A stretch of DNA of 64,000 bases from Tetmemena sp. SeJ-2015. Its lineage: Eukaryota; Ciliophora; Spirotrichea; Sporadotrichida; Oxytrichidae. The stretch lies in contig JAJKFJ010021476.1 in assembly GCA_027382625.1 (NCBI GenBank), positions 21,605 to 85,604 on the forward strand, in the 5' to 3' direction. A program made the translations under genes and the position numbers. The notes under the pieces were generated by a model. That model was given only the letters and a program-made list of their open reading frames with translations. It was not told the origin of the DNA and ran no database searches. Positions within the stretch are counted from its first letter, which is position 1; each line of letters starts with the position of its first letter. Below are positions 1 through 64,000 of the stretch, one piece after another.

Positions 1-1907
1 GTGACGTCAACCTCAGCCATCTAGAGTCGAGAAGATTGACTCTACAGTTTTAAAATGCTAATTTTGACTCAGAAATAGAAAAAGGCCTAAGAAGAAGGAG
101 AAGCTGCAGACGAGGAGAGCGACAGCTTTGAAGGAAGCGAAGTGAATGGGTCGGATGAGGGCAGTGGAGAAGAGGAAAGTTCTGAGAATGAGCACAACTC
201 TTCCTTCATCCCTCTAAGTCAAAGACGGGAGGCACCACCTTCAGCCACAAGTACAATCTCAACAATCACGAGAAGACTATCACTGAGGCGCAAGATGAAG
301 ATGAAGCAACGACAGCGACGGAGAGGGTTCAAACTCTAGCACCTCTAGTTAAGAGGAGGAAAGTGGAGATGAAGAGGAGGAAAGCAAAGAAGCTACCTAA
401 GAAGAGTTTAACCACTCTAAGTAGTCAAAGGCACTTAGTAAAGCCAGCTCAAGAAAGGGAAAAGCAATAGCTGATTAGAGCAGCAAGGAGGAAATCACAG
501 AAGCCATGAATACCAAGTCTGGAGTGAATAGACCTCACAAGTTGCTTGAGAACAGTAGGAATGGAGATGAGCACTACAGGTCAGCAGCTGAAGTAAACAG
601 CACCAAAGGCGACATGGATTAGAAGGGAAGACAAAAGAGGATGGCTGCCGACAGTGACTTGCATATTGTTGAGGAGAAAAGAAGGAGAGAGGAGGATCTA
701 ATGAAGAGCAACAGATCCATGGACAACAGTTTCAGGAGCAACAGAGAGCTGCTCTCCATGACTCAAGACGAGAACAAGCAGCAGTTGAAGGGAGTGTCAG
801 GACATACGCCAAAGCAGAAAGAGCGACAAAAAATCAAAGCAGTCCTCCTTCAATCTTCTTTAAAATGATCTTTTGAGTCTTTAAATAGAAATTGATAGCA
901 ATTATGGTTATGTAGTTTGGTGAATGACGGAATAGTGAAGCAGAAGAGCAAGCAGTCTAATCACTCCAAAAAGTCCAAGAAGAACATCAATAACTCCATG
1001 TTCTCTGTCTCAGACGGTTCTCGCAAGGAATTAGACTAGATAAATGCAGAGGGAGAGAGGAAGGGCAATGCCTAACAGCAGGAGCAGTACCTCAACTACT
1101 TCGAAGACTTCAATAACAACGTCATCCACAAGAATTCCATATATTTTGCAGCTTTCTTTATATGATAAGTAGAATAACACTAAGAAGTAAGTTACCATCA
1201 AAGAGAATCAAGATAATGCCAATCTATAATCAAAAGCTGCCAATCATTATTCAATTTTTAGAAAGTTTGAATTCTTAAATGCAAATGTTAATGGGCTGAA
1301 AGACCTTAGTTGAAGGTTGAAGAGATAGATCCTATCCAGAACGTCCAAAAGAGTAAACTCAAGCTTAAATATTTACCAATATAATTATAACTATTTTTAT
1401 TGTTGTTCTAAAGCCTGCTCTTTAAGGAGTGGCATTTACTTAAATTTTCCAGAACAGAGGAAGAGAGAAACTCATCTCAAATGCAACCAATGAGATCCCT
1501 CGCTCTCATGTTACAAAGCCCTCTCAGATAGTGGACTCCATGAAGCTGAGAGGACCCTCTCCTTAGAATCCTAAAATGATTGTAGACAGGCAAGCTAACT
1601 TCAACATATAAGCTGCCTACGCTTTCGGTCACCCTCTGGAATCTACTTTTCCCAAAACTCGCTCTTCTCAAATTAAATAATAATCCTCTTTTATGAAATT
1701 CATGATACGAACTTTCAGTTTTTTATTTCTCGAGCCTCCGATGAAATGAAAAATGCACAGACACCAGCAGACTTTGATAATATAAGAGCCGCCTCGAATA
1801 ACGGCAGCTCATAGAGCAGGCGAAAGAATAAGCCCTATGTGGAAAAATACAAGAACTACAATATTCAAATCCATAACCCACCTGCGCACTCCAACGATGA
1901 TGTTTGA
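1..1907 (+). CDS. Charged low-complexity protein, 5' end outside the window
   Basis: Reading with TAA/TAG as Gln gives long stretches rich in Glu, Ser, Lys, Asn and Gln (about 70-330, 360-865, 940-1170, 1460-1690, 1740-1904). No conserved domain recognised; it looks like a disordered nuclear or cytoskeletal protein. The 5' end seems to lie off the window: an IES with pointer TTGACTC (about 35-41 and 65-71) lets the frame run in from base 2. At least two frame changes (near 225-330) and TGA-containing AT-rich gaps (870-940, 1170-1460, 1690-1740) mark IESs or indels that I could not all resolve. The TGA at 1905-1907 is followed in the same frame by coding-like sequence up to another TGA at 1956-1958, so the true end is uncertain. 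Confidence 0.6.
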
Positions 1908-1958
1908 GAAGACAACGTCTTTGAGGCACAGTTTAAACTAAAATTGGTTTATTAGTGA

Positions 1959-2167
1959 AGCTTAAGGCTTTTCAACTCAGCCTATTTTCAATAATAACTT
2001 AACAAGTATTAATCAAGCTAAAATTAATTATTCTTAAACTATTTCCTACTCAAAGATATGCATTTATACTCTTCTCTGTATAGTCCTTTAAATAAAGTAA
2101 ATAAATCAAAATGTTTATTTTACGACCATTATTAGTAAGTGATATAACGAATTCAGTTATTTCCTAT
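1959..2167. other. Spacer between convergent genes
   Basis: AT-rich sequence between the 3' ends of two convergent genes. No reading frame, repeat or RNA gene recognised. Confidence 0.5.
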
Positions 2168-5100
2168 TCATTCGGCTGATTAGTTATGGAGTATGAGTAT
2201 TTCTCTCATATGACGGGGAAACTCAAGCCTACTTGGCTTCCATATCTTGTGCTTCCTGCCAAACAACGCAGATTTCAGTAGCTAAATCTTGAAATATAAA
2301 ACTTAATCGAAGTGTATCAAATATATTACCATTATCTTGTCTTACTTGAACTTGGATATATTTGCAGGCCCTAGGAAATTGACAAAGTTCTCTCTATCCT
2401 AAGTTATTTAGTCCTTGATGATGTCATTACAATAGAGGTTGCGCTCATTCTTACTCGGCTTAATCATGGACATGAAAGACTCCTAGTATAGATCTATCGC
2501 TTTAGAGAGACGGTCCTCAGTTTACTCAACTTCAGCCAGCTCTTTCTATAACTTGTTTTGCAATTTAGTTTGCGATGGATCTTCTTCAGCCACCTTACAG
2601 CACTCAATCAACCAGAAATATTAAAATAGCTTATAAACTGAGTATTATTTTCAAGAATTTCATCTAAATTTTTATTTTTATGTTTGAATGATCTTTCTAA
2701 TTTCCTTTTGGTTTAAGGACTTAACCTTTTGTCTTTTATGGGACGAAGCTGAAGTCTTTAGATTCTCCTTCTATTTCTATTCTTCCTTCATTGAGTCATA
2801 AACTTAAGTTAATTTTAATGGTAAAGTCAAATGCGCTGTTCTCAGAGTTCAAAAGTTCAATCTTCAAGTTTCTGCTCTCCAGCATGGAGTTGAAGTTCTC
2901 TTGGGTGTCAAATTTTCCAACATTCTTTCCTGATTGAGTGTCTCTCCAGAAGTTAAAACCACTTTCGGGTGAAATTAAGCCCTATGGGATGCTTTTAAGT
3001 CGTCCCTCATTTAAATCAAATTTCATTTGAAAAAATGAAGTGGAATTTTTATGAGGCTTCAGTTCCACCCCGCTAACTAAATTACTTCGGTTTATTTATC
3101 CCATATTCTTAGAGCCATTTTATGAAAATATCTTATGCCTCATTGCAGGACTCTAACCACGGCTACTGCTTGTATTTGCCATCATTACCCTTTCAGTTGT
3201 CAAAACTGGTTTGCCCTTAAAAGCACTCTACTCTGTATTTAGTTATTTTTAGCCATTAGAAGAATAGTAAATAAAGGATACAACAACTATGAAGATTAAT
3301 ATTAATTCAAGAATTCTACCTTGCACTGAAGCTCTTTAGTGAGAAGCCGCTCAGCTTGCTCCTCACTTCTGGAGGCCTCTTAGAATTACTATTGCTCTTA
3401 ATATTATTCCTCTGGCTTGAGTTTTGAGTATCGCTCCTATCTTTTGGAGATTGCACCAATATGGATATCCTCCTCGTGTTATCCACGAAATCCTTAATCT
3501 TAAAACGCTATTTCAACAATTAGTAAATTTATCTTCTCTTAGATTTATTTCTGCTATTTGCTAAGCTTAGCTTCGTACTATTCCTGATTCTTTAAGTGTT
3601 AATAAGATTGCTACGATGACTAGCTGCTTCCAGAATCTGATTCCTCTTGGTGCGAGCAGAGTTTCTTTTTCAATTCCTCAATAATGTTTTCCTATGTCTT
3701 CATCTTTCTATAAAACTCTGAGAACTCCTGAATCCTCACAGATGTTAGCGAATTAATTCCATAAACTATCATTCATTAAAAACAAGAATGTATATTTAGC
3801 CTCTCCCTGCCCTTATTCCTCTTTTGCTGTTCCAAAAGCTCTCTTTCCTACAGGGTCATCTTTTCTAAGAGGATTTTCTCCCTCTTAATTCCATACTTTT
3901 CCCTCCAATCCTTGCCTGGGCTCTTCTTCTAGTAAGTACCTTTAATCTATTCTTGAGCTTAATACTAACTCTGTCCTTCATTTAAGTTCGCTTGTGAGGA
4001 TTCCTCATTAAGAACTGGTAACTGCCCACCACTGGAGATGAAGTTTTATTTCAACTTAGAGTTCAAAAGCTTTTACAGAGGTGGTGGAGACAGCTAGAAG
4101 TTTGGGAAGCACTGCTGAACTCCTCCTGTGTGTCTAATTAGCGCTTTAGGTGCTCTTGGATTTTTTATTGAATATGCATCGCTTTCGAAAATCTAGGAGC
4201 TTAAAAAGAAATAATAATTAAAGGGTCTTGATTCCATAAGGTATCACTTCTATTGATTCTTGAATTTGTTGAACCTCCATTTTGTAATGGTAGAGTTTGA
4301 GAGAACTTTCCATCCAGACTGCCTTCTTTCTTTATTGGGTTACCATTTTAATCTACGATTTCGTATCCATCGTCAAGCATCCGTTCAAGATTTTTCAAAG
4401 TGGAGTGAAAGGATTTACTCAGCAAAAATGCTTTGCGAATTAAGATAAATCTATTTTTACTCATCTTAGAGTTGATCATAGAGTTCTTTTTATGAATCAT
4501 GTCTTTAATATTTTTCTAAGCTTCGAAGCTAAGTTGCACAGCTGGAACATCTACCTTAGGTTTCGAGTCGCTATCGCAAGAGCTAGGGGAGTCCTGCTTG
4601 TTTCTATAAGCGTTTTCGCTCAATAGCTTAGTCATAAATTTTTTATACTCTGCTTTAGCTTTTATCCTATTCCTATCTAGCAAAATCCAAAGCACTTTAT
4701 AGAAATTTAATTGAAAAAATTAATGATCTCGCTAAGAAAGGTTTTTCCAAGCTGATCTTGCACCTACAGCACTAAATTCTTTCTTCGCCTGCTGCTCTAA
4801 CTGTTAAGAGTCGTAAATTTCGCAGATCTTGACAACCTCCTTCTTATAATTTCCCTTCTCTTTAATGAGATCATTGACAGATTGTTTCATGAACTCCTCC
4901 CTGTCGTCTGTATTTTTTTCATAGACTCCTTTGAGCAGGATTCTGGATTTCATACTCTCTAAAGTAGCGTCATAAGACTGATGCGATATCATGTTCTTTC
5001 TTAAAGTCTGTCTCATCTCATGAATTTAACCTCTAATTAAAGTCTTTTTTAAGTGAGTTTGATTCATACATAGATGGATCATTATTTGAGATCCTGATCT

Positions 5101-6024
5101 ACCTCGGATAGTCAAGCCTTACCACTGGAGTTTCTTCTTAAATTTAGTGTCTCTCATTCCTTCCATATCTAGTTCGAACTTCGAAAGACTAATTCATCAG
5201 TCTAAGATTCATCTGAGGGATTTAAACTGCTGGAATAAATGAAAGCTTCTCATTCTCAAATATTTCAGAGTTATTAAATGACCCACCACCACCATCCTTG
5301 GTTTGTCTAGTGCTGAAAAAATTAAAGCCCGAGTTGGCTTCGTTCTATCTAGAGGTGCTAAATTACTGCTTCTTTGAATTTTGCTCCAGCAGATTTGCAC
5401 TTCCAAAGGAGGCATCAGGATATTTCTCTCTGAAGGATTGTCTTCCCACATTTTGCAATCGGCGATTTGAGAATGTATACTCTCCAGTTTAAGCAAGCAG
5501 ATCTTCAGTTATACTTGCCTCGAATTCTTGATTACCCTACTCAGAGAATTTTGGTTCTTAGATTATGTGCTTGAAACCTAGGGGAGGAGATTATGATTTC
5601 TGGGTTGAGCATCCATCGTCAGGAATATACTTGGGTTTGAGAAAGTTGAAATCTTATGCTTGGGGTCATCAAGATCACCTTCCTACTAAATGGAAGTGTA
5701 CCTAGTCGAAGACTGATAAGCTCCAGCGCCTTTATCGTAACTAGTTTAGTTTTTATTGTCCTAAATTGAGATACGCTCTTCGAAGTTCAACTTATGCGAA
5801 GCTTGAGCTAAATCTGATTGCTGGACTGATCTGAAAATTGAATTCTGTTTGCTATAATAAATATACACACATCTCATAATAGTCTTGCTCACAATTTTTG
5901 TTGAAAAATTAGTTATCTGAACCTGAGATAGGTCCAGCTTCTTCTTGCTTGAACTAAACTGGGGCGTGTCTAAAGAATGATTTTAAGAAGCATCCTTGCT
6001 ATCTTGAGCTATTTAATTGTCCAT
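2168..6024 (-). CDS. Gln-rich coiled-coil protein, interrupted by IESs
   Basis: On the - strand an ATG at 6024 opens a frame rich in Gln, Ser, Asn, Lys and Glu. Clear coding blocks lie at about 6024-5700, 5620-5030 (a frame with DGGGGSFNNSE and a run of polar residues), 5016-4390, 4075-3790, 3740-3330, 3240-2810 and 2590-2168. The middle blocks are highly charged and heptad-like (for example EKINLLIVEIAF next to many E/K/Q), so a coiled coil is likely. No catalytic motif is visible. TGA-containing AT-rich gaps between blocks (for example 3330-3240 and 2810-2590) are likely IESs. The last block ends at a TGA read at 2170-2168. The gene is divergent from the RING/TRAF gene, with about 225 bp between the two starts. 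Function unknown. Confidence 0.65.
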
Positions 6025-6249
6025 TTCTCTATAAACCCTTTCTTCAATGAAATAATTTTTATAGCTCAATATTTGTTTTAAAACTTACTGCTGATTAGAG
6101 AAAACTTAAAATTTCGAGCATGATTTTAATTTTTCATTTATCTCAAAGTAATAATTTTGTCTAGTGATCGATAGTTTTTTCAGGTTTTCAATAATTATAA
6201 TTTAAGTTTAAGTATAGTCAATCTTAAACAAGCCACCACGGTTCCTAAA
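6025..6249. promoter_or_regulatory. Divergent intergenic region
   Basis: 225 bp of AT-rich DNA between the ATGs of two divergent genes; it must hold both 5' UTRs and any promoters. No specific motif recognised. Confidence 0.35.
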
Positions 6250-8214
6250 ATGAACTAGCTCTATGCGAATCTGTCAGTTCAGTAGAACTTTAAAATGCAA
6301 GGGGCAGAGTTCCGCCTCCTCTAAATGAAGAATAAGTCTTATAAACTACCTGATAACGATAAATTACCTCCTCAGTTCAAGCCAGTGACTTACCCCTACA
6401 AGCTTAAAGATCGAATTGCAAAAACGGAGTTTGAAAGCTGAGAAGACTCTCAAAACATTAATTGTAGATTGTGCGGCGATATACTTGTGGAAGGAACCTC
6501 TTGTAAGAAGTGCAAGACACCTTATTGCATTCAGTGCTTTGAAAACTACGTGCAGTAAAAGAGTTGCTGCCCGAATGGATGCAAGAACAATATCTTAGGA
6601 GGTGGATTTCCAAGAAAATCTTAGAAAGCTCTGAAAGGAGTCTATTTCACTTGCTTTAACTTCAAACTAGGGTGTCAAAATCCCATAAACTATACAAAGG
6701 TGTTTCAGCATGATAATGAATGCATAATGAGATTGATCTTCTGTATTAGGTGCAACTAGCAGCTTCCTATCTCTTAGGTATTTGAGCACGTGTCTATATG
6801 CAATGATCACACTCAGGATGTGACTTGCAGAAACTGTAGCCAGATTTACAAGTCAACTCAGGAATAGGAACATCAGCAAGTCTGCGAGAAAAGGAGAGTC
6901 AAATGCGTGGGGCTGAACTGCAAGTTTGAAACAGCCAGATCAGAGATTGAGGCTCATTAAGAGACTTGCGAATTCATAAGCTTAGAATGTGAGAGATGCA
7001 AAGACACGGTTCCTAGGAATAAACAAGCCACACATGACTGTGTAGATTCAATGCTCAGGCAATTCAATACTCGATCGAAAGAGCTAACAGAGCTCTCTCA
7101 GTAGGTTGAGAGCATCACTCTAGATATTTCTAAACAATCCATCATTTTAGAGAGACTGAACACCTTGAACAACGAGAAGATGAAAAAGGTCACTGAGCTC
7201 GAAAGATACATGTAGCTTAAGAGATCCAAGCCGCCTCCAAAGCCTTATGATTTCCATTAGCATGAGCAAAGTTTTCAAAAATCTAGCATTGAAAACGCAG
7301 GCTCTTCCAATCAATAAAGCTCTTACACGAAAGGCCTGGGAACTTTTAAAAGAAAAGCTTATGATAACAAAAATGGCAACTATCCTCTGGACTCTTCAAA
7401 GAATTCTATAAGAGTGTCTCAGGTTTAAGGAAATTCGAATATGGAAGAAGAGAATATTGATGATGAAGATAGCAGTGTGATTATTCAACCAAGCAATGGA
7501 AATGATGATGGAGATGACGTGTACGCTAATTATGATCCTAGCTTTACACCTTAGGATAAATTAAAGAAGAGCTAATCTTAAAATTTCTAAAATCAGAGAA
7601 ACTATTAAGGCCCTCAATCTAGTTATTAAAATAATAAGAATTAGGATTTCCAAAGAGGTAAGAGTTAGTAACTATTAGATTATGATCCTGAAACTACAGT
7701 TGAAGGATTTAAGAGAGCTTCTGAAAAAGCTAAAGTAGTTTCAAATGAAGGCAATTAAAATTATTAAGACAAATAGAAGTAATATTCTAATTATGGGAGA
7801 GGGAATAACAATTTCTAGAGCTACCGAGGAGGATTTGGAAACAATAATTATTAGAGAGGCTCGTATCAAGGCAAAGGCTAGTATAATAATAACAATTATC
7901 AAAGTAAATGGAATTCACAATACAACAATAATAATTAAGGTTAGAGAAATGAACAGCAGCTATAAAACAACTAAGCTAATAACTCTGCAGCAGCATCATA
8001 GGCTACAGATACCGAGCTTTGCAGATGCCCTCCAAGGAAATAAAATCTTCCTAAGGTTGGAAAGTGTTACAAGTGTAGCTTCAAAGTATGCAAAACTTGT
8101 AAAAGCTTTTGCTCAAAGTGCGGGAATTACATGTGCACTTACTGTCAACATGTGTGTGAGCAGTGCTGTCAATTTGTTTGCGAAAAATGCTCTTGTGGAT
8201 GTAAGAATACCTGA
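6250..8214 (+). CDS. RING/TRAF-type zinc-finger protein
   Basis: About 655 codons from ATG 6250 to TGA 8212-8214. After a 70-residue leader comes a RING-type finger (CRLCGDIL, then CKKCKTPYCIQC and CCPNGC), followed by two TRAF-type zinc-finger stretches (CRNCSQIY...HQQVCEKR; CEFISLECERCKDTVPR). Next are a coiled coil, an acidic segment (EEENIDDEDSS) and an Asn/Gln/Gly/Tyr low-complexity tail. The C-terminus is a second Cys-rich block with at least 15 cysteines (for example CYKCSFKVCKTCKSFCSKCG). This fits an E3 ubiquitin ligase or signalling adaptor of the TRAF-like class that is common in ciliates. Oddity: one in-frame TGA at 6439-6441 just before the RING finger. A 9 bp insert with a GAA direct repeat (6433-6441) would remove it in frame. 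Apart from that the gene looks free of IESs. Confidence 0.8.
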
Positions 8215-8352
8215 GAAATAAAATCATTAAAGATAATGAACATAATTATTTTCTTAAGATACACTATTAAATAATCCTATTTTTAAATGACAAGAATTCA
8301 TTTTAAAAGATGGAAATTTTAATTTGAAATTTAATTCTTAAGCAATAAATAA

Positions 8353-11296
8353 ATGTCTTACCAACGTTAAGGCCTAATTCAGGCCTTTGATGAATCTGTC
8401 TCTCTTCAATCCACTGATCTAAACCAAAGGTTAATACTTAAACTTGAGCAGCTGAAGGCTTAGCCAGTGCTTTCATTGGGCGATAGCTATCTCGGAGATG
8501 AGGGATGCAGACTTCTGTATGAATTTTTCAAAGCGAATTCCCATTCTCACATCTCTAAGATCGACTTGAAGGGAAACAACATTGGAGAACGAGGAGCCAT
8601 GTGGGTGGCTAAGTTACTCTAAGAGAACGATAGTGTGAGGAAAATCAGCTTTGAGTGGAATTCAATCGGTCTTAGCGATAGTGGAGTGCAAGCATTGTGC
8701 CAATCCTTGTATTCAAACCTAGCTTGTCAGGAATTGGATCTTAGAAATTTACCTTATATTCCATTTTGATATACTATTTTTAGTCTAAAAGTTAGAAATA
8801 ACCAAATCCAGTCATCAAGCTCGATACACATCGCAGACTTGATTAGATAAAATAAGGCCTTGAAGAGAATCGATCTGAGGTGGAATGACCTTGGAAAGCA
8901 AGGAGCACAAACTATTCTGCAGGCAATTACCGAGAATCCAGTAATTCAATACTTGGACTTGGTGGGCAACAAAAGTTGTGAGGAGGAACAGCGACTGATC
9001 GAAGTGTAACTGAAGCGAAATAGGGGAGAGATGCCTGGGCTACAGGGAGCTCTAATGGAGGGAGTACTTGCTGCGAAGGAAAATGAAGTCCCACTCCAAA
9101 TTTTCCAAAGAGAGAAGGAATTTGCAGAGGACATCTTAAAGCTATAAGTTGATATTTTATTTTATCAAGGCAAGGTACGAAGCTTAGGTGATCGCTCATA
9201 AGCGAACAGAGAAGCAGTGCAGAGAGCTGGAGAGGAAACTGGAGATGGAACAACGCAAGGCAAGTCTAAAGCAGTCAGAACTGGTAAAGCAGTTGGAGGA
9301 AGAGCGCATAGCAAGGAAGACTATAGAATCTTAACTCACCAGACTCAAAGAGGATTTTGCGAGAACGGATCTATCAAAGGACAAATTTAGCGGTGAGATT
9401 CAAATTAAGTTCGAAAAGATCAAGTCAGACAGAAATAATCTTGAGATTGTATTTTAAGAATTCAGTATTTTATGATGAGCTAGAGCTGAATCAGTGGAAG
9501 GACACTTCAACTAAAGAGATTGGTTTTCTCTAAGAGAAGATAAGTAGCTTGGAAAACTAGTTAGCCAGTCAGTAGACTCTATTTATAAAAGTAATTATCT
9601 TACATGTCTTTTCCTATACGCAAGTGCACTGATGCAGCATCAGAGTGAGAATCACCATGAATAATATGGATTACTATTTTGAGATATGAGCAGTCAAAAA
9701 ATTAGGAGGACAAAAATTTTGCAGCTCAAAAATTAGGAGAGACGATATATCGAACAAAAATAATTCAGATGATTAAGTTATACTATAATATTGCGCCATT
9801 AACGCATTAAAAAATTTAGGCATAATTAAATTTAATATATAGTATATATTATAAGGGTTTCCTTTATGTCTTTGAGGATTCTATATTAGAAATTAAAAGT
9901 CTGAAAATTTTAGATAATTATATCATCTTACTCTTAATATAATTCATTAAAGATTAAGTAATTTTTTGTCAGTCATAGAACATTAGTCTATCTCATGCAT
10001 AATAATTCTATAAGACGATAAGGAAAGACTTTAGCAAATAGTATAGAGATATTTGATATTTAATTTAATATTATTACATTCATAAATTAATGGCAACCTA
10101 AAGCATATATCATGCTGCTAAGCTTTTTATAATATTATGATTAGCTCCTAATTTTTGAGCTGCAAAATTTTTGTCCTCCTAATTTTTTGACTGCTCATAT
10201 CTCAAAATAGTAATCCATATTATTCATGGTGAATGAGAGGAATGACCAAAAGCATAAAGCCAGAATAGCTGAGATGATACAAATCGAATTTTTATTTAGT
10301 GACTCCATTTGAAATTATATGATCAGCAGGCAAGAAAAGGCACTTAACGAAAAGGAGAAACAATATATGGACATGCAGTAGGAGCGGGATATTGCCTAGA
10401 GGCGGCTAGACTAGTACAAGACAGAGTAGTTGAAGAGTTAACTCGAGAAGGAGAGAAAAATTACCGAACTTAAGAACCAGGTTTAAAACGAACAGGCTAA
10501 CTTCTCTAAGTAGATAGCAGTCATTTTATCTTCTATATTCCACTATTTATATTCGGATAGCAAGTGAATAGCAACTGAAGGCGGAGCAGCTCAGAAAGCA
10601 CATAGAGTAGTAGCAGAATATTTAGAAGCAGTACTAACAGCAGATAGACAGCTAGAGGGTGAGTTTTGATTAGAGAGCTCATGATAAGGATAAGAAGATT
10701 GAGGATTTGCAAGAGCAGCTGTTCTAACTCAAAAACCAACAGAGTGAGCTCAATGACAGAATCACTCTCAGTGAGAACAAAACTAGTCTGCTCTAGAGAA
10801 TAATAAACGACGAACAGCAAAACAACGATGTCCTCAGCAAGAGGATTAAATTTATTTAATATTCTAGATTGCTGATCTTGAAGCTGAAATCATTTCAGTC
10901 CATAACTAGGCCAAAGAAAGAGTGTTTATATTTATTTAATAATAAATTATAAATATAATAATTTAGCAAAGACATTTATACATTTATACTTGAGAGAGAA
11001 ATATTGTTTATTTAGAGTTAGATAGGAAGCTTAAAACTATGAATCAAAGATAAATAGCCTCGAGAGGTAAATTACTGCCAAGAATTAAAACATTTATATT
11101 TGTTTTAAAATCTGTTTTTCTAATATAAACTATTATTTTAAAATGTGAGGAAGTAAATACTAAAAATTAAAATTTTTTTAAAAATAACGTACTAAATTAA
11201 ATATATAGAAAGAATGAGGAGATATCAAAGAAAGCTGAAAACCTGAGACAGATGAATGCACTTTTCTAAGATGTCAATAAAATGCTAGAGGGGTGA
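8353..11296 (+). CDS. Leucine-rich-repeat plus coiled-coil protein
   Basis: ATG 8353 opens a ribonuclease-inhibitor-type LRR domain (repeats with ISKIDLKGNNIGERGA, ISFEWNSIGLSDSGV, LKRIDLRWNDLGKQGA and IQYLDLVGN). A long Glu/Gln/Lys coiled coil follows, ending at TGA 11294-11296 (...NKMLEG). This architecture is typical of ciliary or centrosomal LRR proteins; that role is inferred. IESs are unusually easy to read here: TTAGAAAT (8741/8792), GTATTTTA (9449/9465), probably CTAT near 9580, TGAGA (9646/10234, spanning a foldback element), ATGAT (10274/10319), GATAGCA (10513/10556) and GATT near 10840-10867. Each join keeps the frame. The insert at 9150-9172 (GT...AG) could be a 22 bp intron or an IES with pointer AAG. 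The last joins (10920-11210) are less sure. Confidence 0.85.
8741..8799 (+). other. IES with 8 bp pointer TTAGAAAT
   Basis: TTAGAAAT occurs at 8741-8748 and 8792-8799. The 51 bp unit between the starts of the two copies contains a TGA. Deleting it joins LDLRN to NQIQ in one frame inside the LRR domain. Confidence 0.9.
9449..9472 (+). other. Very short IES with pointer GTATTTTA
   Basis: GTATTTTA occurs at 9449-9456 and 9465-9472. Deleting the 16 bp unit turns a TGA-blocked frame into E-I-V-F-Y-D-E-L-E-L. Only 8 bp lie between the two pointer copies. Confidence 0.85.
9651..10233. mobile_element. 583 bp inverted-repeat (foldback) element acting as an IES
   Basis: The ends are inverted repeats of about 90 bp: TCACCATGAATAATATGG at the left and its complement at the right, continuing into a nearly identical stretch up to about 9739 and from about 10145. 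The roughly 400 bp core is AT-rich with no clear coding. The element is flanked by TGAGA (9646-9650 and 10234-10238). Removing it with one TGAGA joins MQHQSE to RNDQKHK in frame. It is therefore a MITE-like insertion now used as an IES, with its target-site duplication serving as pointer. Confidence 0.9.
10274..10323 (+). other. IES with pointer ATGAT
   Basis: ATGAT at 10274-10278 and 10319-10323. Deletion removes a TGA and joins RIAEMI to SRQEKALNEKEK in the coiled coil. Confidence 0.88.
10513..10562 (+). other. IES with pointer GATAGCA
   Basis: GATAGCA at 10513-10519 and 10556-10562. Deletion joins KQIAS to EQQLKAEQL in frame. Confidence 0.88.
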
Positions 11297-11541
11297 AGAA
11301 CTAATGAAATATATAAATAGAGTCTGTTTTTACTCATAATTATTAATCCACTTTATTAATTTAAGCACCCTCAAACTAAAAGCAAAATAGCAGTCTTAAA
11401 TATAAGATAAAGCCAGAATATAAATTGGAATTAAGTTTGCAAAGCAAACCAGTTTATAAGTTAAAATCATTTCAATACATATTCATCAGAGAGTGAATGC
11501 ACTTCACTCTTTATTAGAAGAGTTATAATTTCCCATTCTTA
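11297..11541. other. Spacer between convergent genes
   Basis: Holds the 3' ends of the LRR gene (+) and the next gene (-). A short + frame at about 11352-11496 is open and Lys/Gln-rich but has no start of its own. It may be a leftover MDS of the LRR gene or chance. Confidence 0.4.
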
Positions 11542-14500
11542 TCAGTTTAAGTGAGGGCCGCCACCTACATTCTAATCCGAAATGGCTCTTTCAATCTTTC
11601 TATTATGCTTCTCCATAATTAGGAGCTACTGAGTAGCACTTGCAGCTTCCATGTCCCTCATAGCAGTGGTCAGATTAATTCAAAAAATATGAGTAAATTG
11701 ATTTATAAATTATAGAAATGAGATTTTAACTGGACTTGTGTTTCTCTTTGATGCCTGCTATTGTTTTATGCTGCTGGAGGATTTTGGATTCTTGGATTAC
11801 TGGAAGTGTGGAGGTTTGGGCCTTGGGCTCAAAGGAAGATTACAAAGTAGGTTGCAAGGAAAAGATAAAATGAATATATTAACTACAAAACATTTATTAG
11901 TCAGATTAGCTGCTATTAACAATAAAATTTTGAATTAAAAGTCTTCATAATTAAAATCAATCGGCAATACTGATGGGTGAATTATTAATTCAAAGAATCT
12001 GATTGTGGAGCTACTATTTTCTTGAGAGAAGCGAATTCGTGCGAATTGATTCTGTTTCTCTTTAGATCTTAAAATCAAAAAGAGCAATAAATCTACATAC
12101 TAGTTTATATTCACTAAGTCTCTTTGCTTCAGACTGTCTATAAGTAAACCAGTTAATGAAAGATTTAGGGGGGGGGCCTTTCCTCGACAGTAAAATTTTA
12201 TAATGAATAAAGGTAAGAAAAAAATACCTTTATAGGATATTTTCGCTCCTAAATCTGATTTTTCCAGTTATAGAGGCTTTACCAACTTCTAAGGCTTCAA
12301 ATTTTAATCCTAATTCAGTTAGCTAGAGGTCAGTTGCACCTAAATAAAATCTATATTTTTAGCTAATTTTTCCCTATTGTAAAACTACTTAAATGACAAT
12401 TTTCAAATAGTGCAGCATTATATGAACACATATCATACTTCAGCTATAAGTCCAAAGAAATAGAGCTGAAAAATGCAGCATTATTCCTTAATCATGATGA
12501 ATTAAATTTTGGTTATATCAAAATGCTGCACTATTTGAAAATTGTACTTTAAGTTGTTTTACAATAGAGAAAAATTAGCTAAAAATATAGATTTTATTTA
12601 GGTGCAACTGACCTCTAGCTAACTGAATTAGGATTAAAATTTGAAGCCTTAGAAGTTGGTACAAGCCTCTATAACTGGAAAAATCAGATTTAGGAGCGAA
12701 AATAATCCTATAAAGGTATTTTTTTCTTACCTTTATTCATTATAAAATTTTACTGTCGAGGAAAGGCCCCCCCCCAAGATTTATAATAGTAAGAGCTTAG
12801 ATTAGAATCCTTAATGGATTCAGATTTGGAAGGGATACAAATTTTTCTTAGGTCAATAATTAGAGATAATTTAACATGTATTAATAAGAGTAAACAAAAT
12901 AACAAAATTCATACCTAAGATGCTAATTTTAGTAATTAAAATTTCCTTTTAGAAGTAAAATTAAGTATTATATTTTTTGAGTTTATCTCATCCTAATTTT
13001 CTTGATTGTTAGCTCTAAAGGATTAGGAGTTTTCACTCTCATAGCTCAGAGAATTACTCATATTGGCCACATTCATATTTTGATGATAGCTGTAGAGAGG
13101 CATTCTAACTTATGCAGGATAGGAATTTTCTGTAACAGCTTGCAAAGCCTGCAATTACTAAACTGTTAGCAATTCCTAATAGTCATCTAGTCTGCTAGAA
13201 CCCGAGCTCATACCAATATCAGTTCTCGTACGCTTGTGAATTATTCTCACAGAGGGAGGCTTGCTAGGTTTATTTCCACTCACTATTTCAGCGATGCTCT
13301 CTAGGTTTTGTGATTTCAAAAAACTTACGAAAAAATAAATTGGCTTGTATAAATTAGCTTATGATTGTCCAGGATTCTAAGCTCCAGACTGATCTAAATA
13401 GTTAAGCGGTATGGTTGAATTCTAATCCAATTATGATTGAAAAATCGCTCTTTAACCGTTATTCTAAAGGCTTATTCTATGAGAGAGACTCCCAGCATTC
13501 ACTACTCCAATCGAGCCAATAGTAGAAGAGGTAGTTAAATTCCTAGAGTGATTTACACGGCCATTAGAAACGAATTTTTAATACTGCTTTCCATTTTATT
13601 CAACTGCAGAAAACTTTTCTGGATTGCTTTTTTGAGGAGGTGAGCCATTTGTCGAATTTTAGGTACTTGAGACACCAACGGAGCTGAGTTTGTGACTAGA
13701 ATTATTCTACTTCATTTTGACGACAAAGCTTAAATTATCACCCTTTTTTAGCTTTTCCTCTGGATTTTTCATCTGATTTTACTTGCTTTAGCTGACACCT
13801 TGAAGGAATTTAGAAATGGAAGTAGATTAGCTGGTCAACTAGGGCTATATATCATTTCTTTATGTCTGCATTTAATTCTCGGTGCTTTGCATTTAAGGCT
13901 GTCCTGGCTCTAATATCTGCTGTATTTAGTGGGATGAGTTCTTAGTTTTAGGGATTCCAAAAAGGGTTTTGAGTTTCTTGTTCGTTATTGGCAATTTATA
14001 TCTTTGTGGTGCTGGTGCCTAAGTTCCTTATTTCTCGTTAACCAACAGCTCATTGTAATAGATGAATTCAGCTTGGCTTTTCGTAGGGCCTCTCTCAGTT
14101 AAAGACTGCATTATTCCACAGTCTGAACCGAGATCTAAATCCTAGTCAGGCAATGTCTGAACAACCTTGTCTTAATAGGTTTGCGATCCATTCTAAATTA
14201 GGAAAGTTGAAGTTTCATTCATTTGATTTACAAACCTTTGCTTCTATTCTTCCCCTTCCTTAGTTTCCTCTTAGATAGGGTTTGCAGGAAAGAATTTCTG
14301 CAAGACAAGCTTTTCTAACTCTCTTTGCTGCTCAGGACTACGATCAGTTAGTTTGCCTTTCGATGCTCCCAAGTCTATACTAAACTTTTGCTGATAGCCA
14401 TTGCTAATCTTCTCTATCTCTTTCCTTAACTATAAATAAAGTGCTTAATTATTATGATTCCTTTTCTGAGAGGTACTAATTCCAGATCACTTACTCTCCA

Positions 14501-15814
14501 CTAAGTTTCTGACATCTTGCAGGTCTCTTAATTTCATTCTATCTCCCTGTGAAGAAATACTGCTCCTTCTTCGAACTGGAGAGCCTTCCCCGAAACTCAG
14601 CTCAAGGTAAGAATACTCTACCTCTATAAAAAAATAAACTATAGGAGTCTCTATTATGAGAATGACCTCTTTGTCTGAAATGTAACACGAAATATTTAAC
14701 TATTGTCCTCCTAATTACCATCCTAGAATATTGATCCTAGATCTTAAGAGAGTAAATTTCTCTGGGGAACTAGATTCCCTCTTAAACGGTTCCCTGTTTC
14801 CTTGTCTGTATCATTCCTCTTACTGCTGATCCAAGCTTGTTGTAATCTTAAATTTCCCAATGGAATCTTTTGCTTTTCATCTTCATTTAATTTTAATGAA
14901 AATATAAAATATAAATTGCATATAAGGATATATTCAACGATTTAAATAATTCATTCTAGTTTCTATTTGAGGATTCATACTGTGACTTTCTCTAAAGAGA
15001 ATTTTTGGAGTTTTGTATTTAGTTGCCCTGATTCCTAGACTGATGCGGCTTCTGATTTATGACTGGTAAGGAGTTTGTACTGTTTGCTTATCTTCTGAGT
15101 TGAAACTCCTTCCTTTACCCCTCGTCATCAACCTGCTCTTATACTTACTATTGAAGACCTTGATACCGATCGGTAGACCTAGTAAAAAAAAAAGCTTAAG
15201 TGAATTGCAAAATTTCAAAGTGTAAATATTTAGTAGCATTTTTAGATTTAGGTTCCTTGAGGGCTTGAAGTCCAACCATGTTTTGCGCCTAGTTCGAGTA
15301 AAGAGAAAATTAGGAGATATTCCTTTAAGATTGAGAATCCTCCTTCAGGAAATTAACAGCCTAGAAAATTTGGTTCTTACTAACCAGGTCAGGAGTAAAC
15401 TTGTCAGTTTATTTTTGCATCATATATTGCTTATGGCCCTTCATTACTTCAGCTTTCTGGAATGCTCTCTAATCGATCTGTCCTCTTTAATTAACGTCAT
15501 TTTTAGGATACTTATAAAAGATATAGAAATTTTATTTATCAATGCTTGATACTTAATATTCCGTTTGACTTCTGAGTCAGCGCGTTTCATAGGATTATAT
15601 AAAGTTGGTTGTTGTAGTATCATAGCCTCTCTTGTAGTGGGCACAATAGAGCACAGATAAAATCAAAAATTTAAGAATAATCTTGTAATTTAGAGCGTGC
15701 ACCATTATTGTTATCAGTACTAGATTTGTGAATTTATTGGTTGGAGAATCCTTTATTCTCATTTTGAAGCTGAAAGATATTCCGTCGTAGCTGGCTCAAA
15801 TCCTCCGACTTCAT
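11542..15814 (-). CDS. Asn/Gln/Ser-rich protein interrupted by IESs and a large palindrome
   Basis: ATG at 15814 (MKSEDLSQLRRN) starts a long interrupted frame ending at TGA 11544-11542 (...ISDQNVGGGPHLN). An in-frame extension upstream to about 15930 is also open. Good blocks: 15814-15660, 15644-15560, 15510-14940, 14880-14620, about 14600-14490, 13490-12980, 12850-12784 joined to 12159-12000, 11940-11700 and 11670-11542. The protein is polar (for example SKRNDTDKETGNRLRG) with no recognised domain. One join is AATGAA near 14945/14890. Another is AAGATTTA, across the 608 bp palindrome, which restores SNLSSYYYKSFINWF. The order looks unscrambled. Function unknown. Confidence 0.65.
12168..12775. 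mobile_element. 608 bp near-perfect palindrome with G9/C9 ends, an IES
   Basis: The left end is GGGGGGGGGCCTTTCCTCG and the right end its exact complement. The arms (about 12168-12422 and 12522-12775, roughly 255 bp) differ at only a few positions or single-base indels. The loop is about 100 bp. Flanks are the 8 bp direct repeat AAGATTTA (12160-12167 and 12776-12783). Deleting the element plus one repeat gives an open - strand frame through both flanks. The features match a foldback or MITE-type transposon with an 8 bp target-site duplication that doubles as pointer. No transposase is encoded. Confidence 0.92.
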
Positions 15815-16054
15815 TCTCCCACGCTAAGAGTAAATAATATAAAATAAGGAATGAATATAATTAGCTGACTTATAATTTAGAGTTTCTCTTTTACTAGATG
15901 GGCTTTGTTGAATTTTCAGACCGTTAGTTAATATCAATGGAAGTTTTTTATTTGAGAAAATTTGAAAATTAAAAGCATTTGTTATAGATTATATACTAAG
16001 TATATAATCATTCAAAATTAATCTGTTAATTTAAAGTAAGAAATGACCTCTTTA

Positions 16055-18664
16055 TCAATAAAATTAATATTTAAAATAAAAAATTATTATAATTTTGTCC
16101 AATTAACCGATAATAGAATTATCCTAGTGAAATTAACCACTCCCACCTTCTTCAAATGTATTAAAAAAATAAAGTAAGGGAGTTTATGTGTAGTCATCGT
16201 TTTTTCTATCTGTAAGGGGATAATTTTGAAATTGAATGTCTCCATTCCCTGGACTTAGCTGCTGCTTATTTTCATATTCATTTCTTTACGTGAAATTGAT
16301 TCCAGTGCTCTAGTTATACTCATTTTAAAATTTAACCAAAATTTTCATTCTAAACATATTATTTATTGAATAATAACAACACCACCATTCTTTTTAGCTT
16401 AATTTGAAAAATTAAATTAGGAAACAGTGGTTAAAATAAATTTGGGATGTTTTAGGCGGGCAATTATCTTCTAGTGAGTTGGAGTGAAGGCACTCTTGTA
16501 ACCCCGAAAGAAACGTTACCAAGCGCTCTTGACTACTCATTTTGTATTTTTGTAGAATCCATTTGCTCATGCGTCTCATTATATCTCTGATTTAAATAAA
16601 AAAAGCTATAGAAATTCATAGAATTTTAAAATTTGCATGTTGCTAGCTGCCAATGCTTATAGATGGATTATTAGCTTGAGTTACAGAAATTTAAACTGGA
16701 TATTGCTGTTGTTGTTGTAGTACTCCAATATCTTTATTTAGGCGTTGGTTCAACTAAAGCTCTTACCTTGTTGAGTCGTTCTTCACTCCTTACTCAAATA
16801 TTAACTTCAACAAAAGGAATGTGAGAGAAGGAAAAATATTTATTTCTCAGACGCCTTTACAATCAGTTAACTCGCATCAATTTGCTTGCCACTGATTTTT
16901 TGGTATTACTAATAGAATTACTGTTGCTAGCTGTATCCATGGGATTGAGAATACGAGTGACCAGCTATCTGTCCTCCTTACATAGGATTTAAACTCTGAT
17001 TGTCCAAACCCTACTTCGAAGAAAGTTTCTGATGTGCTACAGATGTAGCACCTTGGAAATTTTGCTCTGCCAGTAGCTTTTGAAAGCCATTCTAGCTGTA
17101 GTCTTAATATTTACTAGTTTAATAAATGCAAGCAGCAAAATTAGGAATAAGTAATTAGTTGATGTGGTTTTCATCCGTCTGTGGAAATATTTTAGAGGAG
17201 TTATTGGCGATTTAAAAGGTGGAAAATAAAATGCTCTATAAAAGGTGGGTACAACTAATTCTTGCTTTGTTACTTTTGAGGATATGCCCTTAAATCTCCC
17301 TTGCTGTTTTTATTATTAAAAGGAAATTAATTATTTTCTAAGTTTATATCAAACTCTTTCGATCCTCCCAGAGAAGCATTAATATCCCTAGAAGCATGTT
17401 TTTAACATTTAAGAATGGATATATATGGCTCACACATATTGTATAGTGTAATCCCCTTCATCGGTATATTAATTCGATTGTTGTGATGCAGCTGAAAACA
17501 GTACCTTTATCTTTTATTAATGCATATCATTAATGAATTGCGGCTCCTCACGTTACTAAACGATATTTTCAACAAAGCTTCTTTCTTAAACTGCTTTAGG
17601 ATCACCCAAAATCTATATTATTCAATAGAAAGAGTTTAAATTTAACAGCAAAATTTTAGCTTTCAATTAGTGCTCCTTCTAAAGCCTTGAAGTGTAGAGT
17701 TAATTTGCTTGCTTAATTAAAGGTCGGGCTCTACTTGCTTGTTAACTGGAGTTATTTCTTTCTTTGCTGCTTTCTTGTAAAACGGGGACACCACCTACAA
17801 ATGCTTGCATCGATATAATGCCTTTTCCACTTGAAGCTAGTGGCCGATACCTGTTCTCTGAAATGTCGGCGTAAGTGCTCGCATCTTTCATCACTTTAGA
17901 CTTTGATGATCTTTGAGCTTCACTTAAGTTTTACTATTCCTCGTATTCATTTCTCGAGAGGATGAATCAAATATAGCTCATAGATAATATAATAGATCTA
18001 TTTTGGGATTCCCTCGTTCTTATAGAGAGCCTTTTCTTCAAAAAATTACTACTCATGATCTCTGTAATTATTAATAGTTCCATCTTATCGACTATATTCC
18101 CCTCTGGTTTTAAGCGCAGCTCTATTATCAATAGTTTAGGCTTGGATTAGATCAAGATCCTGAGCGTCTGAAAAGGCTTAAGAACCAGTAGTAGTTGAAA
18201 TGATATTGAGTGTCTTTGAGGAGACAGAGTTTTTCCTGGAATTCTTCAGGCTTACTTTTCCGAATGTATCACGTTGAGTTTATATATTGAAATAGCTCTT
18301 AATAAAAAATAAGATAGAGAGAAATTGAAATGTTTCTATCTTAAATTCGCTATTACTGCTTAAATTAGTCGATGCTTACTAATTAAGTTAATGAAGGAGA
18401 TTCTTTGCTGCTCTATTATCAGTCTAGATTTCTATAATCTAGTCATTCTAATATTCTCCCGTTTTCTAAACTTATTGGCGATAGTTCTATGGTTTGTGCC
18501 CCTTACTCTCATTTAAGATAGACAAAATTTCCACTTTAAAATAGTTAAGAGAAGATTCTATAGTCAATCTATTTAATTTAAATGATAGTAGACGATGACT
18601 TGATATTGGCAAGTGAATCAGCGATTTAGGTTATCTACTTTGTATCTCTATTAGCTGTACTCAT
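16055..18664 (-). CDS. Gln/Ser/Asn-rich protein interrupted by IESs
   Basis: ATG at 18664 (MSTANRDTKQITQIADSLAN) leads into blocks at 18664-18560, 18540-17960, 17110-16830 and 16580-16055. The 18540-17960 block carries RKNSVSSKTLNIISTTTGSQ and DGTINNYRDHEQQFFEEK. The 17110-16830 block is very Gln/Ser/Tyr-rich (HSYSQSHGYSQQQQFYQQYQ). The last block runs to TGA 16057-16055. The 17120-17950 interval has AT-rich IES-like DNA mixed with short open pieces that I could not join. No domain recognised; the prion-like composition suggests a disordered scaffold. Its start faces the first OYE gene with about 270 bp between. Confidence 0.55.
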
Positions 18665-18932
18665 TGCGTTTAAGATATAAATTTGTTTTATGTTTGATTG
18701 AATAGTCGTCTTAATTCAAAGCTATTTATATTCTCTCACTCTTCTGTTAATTAATTTACTCATATTTCATCACCCATAAGAATAGGTTAGCAGAATTGAT
18801 TAGTTGAACGCCAATAGGATTAATATTTAAAGATGATTAACGAAGTATGATTAGTATTGGTTGTGTTTTTTATTTAAAAGGTTCAAGATTCATTTGGTCA
18901 AATATTTTATTTACTAATTACACTCGTATCTT

Positions 18933-20276
18933 ATGGAAGCATCATCTGAAAGCTCTCACAAGTATCAGCATCTCCTCTCGCCAACTAAACTTGCAGCTGG
19001 AACTCCACAAGAAATCCAACTCAATCACAGGATAGTCATGGCTGCTCAAGGGAGAGGCAGAGCTGATTACACTACTAGAGCACCCAACGATATGCATAAA
19101 TGAACATAGATAGTTTAACAATTTAAATGCACAAGGAGTTTTATGGTAAAAGAGCAACAGAAGGTGGCATGATTATCACAGAATGTGCTGCTGTTTCTAT
19201 TGATGGCGACTCTTATCTTGGTAGCGCAAACTTCTATAGTTAAGAGCAGCAACTTGCATGGAAAAAGGTCTGTGAGGAGGTAAATAAGAATGGTGGCAAG
19301 ATCTTTATCTAACTCTGGCATGGTGGAAGAACCGCTCATCCTGATAGAAACGGCGGCATTATTACATCCCATTTATGCTAATTTATTGGCTCCTAGCCAT
19401 TATCTCCAACTGCAGTCGCAGTCGAGGGAGGTGGAAATACTTTGCCTGGTGTGATTCCAAAAGAGGCAACTCATGAAGACATCAAGAGAATCATTAACGA
19501 TTTCAAAACAGCAGCAAAGCATGTAGAAGAACAAGGCTTCGCTGGAGTAGAGATTCACGGTGCTCATGGATACATCATTGAAGAGTTCTTGAAGGACGGA
19601 TTGAACAAGAGAACTGACGAGTATGGAGGCTCTATTGAAAACAGAGCAAGGCTTCTTCTTGAGATCGTTGACGCTGTTTTGGAGGTTCTCCCACCTAGCA
19701 AGGTTGGAGCTAAGTTCTCTCCCTTTTAAACTTTCCACTCTATGTCAAATTAATTAGTGCTTTCATCAATTATCCCTATAAAGAAATTCCGATACAGTAG
19801 AGCTTTACTCTTACGTCATCGGCTAGTTGAACGAGCGCAGACTTGCCTTTATCGAGGTGACTGAGGGTTTCTCATTCAATCCTGAGATTCATAACAAGCT
19901 TAAGGAAGAATTTTTCAAGGACAGAAAGGAAAACTCAGCTAGAGAACTCTTCAAGCCTCTGTTTACAAATGGACTCTATATTGCAAACCAAGGCTTCAGT
20001 CCCGAGTCAGCTGAGGAAGCAATTAAAAACGGAGAGGCAGACCTCATCTCATTCGGAGCTCTCTTTATCGCCAATGAAAAGCCCTCTGAGTCGTTAAAGC
20101 ATGGTCAGCCTCTTCTGAACCACAACAACGTTGCGGATCCTTCTTTGTTGCCCTAATAAATTTCTATGAGGTAATATATTATAGATAGTTGTAGAGTAAA
20201 TTTGCTTTACTTATACAGTCATAGTCCTATTGGGTACAATGACATATCAGTTTATCAGCAACCAAAACAGGAATGA
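18933..20276 (+). CDS. Old-yellow-enzyme family FMN oxidoreductase, copy 1
   Basis: Family hallmarks in order: LLSPTKLAAGTPQEIQLNHR and IVMA near the N-terminus, HPDRNGG, GVEIHGAHGYIIEEFL (active-site His region), [13 protein letters not shown], and IEVTEGFSFN. It should be an NAD(P)H-dependent, FMN-binding TIM-barrel enone reductase of about 380 residues. IESs: ATGCA (19092/19127), an in-frame 27 bp one with ATT (19358/19385) that leaves the frame open, one between about 19735 and 19795, and one near 20156-20200. The start ATG 18933 was chosen because it aligns with copy 2. At the C-terminus an extra G relative to copy 2 (ATTGGGTACA against ATCGGTACA) changes the last frame, so the stop at 20274-20276 is uncertain. 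Confidence 0.85.
19092..19131 (+). other. IES with pointer ATGCA
   Basis: ATGCA at 19092-19096 and 19127-19131. Removal deletes a TGA and yields APNDMHKEFYGKRAT, the expected family sequence. Confidence 0.88.
19358..19387 (+). other. Cryptic in-frame 27 bp IES with pointer ATT
   Basis: ATT at 19358-19360 and 19385-19387. The unit is 27 bp and has no TGA, so the frame stays open with or without it. Removal gives RNGGIGSQPLSPTA, which fits both copy 2 and the family, while retention inserts nine residues. Confidence 0.65.
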
Positions 20277-20615
20277 GCTACTTATTAAGGAATCATTAAT
20301 CATGACATCATCGATAACCTCATCCAAATTAGATCAGATTCAATTCAATTATTTCAATCTAATTTCTTTACCTGAATCTTAAATGAATTAAAATTTTATC
20401 AAATAAAGAGATTTTTTGTCTGGAGTTGTTAAAAATTTCATTTTTAAATAGTCACGATGGACGAGAAAAAATTTAACCTAAGTTTAATTGAAAAAAAAAT
20501 CTTTGAAATTTAAAGACGCTTGAGAAGAATTTAGAGCTAAACTTATTTTACAGGTTTTATATTTCAAAGATTAGAGCAGAAAATTAAAATAAAAATCAAA
20601 TTTTTTATTTATGAT
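20277..20615. other. AT-rich spacer
   Basis: Between OYE copy 1 and the decayed copy. No gene recognised. Confidence 0.5.
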
Positions 20616-21010
20616 AAATTTTTTTAACCTGTAGAGTTGCATAAATTTTAATGATAAATTTTTTGGATTCAAAACCCGGACTATTGAAGGGTTTTGTAAA
20701 GTATAAAAAAAAGGTAATGCTGGGTTTCCCAAAATCCAAGTTCCCCATCATCTTCAAACCCGGGACCCCCATCACAAATCAATCAAATGATGGCCTCTTC
20801 AATAACTATTCCAAATATAATCAAGCAATCTATATTTGCTTAGTCCATTATAAATATGCATACTGAATTTTCCCACAACAAATGGGGGCTTGATATATAG
20901 AATGCTCTGCTGTGCAATTCCATTCTTGAAGCGCAATCTACAGCTAGGAGCAACTGGAGGGTTGGAAAGTCAATTTACAAAGTCACATGATGGTGAACTA
21001 TTCATTTATT
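20616..21010 (+). pseudogene. Decayed copy of the 5' half of OYE copy 2
   Basis: Aligns by eye with 21160-21665: shared ACCTGTAGAGTTGC (about 20629 and 21167), GGGTTTTGTAAAGTATAAA, ATGCATACTGAATT, GAATGCTCTGCTGTG and AGCTAGGAGCA. It carries many small deletions, so neither MDS is usable. The similarity covers 5' flank, first MDS, IES and second MDS, so a germline segment was duplicated before the copy decayed. Confidence 0.85.
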
Positions 21011-21264
21011 TGAATTTAATAATCTAATTAAATTCCTCATTTTTATAAATTCTCTGCTAATTTAGCATAATATTTCTGGTGAGTATCAGTTATTTAATTT
21101 ACAGTTCCCTTCTAAGCTCTTTTTTAATCATAGATTGTTATTTCATATGATGAAATTTATTTAGACCTGTAGAGTTGCTATAAATAAATTTAATGATGAA
21201 TTTGTGGATTCAAAAGTCTGGACTATTTAAACAGCGAAGGGTTTTGTAAAGTATAAACAATAGA

Positions 21265-23716
<2,452 letters not shown>

Positions 23717-23967
23717 TAAAAATGTAATCCACCTCATATCCAAAACTATAAAAGATATAAATTAAGATGTAAGAAAATAGATTCTAAACTAAAAATAGAA
23801 TCTAAAATTTCTCTTTAGAGGCAAATAAACATCCAACCTAGAAAATACCTTATTATAAAAAAATTATTTAATTATAGAAATAGAAAATAGTTAAAAATAG
23901 AAACTTCTTAACTTCAAATAACTTTATATCTTGCTTAATTCTTAAAATAATTTTTTTCTTCTTTATT
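23717..23967. other. AT-rich spacer between convergent genes
   Basis: No gene recognised. Confidence 0.5.
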
Positions 23968-26900
23968 TCATTCATATCCTGTTCTAATGACCTTAAACTT
24001 GACTGGAGTTACTTCTAAAATAAATATAATCTGCTTGCTCATTCCTATCTTGCCTCTCCTGAGTATATCTCCTTGAGAGCATTTGGCTTCTCTCTCCTAG
24101 AGAACTTCTCTTCTCGTGTCTAACCTAGAGATTGGCAGCTGTTTTATTTTACTATAAAGTTAACAATATTATTTATGTAGCTGTTTCGGTAGATCTTTGA
24201 TATTCTGATTGCTTTTCCTCGGCTGCACTCTGGATATGTCTCTAAGTTACTCCATAAGTCTCTCTTAGCTAGGCTAAATAACTTATAGTGATTTATTTTT
24301 TTTATCAATTTATAAATCCTTGTAGTTATACTTAGATTTATAGATCTCTCCCTACATCTGCTGATCCTAATTCTTCACTTTAATTTTAAGTTTATTAATA
24401 AAGGATATATATAAAATTGCTATTTAAAACAAAGCTATTTATAGTAAAGATATTCTAAATAAGATTTTCGGAGAAGGTTAGGAAATTAATTTTATAAGAA
24501 AGATATCGTAATGGAATAACTGAGATTTATAAAAGACTAAAAATATTATTCACTAGAGAATCAAGTAAAACATTTTTAGAAAGGATATTTAAATATCAAA
24601 ATATCAGTTTAAGTAATTATTTAGAGTATATAGTCTTGAGTTAAATTTTATTTTTACTTCTTTTTCCCTCTCAGAGAAGCAACTTCTCATAGCTCTATTC
24701 TTTCTCACTTGAGAGAAGAATTGATCTCCATTCTATCCGTACTCATTCTATTTATCTACGGTTTAAGCATCGTCCTTGTTGTTATCATTATTTTAAATTC
24801 TTTCTGAGTTATAGGCACCTTGGTTATTAAAACTCTAATATTAGGTTTCAAGCCCTGAAGGAGACAAAATATCCTAAGTAGCAAATATTTGCTTTATTTG
24901 CTGCACCTTCGATAATTAAAAATAACTAAGTAACATTATAATTTGTCATATATGCTACAAATTAAGGCTCAAACTTTATTTCTTGTCCTGAGGATTAAGG
25001 CGAGTTAAAAGTCTCTAGCTTCTATTTCAACTCTTAAAACTTTTAATTAAAGACACTCTTCTCTTTTCTAAAGTTTTCAATTATTGAGGTTAGATTTTCT
25101 CCACTTCCAGCAGGCCTAGTTGCACTCTGGCCTCTCTGAGTGGGTTAGGTTGTTGAAGTAGTAGAAGTAGCTGTAGTGAAAGCGTTAAGTTGCAGAGGCA
25201 TTTCTAACTGCGCTTAGTTATTAGTTGCTAAAGATGGTCTTGACTTTTCAAAGGGATTTGAAAGCTTCAACTGCTTGTCTTTTTCATTCTAGCAAAGATA
25301 TTGATAGTGATTTTGCTGGAAAACCTAATTTTAGTTGCAGATAGAACTTGAGTTCGAAGAAAACTAAGGAGTGTTTAATGATCTTATCTAGAGAGGGATA
25401 TCACGATTTTAGACTCCTGGTGGAGCACCAGTAAGCTTCTTGTCAGTACAAGACTTCTAAGAAGGTTCGGCATTCTCAAACTATATGAATGAAATAATTC
25501 TCCTTCTGAAGTTATCTTTGCTAGGGCTGATGAGATTTGACAGGGAACATTAACTTCTAATGGTTCGTGTTGTTCTGTATGAAATTCTGATGCCTTGTAG
25601 TTGGAGCAACTTGAATAATCTACTTTTACTCTTAGCTTCTTTTGCTTAAACATCATACATAAGATAATCACTATTTACTTTGGAGGTTCTGGTATTGATC
25701 AGCAGGCATGATCCTGTTCTCATCAGGTTCATTGTTATCGAAGCTTGTCGCTGTAGGTAATTCAAACTGCTTTTATATAGCTCTCTTTATCGGGGAGATA
25801 TTCATGTGGATCAAGTCAAGCTGTTTTCTGGCTTAATAGCAGAGTTGATATTTTGAACTGCACACAGCTCTATAATCTTAGTCATTTACTCCTGGCCTGC
25901 AAATATGCTTGTCTTTGTCAAAGAAGTGTTGGTATTGAAGTTGTTTAGATTTTAGCAAGCTCCTAACAACTGCTGCAGCTGATCTCTAGAGACAGACTCA
26001 GTTTCGTGAGATTGATTTGTTTACTTGCCTGCTCCCTTTTAGCAAGTAAACTTCTTATAGTTTTCGTGGCTTGTGGAAATCTTTCTCTCATGAAGGTGGT
26101 GGAATTCCCTATCTTTAATTTCACCTTCCTCTTGATTTTCAGACTCTTTCTTGGCAAATGTCTGCAGATTTGCTAACTCGTCCTTGGCTTCTTAATCTCG
26201 AGTGAATAAGGAATGAGCTCTTCTACTTTGATTAGTTTGAGAAGTCTATGGTCTTTCTAATCCTTTTTTAATGCCCTCAATGATTTCATCCATTGAAAGT
26301 AATCTAGCCTACTCAGCGGGGCCATCATAGAGACTTATTAACTTAGTCTTCAGAATCTTGAAACGAGTCTCATGAGTATTCATAATTTTCTCCATGTCTG
26401 TTTCATATCGATCTCTATCCTCATATCTTATAAATTAACTTCAATCATTAAGATGAAATTTTTTTAAAGTTCATTGTAAGCTTTTCTTTCTTCCTCGATG
26501 AGTTACTTTAACTGAATTTGAGAATTCTTAAGGACCTCAAGCTATGACCTTTGATCCTCACTTTTCCTCTAAAACTCCTCTTGTTAAGTTTGAGCTACCT
26601 GCAATTGCGAATTTAATTCGTTAATCTTTCTCTGTAGCTCTCTGATTTGCTTTTCCCTCTTTTCAAGTTCCTCCTAGAGTTCTATTCCATATTATTTCTC
26701 CATCTCGTATGAATCCTTTATAACATTCAGCTCTGAGATCTCCTTCTAGAGTTTGACTATATGTTGCTGATACTCTAATTCTATGAGCTACTTTTCCCTT
26801 TCTAATGCAGCCACTTGATCCTTTAAACTATCGACGTCTTTCTAAAGTGGATTGGGCAGATCTTAGTTGTTCATTATTAAAATGCCTTCGTCTTAAGATA

Positions 26901-28206
26901 AGAGCTTGTTCAAGTTAACCTACTACTGGTGATTATTCCCAAATTGAGTCAGCAATATCATAAGAAGGACTAGTTTACAGTTGTTAATTAGAAAGGTGTT
27001 GCTAGTCTTTGTTTATAGAGTTAAAGTTTGTTTTAAAATGCGCATCATGAGTTGAGCAAGTACTATCGATGCTTAAAAATAAATCAATAATTTTTATAAG
27101 AGATCAAAAATTAAATATCGCTGTAAGCTAAAGAAACTACTGATTGGTAATTCTTGTCCTAGAATACTTAACTTAGTTTCTATTGATTGCTACTCTTTTG
27201 TTCTTAGAAATAGCCTTGCACCTTCTTTATTGCATTAGTTCTCTTAAATTGATTAGTCTTTGAATTTTGACCTTGCCTCTCTTCTTCCTCCTCTGGCTTT
27301 TCATTTTGAAATTTATCTATCTTTTGTTCATAATCTTTGATTTGAGCTTGAAGATTCTGAATCTGTTCATAAAGATTAGAGTTTTCTAGTTGCGCGCTCA
27401 CTAGCTAATTGATATGGGTTTAGCTAAGCTCTTGGATCTGTTTTAAAATGAGTCTATCATTATTATCTGCATCATTTTAAATGCTAAAATAATATTGCTG
27501 TACTTATATTTAATCATCTGAATGCTCTTGACTAAATATACTCTCTATCTGTTTGAAAGCTGCTTTCATTTTTTGTGTTTTCATTTCTGATTCTCTCAGT
27601 TACATTTAGAGCACAGCTATTTCTTGATCTGTTTCTAATTTCTCTATCTGAGATTTGTCCTCTTGATTCTTTTGGGCTTAATCCTTCAAATTGTACTTTC
27701 TTCTTTCTCTTACAAAAAATAACTCCTTTAATTAAATTCTCTGTCTACCGCTTTGAGAGATTACTCTTTTTTGGAGTCTCCTCTAACCCTGGATGTGTTT
27801 GGAGAAGTATCTTTGGAAAGTAGCACCATACTCTGGCAGTTGCTGGTTTGCATTTGGTGTATACTCAAGTCCTTTAAAATTTTTAAAAGTATAATTATAG
27901 ATCCTATGACTACTCTAAGTAGCAGTTCTTTACTTCATTGGTTTGAAGTAGCTGCTTTTTATTTATGAGTCCCTTCTTCTTTAAACTTAGTTGATCGAAA
28001 ATCACCTTTGTCAATTTGCCTAATTCCTTAGTCAAATCTGTACTCTCCATGGAGTTGGCTCTCGCAATTATTTCTTCAATCCCTTCTGATCTCTTTGGCA
28101 GCACTTGGCCGTAGATAGCGCAAACCTAACTCACAAGATCCCTTAAATCTTTATCTTAAAAAATATACTAAATAGTATATCACTCTTTGTGTATTGAATA
28201 ATGCAT
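23968..28206 (-). CDS. Long coiled-coil protein
   Basis: ATG at 28206 (MHYSIHKDLRDLVSQVCAIYG after removing an IES with pointer AAAGA, 28184/28148) begins an about 1,200-residue protein. Blocks: 28206-27890, 27880-27070, 26950-26460, 26440-25830, 25810-25685, about 25650-24850, 24830-24610 and 24370-23968. The first 400 and next 250 residues are heptad-rich coiled coil (for example EREKQLIELEYQQHIVKLQK and RKINELNSQLQVAQTQQEEF). A polar Ser/Thr/Gln region follows (TTATSTTSTTQPTQRGQSA) and then a basic C-terminus ending at TGA 23970-23968. A large cytoskeletal or basal-body protein is plausible but not shown by a domain. The gene is divergent from the next coiled-coil gene, with only 96 bp between the start codons. 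Confidence 0.75.
28148..28188 (-). other. IES with pointer AAAGA just after a start codon
   Basis: AAAGA (read on -) at 28188-28184 and 28152-28148. Deletion removes a TGA eight codons after the ATG and joins MHYSIHK to DLRDLVSQ. Confidence 0.8.
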
Positions 28207-28302
28207 AGAGTGAGTGGATGATGGGTGATCTAAATAATAAACGACTATTTTATAAATAAACCATTTTTAGTGCACTGTAAATTAAGCCAGCAGTAAGCCA
28301 AT
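28207..28302. promoter_or_regulatory. 96 bp divergent promoter region
   Basis: All that separates the start codons of two divergent coiled-coil genes. Any shared promoter and both 5' UTRs must fit here. No defined box recognised. Confidence 0.4.
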
Positions 28303-30127
28303 GTTCAGCCAGACCCTGAGTTTCGGAATGATGCTGCAGTCAGCTCTCAGCACTCAGTAAAAATACAAGACTAACCTGCCCTAGGATTTCCCCTATATTT
28401 CTAACAAACTTAGAGTAAGTGCACATAATTTGGTGTAAGTCTATTCTTGTAGACGTTTAAAGAACTAACGGACTCCTTGATCAACCAAGTGGAGTTTATG
28501 TGCGGAAACCACTTACAGCAACTCCAGTTTATGCTTTCACAACAGCAGTTGCTTCAACTACAGCAGAATATCAATTCTTAGCATGCCGACCTCAGCACCA
28601 TTTTCCCAAATTAAATCTATTATTTAAAGTTGATCATAATTCAAATGTGAGACCGCATACAAGCACCACAGATTACCAAATGAATGACACTAAGAATATA
28701 TTAAATAAATGTTGCCTCATTATATTATATTAGAATGCAAGTGAGTAATGTGAGGAGAATATTACTTTCCAAAACGACAAGGATGAGAAAACTCTTTCAC
28801 TCATAGCTGCAGAGGAATAAATATCTCGTCTCTCAAAACTAATAGCAGAAAAGGAAAACATAATAAATAATATACTCTCGAATTAAATAAGGATAGTGTT
28901 ATTTCCACGATGCAAAAGCAAATGCAAAAGAGTATAGGACTTGAGAATTTGCAATATAGATATGATTTGCAATAAAAGAGAATTCAGGATTTGCAAGCTC
29001 TGATTAGAGAAAAAGATGCCATGATCGAACAGCTTAAAATAGGAATTTATTTTTAGCTTACTTAGAAGAGTATAGATATGATACCTTTGAGATCACTCTC
29101 AACTCCCAGACCTAATTTCAACAGTCAAGAAGCTAAAAGCAGTAGAGATGCCTCTTAGAATTAACAGTCCTTTTCATTTTAACTAATTCCTATTTAATTT
29201 AAATACTTATTCACCAAACTTATTTGAGAAGTCTCAAGAGCAAATAAAGCAAAGGCCTCAAACTCACAGAAGCATCTAGGATAAGCATTGTAGAAACCAA
29301 ATCAAGAATGAAATCACGACTACATAATCAAGATACATAGAGAGCCCTATTCCTTAGAGTTACAATAAGAGCAAAAATATGCTTTTAGTTAGATTTCTCT
29401 ATAGTTTTTTATTTTTAGAAACTTAAATTGTATGCCTTTGCAAATGATTAAGGCAATCTAATAATTTAATTGCGAAAGTTATTTTTTTATTTGCATTTTT
29501 ACAATCGAAGATGAAAGATAGCAAGTGAGCATAGCTTAAAATATGTCACCAAGGATTCTTAAATTGGAAAAATTAACTGTTGAATCTTTAAAACATGCAT
29601 AAAAAGAAGACTCTTTACTATAATGCGCACTTTAAGCAGAAACAATTTCACAAGTAATTGAAAGAAAAGCAAGCACTTCAAAACAACATGTGAGAATATA
29701 AAATCAAGATTAAGCACTTATCGATCAAAGATTTAAGACTCAATATTAAATTGCAGCTGATTATTTCAGTAGATGATCCTAAATTAAAAGATGAATTCAT
29801 TTATAAGCAAAGTACGAGATTGTTCCTTAAATTTAATTGATGGTCATAATCAATTATCTATAAAGTAGTACACTGCATTTCACCAAGAATAAAGAAAAAA
29901 TTAGAAATTTAAAGAACAAAAATTTTATTATAACCAAAATTATTGTCTTATTTGTACTTAATTTGGAGACCAGTGACTTTGCCAGGCTATTGAAATTTAT
30001 GATTATTGAGCGACCTCTGCCTTAAATTCACTCTCATAAATATAGTCAATTCTTTGAGCTGAAGCAGGAAGCCCCTTCAACAAATTATACTGCAAGCACT
30101 AAATCTAGTTAAGAGGCCTATAGCTGA
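28303..30127 (+). CDS. Coiled-coil protein
   Basis: ATG 28303 (MFSQTLSFGMMLQSALSTQQ) is followed by blocks at 28303-28420, 28460-28690 (Gln-rich: HLQQLQFMLSQQQLLQLQQN), 28755-29215 (EKTLSLIAAEEQISRLSKL and KRIQDLQALIREKDAMIEQL), 29225-29400, 29505-29770, 29775-29840 and 29960-30127. The frame stops at TGA 30125-30127 (...TKSSQEAYS). TGA-bearing AT-rich gaps between blocks look like IESs whose pointers I did not all fix, so the last two blocks are assigned with less certainty. Residues 60-250 are predicted coiled coil by eye. No enzymatic motif. Confidence 0.65.
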
Positions 30128-30223
30128 TTTCAAAACTTATAAATTTATATTTTAAGTACCTATTGTAAGCCTTGCTATCCCATTAACAAATTTAAATTAA
30201 ATATATTTTATATAGAAAGACTC

Positions 30224-33050
30224 TGTTGATGTCTGCAAAAACTGAGTGATGGATCTTGTAGCCCTCTCAAAATATATTAGAAGATTAAGAACAAGAGGTC
30301 TATCCTTTCTCTTAACGTTGCATATGAGGTTGTAGTTGTAAGTGAGCTCATACTTTGGCTGATCATGCAAATATCTTCTACTTCTTGGAACAGTTCCTTA
30401 GATTGGAGTGACCTTCAAAAAAGTCACCATAGTCTGGTCTATTATCATAATCCTAATTCCAGTTTCAAAGAGTACGTTTGGCTCTATGACTCTGCCTACG
30501 ATCATGAAGTGCTGAACGATCTTCTCTGAGGGAATCTTAAATATCCAGTATGACTCATGCTCTCTATACAAATCATCTTTATGATTTATCAAATATATTT
30601 CACGTTATCGCAAACAAGAGAAGTCTTGAATAGATATTTCATTATGAGCTTCTTCCTTTCTCTTTCTCTCTTCATCTTCTCTTTGCTTCATAATCATTCG
30701 AGGAAAATCTGAAATTATTTAAGTCTCACACAGGAGGTCAATCTTATCTAATGCATAAAAGTTTAACCTTGATCTGCTTGGAAGTTCCAGCCTTGATGTG
30801 ACCAACTGAGGGGTAGAACTTGAATTCGTCCTTGTCACCTTGATTCCATCTGAACTTCACTGACTTATCGCCATTATTACAATCTGGAAAGTAGCTGACT
30901 TCGCCTTCAATTATAAATCTCGGAAAGCTCATCCTCCATGTTTTCAGGAAGTCCCTCAAACTAAATATTATATTCCTTCAGAAGTATTCAGTAAATTGCA
31001 TTTGTGCTTATAGTATTATGAATCAACCTTTCTTTTGCACCTTCAGTGTTCTTTGCTGCTATGAGGGTTCCAAACCAGAAAAGTCTTTCCTGAATGGAGA
31101 AAATGCTTGATGCTTTCCATAATTTAAGTGAGTGTTTTGAGTTGGGTCAAGAGAGGGAACTACAGTTTACTCTTCAAAGATCTGATCCAAATCCTCGCAT
31201 TAAAAATTGACTCTGTTTAATCTGCTTAATCTGCGGGATCACGATTTAAATTATTCAAGAGTTGACTCATAGAACACAGCTCCTTTAGCCTTGAAGTAAT
31301 TATTGCCTTTTAACCTTGGAGGAATCTAGCAAAATTATGGAGTGATTGAATACTGACTCACTTCTATCAATCCTCCTTCTGAGTTTAAAAAACAGCAAAT
31401 TTTTAAGATCTCTCCACTTGACTTCTTCTTTCTTCTCTTCAAGTCAAATACATAAAATCTAGGAGTTAGTTTACTTTCCTCCATTTCTCTTTGTCTCTCT
31501 TCTTTGATCTTCTTCTTTTGCTCCTCATCTTTTTCCCAATTGAAATGGCAAACTTGAACTCAAACTGGCCTTCGTTTCTGATTTCAAAACTTCTTGCGAT
31601 CTACTCTCCGTATTGCATAGGTCCAAAGTTGATATTCTTCAGAGGGGTTATTGAGTACTTGCTGAAGACTGCATTCACATTAAACTTTCTAACTTCTATA
31701 AGAATGTATTCTATCAATGCCTAAATATATGTAAGTTAGTGGCTTGAGGAGGTCTAGTTTTCTTTTAAGCCCCTATTTTAAATAATTTTTTGGACTCCTT
31801 TGGTTGCAGAATCCACATTAATTTTAATCTTCCTATCCCTCAACATGCTGAACTTTCTCAGTTTATAAATACTTGTTCATATTGCAGGCAGGGAGTTCTC
31901 ATCTTAGTTCATCTTAACTTAAAAATAAAGTTACATAAATTAACATATCTACCTCAGAATGATCTCTGCAAAGAATTCTTATTTTCCTTATTCTCCTCTT
32001 TGGTGTTATTTAATTTAACTTGTAATTATAATTTATCTATTATAAGTTTAAAGAAAATATTAATATAATAATTTTGATATGGTGTATTCCTTTGGCTTTG
32101 GCTCATCCTTGTATTCTTCGCCGTTAGCCTCAGCAGCTTCTCTTTTCTTGCGTTCTTCCTCTTCCTTTTGCTGCTGAATAAGGAGCTCCTCTTGACGCTT
32201 GCGCTCCTCTTCTTCCTTTTTGAGTCTCTCTACCTCTTCTTTAGAGGGAGGTTTTACTTTAGCTGCTGCTTAATTTCAAATAGACGCAACATAAATTCAG
32301 ATTCTAAGCAGTCAAAGATAGCACCAGCGTTGCAATCTTCAAGATCTTTAAATAATCATAATCTTCCTCATCTCTTTCTCTCAGATAGTTAGCAGCTTTC
32401 TCACAAAAATACTGATTATCAGAGCAATAAAATTTAGTCCCATTTTATAAAATTTAAATCTTGAGGTTTGAATGTAACGCAGCAAGTAATCTCAGTGTTA
32501 GGCCATATCTTTCCTTACAGAGGCTCAATTGAGAAGATCTCATCTTAGAAGAGCATTCATATATAAGCTTTTCTAATTGACTGATACTTTCTTGCCAGGG
32601 TGGCGATCGCCCTATAAAAGATGGAGGGTTATAATAACATCCACCATGCATAGGAGTCATCACTGTCGAGTGACTCAGCCATGGACTCTTCTAGGTTAGA
32701 CTCTTCGAGTATCATGCGCTCCTCTGCCTCTTCCTGGCTGAGTTGGAGGTTGAGTCGTGACTTTTTCTCGTTCTCCTCTCTTTCGGTTGCAAACGCTCTC
32801 CAAGAGAACTCCACAGGCACGGATGACTTGTTCACAATTTGGTAGTACTGATGAGAATAGAGAGTGATGGAGGTAGGCTCCATGTGGATACATTATTCTC
32901 AGATAGACGTTATCGTTGTGGCTTTCACCGAAGATTGGGACTAAGAGTTAATTGAATGTGTAAAGTTTGTCATATTGGAGTACGACTTCATCTTTATAAG
33001 GTCTGCTTTCTTGAATATGGTATATTTGCTTATCAGATTAACCAACCTCC
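30224..33050 (-). CDS. HYDIN: Scrambled HYDIN, inverted MDS cluster A
   Basis: Carries two separate parts of HYDIN. At 33000-32630, EEVVLQYDKLYTFNQLL and METSITLY-like/VEFSWRAFATEREENEKK match the N-terminal third (the family motif FQWKAFATQEEE). At 30960-30745 FYPSVGHIKAGTSKQIKV, and at 30564-30290 small pieces (HESYWIFKIPSEKIV; LKVTPIQGTVP; YNLICNVKRKDRPLVLN), match the last third. The last three alternate with MDSs on the + strand at 38.2-38.7 kb through exact pointers: GAGAGCATGAG, AAACTGGAA, CCAGACT, AACTGTTCC, CAGCCAAA. A T6 run (A6 at 30417-30422 on +) shifts the frame by one and looks like an indel or read error. HYDIN is a giant ASH/MSP-domain protein of the ciliary central pair. Confidence 0.85.
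30387..30437 (-). other. HYDIN: HYDIN MDS, 51 bp, inverted
   Basis: Pointers CCAGACT (30431-30437; partner 38638-38644) and AACTGTTCC (30387-30395; partner 38662-38670). It supplies LKVTPIQGTVP before PQSQIPIEILFQP. The frame works only if the T6 run inside it is read as five. Confidence 0.85.
30457..30564 (-). other. HYDIN: HYDIN MDS, 108 bp, inverted
   Basis: Enters with pointer GAGAGCATGAG (30554-30564; partner 38481-38491 on +) and leaves with AAACTGGAA (30457-30465; partner 38513-38521 on +). Joining gives VGEHESYWIFKIPSEKIV and then FETGKIKFGPLLLEGKN without a break. On the + strand only a 21 bp AT-rich IES separates the two partners. Confidence 0.92.
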
Positions 33051-33619
33051 AAAATTCCTTCCTGCTTGTTGATTTTGAACCTTAAATTTTATTATTAGAA
33101 CTTTAATGTGCCACTTGGTGGTCTTCTCACCGATTATTTTTTATTTTCGGCGATATGCTTAACAGGAACATATCATGATGATTTAATCCAGAGTATCAGA
33201 TTAAATTTTATGCCTACTGCTCTGATTGGCACGATGAATTTCTTCCTCTTCAAATATATTATGAGGCCGGAGGCTGTTGTGGAGGCTATATTATTTATCT
33301 TTTTATTTTTAACTTAGTTAAAAAGTAAATTAAAATCTTAATTAGAAGTAACCTCCTGCTGGAAAAGCCTAAAATTAATACATTAAGAGGAGAAGTAGCA
33401 CTATCATTAGTTTGTGGAATATTTTTGTCTGAATTGTGATGATTAGATTGTGAAAAAGCCACCCAATCGTAGTGAGAGAACCCCTATCTCACTTTTCTCT
33501 ATCTGGATAAATTTCTCTCTCAACAGTAACAGATGGATTTATTATTAAAGTACAAAAAGCTCTACATCAAATTCTTCTCAAAGAATTCGTAATCGCTATT
33601 TATATAATAAAATAGTTGG
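33051..33619. other. AT-rich DNA between opposite-strand HYDIN clusters
   Basis: Separates the - cluster A from the + cluster B. It has short open stretches but nothing I can assign to HYDIN. Confidence 0.4.
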
Positions 33620-36600
33620 ATCTTACAGACCTTTCAATCTCAACATTAACGCTGTCTGTGAATTCCCCACCATCAACTCGAACTTCAGGAATGTATTCAT
33701 GGCTTAAAAGAAAGTAAGTTATTATCCCAAGCCCCTGATAGTTACTTAAGCAAATGCTTTGTGGTCTCAGAAAGCGTATTCGACTTCGGACCTCTCCTTA
33801 TTGGTAAAGATATAATAATTCTCTTCCTCTCTCTATAAATAGTAAAAGAGAAACACTGACGAGGTTTTGAAAAGAGTGAACTCAAGTGTGCTCTAAATCT
33901 CAAATAATGGAAAGTACGATGTTCAAGCCACTTTCTGTTTGAGAAGTTCCCTTCCAGTCGAGGAAGGTGGCACTGGAGAGAAGAGCCCCTTCATCCTCGA
34001 GCCAGACCAAATGGATCTGAAGATTGATGAGACTAAGAACCTAACTGTCTATGCTTTCCCTGACCAAGCTAAGCTCTACAAAGACGAGATCATCTGCTTG
34101 ATAAAGGATAATCCCAATCCAGTAATCTTCAGCATTCAATGCTTGGGTGCAAAGCCAGTAGTAGAGGTAGACCAAGATGTAGTTGAGTTTGATAGACTCT
34201 TACTAGAGAAGAAGATGACTAAGACTCTGACTCTCAAGAATGTCACCTCAATCCCTGTGTAATGGAAGCTCTCAGGAGTTGCTGAGCTGCCTGAAGAGTT
34301 CCAAGTCTCCAAGACTAATGGAATGATCAAGCCCTGCAAAGAAGAAGTGGTTGAGATCACATTCACAGCCAAAGCTGAGAAGAAGTTCCTTCAGAAGATC
34401 ATCCTAGAGGTCGAAGATACTGATTCAATAGTCTAGTAAGTGTGTGTGATGTAAAGTTAGTTGTATCAAGCAGGAAAACAAAGCCATAGAAATCAAGGCA
34501 GAGGCGTTCAAGATATCCCTGGACATTAAGTTAGCCACGACTAAATCCTAGACTATGAAGCAGTGAGAGTAGGAGAGCCAAAGGAGAACAAGTTGTTCAT
34601 GAAGAACATCGGCATGTACCCAGTCAAATACAACTTCACCATGAAGAAGAAGCAGACAAGAGAGATATTCACAATTGATCCCATGGAAGGTGAACTGTAG
34701 CCTAATGAGGAGAAGAATGTAGTCATCAAGTTCATGTCTCAAAAGGAGATCAAGCTTCTTTAAAAATAGAAGAATACCTCAGACATAGATAAGAGAGTAT
34801 AAGAAATAAGTTCGCCATTTGTGACTTCAAAGATGAGGATAAGAAGCATGAACCAGCGAAGGCACCCCAAAGGGTAAAGATGCTAAGGGCAAGGATGCTC
34901 CACCAGAAGGAGGATAAAAATTAATATTTTCATCAATAGTGCAGCATTGATCATTTCTTAAACCTTCAAGGCTAAATGCAAAAGAAAGGTTCAAGATTAT
35001 GAATCCAAAAAAATAGATTGCACAGTTAAATTTGCAGTCAAGCCTAGATCATAAAGCAAGAGTGAAGGCTTTGCATTCGATGTCAAGCCTGATGTGCTCT
35101 AAATTGAGCCTCATAAGCACAAATACTAACTATCTTCTATCCTATTTAAATACTATATAAATAATTATTCCAAGCAAATATCTTTAGATTTATAGAAAAT
35201 GAAATGATATTTCATTTTAAATTTTTTTTTAAATTAAATAAATCCTACTAGTATGATGACCTATGGAGGCATATTTGAAGCAACTGTGGATTATTTCCCT
35301 TCCCCAACTCTCTAAGTTGAGAAGCCCAGAGAAATGGAAGCTGATGGAACTCCTCTTCTAAAGTTCAGAAAGACTAGAATCGGTAGAGAATCAGGCAATT
35401 TATTATTATCTATAGTCTTGAAGAATGAAGGAAATATTTCTCATTTGTTCTACTGCTAAATTATTATCAAAATATTTTATAGAATTTTATTAAAAGTAAA
35501 GTAAAGTAAAATTTTAAATTTAATTAAAATATTTCTTAAAATGAAGACTTATCGTTTTCTGAGATTAAGACGTTATCAGATGATTATTTCCCAGATTCTG
35601 ATATAGATTTTAGAAATTGAAGATGACTTCTCCAGAATCCTCATAAAAGTAACTGATGAATTTAATTTGTGGATGAATGATTAGAAAATTAATAAGAGTA
35701 CAACTTAAATAAGTATCAATAATAGCATTGAGATACTCATTCTCCTTGTAGGTTAATTAAAATTAGATTTTACAATTTTCTGATATGATTTCTAGTATTT
35801 AATTAAAATATGAAATATTTAAGGTAGTAAATCCATGGAGGAAGACCTCTGGTTGAAATTATCATTCTACCAGTCTGAAGAAATTAATATCTCTTCCCTT
35901 TATAAATAGAGACAAGAGTAGATCTTCCAAGGAAGAATCCAGAGCAAGAATCAGACTCAGTGCTGATAGTTGGATTGATGACCCATTCTCTATCCTCTGT
36001 ATTTTAGATGGGAACAGTCTGCTTCTGAATCTTTCTCACTTGAGTTTAGAAATTGAGGGTCTGAGTTTGTGAAAGATCCTACTCAATGCATTTACCCATC
36101 ATACTCAAGAATAGAGGCTCACCTCCCTTTATCAAAATATACGGGTCAGCTAGTGTGGGGTGGAATGTTACTTCCAAGTCCAGATTGGAGTTAGGATTCA
36201 CATATCCACTCTTCTGGGTTTATGGTGAAGTACCTTATTAAATTTTGATACTTGCTATCCCATTTGAAGTAGGCCTTGATTAAAATTTTAAATAGAAATT
36301 ATATTAAATTATTGACGTCTCCGAAGTTAGAGAGCTGTAGCAACTTTGTCAATCTACTTCCTTTGACAACAATTATATTTTTTAGAACTTCATCCATGAG
36401 TTTGAGTTCTATTCCATGAGATACTCCAGTTTATGGTTTCTTAAAAAATTGAGTTATCCTTGATACTGAGCATGATGTCCATGTTGAAGTTTGTTACAAA
36501 TATTTTAGCATTTTACAGATTAAGCATAAATAATTCTGCAACATTACTTGCTCTGAGGAAAGACTCCCACTAAATATGACTGGACAGGGAAAAGGACCCT

Positions 36601-39600
36601 AAGCTTAACTGTCAATAACAGAAATGGACATTGGAGACATATTCGTCAACTATCAGAATGAGTTTGACAGATGTAATAAGGGTTTTAAGTTTGAATTTTC
36701 TGAAACGTTCAGGTTTGCCCTTGAGGGAAGCTTTTTAATTTTACTTTGGCAGTGCCTATAAAGGCGGAATGCCTAGTTATTTATTAAATTATTCCTTGAA
36801 TACGAGACTTGCTTCTTTAGTAATGGTTTAATGAGATCGAAGTTGTGTGCAATGCTGAAGAATAAGTAAGGTATAACTTCGGGATAACTTTGCAAAGACA
36901 ATCTGAACTTGGTTGAGTTTGTAAGTATCAGTTAGAAATGCTTCAAGGTGAGGTCTGCTTCCCTATTATATTCTATCTCAAAGAGAATATCTGAATGACA
37001 CCTCCAAAAAGAAGTATCTCACTTTAACCAACATTTCTGAAATGCCTGTGAACTATGATTACTAAATGATGATGATGATCTTGATGCCTGGACAAACTGA
37101 GACTAGCATAATATATTCACTTACTATGCAGGCCATGGACTTACCTACAACGGTATAGCTGTCTGCAGTGTGGATGGAGAAAAAAACTCATGATTTCTTT
37201 AGACTATGAAGTTCCTATAGTCGGAGAGTCGAGCTTTGTACAACACAAGCTCTCTGTAACTGAATTAGATTACGGAGAAATCCCATACAATGAGTCTTCC
37301 TCGAAAGAATATGATAAGCTAAATTTTGAAAGTGCCATTCAAGTTCAATGTCAATCTATCTACTGTTTCAAACACAAACTAAGTTATTCTTTATTACAAC
37401 ATCGATGAGATGTTCCTTGTTGAATGTTAATTGTGATTTTTTATTTTGTAAGATAAATTTGTAATAAAAATCCTATGGATCAACCAATCGAAGTATACTC
37501 CCTTGATTTCGATAGGCAGTATCTTGAAGAATAGTAAATAGTAATTAATGAAAATAGTCACTATATTTAAATCCTGAAACTGCAAAATTGGGTCCAGTTA
37601 TATATAGGAGCTAAGTACAGAGATTGGGATGACACCAATCATAGATAAGGAATAACTAGAAGAAAAGGTAGAGGAGATAGTAATCGATATGAGCGAAGAT
37701 CCATCTATGGAATTGATCGAGACCATTCCAGAAATCGAATACTCTAAGGTGGACGGAACTGACAAGAATGTCCCTCTCAAGACTTCTAAATCCATTTGTT
37801 AGTGAAATATGATTGCCAAGTTAACCATATCGACTTCAAGCCGACTCTCTTCAAAATTTATAAGCTTCAAGATCATACAAGTTCACAATCAAGAACACCT
37901 CTCTTATCACTTTGAACTATAACTTCAAGATCGTCAATAGTGAGACATATATTCAATTCTTAGATGCTGGTCCATACAGTATAATTCCAAAGAAGGGAGC
38001 AATTTCAGCTGGCTGTGATGATAATTTCATTGTCAAGTTTTCACCAGTAGAAATTGAATTAATCATAACTATTCGTTCTCCAGAATCCTCTCTGGTAACA
38101 TTGAGAACTTATCTCCAGATCAGAAACCTCTCATTATTGAATGCAATGGAGTAGCTTATTAAATTTAATGTTCACTAACTAACCAATTATCCACTTCGAG
38201 TTACCACCTAACACCTACAAGGAAAGAAAGGAGAAGGACATGATTCCTGTGGACTCTAAGTACAAGATCATAGAGTTCGAATCACTTGGAACTAATATCA
38301 AGAACACTAAGAGATTCATGGCTGTTAACCCTACGAGTCAAGGATATGAATTCGAATGGGAAGAAGTAGCTGAAGATAACAAGAAGCTGAAGCCTATGTT
38401 TAGATGCGCCACTCCAAAAGGATCTATATTGAGTGGAAAGAAATACGAAATGATCTTTGAATATACCCCTGATAATGTTGGAGAGCATGAGATAAATATT
38501 AAGAATTAATTTAAACTGGAAAAATCAAGTTTGGACCTCTTCTTTTGGAGGGAAAGAACAGGGAAGTTGTGAATATCATCAATCAAGAACTTATACCCTT
38601 CAGTTTCAATTTCACCAAGGATAGTGTAAGAGGAAGCCCAGACTTGTTTACATTATAAAGTAACTGTTCCTCCTCAGTCTTAGATTCCTATTGAGATCCT
38701 ATTCCAGCCAAATTTCTTCAATCTACATATCATTTATGAACAGAGTCTAGGTGCAGTCTGAGCCTTACAAGTTCGATTTTGGAGACTTCTTTATCAATGA
38801 GAAAAAGAACAAGGTCGTTTATCTTCAAAGCTCAATTCATGTGAAGTATTTTTGGAAGAGATAAATAAACAAGTATATAACTATCACCCCTGAAACAGGA
38901 ACAGTTATGAAGGGATCTGAAGTCTCATTTGAAATCACCTATCTTCCAATCGCCGAACATCAACTGAAGAACTATAAGCTCTCACTGAACATTGTCAGTG
39001 GCCCTAAATATGACTTCTTACTTAACGGAAATGCCAGAAAGCCTTCTAAATACACTATAGACTTCGGCCATGCTTTGTCATGAGATCCTGAAAATTTTAA
39101 ATTTTCGAAAAGAAGCCCTATCTTGATAGAAGAATAAACTTATCGAGACTTTGGAGTAGTTTCAGTTGGAGGTGATATAAATTGTTCAAGAAATGTCAAG
39201 TCACATTCACTCAATTAGAGTATTCTAGCTTTTCGTTAGATATAACCCTAAAAACAGAATGCCAAACTTCAACATAGATATTTGAAGTTCTTGCCTTCGG
39301 TAGTGTTGTCAAAATAGAACTCTTGATATTATCATTAAATCTACTCTTGTGGTTCCAGCAAAGCAAACTGCTCAATTTGAGATATCTTACATCCCTATTA
39401 GGTTTTTAGAATGCAGCAGACTCAGTATGATGCGCATAACCAGATTTTAATAAAAGTTCTTCCCACTTCCCAATGGAACTGCTCTTCTTTACAAGCTCAA
39501 TGGTATCGCAACTGAACCTAATATTCTATAAGCCTCCTTCAAGAAACTGTAGTCGCCAAGAAGTCTAAGTTCATAGTTGTGCCAGTTAAGAATTGGTTGA

Positions 39601-40800
39601 AGCAAGATTAAAGATTCAAGGTAACTTGGAACATTGAGGGTGATGTTGATCCTACTGTAATTCATGAGTAAATATGCTTTAGATTTAGATTGGTGAATCA
39701 AGCAAAGACTTTAAGCTCAACTTCTAAAAATATGTATTGGAACCTACAAATTCTCTATCACATTCAAAAATGAAGAGCTCTGGCGAATACTTACTTTAAG
39801 AAAATTTCTAACCATTTAGAACCTGATCTAATAGAGAAAATTGAACTCGCAAGCGCAATTAGAGAGTCAATTAGCAAAGTAATCACCATTGAAAACCCAA
39901 CTGATAACGAAGTCACTATTCTCAAGAGCTAGTTCATTTATCAAAATGAGTATATAGATGTCACACCTGACACTCTTAAGATACCTCCCAAATCTGAAAG
40001 AGGCTTTGAAATCATCAAATTTAATATTCTTAACTAGATTGAGCAAGAGATTGATTTCGTTCTGAAGAACCCAGCACTTGGAGATTACAAGTACAAGCTT
40101 TTGTTGAAGAGTAAAGCTCAAAGATCTTTGCTCAAGTATTTATAAGACCTTGTTCAAGCATTCAAGTTAACTAATTTAAAGCCATCTAACTACACAGTCA
40201 AGGTTGAAAAACTAGACTAACCAGGAGGATAGAGCGAATTTAAGAATAAATTGGTCGCTCAAGTATCAGCTCCCGCAGCTGACTCTAGTAGTTATTATTT
40301 AGCAAATGTCAGATACGAACCATTCACTATCGGTGACAGCAGAGCTATTCTCAAGCTTAATAGCCCAGAAGGTATGGAATACACTTGCTTGCTATATGGA
40401 AAGTCCAATTATATTTGTTATTCCACAGGTATGTTACTATCAATTTTTATAATGTTATAGGGACCTATTAAATGCGTACCAGGAGCCAAGCCTATTCAAA
40501 TCGACTTCAAGAATTCTTATCATATTTTATTTTTAATCCTCTCAACGAGAAATGCGAGTTCCAAATTACCTTCGACAACCCTAACTTCTCGCTTGCCTCT
40601 AAGCTTCCCGGACCTATCGATGTAAGAATCCTATCCGATTTATCTAACATATTTTTTAGCCTGGCAAAATATCAAATATCCTTATTAAGTACGATGCTAA
40701 GCCAGATCTTCCTCAGACTGGTAGAAATAAAATTCTCTAGATTTTATATCCCTATATTTTAATTAATGCAATTTGCCTCTTAGAATTCCTGGAACTCATT
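33620..40800 (+). CDS. HYDIN: Scrambled HYDIN, MDS cluster B (middle to C-terminus)
   Basis: Begins with a stretch typical of the region after the kinase-like domain (SVFDFGPLLIGKD at about 33775-33810; FDRLLLEKKMTKTLTLKNVT; EIKAEAFKISLDIK). It then passes through IIPKKGAISAGCDDNFIVKF (37.9 kb), FESLGTNIKNTKRFMAVNPT (38.28 kb), FEITYLPIAEHQLKNYKL (38.9 kb), FPLPNGTALLYKLNGIA (39.46 kb) and VPVKNWLKQDQRFKVTWNIE (39.6 kb). The C-terminal region reads CKFQITFDNPNF-like and LPGPID at about 40.55-40.63 kb. These are ASH/MSP-type Ig folds repeated along the protein. Order within the cluster follows the family, but segments are missing and are found in clusters A and C, so the cluster holds alternate MDSs. 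Most gaps are AT-rich IESs. Confidence 0.85.
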
Positions 40801-40979
40801 GATATTTGCGATGAGCAGATTGCTGCCTTGAATAAGGATCTTATTTGATCTTTATCATTTTAAACTTTCCCATTCTCTCTAAGGAGATCTTAGTTGAGAT
40901 GAATTTCTTTCAGCATTAATTAGATGTATATATTTTATAAGTTTGTGGAAGACATTAACAACTTCTTTGAGTTATTTTT

Positions 40980-42490
40980 ATAAGATTTCCCTGCCTGCTG
41001 AAGGTGGAGATCTTGAATAGCCAGTGGACCAAATGTCCCCAGAGAGTCAAATACAATACGGCAAGAGAATCATAAAACGCTCTTTAATAACACATATTAG
41101 GCCAGACCCAGATAAAGAACCACTCCCACCTCCAGTCATTCATTAGATTGTGAAAATTAATATTAATTTGTTCACTTAACTAATTATTGGTAAAGACCCG
41201 GAAAAGAGAAACATAACTTAATTTTTATATTAGATAATGAATTTTGCATTTATATTTATACGATCAAGCTTCGAACATCGAAGAATACCTCATAGATGGC
41301 AATTAAGAATTGATCAGTGTCACCTTCAAGGCATTTTAAAATAGTTAATATAGAATGAAGGATCTATTGCGCTACTGCTAGAATTAATATTTCATTTAAG
41401 ACACTATTACACCCAAGACCTATCAACAAAATACAAAAGACAATCTTTTTTATTAAAAAAATATACTGTTATTAAGCCGACTCTCATGTACGCTTCAATC
41501 TAAATAATTTCCTTGGTTTAATGTCAATAGTGATACTGGAATCTTAGATGCATTTATATAGAAATTCTTATTTTCTTTCTCTTGTTCTTAATGTGAAAGG
41601 AGAGGGATTATCAAAAGCTTTAAATTTGTAACAGAGTCTAGTCTGATTTTATCTTCAAAACAACGGAGAGTTCAACTTTGACTTCGTTTGGAAGTTTATT
41701 AAAGAAAGCCTGGAATGAAGCTGAACTTCAATACCTTTGACTTCGCTTTATTTGCAAATATGAGATAGCCTATGCCTAAGAAGACAGTTCATTAAAATAA
41801 GATCATAGGTTGAAAAAAATAACTCTAAATTTGTGAGTGCTGGAGATAATCAACTTGGACAATAGCGCCATCGCAGTTGAAACAAATTTCGAAATTCAAT
41901 CAACTATATTACTAACTCATTCTTTGATTTTCTATCTTGATGTTTAGCTTGCCCCTGGGTAGGTATTAGTGCCCTCAACTAAAGAGAACCCAATAAAGTT
42001 AGAGATCCCAATAATCTTCACTCCAAGAGAAATCAAGAAGTACCAAGAGACCATTAGCTTCGAATTCAATAACCTCTACTCAATTGACGTCACAATCACA
42101 GGAGAGGGTATTCCTATGCTTCTAGAGCTCGTAGATCCTATACATATAATTGAGATCATCATAGTAGACTTTGAGATGTAATATTTGTTCAAAGGTGATG
42201 TTACTAGAACTATCCCCTTAGTTAATAAGAGCAAGAAACCAGTCACCTTCCAACTCTTGCCTAGTTCAGATGATCAGTTCAAGAAATGCACACTTATAAA
42301 TTCACTCCAGATAAAGAGCTCACTCTCAAGCCAAGAGAGACTTGATATGCAATTAAGTTAGATATAACAATTAGATCAAGGATAACGAGTAGAAGTAGCT
42401 TCTTCATCTATCTGGAGTAAAGAAATATGGATGACAATCTTATTTCTTCGATGCAACAAAGTCAAGTGTGAAATCAAGGGAGGTGAGCAA
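40980..42490 (+). CDS. HYDIN: Scrambled HYDIN, MDS cluster C
   Basis: Downstream of the C-terminal MDSs but holding earlier parts of the protein. 41.03-41.16 kb: DPDKEPLPPPVIHQIVKI, like the PPIPPPALF linker after the kinase-like domain. 41184-41213: a micro-MDS that fits at 33.8 kb. 41.28-41.40 kb: ELISVTFKAFQNSQYRMKD. 41.66-41.70 kb: NGEFNFDFVWK. 41.96-42.18 kb: NPIKLEIPIIFTPREIKKYQ, which resembles the C-terminal third motif VPITFYPRE.NYQE. These pieces fill gaps left in cluster B. Pointers other than those of the micro-MDS were not worked out. Confidence 0.75.
41184..41213 (+). other. HYDIN: 30 bp micro-MDS of HYDIN
   Basis: Starts with TTATTGGTAAAGA (also at 33798-33810) and ends with AAAAGAGAAACA (also at 33844-33855); only CCCGG lies between the pointers. 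Inserted in place of the IES at 33811-33843 it gives FGPLLIGKDPEKRNTDEV and continues into LKRVNSSVLQISNNGKYDV with no frame break. Confidence 0.92.
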
Positions 42491-43129
42491 TATAAAGAAA
42501 CCATTAATCTACTCTAACTCATTATGCTCATAATGCGCACAGAGGCAGCTTGTTCTTCCACTAATAATTTCTATAATTGGATCCTACTACTTTCATCAGA
42601 GGTGCAAATATGCTTTTACTATTTTTGACTAACTTATTTTAACTTACTTTACAAAGTTCAGGTGCAAGCCACAGAACCTGATCAATTAATAAAAAATAAT
42701 AATCTTTGAATTATACGTTTTAAGAGAGGAGATTCAAATAAAAAGGGAGCCAATAAAATAAATGTTTAGAAGGTGAAAATTTGAAATTTAATATATTTGA
42801 AAAGAGATTATGGGGGTGTGAATAGATATTTAACTAGGAACTATTGTTACTTAAATTAACTTATATAATTCAAAGAAAGAGTGCGAGATCTTTTAGACTA
42901 ATCTATGAAGAAAGTAAGTGCGCGCCAACGCATTCACCATCAATTTAATATAAGCCTATTTTAATAAAAAATAATAAATGTTATGATTATCTTCTCTTCA
43001 TGCCTGTCTCCTCTATTTTTCTTCGTCATTCACTCCTTTAAACTTTGAACTAAATGTGCTTACACTTACTTAAAATTAAAAAAACTTATTTAGAATATAT
43101 ATATTTATTTTGGATAAATACTTTTGTAG
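42491..43129. other. AT-rich DNA between HYDIN clusters
   Basis: Short open pieces only; nothing I can place in HYDIN with confidence. Confidence 0.4.
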
Positions 43130-45870
43130 GTTCCTAGTTAGCTGATTAAAGATTAAGAATCAGGAAAAAGCATTATTGAGTAGTTTCCTAAGCCTAAGAT
43201 TATCTAAAAATATTAAATCTTATACTGATTCACAAGTCCATGTCGATAGTAAAAAATATCAAAGTCTAACAGATAAAAGAACAAATTTTGAAGTTGAGGT
43301 AAGTCCAGAGAGAGCGCCTTGCCATATTACAATAGTGTATTTAAGAATAATCCTTCCCTTTTTCTTAATTTTTCAAATTATTAACTTTCCTATTACATTA
43401 GAAATAAGGGTTTTAAATTTACCTTAAACAAAAATATCTTATCTAGGTATCATTTGACAGTTAAGATAATACCCCCAGACTCAAAACTGTTTCAAGTTTT
43501 GCCATGCAAAAAATCTCAAGGGTTAGCCTCCACTTCAAGATTATAATCTGGCCTCTAATCATCAATCAAAAAGCCAAGTGACGTTGACATCATGTCCAGC
43601 CGTGTCGCCCCCGGCATGGAAATTTCGTACGTTATAAAATTCTCTCCTGAAGCAAAGATTGACTACTCTTACTTAAAACTTTACTTTAATTTAAGTTAAT
43701 GATGGTTGTGACTGAAAGAGAAAAATTCATCACTGAAAGCAGTAGGCTGCAGGGCTATGTTAGATTTCCCTGATACTATATAATAAGAAGCATAGAATAA
43801 TATCGCCGAAAAGCCAGTCATGATAAGAAACATCGGTGTAGAAAATTTAAACAAACTTTAGAAAAGCTGTGGACGAAGACTTAATGCTCTTCTAAGATTT
43901 TTATTAAAAATTGTTTAAAATATCTTGTCTTATTATTTAATTTAATTTTGAAGCTCAAATCACAATCGAGTTTATCCCATGCTTCCCACAGCAGTATGAT
44001 ATGGTGCTTGTCGTTGATTTAGAAGTATCATTTAATCTCTAGGATATGTTGGCAGTGATAAATTTAGTGAATGCCTAGTTCCCAAGGTGCGTGTTGTACC
44101 TTCAGACTTCCTTGAAATAATTTTGCTTCTTGAGACATCCTAAAACCAAGAAGATTGAGATTATCAATGACGACAGCTTAAAAGCAAAGTACTAACTTAT
44201 TCTGCAACTTTATTTGTAGTTCCTTAAGATGATCAATCAAAAAGAATACATAATATGGCAAATTGGAGTCTATTCTGCTGATTAAGAGTCAGGAATCATC
44301 AACCCCTTTTTATAAACGTTATAAGCTGAGATTCTAAGCAACATTAGGATCCCACTTTACATTAAGGTGATATTTAAGATAGACTTTATCATATTCCTTT
44401 TATGGTGACCTATTCTTGCTAATTCTATTGGGCCAATTGTCTCATTTTAAAAGTCTGAGCTCGATTACAACAATGTTGACGTACTCAAGGACTATATTGA
44501 GAAGATAGTGATAAAGAATGAGTCAAAGATCCCAGCAGAGTACACTTAATATACATACCAAGAATAAGGAAAGCATTTGGAAAGTTATCCAAAGGCATTT
44601 TAAGAAATTTATTGCTCAAGCCTGATGATGAAAAAGAGATCGAATTAATTTCAAATATCTTAAAAAGGAGACACTCTTCACATCATAGTAAACAATGGAG
44701 TAGATTTAGAGGTGGCTTTGAGAGCTAAGGGTGTTGGATCTACTTTTTATATTTTGCAAAGACAGCAATATATTTTGTTCTTGGTTGAGTTTGGTACTGA
44801 ATATACCCACAACAACATCACTAAGGAGTTCTTCTTTAAGTGTAAGAGGAAGAAAGCAAATGAAGATTCAGTGGCAGAGAACTACTAAGCTAGACAGAAA
44901 GCAACCTAAAAAGCAAGATGGAAACAAAAGCGCTGAAATAGGAAATAGAATGGCACTAATGGAGCCAATGATGCCTCAGTAGTTTCATAACTTTTTACTT
45001 ATTGGGCTTGCAATGTTATAGTAGGAGGTGATAGAAAGCTTGAACATGGACTAGATTATTTTTCCTATTTCTAAGACCTTGGATATCTCAAACTCATTTT
45101 TTTATTATGGCATCCCAGACAACATCAGAAATATATAATTAGCCTTGTTGAATGTGCTCATTTCCCAGAAGAAAAATTACCATTTGCATTATTTTCAATA
45201 GTTATTTTTCTGACTCAAGCTGGAATAAGTATTGAGGCTATAAATTGCAACAGCAGCCACAGTAGCAAAATTTAATACTCTCATGAATTATATTCAATTG
45301 AATATCACTGTGGAATAGGAGCAGTCAAAACCCACACAAAATTAATAAAAAACTTAATTTCTCAGTTGAATTAAAGTTACATTGTATATTTGTAAAATTG
45401 AGTATTGAGTGGACTTTCCAAAGTAATTGTGTCTTGAGTTTCTGACATTTACAGAGACTTCTACACCCTTGGGAGAGTCAGCTGATGATTTTTAGATGGC
45501 TTCTTGAGGAAGTGAGTGAACTTGAATAAATTAAGGTCTTATCCAAGTGCGCATTTGAAGGCTAGAGATCTTTGATTATTAAGGTTTTAGGTTCCAGTCT
45601 TGTAAGTCAAGAAGTTATTATATTCACCAGCCACGTCAAGCATATCAAAAATTTATTAAAATTAATGAGGCCCTCAGAGTCAGGTTCAGTTTATAGACTT
45701 TGATTATCTAAAGCTGCATTCTTCTTTGTCATTGTCTTAGGGATGAATTATTATTTATCTAGATATAGTTGCATCGAATGTCTGGGTCAGCTATCCAATC
45801 ATAGATATTTTATAATCTAACTTCAATGGGGACAGTCTCTCCATTCCTTATAAGTCTACTATGGCCTAGT
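43130..45870 (+). CDS. HYDIN: Scrambled HYDIN, MDS cluster D (N-terminal part)
   Basis: Holds the N-terminal region although it lies downstream of the C-terminal MDSs on the same strand. 43.58-43.67 kb reads SSRVAPGMEISYVIKFSPEA, then MVVTEREKFI (43.70 kb), CRAMLDFPDTI (43.76 kb) and KPVMIRNIGVEN (43.81 kb). These match in order the family motifs KVAPG..FRIRFTPEE, VTEREKFI, RALLDFPDH and LLVRNIGN. 44.1-44.35 kb (KKIEIINDDSLKAKYQLIL) and 44.65-44.74 kb (DTLHIIVNNGVDLEVALRAK) are later N-terminal-third segments. One small join is TTA near 43.68-43.70 kb. Sequence before 43.58 kb (QLIKDQESGKSIIEQFPKPK) may be the very N-terminus; no start codon fixed. Confidence 0.82.
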
Positions 45871-45959
45871 CAGGATCTACGTAATGTAAAAATTGAAATT
45901 CAAACTAATTAATCAATAGATAATTGGTCTCTCAGCTACTCCATTTAACTTAAGATTAC

Positions 45960-47880
45960 CTTTTCTTCTTATCCCTTTCCGGCAGGCTTGGCAGGTGGCT
46001 TTGCTCCACCCTTAGCACCTTTCTATGCGGCGAGAGCAGCAGCCTCAGCTTCTTCCTTTCTTGAGTTTTAAGTTCATAATCTTCCTATATTCCGAAGGTC
46101 TGACCATTCTCATAGTCTTCATGGTGTCATATCATAATCCACTAGCCATGTTATATTACTTAGCTCCAGTCTCTGGATCTGCCTTCTATTCGATACAGAA
46201 AGTCTCAACACATATCTGGTCATAAAACATTATTTCATGTATCAATCTTGTCGTACTTCACTGTCTTTGGAGATTTGAAAACTACCTTGATCTTAAATTT
46301 AGAGCAAAAATTTAAACTTCGCCTTGTTTACAATGCAATCTCCTAGTTAAAGCTCATCATCATATATTGCTCATTTTAATAACCTTCTCCGATAATCATG
46401 ACTTTGTGCTGCTCGAAAGGATTATGTAGAGTGTTGAAAGTGAGGAGGAACTTTTCAACTGAGGAAGACTTGGGAGAGAATCGAATATCAAATCCTTGAT
46501 AGGTCTTAAAAAGTAATTTAAGAGTAATAGTGTGATTCAGATTACCCATGAAGTTGAAGCAATCAGAAAATAACATAATCCAAGACTATAGACAGCACTG
46601 ATTCTTTATTAGTCCAGATTATTATATAAATGTGCAAGGGATCTTGTTTGGATAAAGAAATAAATAGCTCATCAATGCTGCACTACCTGGAGGAATCAAT
46701 TAATTCAAAATATAATGATAAGTCAATTCTTTAATTTAAAGATCTAAAATTTTTGGCTTCATCACAGATTTCTCTAATGGTAGGAGCAATTGTGAGATCA
46801 ATAAATTATGATGCTGCTGCTTTGGGGTCAGCTTTTTATAAAAATGTTTGAAGTAGTGATAGCATCACAAATAAATTGTAAATGGGGATAAAAATATTAG
46901 TAATTTAAATTTATGAAGTCCCTCAAATGTGACATTTTCTTAATAACCTTCTCTAAAATGTTTCTAAGAGTTGGTAAGGTTCCCTCTCCTCTGAGTTCAA
47001 AGATTAATTTGCCAGTCTTACTTTAGGGATCTCCGTTGTCCACAGTTTAATTTTGAAGTTATTAGATAGAAGCCGACTGTCACATATTTGTGCTTCTAGA
47101 ACTCTGATTTATTTAACTTGATGTGATCACAGTCTGAGTGTTATACCTTCAATATTTTAAGGTATTTAAATCCTCAGTGTTGATCCCTGGGATAGATGAT
47201 TCAGCATTCAACTCAAATGGTATTCCATCTGCTTAATATGAGTGTTCAAGATTAGCTACGTCGATAGCAAGAGTTATTTTTAAATTGGGAATCTATCCAA
47301 TAGCGGGAGTGATTTAATCTCCTTCTTAATTATCAAAATGCTGGTTCAGGTTTCTTCTTAGGGTCCTTGACTTGATAAATATTTTCAAGTCCCTTGATTC
47401 TTTCCTCCATCACTTATATCTTTCATTCACATTAACGTTGATTGGTATTGAGTTATGAGTCTCTTGAGATTTTCCTTCAAGAATATTCAGAACTATGTCT
47501 GAGAAGTATATTCTATCACATCTGGTTAATGAATGTTATAATTTTTCCTGCTTGATGTTGAAACCCTCAGTATCTTCATATATGTTTTGAATTATTTAAG
47601 TATCTTATTATACGTATTTTAAGTTCCAACGATTTCGAATTACATGACCTGATCGAATGATCCAATGTTCTTTGAGAAACACTATGCTATAATCCATCTA
47701 GTCACTGAATTGACCATTGGGGGAAGTTAATCTTTTAAATACAAGACTTTCTCAGTTGGAGTCCAGATAGATCTTACTTTTATTTCTTGGTCTGGCCAAA
47801 TAGGATCAGGTACTAACTTTTTGGCTTCTTATTAAATGAGATCAACCAAGATTCTCTTACCTTTTAGTGCAGACATGCAC
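45960..47880 (-). CDS. HYDIN: Scrambled HYDIN, MDS cluster E1
   Basis: Minus-strand pieces in HYDIN style. FDIRFSPKSSSVEKFLLTFN and HKVMIIGEGY (46.50-46.38 kb) is a complete end of an ASH-type fold. A low-complexity Ala/Lys/Gly/Pro stretch (KGAKGGAKPPAKPAGKG, 46.03-45.97 kb) resembles the charged linkers next to the kinase-like domain. Other blocks in 47.8-46.6 kb are interrupted by AT-rich gaps and were not placed. Confidence 0.65.
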
Positions 47881-47894
47881 ATCATTTTATTTAA

Positions 47895-48760
47895 TCTGCT
47901 GCTTAATTTTCAGCTTTCACTAATTGAGGTTACTTCTAATCTTATGCAGCTTCAATATGTGCTTAAGATTCATGCAGAGCTTCATTTGGATCCTTGAAAT
48001 GCTACAGTAGAACAACTTGGATGTTCGAATTACGTCTTTTAAATAAGCATCACAAATTGCTTCCAGAGCAAACTTGAGATTAGGCCAGTATTGGCATTCT
48101 AAGCAATAAAGGCAATCTTCATCTCTAATCCTCTCTGCGATCATCTCAACTATTAAATACTCCTTAGTGAGATACTTGTAGTCAGCTGGATTCACATCTG
48201 GCTCTTCGTCCTTTACTTTCTTTCCCTTCTGCTTTTTCTTCCTTTCGGCCTCTTCAGCCAACTTTCTTTGGCACTCCTCATCTCTTTCATAATATTCGAT
48301 TACCGATAAAGTTAAATATAGCAGCTTTCTCAGCTATTGAGGAACCTCTTTTAATGCATTAGTCATATAAGTTTTCCAACTTAATGATTCCTCTTTGCTG
48401 TTCTTAAGCTAGGAAGTTTGCAATAGATGTCTTGCCAGACTTCTCAGGACCTATTAACACTAAGAACAGTTTATCTTTTTCCTTAACCTGAGCAGCATAG
48501 TGAACTTCCTATCCTTCAGCTTCTTCCTCAGCCAAATGAGATTCAATCTCTGCCTTCTATTCTTGTGTCTTTGCTTTCTTTTCAGCGTGGCCTTCTGCCA
48601 ATGGAAGCTATTCTTGCTCTTTCTATTGCTCTTCCTTATTCAAGTCAATATTAGAGATTTCATCGCAAGCCTTCAACTTCTTCTTGAGTTCTTCTACTCT
48701 TCTCTTCTTTTCATCTTACTTTCTGATGCTTGACCAGAATTGAGTTCCACTTATCTCTTA
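47895..48760 (-). CDS. HYDIN: Scrambled HYDIN, nucleotide-kinase-like domain
   Basis: A near-continuous - strand frame contains a Walker A loop (LVLIGPEKSGKTSIANFLAQ, about 48470-48410) after a Gln/Glu/Lys-rich coiled segment. After an IES (about 48305-48265) it continues into a charged linker (EEAERKKKQKGKKVKDEEP) and KEYLIVEMIAERIRDEDCLYC. The latter matches the family stretch LLVQILAERIQLSDC of the adenylate-kinase-like insert of HYDIN. In other organisms this domain lies in the middle of the protein. Confidence 0.85.
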
Positions 48761-48769
48761 AATTAGTAT

Positions 48770-51700
48770 AAGAGGCAAATACATAGGCTCTATAGTGGGC
48801 TGCTAGGCGGCTGGCTACTGCTGTTGAGATTGCTAAACTTGAACTTGGAATTAATCAAGTCGCTTCAAAATCTCCTCTTCTTCAAGAAAGATAGGAGTAA
48901 TAGATAATGGATTATCTTTGCACTTGAAAGTCAGAACATATAAATGATTGATTAGAATCTCTCTCCTTCTTTTGCTTAGTGATTAATATTTGAGTAGTAA
49001 GACCAGTCGCAAGGAACCTTAAATTTTTTTCTTGTAGCATATACGACGTTAAAGAGGATGAACGAATATTGAAGAGAACCGAATCCAGCAGAGCTTTTCA
49101 AAGCTGATTGATTAAAATTATTCCACCTTAGAAATTCAAGGTGGTTTGACTCAGTAATTAATCCTCATTTAGTTTAATTTAGATGATGATTATATTTCAC
49201 CAGCTGCTACCTTTCCTGTCATTGCAGATTTTTTTTGACTTCATAGTCTGGACCTCCATCCACACATATTGCATCAAGATACCACTAACTGGTAGAATAT
49301 CAAAGACTTCATTGATTGGAAGCATCTTGGATTTCTTTCCTTTCTTTTTCTTAGACTGTTTCTCCTCTTCTTGCTTAAGAGCGTTAAGAGTAGTGATTTC
49401 CTCTTCTAAGAAACTCCATTCATAGTTCATAAGAGTCATTTACTTATCAATCTATCATTCAGGATGCATCCGAAGTCGATATTGGGAGGGAGAATTTGTA
49501 AATTAGGGAAGCAAATTCAATAGTTGATTTGAAGCATGACTGTGTCTTTTTAAGGGTGTCCAATGTGTGAAATGTTTAATTTTCCAGAGATGTTATCTGA
49601 AAGACGGTCTTGCTTCATGCCTGGATCAAACTTGATCATCACTTGCTCAGTCCTATTAGGAGCTAAGGTTAATAGAGAGTATCTTAATTTGTGAATTAAC
49701 TATGCAAAGATACTTGAAGTAAAGCTTTGCCTCAGAGAAAATAACTTAGTGAGAACTCACTGCTCTGAATTGAATCATGATTCCCATCTTTGCATATATT
49801 TTTTCCTCTTTCTCTTGGTTGGCGCCACTTGAAACTATTGATCAATAAATTCACAATTGCTCGGACTTGTTAACTGAGACTAAATATAAGTAGAACGATA
49901 TTGTAAAAAAAATAACAAAGCTAAAGAATTAAAATTTTCATTTATAAAATTTGAATATGCTTTAAAAAAATAAAAAAAAATTTCTCCCAATATAATATAT
50001 AATTAGAATATGATAACCCTCGACCTTAATTAATTATAACCCTGAGAATCTCAGTCTTCAAAGTTATATTGACTACCTAGGAAGATTTGGGGTTGAAGAT
50101 GAATATCAAGATTATATTATAGCAAAAATATCCTAGCCGACTCCTTCTAATTATATAAAGTAGTCTCTATTTTTTAACATCAGAGGTGTTTGTGAGATGG
50201 ACTGTTTTGTAAACTGGGAATTTATAAGAGACTTTTCCGAAGTCTATAATTTCCTCAGAGAACTTAAAAGTTGGTGCAACAACATGACCCTTAAATGTTA
50301 GAGTCAGCATCTCTTTAATTCCTACAGATCCTGATGTCATTTTATATCACTCTTAAAAGTGACTCTAATGAGGTCTCGAGATTTTTCTCATTATAAATAA
50401 ACAAATATGAAAATAATTCACTTCCACGAAATATATTTAAAGCAAAAGATGGAGGGTTAAATTTGAATTTCGTATAATTTGAATCTTACTTTTGCTAGGC
50501 TCTTTCTTGCTTTTTATTTAGCTCGTCTTCATCATAGGAGTCTGCATTATTTTTATAATTGGACTACTTCACTCATGTGGATATGTGTCTTTGACAGATA
50601 GACATTGGCATATCTCATGTTTTCATACTTAATTTTGAACCCGTTTGGAACTTTATAAACTAATATATTGACTCTTACCAGTCAGATTTATAAAAGCCTA
50701 AGATTATCTAGTTTTTAAACATCGGTGACAGTTCCATCTATACTGATTTCAATAAAGTATTATTCTATGTCGACGAGCCTTTGTTTTAGCCAGTACCCCA
50801 CGTGATACAATTTACCAACTACGAGCCATTACAGATAAAATTAATATCAATGGAATGAAGAGAGAGCGCCTGTGGGGTGGAAATCTATTCGCCAATACCT
50901 TCCTATAATAAAAGTAGAGTCATTAGAAATAAGGATAAGGTCGCTCGATCAGTTAAGAAATAATGTATTTCTAACATTACATAACTACTCTTACGATCTA
51001 ATGGTTGTGACTGATAAATAAATTTCATATATGCATATAAAACTTAGGATTTATTTCTATAATCATAGGATTTTTCATTTCGATAACCTAAATAGCACTT
51101 GTATTATATGGAAGAACTGGACCCAATAATTAATTTAAAGAGTTTCAGGATTAAAATCTACTTGATAATTCACTCCTTGACCTTTCACGTTGAGAACGAA
51201 TTGCTTTGGATTATCTTTTCTTAAATTTAAGTCAGCTTTTGAATAAATGGCTTGTCAGAGTTTGGTGTGAACATTACATCCACAGTTTACTTTTGACCAG
51301 GCAGGAGCGTTCCAGCCTGTGGGACAACCTAGAATCTCTAAAGTATTTTGCTACTTCAAAATGTGCTGTTGCAATATCAGGTTTGTAGTAGTAAGACATA
51401 AATAATTTCCCTTTTACAAGAAACCTCTTTCTGGTTTTCAAATCTGACTTTGATTGTCTTTCTTGTATTGACACACACTTTTCCAAAGTCCAGATTATCA
51501 TTAGACATGGCGAGCTCTGGGATTGTTAGATTGGCAACGAATTCAATATTGTAAGAGGGACCATATTTCACATCGATAGGCACTAAGTTCTTAATTTTAC
51601 CAAACTTGGCATTCTTTCTTGTAGCTTAAATTCATTATAAAGAGGACTGAAGAATTCGGCATAACCTTTTGCACCTTATCTGGCTCAATACTTATGAGAA

Positions 51701-54059
51701 AAATGAATGAGTCAGAATCTTCTTGTCGAAATTGAATGTAACTGGGAGCTTTCCCACATTAATTTTGTACATAGAAGATATAGAGATTAGCATCTAAATT
51801 TTAATGATTGGTGAACCTGAAACTCTTCTTTTTGGTTGAGCCAACAACAACATTTCCGAAATCACAGATGTAAGTGGCAATGTTGATATTCTCAAGATTA
51901 ACAGTAACTCCACCTATTCCAAGAGTTGCTCCACCATGGACTGATTGCTTATCATCATTCAAACCGAATCCATAAAAAATGGAGAAAGAAAAGCTGTTTG
52001 ACCCTTCTTGACTGGAGTCTTGGGATTTCTCTTCTGCTAAGCTGATTATGTCTGAGCTTCTCCGACAGCCATGCTCTGATTATTTGCGGCAACTGCTGCT
52101 CCTTAGAAATTCATAATGAAATTCATCAACTACATATAATAAAACTTATTTGACTCAGTAAAGCTTGCTTAGCTGAGGCCATATCGATTTGAGTGAGTAT
52201 TTTCTCACAAAGTAGTCTTCTATCTACCTCTGCTTCAACATCCATAACGAATGCTTCTTTCAAAATTGACTTATCTTTTTCAATAGCCTTTGGTAGAGGT
52301 GGCATCTACTTCATGGCTTCGAAGGATTAAAAGAGAGCAGAGTAGGAAACTTTGCCCTTAGAAATCATTTTCTTAGTATCGTCAAATCTTCTCTAGAAGT
52401 CCTCATCGTCATTTCTTGGGAAGGACAACAAGCAACCAGGATAAGTACCCACAGCTTTGACCTTGAATCTCTGAGCTGGGAAATGAGCAAAAATATTAAA
52501 AATGGGATACCAGGGAAGAACTTTACAATGACTTTGTACTTTTCACCAGCTTAATTATATCCTGTCATTGGGTGGCATTCAATAAGTCCAGGTCTGGAAA
52601 CAGTAGACAGATCACAATTATTTGCACTTTGCCAATGTTCTCAATGAAGTATTCTTTCGAAGAAGTAGATATGAGAAATAATTTTTACTGTAGTAAGTGA
52701 ACTCAACAGTCTCAGTTTTTATGGAGCTAAGGTAAGCTTCTCAGTGCACAACTGAAGGGAGGATCAATCAAAAGATTTATAGAAGTAGGCAAGGGGCCAC
52801 CGTTTGAGATAGGATATACTGAATTAAGAAATAGGCATAGAAGCAACTCCCTTCTCCCAAAGATACTTAGGATATTTTAAGAGAAAATGAGCTAGGGAGT
52901 TATAAACTCTCCCTAAACTGTGGTATTGTAGACAGTCTTGGGCTTTCTTAATAGATATGCAAGCCCATGTTTCAATTATCTTTCCAATGTTGAAAGAATT
53001 GGCTCTGAATTATAGATTTGAAATTTGATCTTTGGGTTTAGTACTATTTAGTCAGGCACGACAGCATATACGAATTTAACTTCTTCCTCTTTCTCTAACT
53101 TTATATACTTAAAACTACTGCTCATAATGAGAGCCATTCTTCTTGCCTTGCCCTTCAGCGCTTAATTTCTTCCTCTGTTCTCCAAGAAGAACTTTGATAA
53201 ATTTGCTTGATAAATGAATTTGCAAAACAGGGTAGATCTATCATAATTTTTAAACTACTAGTGGTGTGTCTTGGAACTTTTGAACTTCGTCAGCATTGAA
53301 ATTAATTGTAAATAGATAAATAAGGCTTGAGCACACCATGCCTTTGTATATTTAATGAAACCAGAATAGACTGCTATTCTTTTTGATTCATTTAAGAAGA
53401 TTTATTTATTCTAGATTTGAGCTTCTTTGTTCTTCTCTAGTCGACCTCGGTCATTGGTAATATTGAATTCTGTTTGGAGACTTCTACCATCACCTGGTAC
53501 TCTCACTACATAGTTAATCTCAACATCAGATATTCTCTTTGCCATATTTTTCCTAGCATCTCTGAGCTTCCCTCATTCTAAAATAGTCATTTTTATGAGA
53601 AAATTCTCCCAATATATCACTCTTAAACATTTACAGCATGTAATAAATTAGATATTTTTCCTTAACTCCTAATACACCTTCAATCTTGCTGAAATGGAAT
53701 TTAGATCCGAAGGGAGTTTCATAAGGTATCAGCTTGTAGTGGCAGTCAATCTCGCCTGTGTTTTCGATTCCAACGTCAAACTCATTATGAAGAAGGAAGT
53801 GACCCAATTTACATTTATAGTGAGTAATGTTGCAGAAGGCAGTACATGAATAATGGTAGGGACCTTGAGGTTTGAATAAACAAGCAAGAAAACTACAAAT
53901 TAGTGATGTCATAAATTGGGACCACTGCCTCAAGTTTGTCAAGGCAAAGGATAAATATTTCTCTTTCTTGAGGAATAAATTAAAACACCAGCTGTTCAGA
54001 TTAACTATCTTTAATTCAGGAACAAGTCCGAAATCCAGAGTATTTATAATTCTTTCCAT
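48770..54059 (-). CDS. HYDIN: Scrambled HYDIN, MDS cluster E2
   Basis: Blocks recognised: 53900-53640 (ENTGEIDCHYKLIPYETPFG), an N-terminal-third fold; 51583-51430 (NLDFGKVCVNTRKTIKVRFE), matching the fold before the kinase-like domain; 49425-49250 (NEVFDILPVSGIL), matching EQVFDIMPIYGVL of an earlier fold. On this strand the 51.5 kb piece is read before the 49.4 kb piece, the reverse of the family order, so the cluster is itself scrambled or interleaved. 53.5-51.6 kb and 50.9-49.5 kb are largely coding-like with AT-rich breaks but I did not place every piece. 50.0-49.9 kb is AT-rich. Confidence 0.75.
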
Positions 54060-54323
54060 ATATGTGAGAAGATTTTTTTTAAAAGTTACTAGTCAAGTTT
54101 ATTCTATATTGTTTTTATGCTAAACTTACTGAAAATATTAAAAATTAATATCTAAGAATATATACAGGTATATTTTTTAAAAACGAGTTGAATTATAATT
54201 TTTATGAATTTTTTTTTCTTAGAATTTAAGTTCTTTTAATTATACTCTATAAAAAAATGAGTAAGATGTTTCAGTATAGATAAGGTAAGTTAAAGTTTAA
54301 AAATATATCTTGCTCATGTTTCC
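54060..54323. other. AT-rich spacer
   Basis: Between the end of the HYDIN locus and the YHYH gene. Nothing recognised. Confidence 0.5.
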
Positions 54324-56140
54324 TCATAGCAAATAAGAAAACATATAAAATATTGTAATTGAGTTTAAGACAAAGAAATTTGACATAATTGCGAGACTAT
54401 GCTCATCTTAAAACTTTGACTGATCCTGAGTGAGTAATCTTGAGCCACAAACTCTTTGGTTGGAAGTGCAGCTAAGTGAAAATTATCCATTAGAAGTAGC
54501 TGGACCCCAGCAGCCGATCGTGTAGGGATAAAAACTTGTTGTTGCGTAGTAGTAACTTCCATTGATGGTTACTCCGTTGCAAACATCAACATCGCAAGGC
54601 TGCCAAAGTGAACCATCATTTTTATAAGGGCCCAATATTTGGTGTCCATCTTTTGCAATTCCAATAACTCTTAGTTGCTTATTGATTTGCGAGTCAATTT
54701 TAGAATAAGCAAAGGGAAGCGAAGCTGACTTGCAGTCGCTGTTTGAGTTGCACAAGGAAGGGGTAGTGAGAGAAGTCTTGAAAGCAGATTATAAAATACA
54801 AGGCGAGTAACTATGGTACTTGTAAAGGCCATAATCAGTTAAGCTTCCGAGGCATGAGTCTAAAAGACTATCAGCCTAATTTTGGTGAGAGGAACTTAAG
54901 GCATCGTATTAGGATGAGAGTGAGTAGCCTGAAAAAAGAGGCACTCCATTTGACATCACTCCGACAATGCTATCTTGGATTCCAGAAATTTGTGAGAATC
55001 TAAGAGTCTCCGCATTTTGAGATCTGTTATTTAAAAAATTTTAAATTAAATTTTAGAAGATCACTAAACACTAATCATTGCAAATTATAATAAGTGATAT
55101 TTTAGTTTATTACATTTTTAAGCATAAATTTTTTAAAGTGTAAAAAACTAAGTTCGAAAATTTTTATTCATAGCAAACTGTATACTCCCTTGCTTTATTG
55201 AATCGAAATCCTATTATAGTTTTATAAATAGATGTCTGTGGATACAAGTAAATCAAAGTTCTATTTTACTTTTTTCAAATGTCCTTAAATGTACTAAAAC
55301 AGGTTTATGTTTATATATAATATTGTATTTTACGATTATTTACTAAATGGCAATTAACTTTTTATAGTGCAGATTGCTTCCATTTTTCAACTAAAGGTGG
55401 GCTTTATGTAGCTGCTATGGAATTTAAGGTTCTCTTTTCAATTTAGAGATAAGAAAATATGGCATTTAAATAATAGGATTTTAATAAAGGACTCAAACAG
55501 CAATTATCAGAGTAAAGTATTACTTCTTTGAATATAAAATTTTGAAGTATAATATCGGAAGCCCACTGATTGCTACAGAGTAGATTGCTTGTTTATGAGC
55601 TCGAATATTTCTAAGAGATCAACTTTGTTGGGTTAACGTCAAATTTAACCTTGAAATCTATCTAATTGTCGTAAATCATTTAAGACGCTGTTTGAAAGAA
55701 GCAGTGGTCAGGGAAGGAGTTTGTTTAGACTCTCACGAAAACAGAATCACCTTCCTGAAGACAGGTGATCTTGAACTTTCTGTTCCACTCGCAGCCTCCT
55801 CCCTATTTATACAAGAGTCCTTAGCACTAAGTCATACCAGAGCAAGATACTGACTTTGAATTAAGGTTTTTGAACTCATTGATTTCCTTGACTCTTGAAT
55901 CTGTGGTGTCCATTTGAGAAGCAAAAGATTTGCATGCAATGAGTTTGTCTGAAGTTGGTTTGTCAATGGGATGTCTGGCTTAGATTGATTAACGAGAGGT
56001 AATTTGTGGTGTCCATCTATCTTTTTTAGTAGTGAGAGGTCTTGCTTAAACTGTTGTTGTTGTCGGAGATGTAGTAGTGGGTGCTCTAGTCGTAGGTGGT
56101 CTTGTCGTATGAGATGTAGTTGATATAGCAGAAGTCAAAC
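54324..56140 (-). CDS. Secreted YHYH-domain protein with Thr-rich N-terminal linker
   Basis: Begins with a hydrophobic signal-like segment (FLIVLINLCLTSAIS, about 56165-56125) whose Met I could not place. A Thr/Pro-rich linker (TRPPTTRAPTTTSPTTTTV) and a Cys-containing region with KFKITCLQEGDSVFVRV follow. After an AT-rich IES (about 55030-55380) comes a YHYH domain: GVPLFSGYS, LDSCLGSLTDYGLYKYHSYS (the YHYH-type motif), GHQILGPYKNDGSLWQPCDV and YYYATTSFYPYTIGCWGP. The frame ends at TGA 54326-54324 after a hydrophobic tail (FFVLNSITIFYMFSYLL). The YHYH family is extracellular, of unknown activity. The start is uncertain; an IES near 56170 may hide it. Confidence 0.8.
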
Positions 56141-56149
56141 ATAAATTTA

Positions 56150-57360
56150 TTAAAACAATTAAAAAATTGTTTCAATCACTCTATATAAATGAGAAATAAT
56201 ATTTATTTATATGCTTTTATAGTTATTGGTGATTCTGTTTTATAATTTTTTGGCTTTAAAAATAAGTTTTTTACTTAAATTTCTTGTTAAAGTAGATAGT
56301 TTTTTTTTTTAAAAAAAATAAATATAGAATGAAAGCGCGTATTTATTCCTAAATATCTTTAAAATATTTAGTGATCGGAAAAATAGACCATCATTGCAGC
56401 ATTAAATCACTTGCGAAAATTTAAAACAACTAGAAGTTTACCTATAAGCAAAAGTAGACTCAAATTTAATCTCTGCCATTTTAATTCTCCTATTAACATT
56501 TTAGAGAGATGAGGAAAAATGGAAGATTTATATTTCTCAATTTAATTAAATTTTATACCAAATTATTTCATTTCTGCGTCAAATTTCTCACAACTTTAAA
56601 TTTAATTTATTTACTCCAATATTTATTTTTACACCTTTATATTTGAGTTTAATATTTCTGAAGACGATGGGCTTTCATGGTGACGTGGCACAACTGATCA
56701 AGGGGTTACGCCTGTGAATTACTTTAAATCGATTAAGTATTATATGCCCGTTAGGGATGCTTAATTCCTAATAAATTAATAAATTAAATATTTCTGAAAG
56801 GAAAATAACTTTTAATAATATGATAAACTCTAGAATTATCTACTCTCTAAAATGTGTGTTTCAGAATAGATTTTACCAATTAATTCGAACGAAATATTTA
56901 TACTTCAAAATTTCAAGCAATAGAAAATTACATTTACAGACAGTTTTCATAAAATATATGTAGAATTTTGGCAACAAAGTCTTTTACTGATTTAATTGAT
57001 TTAAGAAATTATGGATCTAATTTAATTAAAATTTGTTATTGGTATTAAGAGATTATTTGCTAAATGGTGTATTTGAAATGGAGCAATAATACCCCTTCGA
57101 TAGAAAGCCATTTTTATAGCCATTCAAATATTAATGTATAGGTATCTTTTATAATTATCCTCTTAGCACTCCTTGGAGATGAGATATGACGCGTACCAGA
57201 TATTTAAATTTATATTGTTTTCTAATAAAATTTTCGTCAGTTTTAACTCTGACTTAGTGCCTCATACACAAGTTGCTAGGATAAATAGCACTTAAAATCT
57301 TATGATGAATAGTATAGTGTCCTAATTAATGAAATATGAGAGAGAGTAAAACTGGCCTTT
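56150..57360. other. AT-rich intergenic DNA
   Basis: About 1.2 kb with no gene recognised. A short - strand frame starting MAEIKFESTFAYRQ at about 56484 is open for about 90 bp only. Confidence 0.5.
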
Positions 57361-57660
57361 TCATCGATTTTATTTATTTAATAGTATAAATTAATTTTCT
57401 ATTTAATTCAAAGTGGTCGTGGGGGCAGCAGTGCTCGTGGAGGTGCTGGTGGTGGTGATTGTTGTAGTAGAAGAGGTGTCAGTGGGCTGAGACTCAACCT
57501 CTGGAGAAGGTAAACAAACCATATCCCCATTATTTGTAATCAAGATGCAGCCCTGGCCTTCTTCCTTGAAAGTACAATCTGAATTACAGTAGTTTCCAGA
57601 AGAACTTATGAGATTATTAAATTGGCAATCTAGAAAAATTAATATTTAAAACTTAAAACA
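57361..57660 (-). CDS. Cys-rich, Thr-rich C-terminal fragment of an extracellular protein
   Basis: A - strand frame reads NYCNSDCTFKEEGQGC, ITNNGDMVCLPSPE and then a Ser/Thr/Pro stalk (TSSTTTITTTSTSTSTAAPTTT), ending at TGA 57363-57361. The cysteine spacing resembles DUF4215/myxo-disulfide-type repeats found in ciliate surface proteins. It is only the last part; the upstream part may be the Cys-rich fragment at 60.2-60.6 kb on the same strand, but no pointer was matched. Confidence 0.6.
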
Positions 57661-57824
57661 GTCTCACATATTAAAATATATGAGAAACATTTTTACACTC
57701 TGAAATTTAATCTTATGTAAATTGGGTTCTAACTATAAAATATGAGAATTAGTTTATCTTCAGAAGATAAGAAATAATATCTAAGTCCCCCCTTATATGA
57801 TAAGAAAGTTTAGAATAATATTGG

Positions 57825-58525
57825 GCGGGACAAAAGTGCACACCCCCAATTTTTTTATAGTAAATTTTTTTAAAAGATTTAAGACAAAAATCGACTAAAA
57901 ATGCCAAAAATTAAGTAATTTTAGCTTTTAAATTTCTGTGAGGGTCAAAAATTTTTGATTTAAAATTTATGGAATGTCTTTTAATTCTGATCTTTATTTA
58001 ACATTTGATTCCATCGCCTTTTGAAAATATTAGAGGTTTTTAAGGCACTAATTATGATCATGCTTGAGCTTTATAAATTTGTCTGTATTGTTTCCCCATT
58101 CTTTTTACTCGTATATTATTTTTAATATGTATATGACAAGTTAATTGCTTAGATAATTTTATCAACAATCGTGTATAATCTATGACGAGAACTTTCTGGC
58201 AAACTCTTTGACATATTTTAGAAAATTTTGAAGAATATTTACTATTTTCAAGTATAACCATTAAATTTAATATATAAAAAAATATCCCAATTTATCCAGC
58301 TATTATGGTACATAAGTACATATTATAGAACGGACAATCACCTTTGAGAAGCTGTATATTGATTCATGCAAAAAAGACACTCAGTCAAACTTAAATCATA
58401 AATATTACAATTTTTAAAAATTTAAACTTAATTTTAAGACATTTTTAGCTGAATGGGCTTATCTGTCCAATTTTTATTTGATTTTTATAAATTATGAGGA
58501 GGTGTGCACTTCCATCCCCCCCTTA
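57825..58525. mobile_element. About 0.7 kb element with short terminal inverted repeats (Tc1/mariner-like ends)
   Basis: AAGTGCACACCCCC at 57836-57849 and its imperfect complement around GAGGTGTGCACTT at 58500-58512. Outside these, G-rich GGGCGGGA and (complement) GGGGGGATGG extend the similarity. Ends of the form ACAAAAGTGCACACCCC are typical of Tc1/mariner elements. No transposase seen in the AT-rich core; probably an internal-deletion derivative sitting in an IES. Confidence 0.6.
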
Positions 58526-60110
58526 TTGCATCATCTTCACTTTCACACTAATAGTATTCCTCTGGTTTCATATCGCATTCAAGTATGATTGCAACTATAG
58601 ACCAAATGTCCCACTGCACTGAACCGTTGAGCCAAGTCTGTCTCTATGGGAAGTAGCCTGCAGTTCCTTGCACCTATGCTTCCTCAATGTTTTCTCTTCT
58701 TACAACTCTGTTAAAGTATTAAGATAATGCTATTGATTTTTCAAAATTATTTATTTAATCAAAAAGTAACTGTCATATATTTGAATAGCGAACCAGAAAG
58801 TTAATTTTATTAAATAACTTATAAAAATACAAGTACATAATTTAAAAATGCACGTCTTCTTACTCTTAAGTATTTATTGCGTTATTTAAGCTGCGTTTAT
58901 TATACTTTGCATTTGTATTTAAAGTAGCAAAATGTGCGCTTTATATTTTGCTTTTATTTATTTCGCTCCGAAATTGTTGTCTATTATTCTAACATAATCT
59001 TAGGCATCTTCATATGCAGCTCTAATGTGTGCTCCTATTCATTCGCTACTGTGAACACTCATGCTAAAAAACTATGTCCAGCAAAGTGTACTCTCAGTGC
59101 AAATCTCAAAGCGAGGATACAAAACTTGCTTTCAAAATTTAATCACTGCTTAGTTGTTTACATTTTTGTAACCATATTTGCCAATCTTCTGAGTTTGTGG
59201 ATTCGATTATTATCTTCAATTAGTATCGTTTCTTATTTATGAAACTGCCATCCGACTTGCTTGTTTCACATAATCATCATCATATTAATTCACGCTCCCA
59301 TCTTCATTTACTTTTATCTCTTTTAACCAGCCTCATTCAATATCCTTCATTTGACTGGAAATGGAGCTTTAACATACTCTCTCTCTTATGTTTCTTTTTC
59401 TTCAAAGCCTGGCTCCTACCCTAAACCGAATATTGCTACCTATGTTAACTTTACTCGTGCTGTATTCGAGTACTTATTGCGGATATCTTTAGACCATTCA
59501 CAGTAGTAAGGCACATGCTATCTCAAATTTTTCTTTCTCTATCCATGATGAATTTGCTCTTAAAGAGTTTTATGGCCTCGCCAATGCTAGTTTATTTTCG
59601 TATTTATCCATTAGGTTTTGGAACTATTCTGCTCAACTTTACTTTATCTGTCTTTTACCTAATTCTTGTCGATCATTAATCACTGCGAATATCACTTTGC
59701 TTCACCCCCTGCTATAGAATTTGAAATCGGCAGTTTGTCATGAAACCATTTTATTATTTGATATGATTAATTTATTAATAATATTAAATAGAAGTTACTC
59801 CTAATAAACTAGAAGAATAAAACAGTCAATTAAATTCGCTGTCTCCTCTAGCCTTTCAAATGAGAATTTCAAACGTATGAATGTTACTTTTTGATTAAAT
59901 AAATAATTTTGAAAAATCAATAGCATTATCTTAATATATGACAGTTGCTCTGACTGGTTCAAAGTTTATCATGATGTTCTCTGGCTTGAGATCTCTGTGC
60001 ACGAATCCCAACTCATGCAACTCCATCACTCCTCTAACGAGGTCAGTGAGAATAGCAGTAAGCTAGTACTATGTAGAGTGCAACTATAATAAGGCTTTAA
60101 TTAAAATCAA
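58525..60110 (-). CDS. Protein-kinase-like gene, catalytic-loop to helix-F part
   Basis: 60100-59937 encodes ELHELGFVHRDLKPENIMIN, the canonical catalytic loop (subdomain VIb). Removing the TIR element at 58719-59934 plus one TA joins it in frame to YFNRVVRRENIEEAQVQGTAGYF, the activation segment ending in GTAGYFPQ. Then comes VQWDIWSIVAIILECD (helix F) at about 58610-58570. The position of the DFG motif reads Y-F-N, so Mg2+ binding by the usual Asp is missing: a pseudokinase or degenerate kinase although HRD is intact. The N-lobe (Gly loop, VAVK) was not found upstream, and the C-lobe ends early at the element at 57.8-58.5 kb; other MDSs may lie elsewhere. Confidence 0.75.
58719..59934. mobile_element. 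1,216 bp TA-flanked element with 52 bp terminal inverted repeats, an IES
   Basis: Left end TTAAGATAATGCTATTGATT (58719 on) and its complement at the right end (to 59934) form almost identical inverted repeats of about 52 bp. Both sides are flanked by TA (58717-58718 and 59935-59936). Precise loss restores the kinase frame. Size and TA target fit the Tc1/mariner superfamily. The core has broken frames on the - strand (for example LTQVAIFGLGQEPGFEEKE at about 59440-59385, HIRAAYEDAQDYVRIIDNNF at about 59030-58970) separated by TGA. I cannot identify them as transposase. Confidence 0.85.
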
Positions 60111-60199
60111 ATTTTAGCATCTTTAACAAAATCTCTATTAAAATTTTTAATATCTGCATTTCTTTATCAATCAATAGAAATATTAACTAATCTATATAA

Positions 60200-60610
60200 T
60201 TTTATTCCTAGAAACTTGAATAGCTTAAAATCTTACCTCCCATGATTACCGCACAACCTTTTGAGCAATAAGATTTCTAAGTGAGTTAAACTGAAAGACA
60301 TGTATATCCTGCGTAGACACGGCAGTGTGGTGAGCAACCACCCTAATCTGTATCACACATCTCAGTCCCCTTAACGAACACATTGTCTAATAAAAGTTTG
60401 TAAAAATAACTTCCAAATAAATTCATACCTGGTTCATCATTTTCGCAACCTGGCGCCTTCACTTATAGATTGAGATCGAATGACATTTGGTAGATTGTAA
60501 AAATCAGATTCTTCTAATTCTTTGACAAAACTTGAGAAGGAAAAAATAGAGGGAGTCAAGGTGGAAGTGAATGTCAACTCCATGTTTGTTTTAAGAATGA
60601 TTTTGAGAAT
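60200..60610 (-). CDS. Cys-rich extracellular domain fragment (DUF4215-like)
   Basis: A - strand frame gives KAPGCENDEPG (about 60450-60420) and, after an AT-rich gap, GTEMCDTDQGGCSPHCRVY and AGYTCLSVQLTQKSYCSKGC (about 60375-60255). The C-x-D-x4-GC-x-x-x-C-x6-GYTC pattern is that of DUF4215/myxo-disulfide repeats of secreted proteins. Upstream, 60575-60480 is open with possible start MELTFTSTLTP, but the frames do not join without a shift. Lies on the same strand as the kinase-like and Cys-rich fragments; whether they form one or several genes is not clear. Confidence 0.6.
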
Positions 60611-62440
60611 TAGAGATCTTAATTATTCTAAGTGGCGGCGACTGCAAACTTTAATTTAAAGGTAATCAATTGCTATTTAAGACAATGAGATGGCTGGCGA
60701 TTAATTTCAGATTGATGAGGTGGTTGGTGATTCTAATTAAATAGGCGGACTATTATACAACGACTCCGCCAAAATATTAGAGAAAGTCTAATCATTCATT
60801 TCATTCATACCATTTACTTAATTGCATTCGTTCTCAATCTATTAGTGCAATAAATTGAGAGTTAAAGTTGCGAGTGCCTTTAGAAAATAACTTTTGGCTT
60901 AAATGACAAGACTTGCTGCAGGTGATGAACTTCTCATGTGGAATAAGATCAGGATATTTTAAAATTATAAAGGACTTTAATCTTGAACTTATATAGATAA
61001 TTATTACCTTAATTTTGATGAGTAGTTTAAATTTACTGGTTAAATATATTGAGAGAGAGTTTAGTAATTATGTTTAATTAGAATAATTGAAGTAAGGGCA
61101 GTAATATCTATTCCACTTAATTAAAGCTAAAATTTAATCTCAGAACTATTTTAAAAATAATAAAAAGTGAAGTTCGGAGTCCTAAAAAATTATAAAGATA
61201 ACTTTCTAAAAACTAATCAAGGTCTTGGTTGTTTATTCGTAAAGAAGCTTATATGAATACAGAATAGAGTTTAAAATTCAAAGTGGAATTTTTATTTCAT
61301 AGTTACAGAGTTTAAATCTCATCCGTAGGGGAAAATTATTTAAAGAATTATTGCCAAAATTTTAAAAAAATATTTAAAATTTTAAATTTAAAACTATTAA
61401 AGATTATTTTAAGTCAAATACGAATTGTTTATCAAGAAAGAGAAATATAATACAAATTTACAGAAGAAAATTGCATCTTTCTAAATAAAAGTAGAAATAC
61501 AAACGAAAGGGTGATTTTGAATTGAGAAAAGTGTATGCAGCATATAGATAGAAGTCAGTTTAGGTTTTCATTATATATAACTTGCTTGATGAAAATTGCT
61601 TAAACCTATGGGCAGCCATTATCTAGCATGCAATCTTATTGGGTAAATCATTAATGATTATATCTTTGTTGTATTCTTTTTTTTTATTGGAATATTTTTC
61701 GCAAATGGTGAGCAAAATTTTGCATTGAGTGTTATCTAAGCTAATGTAGAACTTCAGAGAGCGGTGTTATGTTTCATTTGGTTATCCATTTATTGATTAT
61801 TTAGAATTATCTCCTTGGTCAATTAAATTCCACTGTTATTAATTTTTAGATAATTTGTATTCTATTTCTCTTTCTTAATCAACTATTCGTTTTGACTTAT
61901 ATTATGGGAAGAATTAATTCAGGAAATCTATAATATTTTTCTTTGAAATTCACCTTTATTTAAGATAAATTTAAGGGTTTGAATAATAATCAAAAAATAA
62001 AAAAAAAACTCTCTAAAAATATCACTAATATTTTACGATATTATTATTCCTCCAATCAGAGCTTTTATTGAGAAGAAATACCCTATATGAATAGAAGAAT
62101 AGATAAATATCATCCATTAAGATAAATTAATTTTTATTGTTCAAGTTCAAATCACGAAGAACGCAGGATTAGATGAGCAGTTATAAGAAACAGAAATATG
62201 GGAAGACACTTTTCATAATTTCAATCAAAGACCCCACAAAAATAAGGAAGTGAGAAGATGCTATACTTATAATCATGTGAGTCAATTATGAATTACTAAT
62301 AAAATAACTGCACATTTTAATCTAAGGTATGGATTTAGTCACTATTTTCACCAGTAATAGCCAGTTTTAACATCAACTCTATCCTAATCAGTTTGGAATG
62401 TTTCCTCATCTCAAGATAGTGTAGATTTTACGAGTAAACA
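60611..62440. other. AT-rich non-coding DNA
   Basis: About 1.8 kb with very low GC and no supported gene, RNA or repeat array. Confidence 0.5.
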
Positions 62441-62640
62441 TAAATATAACTACAAGTGTGTTGCTTGCAGGGATCAGGGAAGACTAAGAAGCGTATGTAC
62501 TTTATCCTTGCACAATCAAGTGAGAGTAATAGGCTGAGGTCCTTAAGAAACTCAGGAGAAGATATTTCCTTTATTTTTCAACTTCGGCGGACATATCACA
62601 GTGAGATTTTCAAGATATAATAAAGAAAAAGTAAGAATTA
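62441..62640 (+). other. Possible small coding piece
   Basis: Higher-GC island. A + frame reads GIREDQEAYVLYPCTIK, then TGA, then AEVLKKLRRRYFLYFSTSAD in the same frame. It could be two MDS pieces of an unidentified gene separated by a short IES near 62520. No domain recognised. Confidence 0.3.
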
Positions 62641-63803
62641 TGTTTTAGTTTGAGTTTTTGTTGAAATAATTAATACTAATTTATAAGATAGCAAACAGAA
62701 GCTCAACTACCGCTTTTTTAATATTAAAAAGAGATTTATTCCCAATATACATATTTACAACAGATGCAAAAACAATAAGCAATTATTAATTTTAGAAAAT
62801 AAATGAAATGAAGAAATTGATTAAGTGACAAAAAAATCAAGAGAAGATGAGTTTCTTTATTAAAGAAAAGTATCAAAATATTGAAGAAAATTTTAAAAAT
62901 TTAAAATAAGTTTAATTAGTATATAAAAGCAGTTTGCAATATTACAAAGTGTAAATTTCAAGATCCTTTTTTATCGCTAATATCTTAGTTTTATAGTATT
63001 TTCTTTTTTTTCTTCTTCTGTATTTAAATAATTTTCTCCTCATATAAATTTCTTGCTTTTTTATAATTAATTTTATGCATTTAGACCCTTTTAAATTGCT
63101 TTTTTAAAAAAAATTTTTTTAAAATTTTTTTTTAATATAAGAAACCAAAAAAGACATTAATTTAATTATAGTTTTTTAGCTTTTTTTAAATTTACTTTTT
63201 TTTATTAGAGGTATTTCTCTAAAATTTGGCGATTTAACTACGTTGCCAGATTAAATTACACGTTCTTCTTTATTTACAATTAATTTAGAACTATCAGACA
63301 GTCTAAAATATTTGGGAAAAAAAAAAAAACTTATATTTTTTCTAAATTTAAAAAAAATTTTTAAAAAATTTGGAATTTTTTTTTTTTTTTAATAATTTAA
63401 ATGGGTATTTTATAAAAATATTTAGAACCCCTTTTAAATGAAATTTTTTTGAAATAAAAATTTAAAATTCATTTTAAATTTTGGGGAAAATTAATTCTTC
63501 AAAAATATTGCTTACCTACCGCGGCTGAATTTCCCTAGATCAGTAATATATTATACCTCTAGGTCCTGATCACAAATAATATTAAGCTCTGACTCTTAAT
63601 ATACATAATATTGCACGTTTAGAAAAGTTTGATCGCAGTTATGGAAAATAAATAAGAGCGATTTCGAGCTTATGCCCAATATTATATAATTATTACCAAT
63701 GCTTAAAACCCCCAAAAACCCGTGATTTTATATTAGTTTAGTGATTATTAGAGTCTTGACTTATATCTATTAGGTCTTAGCATATATGGTCAAGCCTACA
63801 TCA
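62641..63803. other. Extremely AT-rich DNA with long homopolymer runs
   Basis: Poly-A/poly-T tracts of 8-15 bases between about 62995 and 63480. No gene recognised. Confidence 0.5.
63705..63721 (+). repeat. Telomere-like C/A tract
   Basis: A4-C5-A5-C3, close to but not exactly the C4A4 repeat of stichotrich telomeres. A single short occurrence, so possibly chance. Confidence 0.3.
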
Positions 63804-64000
63804 TCATCCTAAGGATGCATCACCGTAGCCCAAGCGTATAGTCTGCTCCCACTTCCTCATGCTACTCCACATCTGTCTGTTCCGTCTCATATCGCGCTCA
63901 TGATCTCCCGACTCTTTTCACCAGTGCTGCCTATAAGCTCAACTCAGATGCATCTTACTTGTTATGGATCTGCTGACTCTAGAGCTGCTTCTTCACATAT
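63804..64000 (-). CDS. 3' end of an unidentified gene (5' part outside window)
   Basis: On the - strand from 64000: LQSQQIHNKQDASELSLQAA and then, after a one-frame change near 63905, DHERDMRRNRQMWSSMRKWE and RLGYGDASLG, ending at TGA 63806-63804. Polar and Gln-rich, using TAG/TAA as Gln. Too short to identify. Confidence 0.5.

Follow-up and report, generated by a model that had tools for sequence, protein, structure and literature searches.

The HYDIN locus and its tracks

HYDIN, the hydrocephalus-inducing protein, is a protein of the cilium. In the window, by which we mean the whole 64 kb stretch of DNA that was analysed, the HYDIN gene seems to consist of roughly 200-240 segments, which lie on both strands between 30.05 and 54.04 kb and fall into nine largely collinear tracks. 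The tracks are listed below with the number of confident, non-overlapping segments in each and the range of HYDIN profile columns over which these are found.

30054-33238, - strand: track A, 30 segments, columns 156-4588
33450-35633, + strand: track G, 15 segments, columns 2302-3557
35821-36488, - strand: track H, 6 segments, columns 4136-4781 (the C-terminal end of the alignment)
36543-40793 (36543-40719 plus 40776-40793), + strand: track B, 42 segments, columns 440-4764
41054-42679, + strand: track F, 17 segments, columns 2254-4487
43136-45230, + strand: track C, 22 segments, columns 17-1556
45447-50651, - strand: track E, 46 segments, columns 206-4660
50700-51009, + strand: track I, 3 segments, columns 37-150
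51070-54038, - strand: track D, 27 segments, columns 175-1759

When these 208 segments are followed along the protein, the track changes at 192 of the 207 steps and the strand at 115. Just beyond the locus, a frame of 316 aa on the - strand (54324-55274) carries a YHYH domain (PF14240, E 3.6e-9); of ten long frames from other parts of the window that were compared with Pfam, it was the only one to match. Window position 64000 coincides with the end of the contig (base 85,604).

An earlier sequence-only reading had described a path through five joins in this region. These joins are numbered in the following chain, in which the segments are given in protein order and each with the pointers at its two ends.

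38076-38156, + strand: first segment of the chain
45945-45919, - strand: short MDS of track E, preceding 38182; AATGGAGTAGCT (45945-45934) to ACCAATTATC (45928-45919)
38182-38491, + strand: MDS of track B; ACCAATTATC (38182-38191) to GAGAGCATGAG (38481-38491, join 1)
30564-30457, - strand: inverted MDS of track A; GAGAGCATGAG (30564-30554, join 1) to AAACTGGAA (30465-30457, join 2)
38513-38644, + strand: MDS of track B; AAACTGGAA (38513-38521, join 2) to CCAGACT (38638-38644, join 3)
30437-30387, - strand: inverted MDS of track A, holding a frame slip at a run of T; CCAGACT (30437-30431, join 3) to AACTGTTCC (30395-30387, join 4)
38662-38712, + strand: MDS of track B; AACTGTTCC (38662-38670, join 4) to CAGCCAAA (38705-38712, join 5)
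30361-30284, - strand: inverted MDS of track A; CAGCCAAA (30361-30354, join 5) to CTCTTGTTCTTAAT (30297-30284)
41579-41606, + strand: short MDS of a third track, F, absent from the earlier path; CTCTTGTTCTTAAT (41579-41592) to GAGAGGG (41600-41606)
30268-30218, - strand: inverted MDS of track A; GAGAGGG (30268-30262) to AACAGAGTCT (30227-30218), continuing at + 38739
38739-38829, + strand: MDS of track B; AACAGAGTCT (38739-38748) to TTTATCTTCAAA (38818-38829)

The protein encoded by the chain from 38076 to 38829 is continuous HYDIN, with the slip at the T-run as the sole exception. The earlier path rightly ran on the + strand to 38491 and on the - strand from 30361, but the former is a single segment that begins at 38182 and the latter ends at 30284. 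Between the segments of the five joins lie four short spacers.

38492-38512: IES of 21 nt between two + strand MDSs
38645-38661: IES of 17 nt between two + strand MDSs
30438-30456: IES of 19 nt between two - strand MDSs
30362-30386: IES of 25 nt between two - strand MDSs (length from the pointer coordinates)

In the 93 triples of an IES and its MDSs that were compared over the gene, the IESs are A+T-rich, with a G+C content of 0.27 versus 0.42 in the MDSs, and their median length is 17 nt without pointers (one interval is overlong from the split at the T-run).

Pointers, protein and reading frame at the five joins

Five exact pointers had been claimed, and the two copies proved identical and in place at all five joins. 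The six segments can be joined with a single copy of each pointer kept, which works at every join; microhomology is likewise present at each of them, and the spacers there measure 17-25 nt. Both GAGAGCATGAG and AAACTGGAA have a single occurrence per strand across the whole 64 kb window; CCAGACT occurs 10 times in the 64 kb, both strands combined, and is unremarkable by itself. In 2,394 mismatched end/start pairs, handled identically to the real joins, chance repeats of at least 11, 9, 8 and 7 nt were found at rates of 0.04%, 0.13%, 0.63% and 2.4%, respectively, and the product of the chance rates over the five pointers is approximately 1e-13, given independence. The five pointers exceed chance, and the order is also set by homology alone. 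When a spliced alignment was run blind to pointers, it arrived at these six segments in the order of the earlier path, except that the T-run divided the fourth segment in two. The segments give this order only once they are permuted and inverted.

Since alternating segments lie on opposite strands, 8 kb apart, the assignment of the five joins to an odd/even scrambled MDS pattern combined with inversion is supported. A strictly two-way reading is valid for these joins, which use tracks A and B, but the gene as a whole draws on more than two clusters. These joins make up a single stretch in a much larger weave of nine tracks.

The protein joined from the segments is 194 aa long and ends where the frame slips within the fourth segment. 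It matched HYDIN in the PDB (7n6g, 2.3e-42; 7sqc, 5.8e-42; 9ijj, 2e-31), and this match is gapless through joins 1 and 2 and stops shortly before join 3; in Pfam, no family was matched by these 194 aa. Of 29 candidates retrieved with the 117-aa + strand piece, 22 were HYDIN proteins (2,066-4,916 aa). Compared with these 22 relatives, frame 0 of the joined sequence spans joins 1-3, and frame 1 takes over beyond the T-run and spans joins 4 and 5, with a gapless match of 49 aa that is 63% identical to relative P0002. With a 167-aa query, 155 candidates yielded 141 proteins (120 listed), and the best were 82-83% identical over the full query without gaps. Both searches were pooled (142 proteins, for the 167-aa search the matches listed), and proteins with at least 8 aa on either side of a join were taken to span it. 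The match was gapless at join 1 in 111 of 112 spanning proteins, at join 2 in all 89 and at join 3, where the query runs through the slip, in 48 of 53.

TAA (51) and TAG (29) codons are found at columns that favor Q, in an alignment which itself assumed that code. The Euplotes genetic code is disfavored by TAA and TAG at positions where the relatives prefer Q.

Several HYDIN relatives lie on contigs of approximately 14-15 kb, the size expected of a HYDIN nanochromosome, and these contigs would be somatic. Three of the relatives (P0001, P0004 and P0005) have long HYDIN reading frames on contigs of approximately 14 kb, which argues against the idea that the pieces are exons joined by cis- or trans-splicing of RNA with no rearrangement of the DNA. 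Splicing would likewise give a continuous mRNA from scattered pieces, but pieces on opposite strands cannot be joined by cis-splicing, the strand switches 115 times among the 208 segments, and repeats at the borders are the hallmark of pointers. We therefore give this explanation almost no weight compared with rearrangement of the DNA itself.

The slip in the fourth segment is of one base and lies at a run of six T (30422-30417). The earlier claim of a HYDIN frame extended by every join is correct for the joins themselves and fails here, inside a segment. HYDIN relatives read through the position of the T-run without a slip. The published Tetmemena assembly, according to the text of PMC9797194, was made from corrected PacBio and Illumina contigs that were polished and merged, and because it is such a hybrid, a residual indel is the likeliest cause. 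The slip is probably an assembly indel, or else, with lower probability, a true germline lesion. The whole reconstruction contains 12 breaks of 1-2 nt, including this one; the others are at 44410, 52745, 51615, 48046, 34539, 30878, 39068, 42295, 36212, 39534 and 39774. A similar break at 52951 in an earlier reconstruction was gone once a small extra segment, + 45009-45035, was recognised, so that some of the breaks may be due to segments that were overlooked, and others to indels in the assembly.

The slip and the 11 further breaks, as well as the presence of several duplicate-like tracks, are what could be expected if the segments were decayed copies of HYDIN and the working gene were located elsewhere in the germline genome. 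This is very improbable, as the tracks are complementary and carry exact pointers at their borders, which decay would not create. In addition, when the 194-aa protein was searched against the assembly, which is possibly incomplete, all three matches among the best candidates scored (two on the + strand, one on the - strand) were on the contig of the window.

Reconstruction of the whole gene

For the whole gene, a profile of 4,785 columns was built from 14 of the 22 relatives, and in the spliced alignment, jumps were permitted to any position on either strand. In the pointer-blind alignment, 122 of 179 joins were tested, namely those with well-scoring neighbors and at least 60 bases apart, and 34 of these had an exact repeat of at least 9 nt near the border, compared with 0.13% of the 2,394 mismatched pairs. 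Most joins of this run are without a long repeat, in part because the shortest segments were skipped.

In the alignment that rewarded pointers, 235 profile columns were damped. It gave 253 segments with a score of 12,329 and repeats of at least 9 nt at 154 of 252 joins, whereas the same procedure gave scores of 1,050 for the reversed sequence and 1,060 for window positions 1-28500, with such repeats at 78 of 358 and 74 of 337 joins, respectively. With the initial cost settings, the score was 12,613 versus 1,616 and 1,563 for the controls, and repeats of at least 9 nt were found at 134 of 249 joins versus 33 of 358 and 43 of 364. The first reconstructions were set aside, as they contained spurious low-complexity detours.

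Merging of breaks of up to 3 nt left 241 segments, of which 213 passed the confidence rule and 28 were dropped; the confident set excludes the column ranges 2053-2253, 2330-2385 and 2879-2908. Five of the 213 overlap another segment, are probably spurious and were also dropped, resulting in the 208 segments. Their cores have a median of 36 nt and a total of 12,772 nt. The median pointer in the confident set is 10 nt, but since pointer length enters the confidence rule, counts of pointers in this set are inflated; the pointer-blind alignment and the test of neighbor order are free of this bias. Low-complexity parts of the protein were left without a settled segment path. On the - strand, the gene path jumped to and fro in the stretches 48788-49406, 31458-31535 and 32090-32260, which are partly rich in AAG/GAG.

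Within the tracks, whose borders were set after the result was known, genome and protein order agreed with absolute values of Kendall's tau from 0.935 to 1.0. In the neighbor-order test, which is independent of the borders, 218 of 245 same-strand neighbor pairs followed the order of the protein when all 253 segments were used; the controls gave 179 of 356 and 173 of 332. Two exceptions to the collinearity are found in track B, both with pointers of 9-13 nt: + 37576-37593 precedes 37472-37525 in the protein, and + 40776-40793 is out of order.

The order of the segments could also be an artefact of assembly, arising from chimeric long reads or misjoined contigs, and the published Tetmemena assembly is, in the text of PMC9797194, a merged Illumina/PacBio hybrid. 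Misjoins would not, however, create microhomologies that are in phase and coincide with the edges of conserved protein pieces, nor would they hold nine tracks in protein order, as judged from the 218 of 245 neighbor pairs, and an artefact of this kind is extremely unlikely. We conclude with high confidence that the window is germline (micronuclear) DNA of a hypotrich ciliate, Tetmemena sp., with a massively scrambled HYDIN gene, and that in the five joins tracks A (-) and B (+) of the nine-track locus alternate as an inverted odd/even run.

Predicted somatic assembly, possible origin and published counterparts

During development of the somatic nucleus, the two copies of each pointer would be brought together and one copy retained, the inverted (-) segments would be flipped and the short A+T-rich spacers discarded, and the end product would be one HYDIN gene on a somatic chromosome. 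In hypotrichs, long template RNAs guide pointer recombination in the developing somatic nucleus, as stated in the text of PMC9797194. The anatomy of the locus is compatible with this, given its pointers, its short A+T-rich spacers and its - strand pieces in need of inversion. By analogy with the published biology of Oxytricha and Tetmemena, template RNA from the parental somatic nucleus would be the guide here, and the five joins would be those used in somatic DNA.

The text of Feng et al. 2022 (PMC9797194) names as the most scrambled gene of Tetmemena a hydrocephalus-inducing-like gene on the somatic (MAC) chromosome LASU02015934.1, of 14.7 kb and with 204 scrambled pointers. Very probably, the HYDIN locus of the window is this gene. 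As far as that text describes LASU02015934.1, the two are alike in protein family and in extreme scrambling (here the 208 segments switch track 192 times), and the 12.8 kb of segment cores here agree approximately, by description, with the 14.7 kb of the chromosome there. The passages of that text on this gene give the count only and neither a track layout nor these five joins. In a text search of the literature, a hydrocephalus-type gene of Tetmemena was found in PMC9797194 alone, and a scrambled HYDIN of Oxytricha was found in none.

Two pointers mentioned in the text of PMC9797194 were searched for in the assembly. The Tetmemena pointer CAAAGTAGCTCAATC, printed there, had three matches, including a pair that lies 10 kb apart on a single contig, and its reversed control had none. 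The 18-bp Oxytricha pointer TATATCTATACTAAACTT, which according to that text joins two genes in Oxytricha and not in Tetmemena, occurred once.

Inverted odd/even loci of Oxytricha, described as return words in the text of Braun et al. 2018 (PMC5940158), share with the present locus the arrangement of odd segments on one strand and even segments inverted elsewhere, as well as identical pointers at each join. Unlike those loci, as the text presents them, the two-way run here is short and interrupted by further tracks, and nine tracks serve one gene. Comparable complexity in a very large gene is found in Contig17454.0 of Oxytricha, a dynein heavy chain with 195 scrambled junctions in the text of PMC9797194, although the gene and the species are different.

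The locus may have arisen from repeated duplications, local and in part inverted, after which the copies decayed in a complementary way. The model of duplication and decay predicts that an IES and the MDS replacing it are alike in length and sequence. Their lengths correlated weakly (Spearman 0.33, p = 0.001, 93 triples; on codon cores 0.29, p = 0.004, 95 triples), and for Oxytricha and Tetmemena, too, the reported correlation is a weak one. Sequence likeness, examined in the 50 of 93 triples that were long enough, was not significant (mean 5.86 versus 5.71 ± 0.18; 24% of shuffles as high), and decay from duplicates is therefore left undemonstrated. Together, the length and sequence results fit an old locus and are no proof of duplication and decay. 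That the nine tracks are remnants of serial, partly inverted duplicates of the locus, several of which alternate in supplying the next piece, is a tentative reading, to which we give clearly less than an even chance.

Raw germline sequence and protein relatives alone suffice to confirm part of a programmed DNA rearrangement that ranks among the most complex on record, and true pointers can be spotted by eye. The extreme scrambling of the gene has very probably been published already, and the finding supplies further detail; with its track layout, the locus lends itself to tests of how scrambling grows. If the tracks are indeed remnants of duplicates, the gene would be woven many ways instead of following an odd/even pattern of two clusters, and would offer a fossil record in which duplication and decay can be tested track by track.
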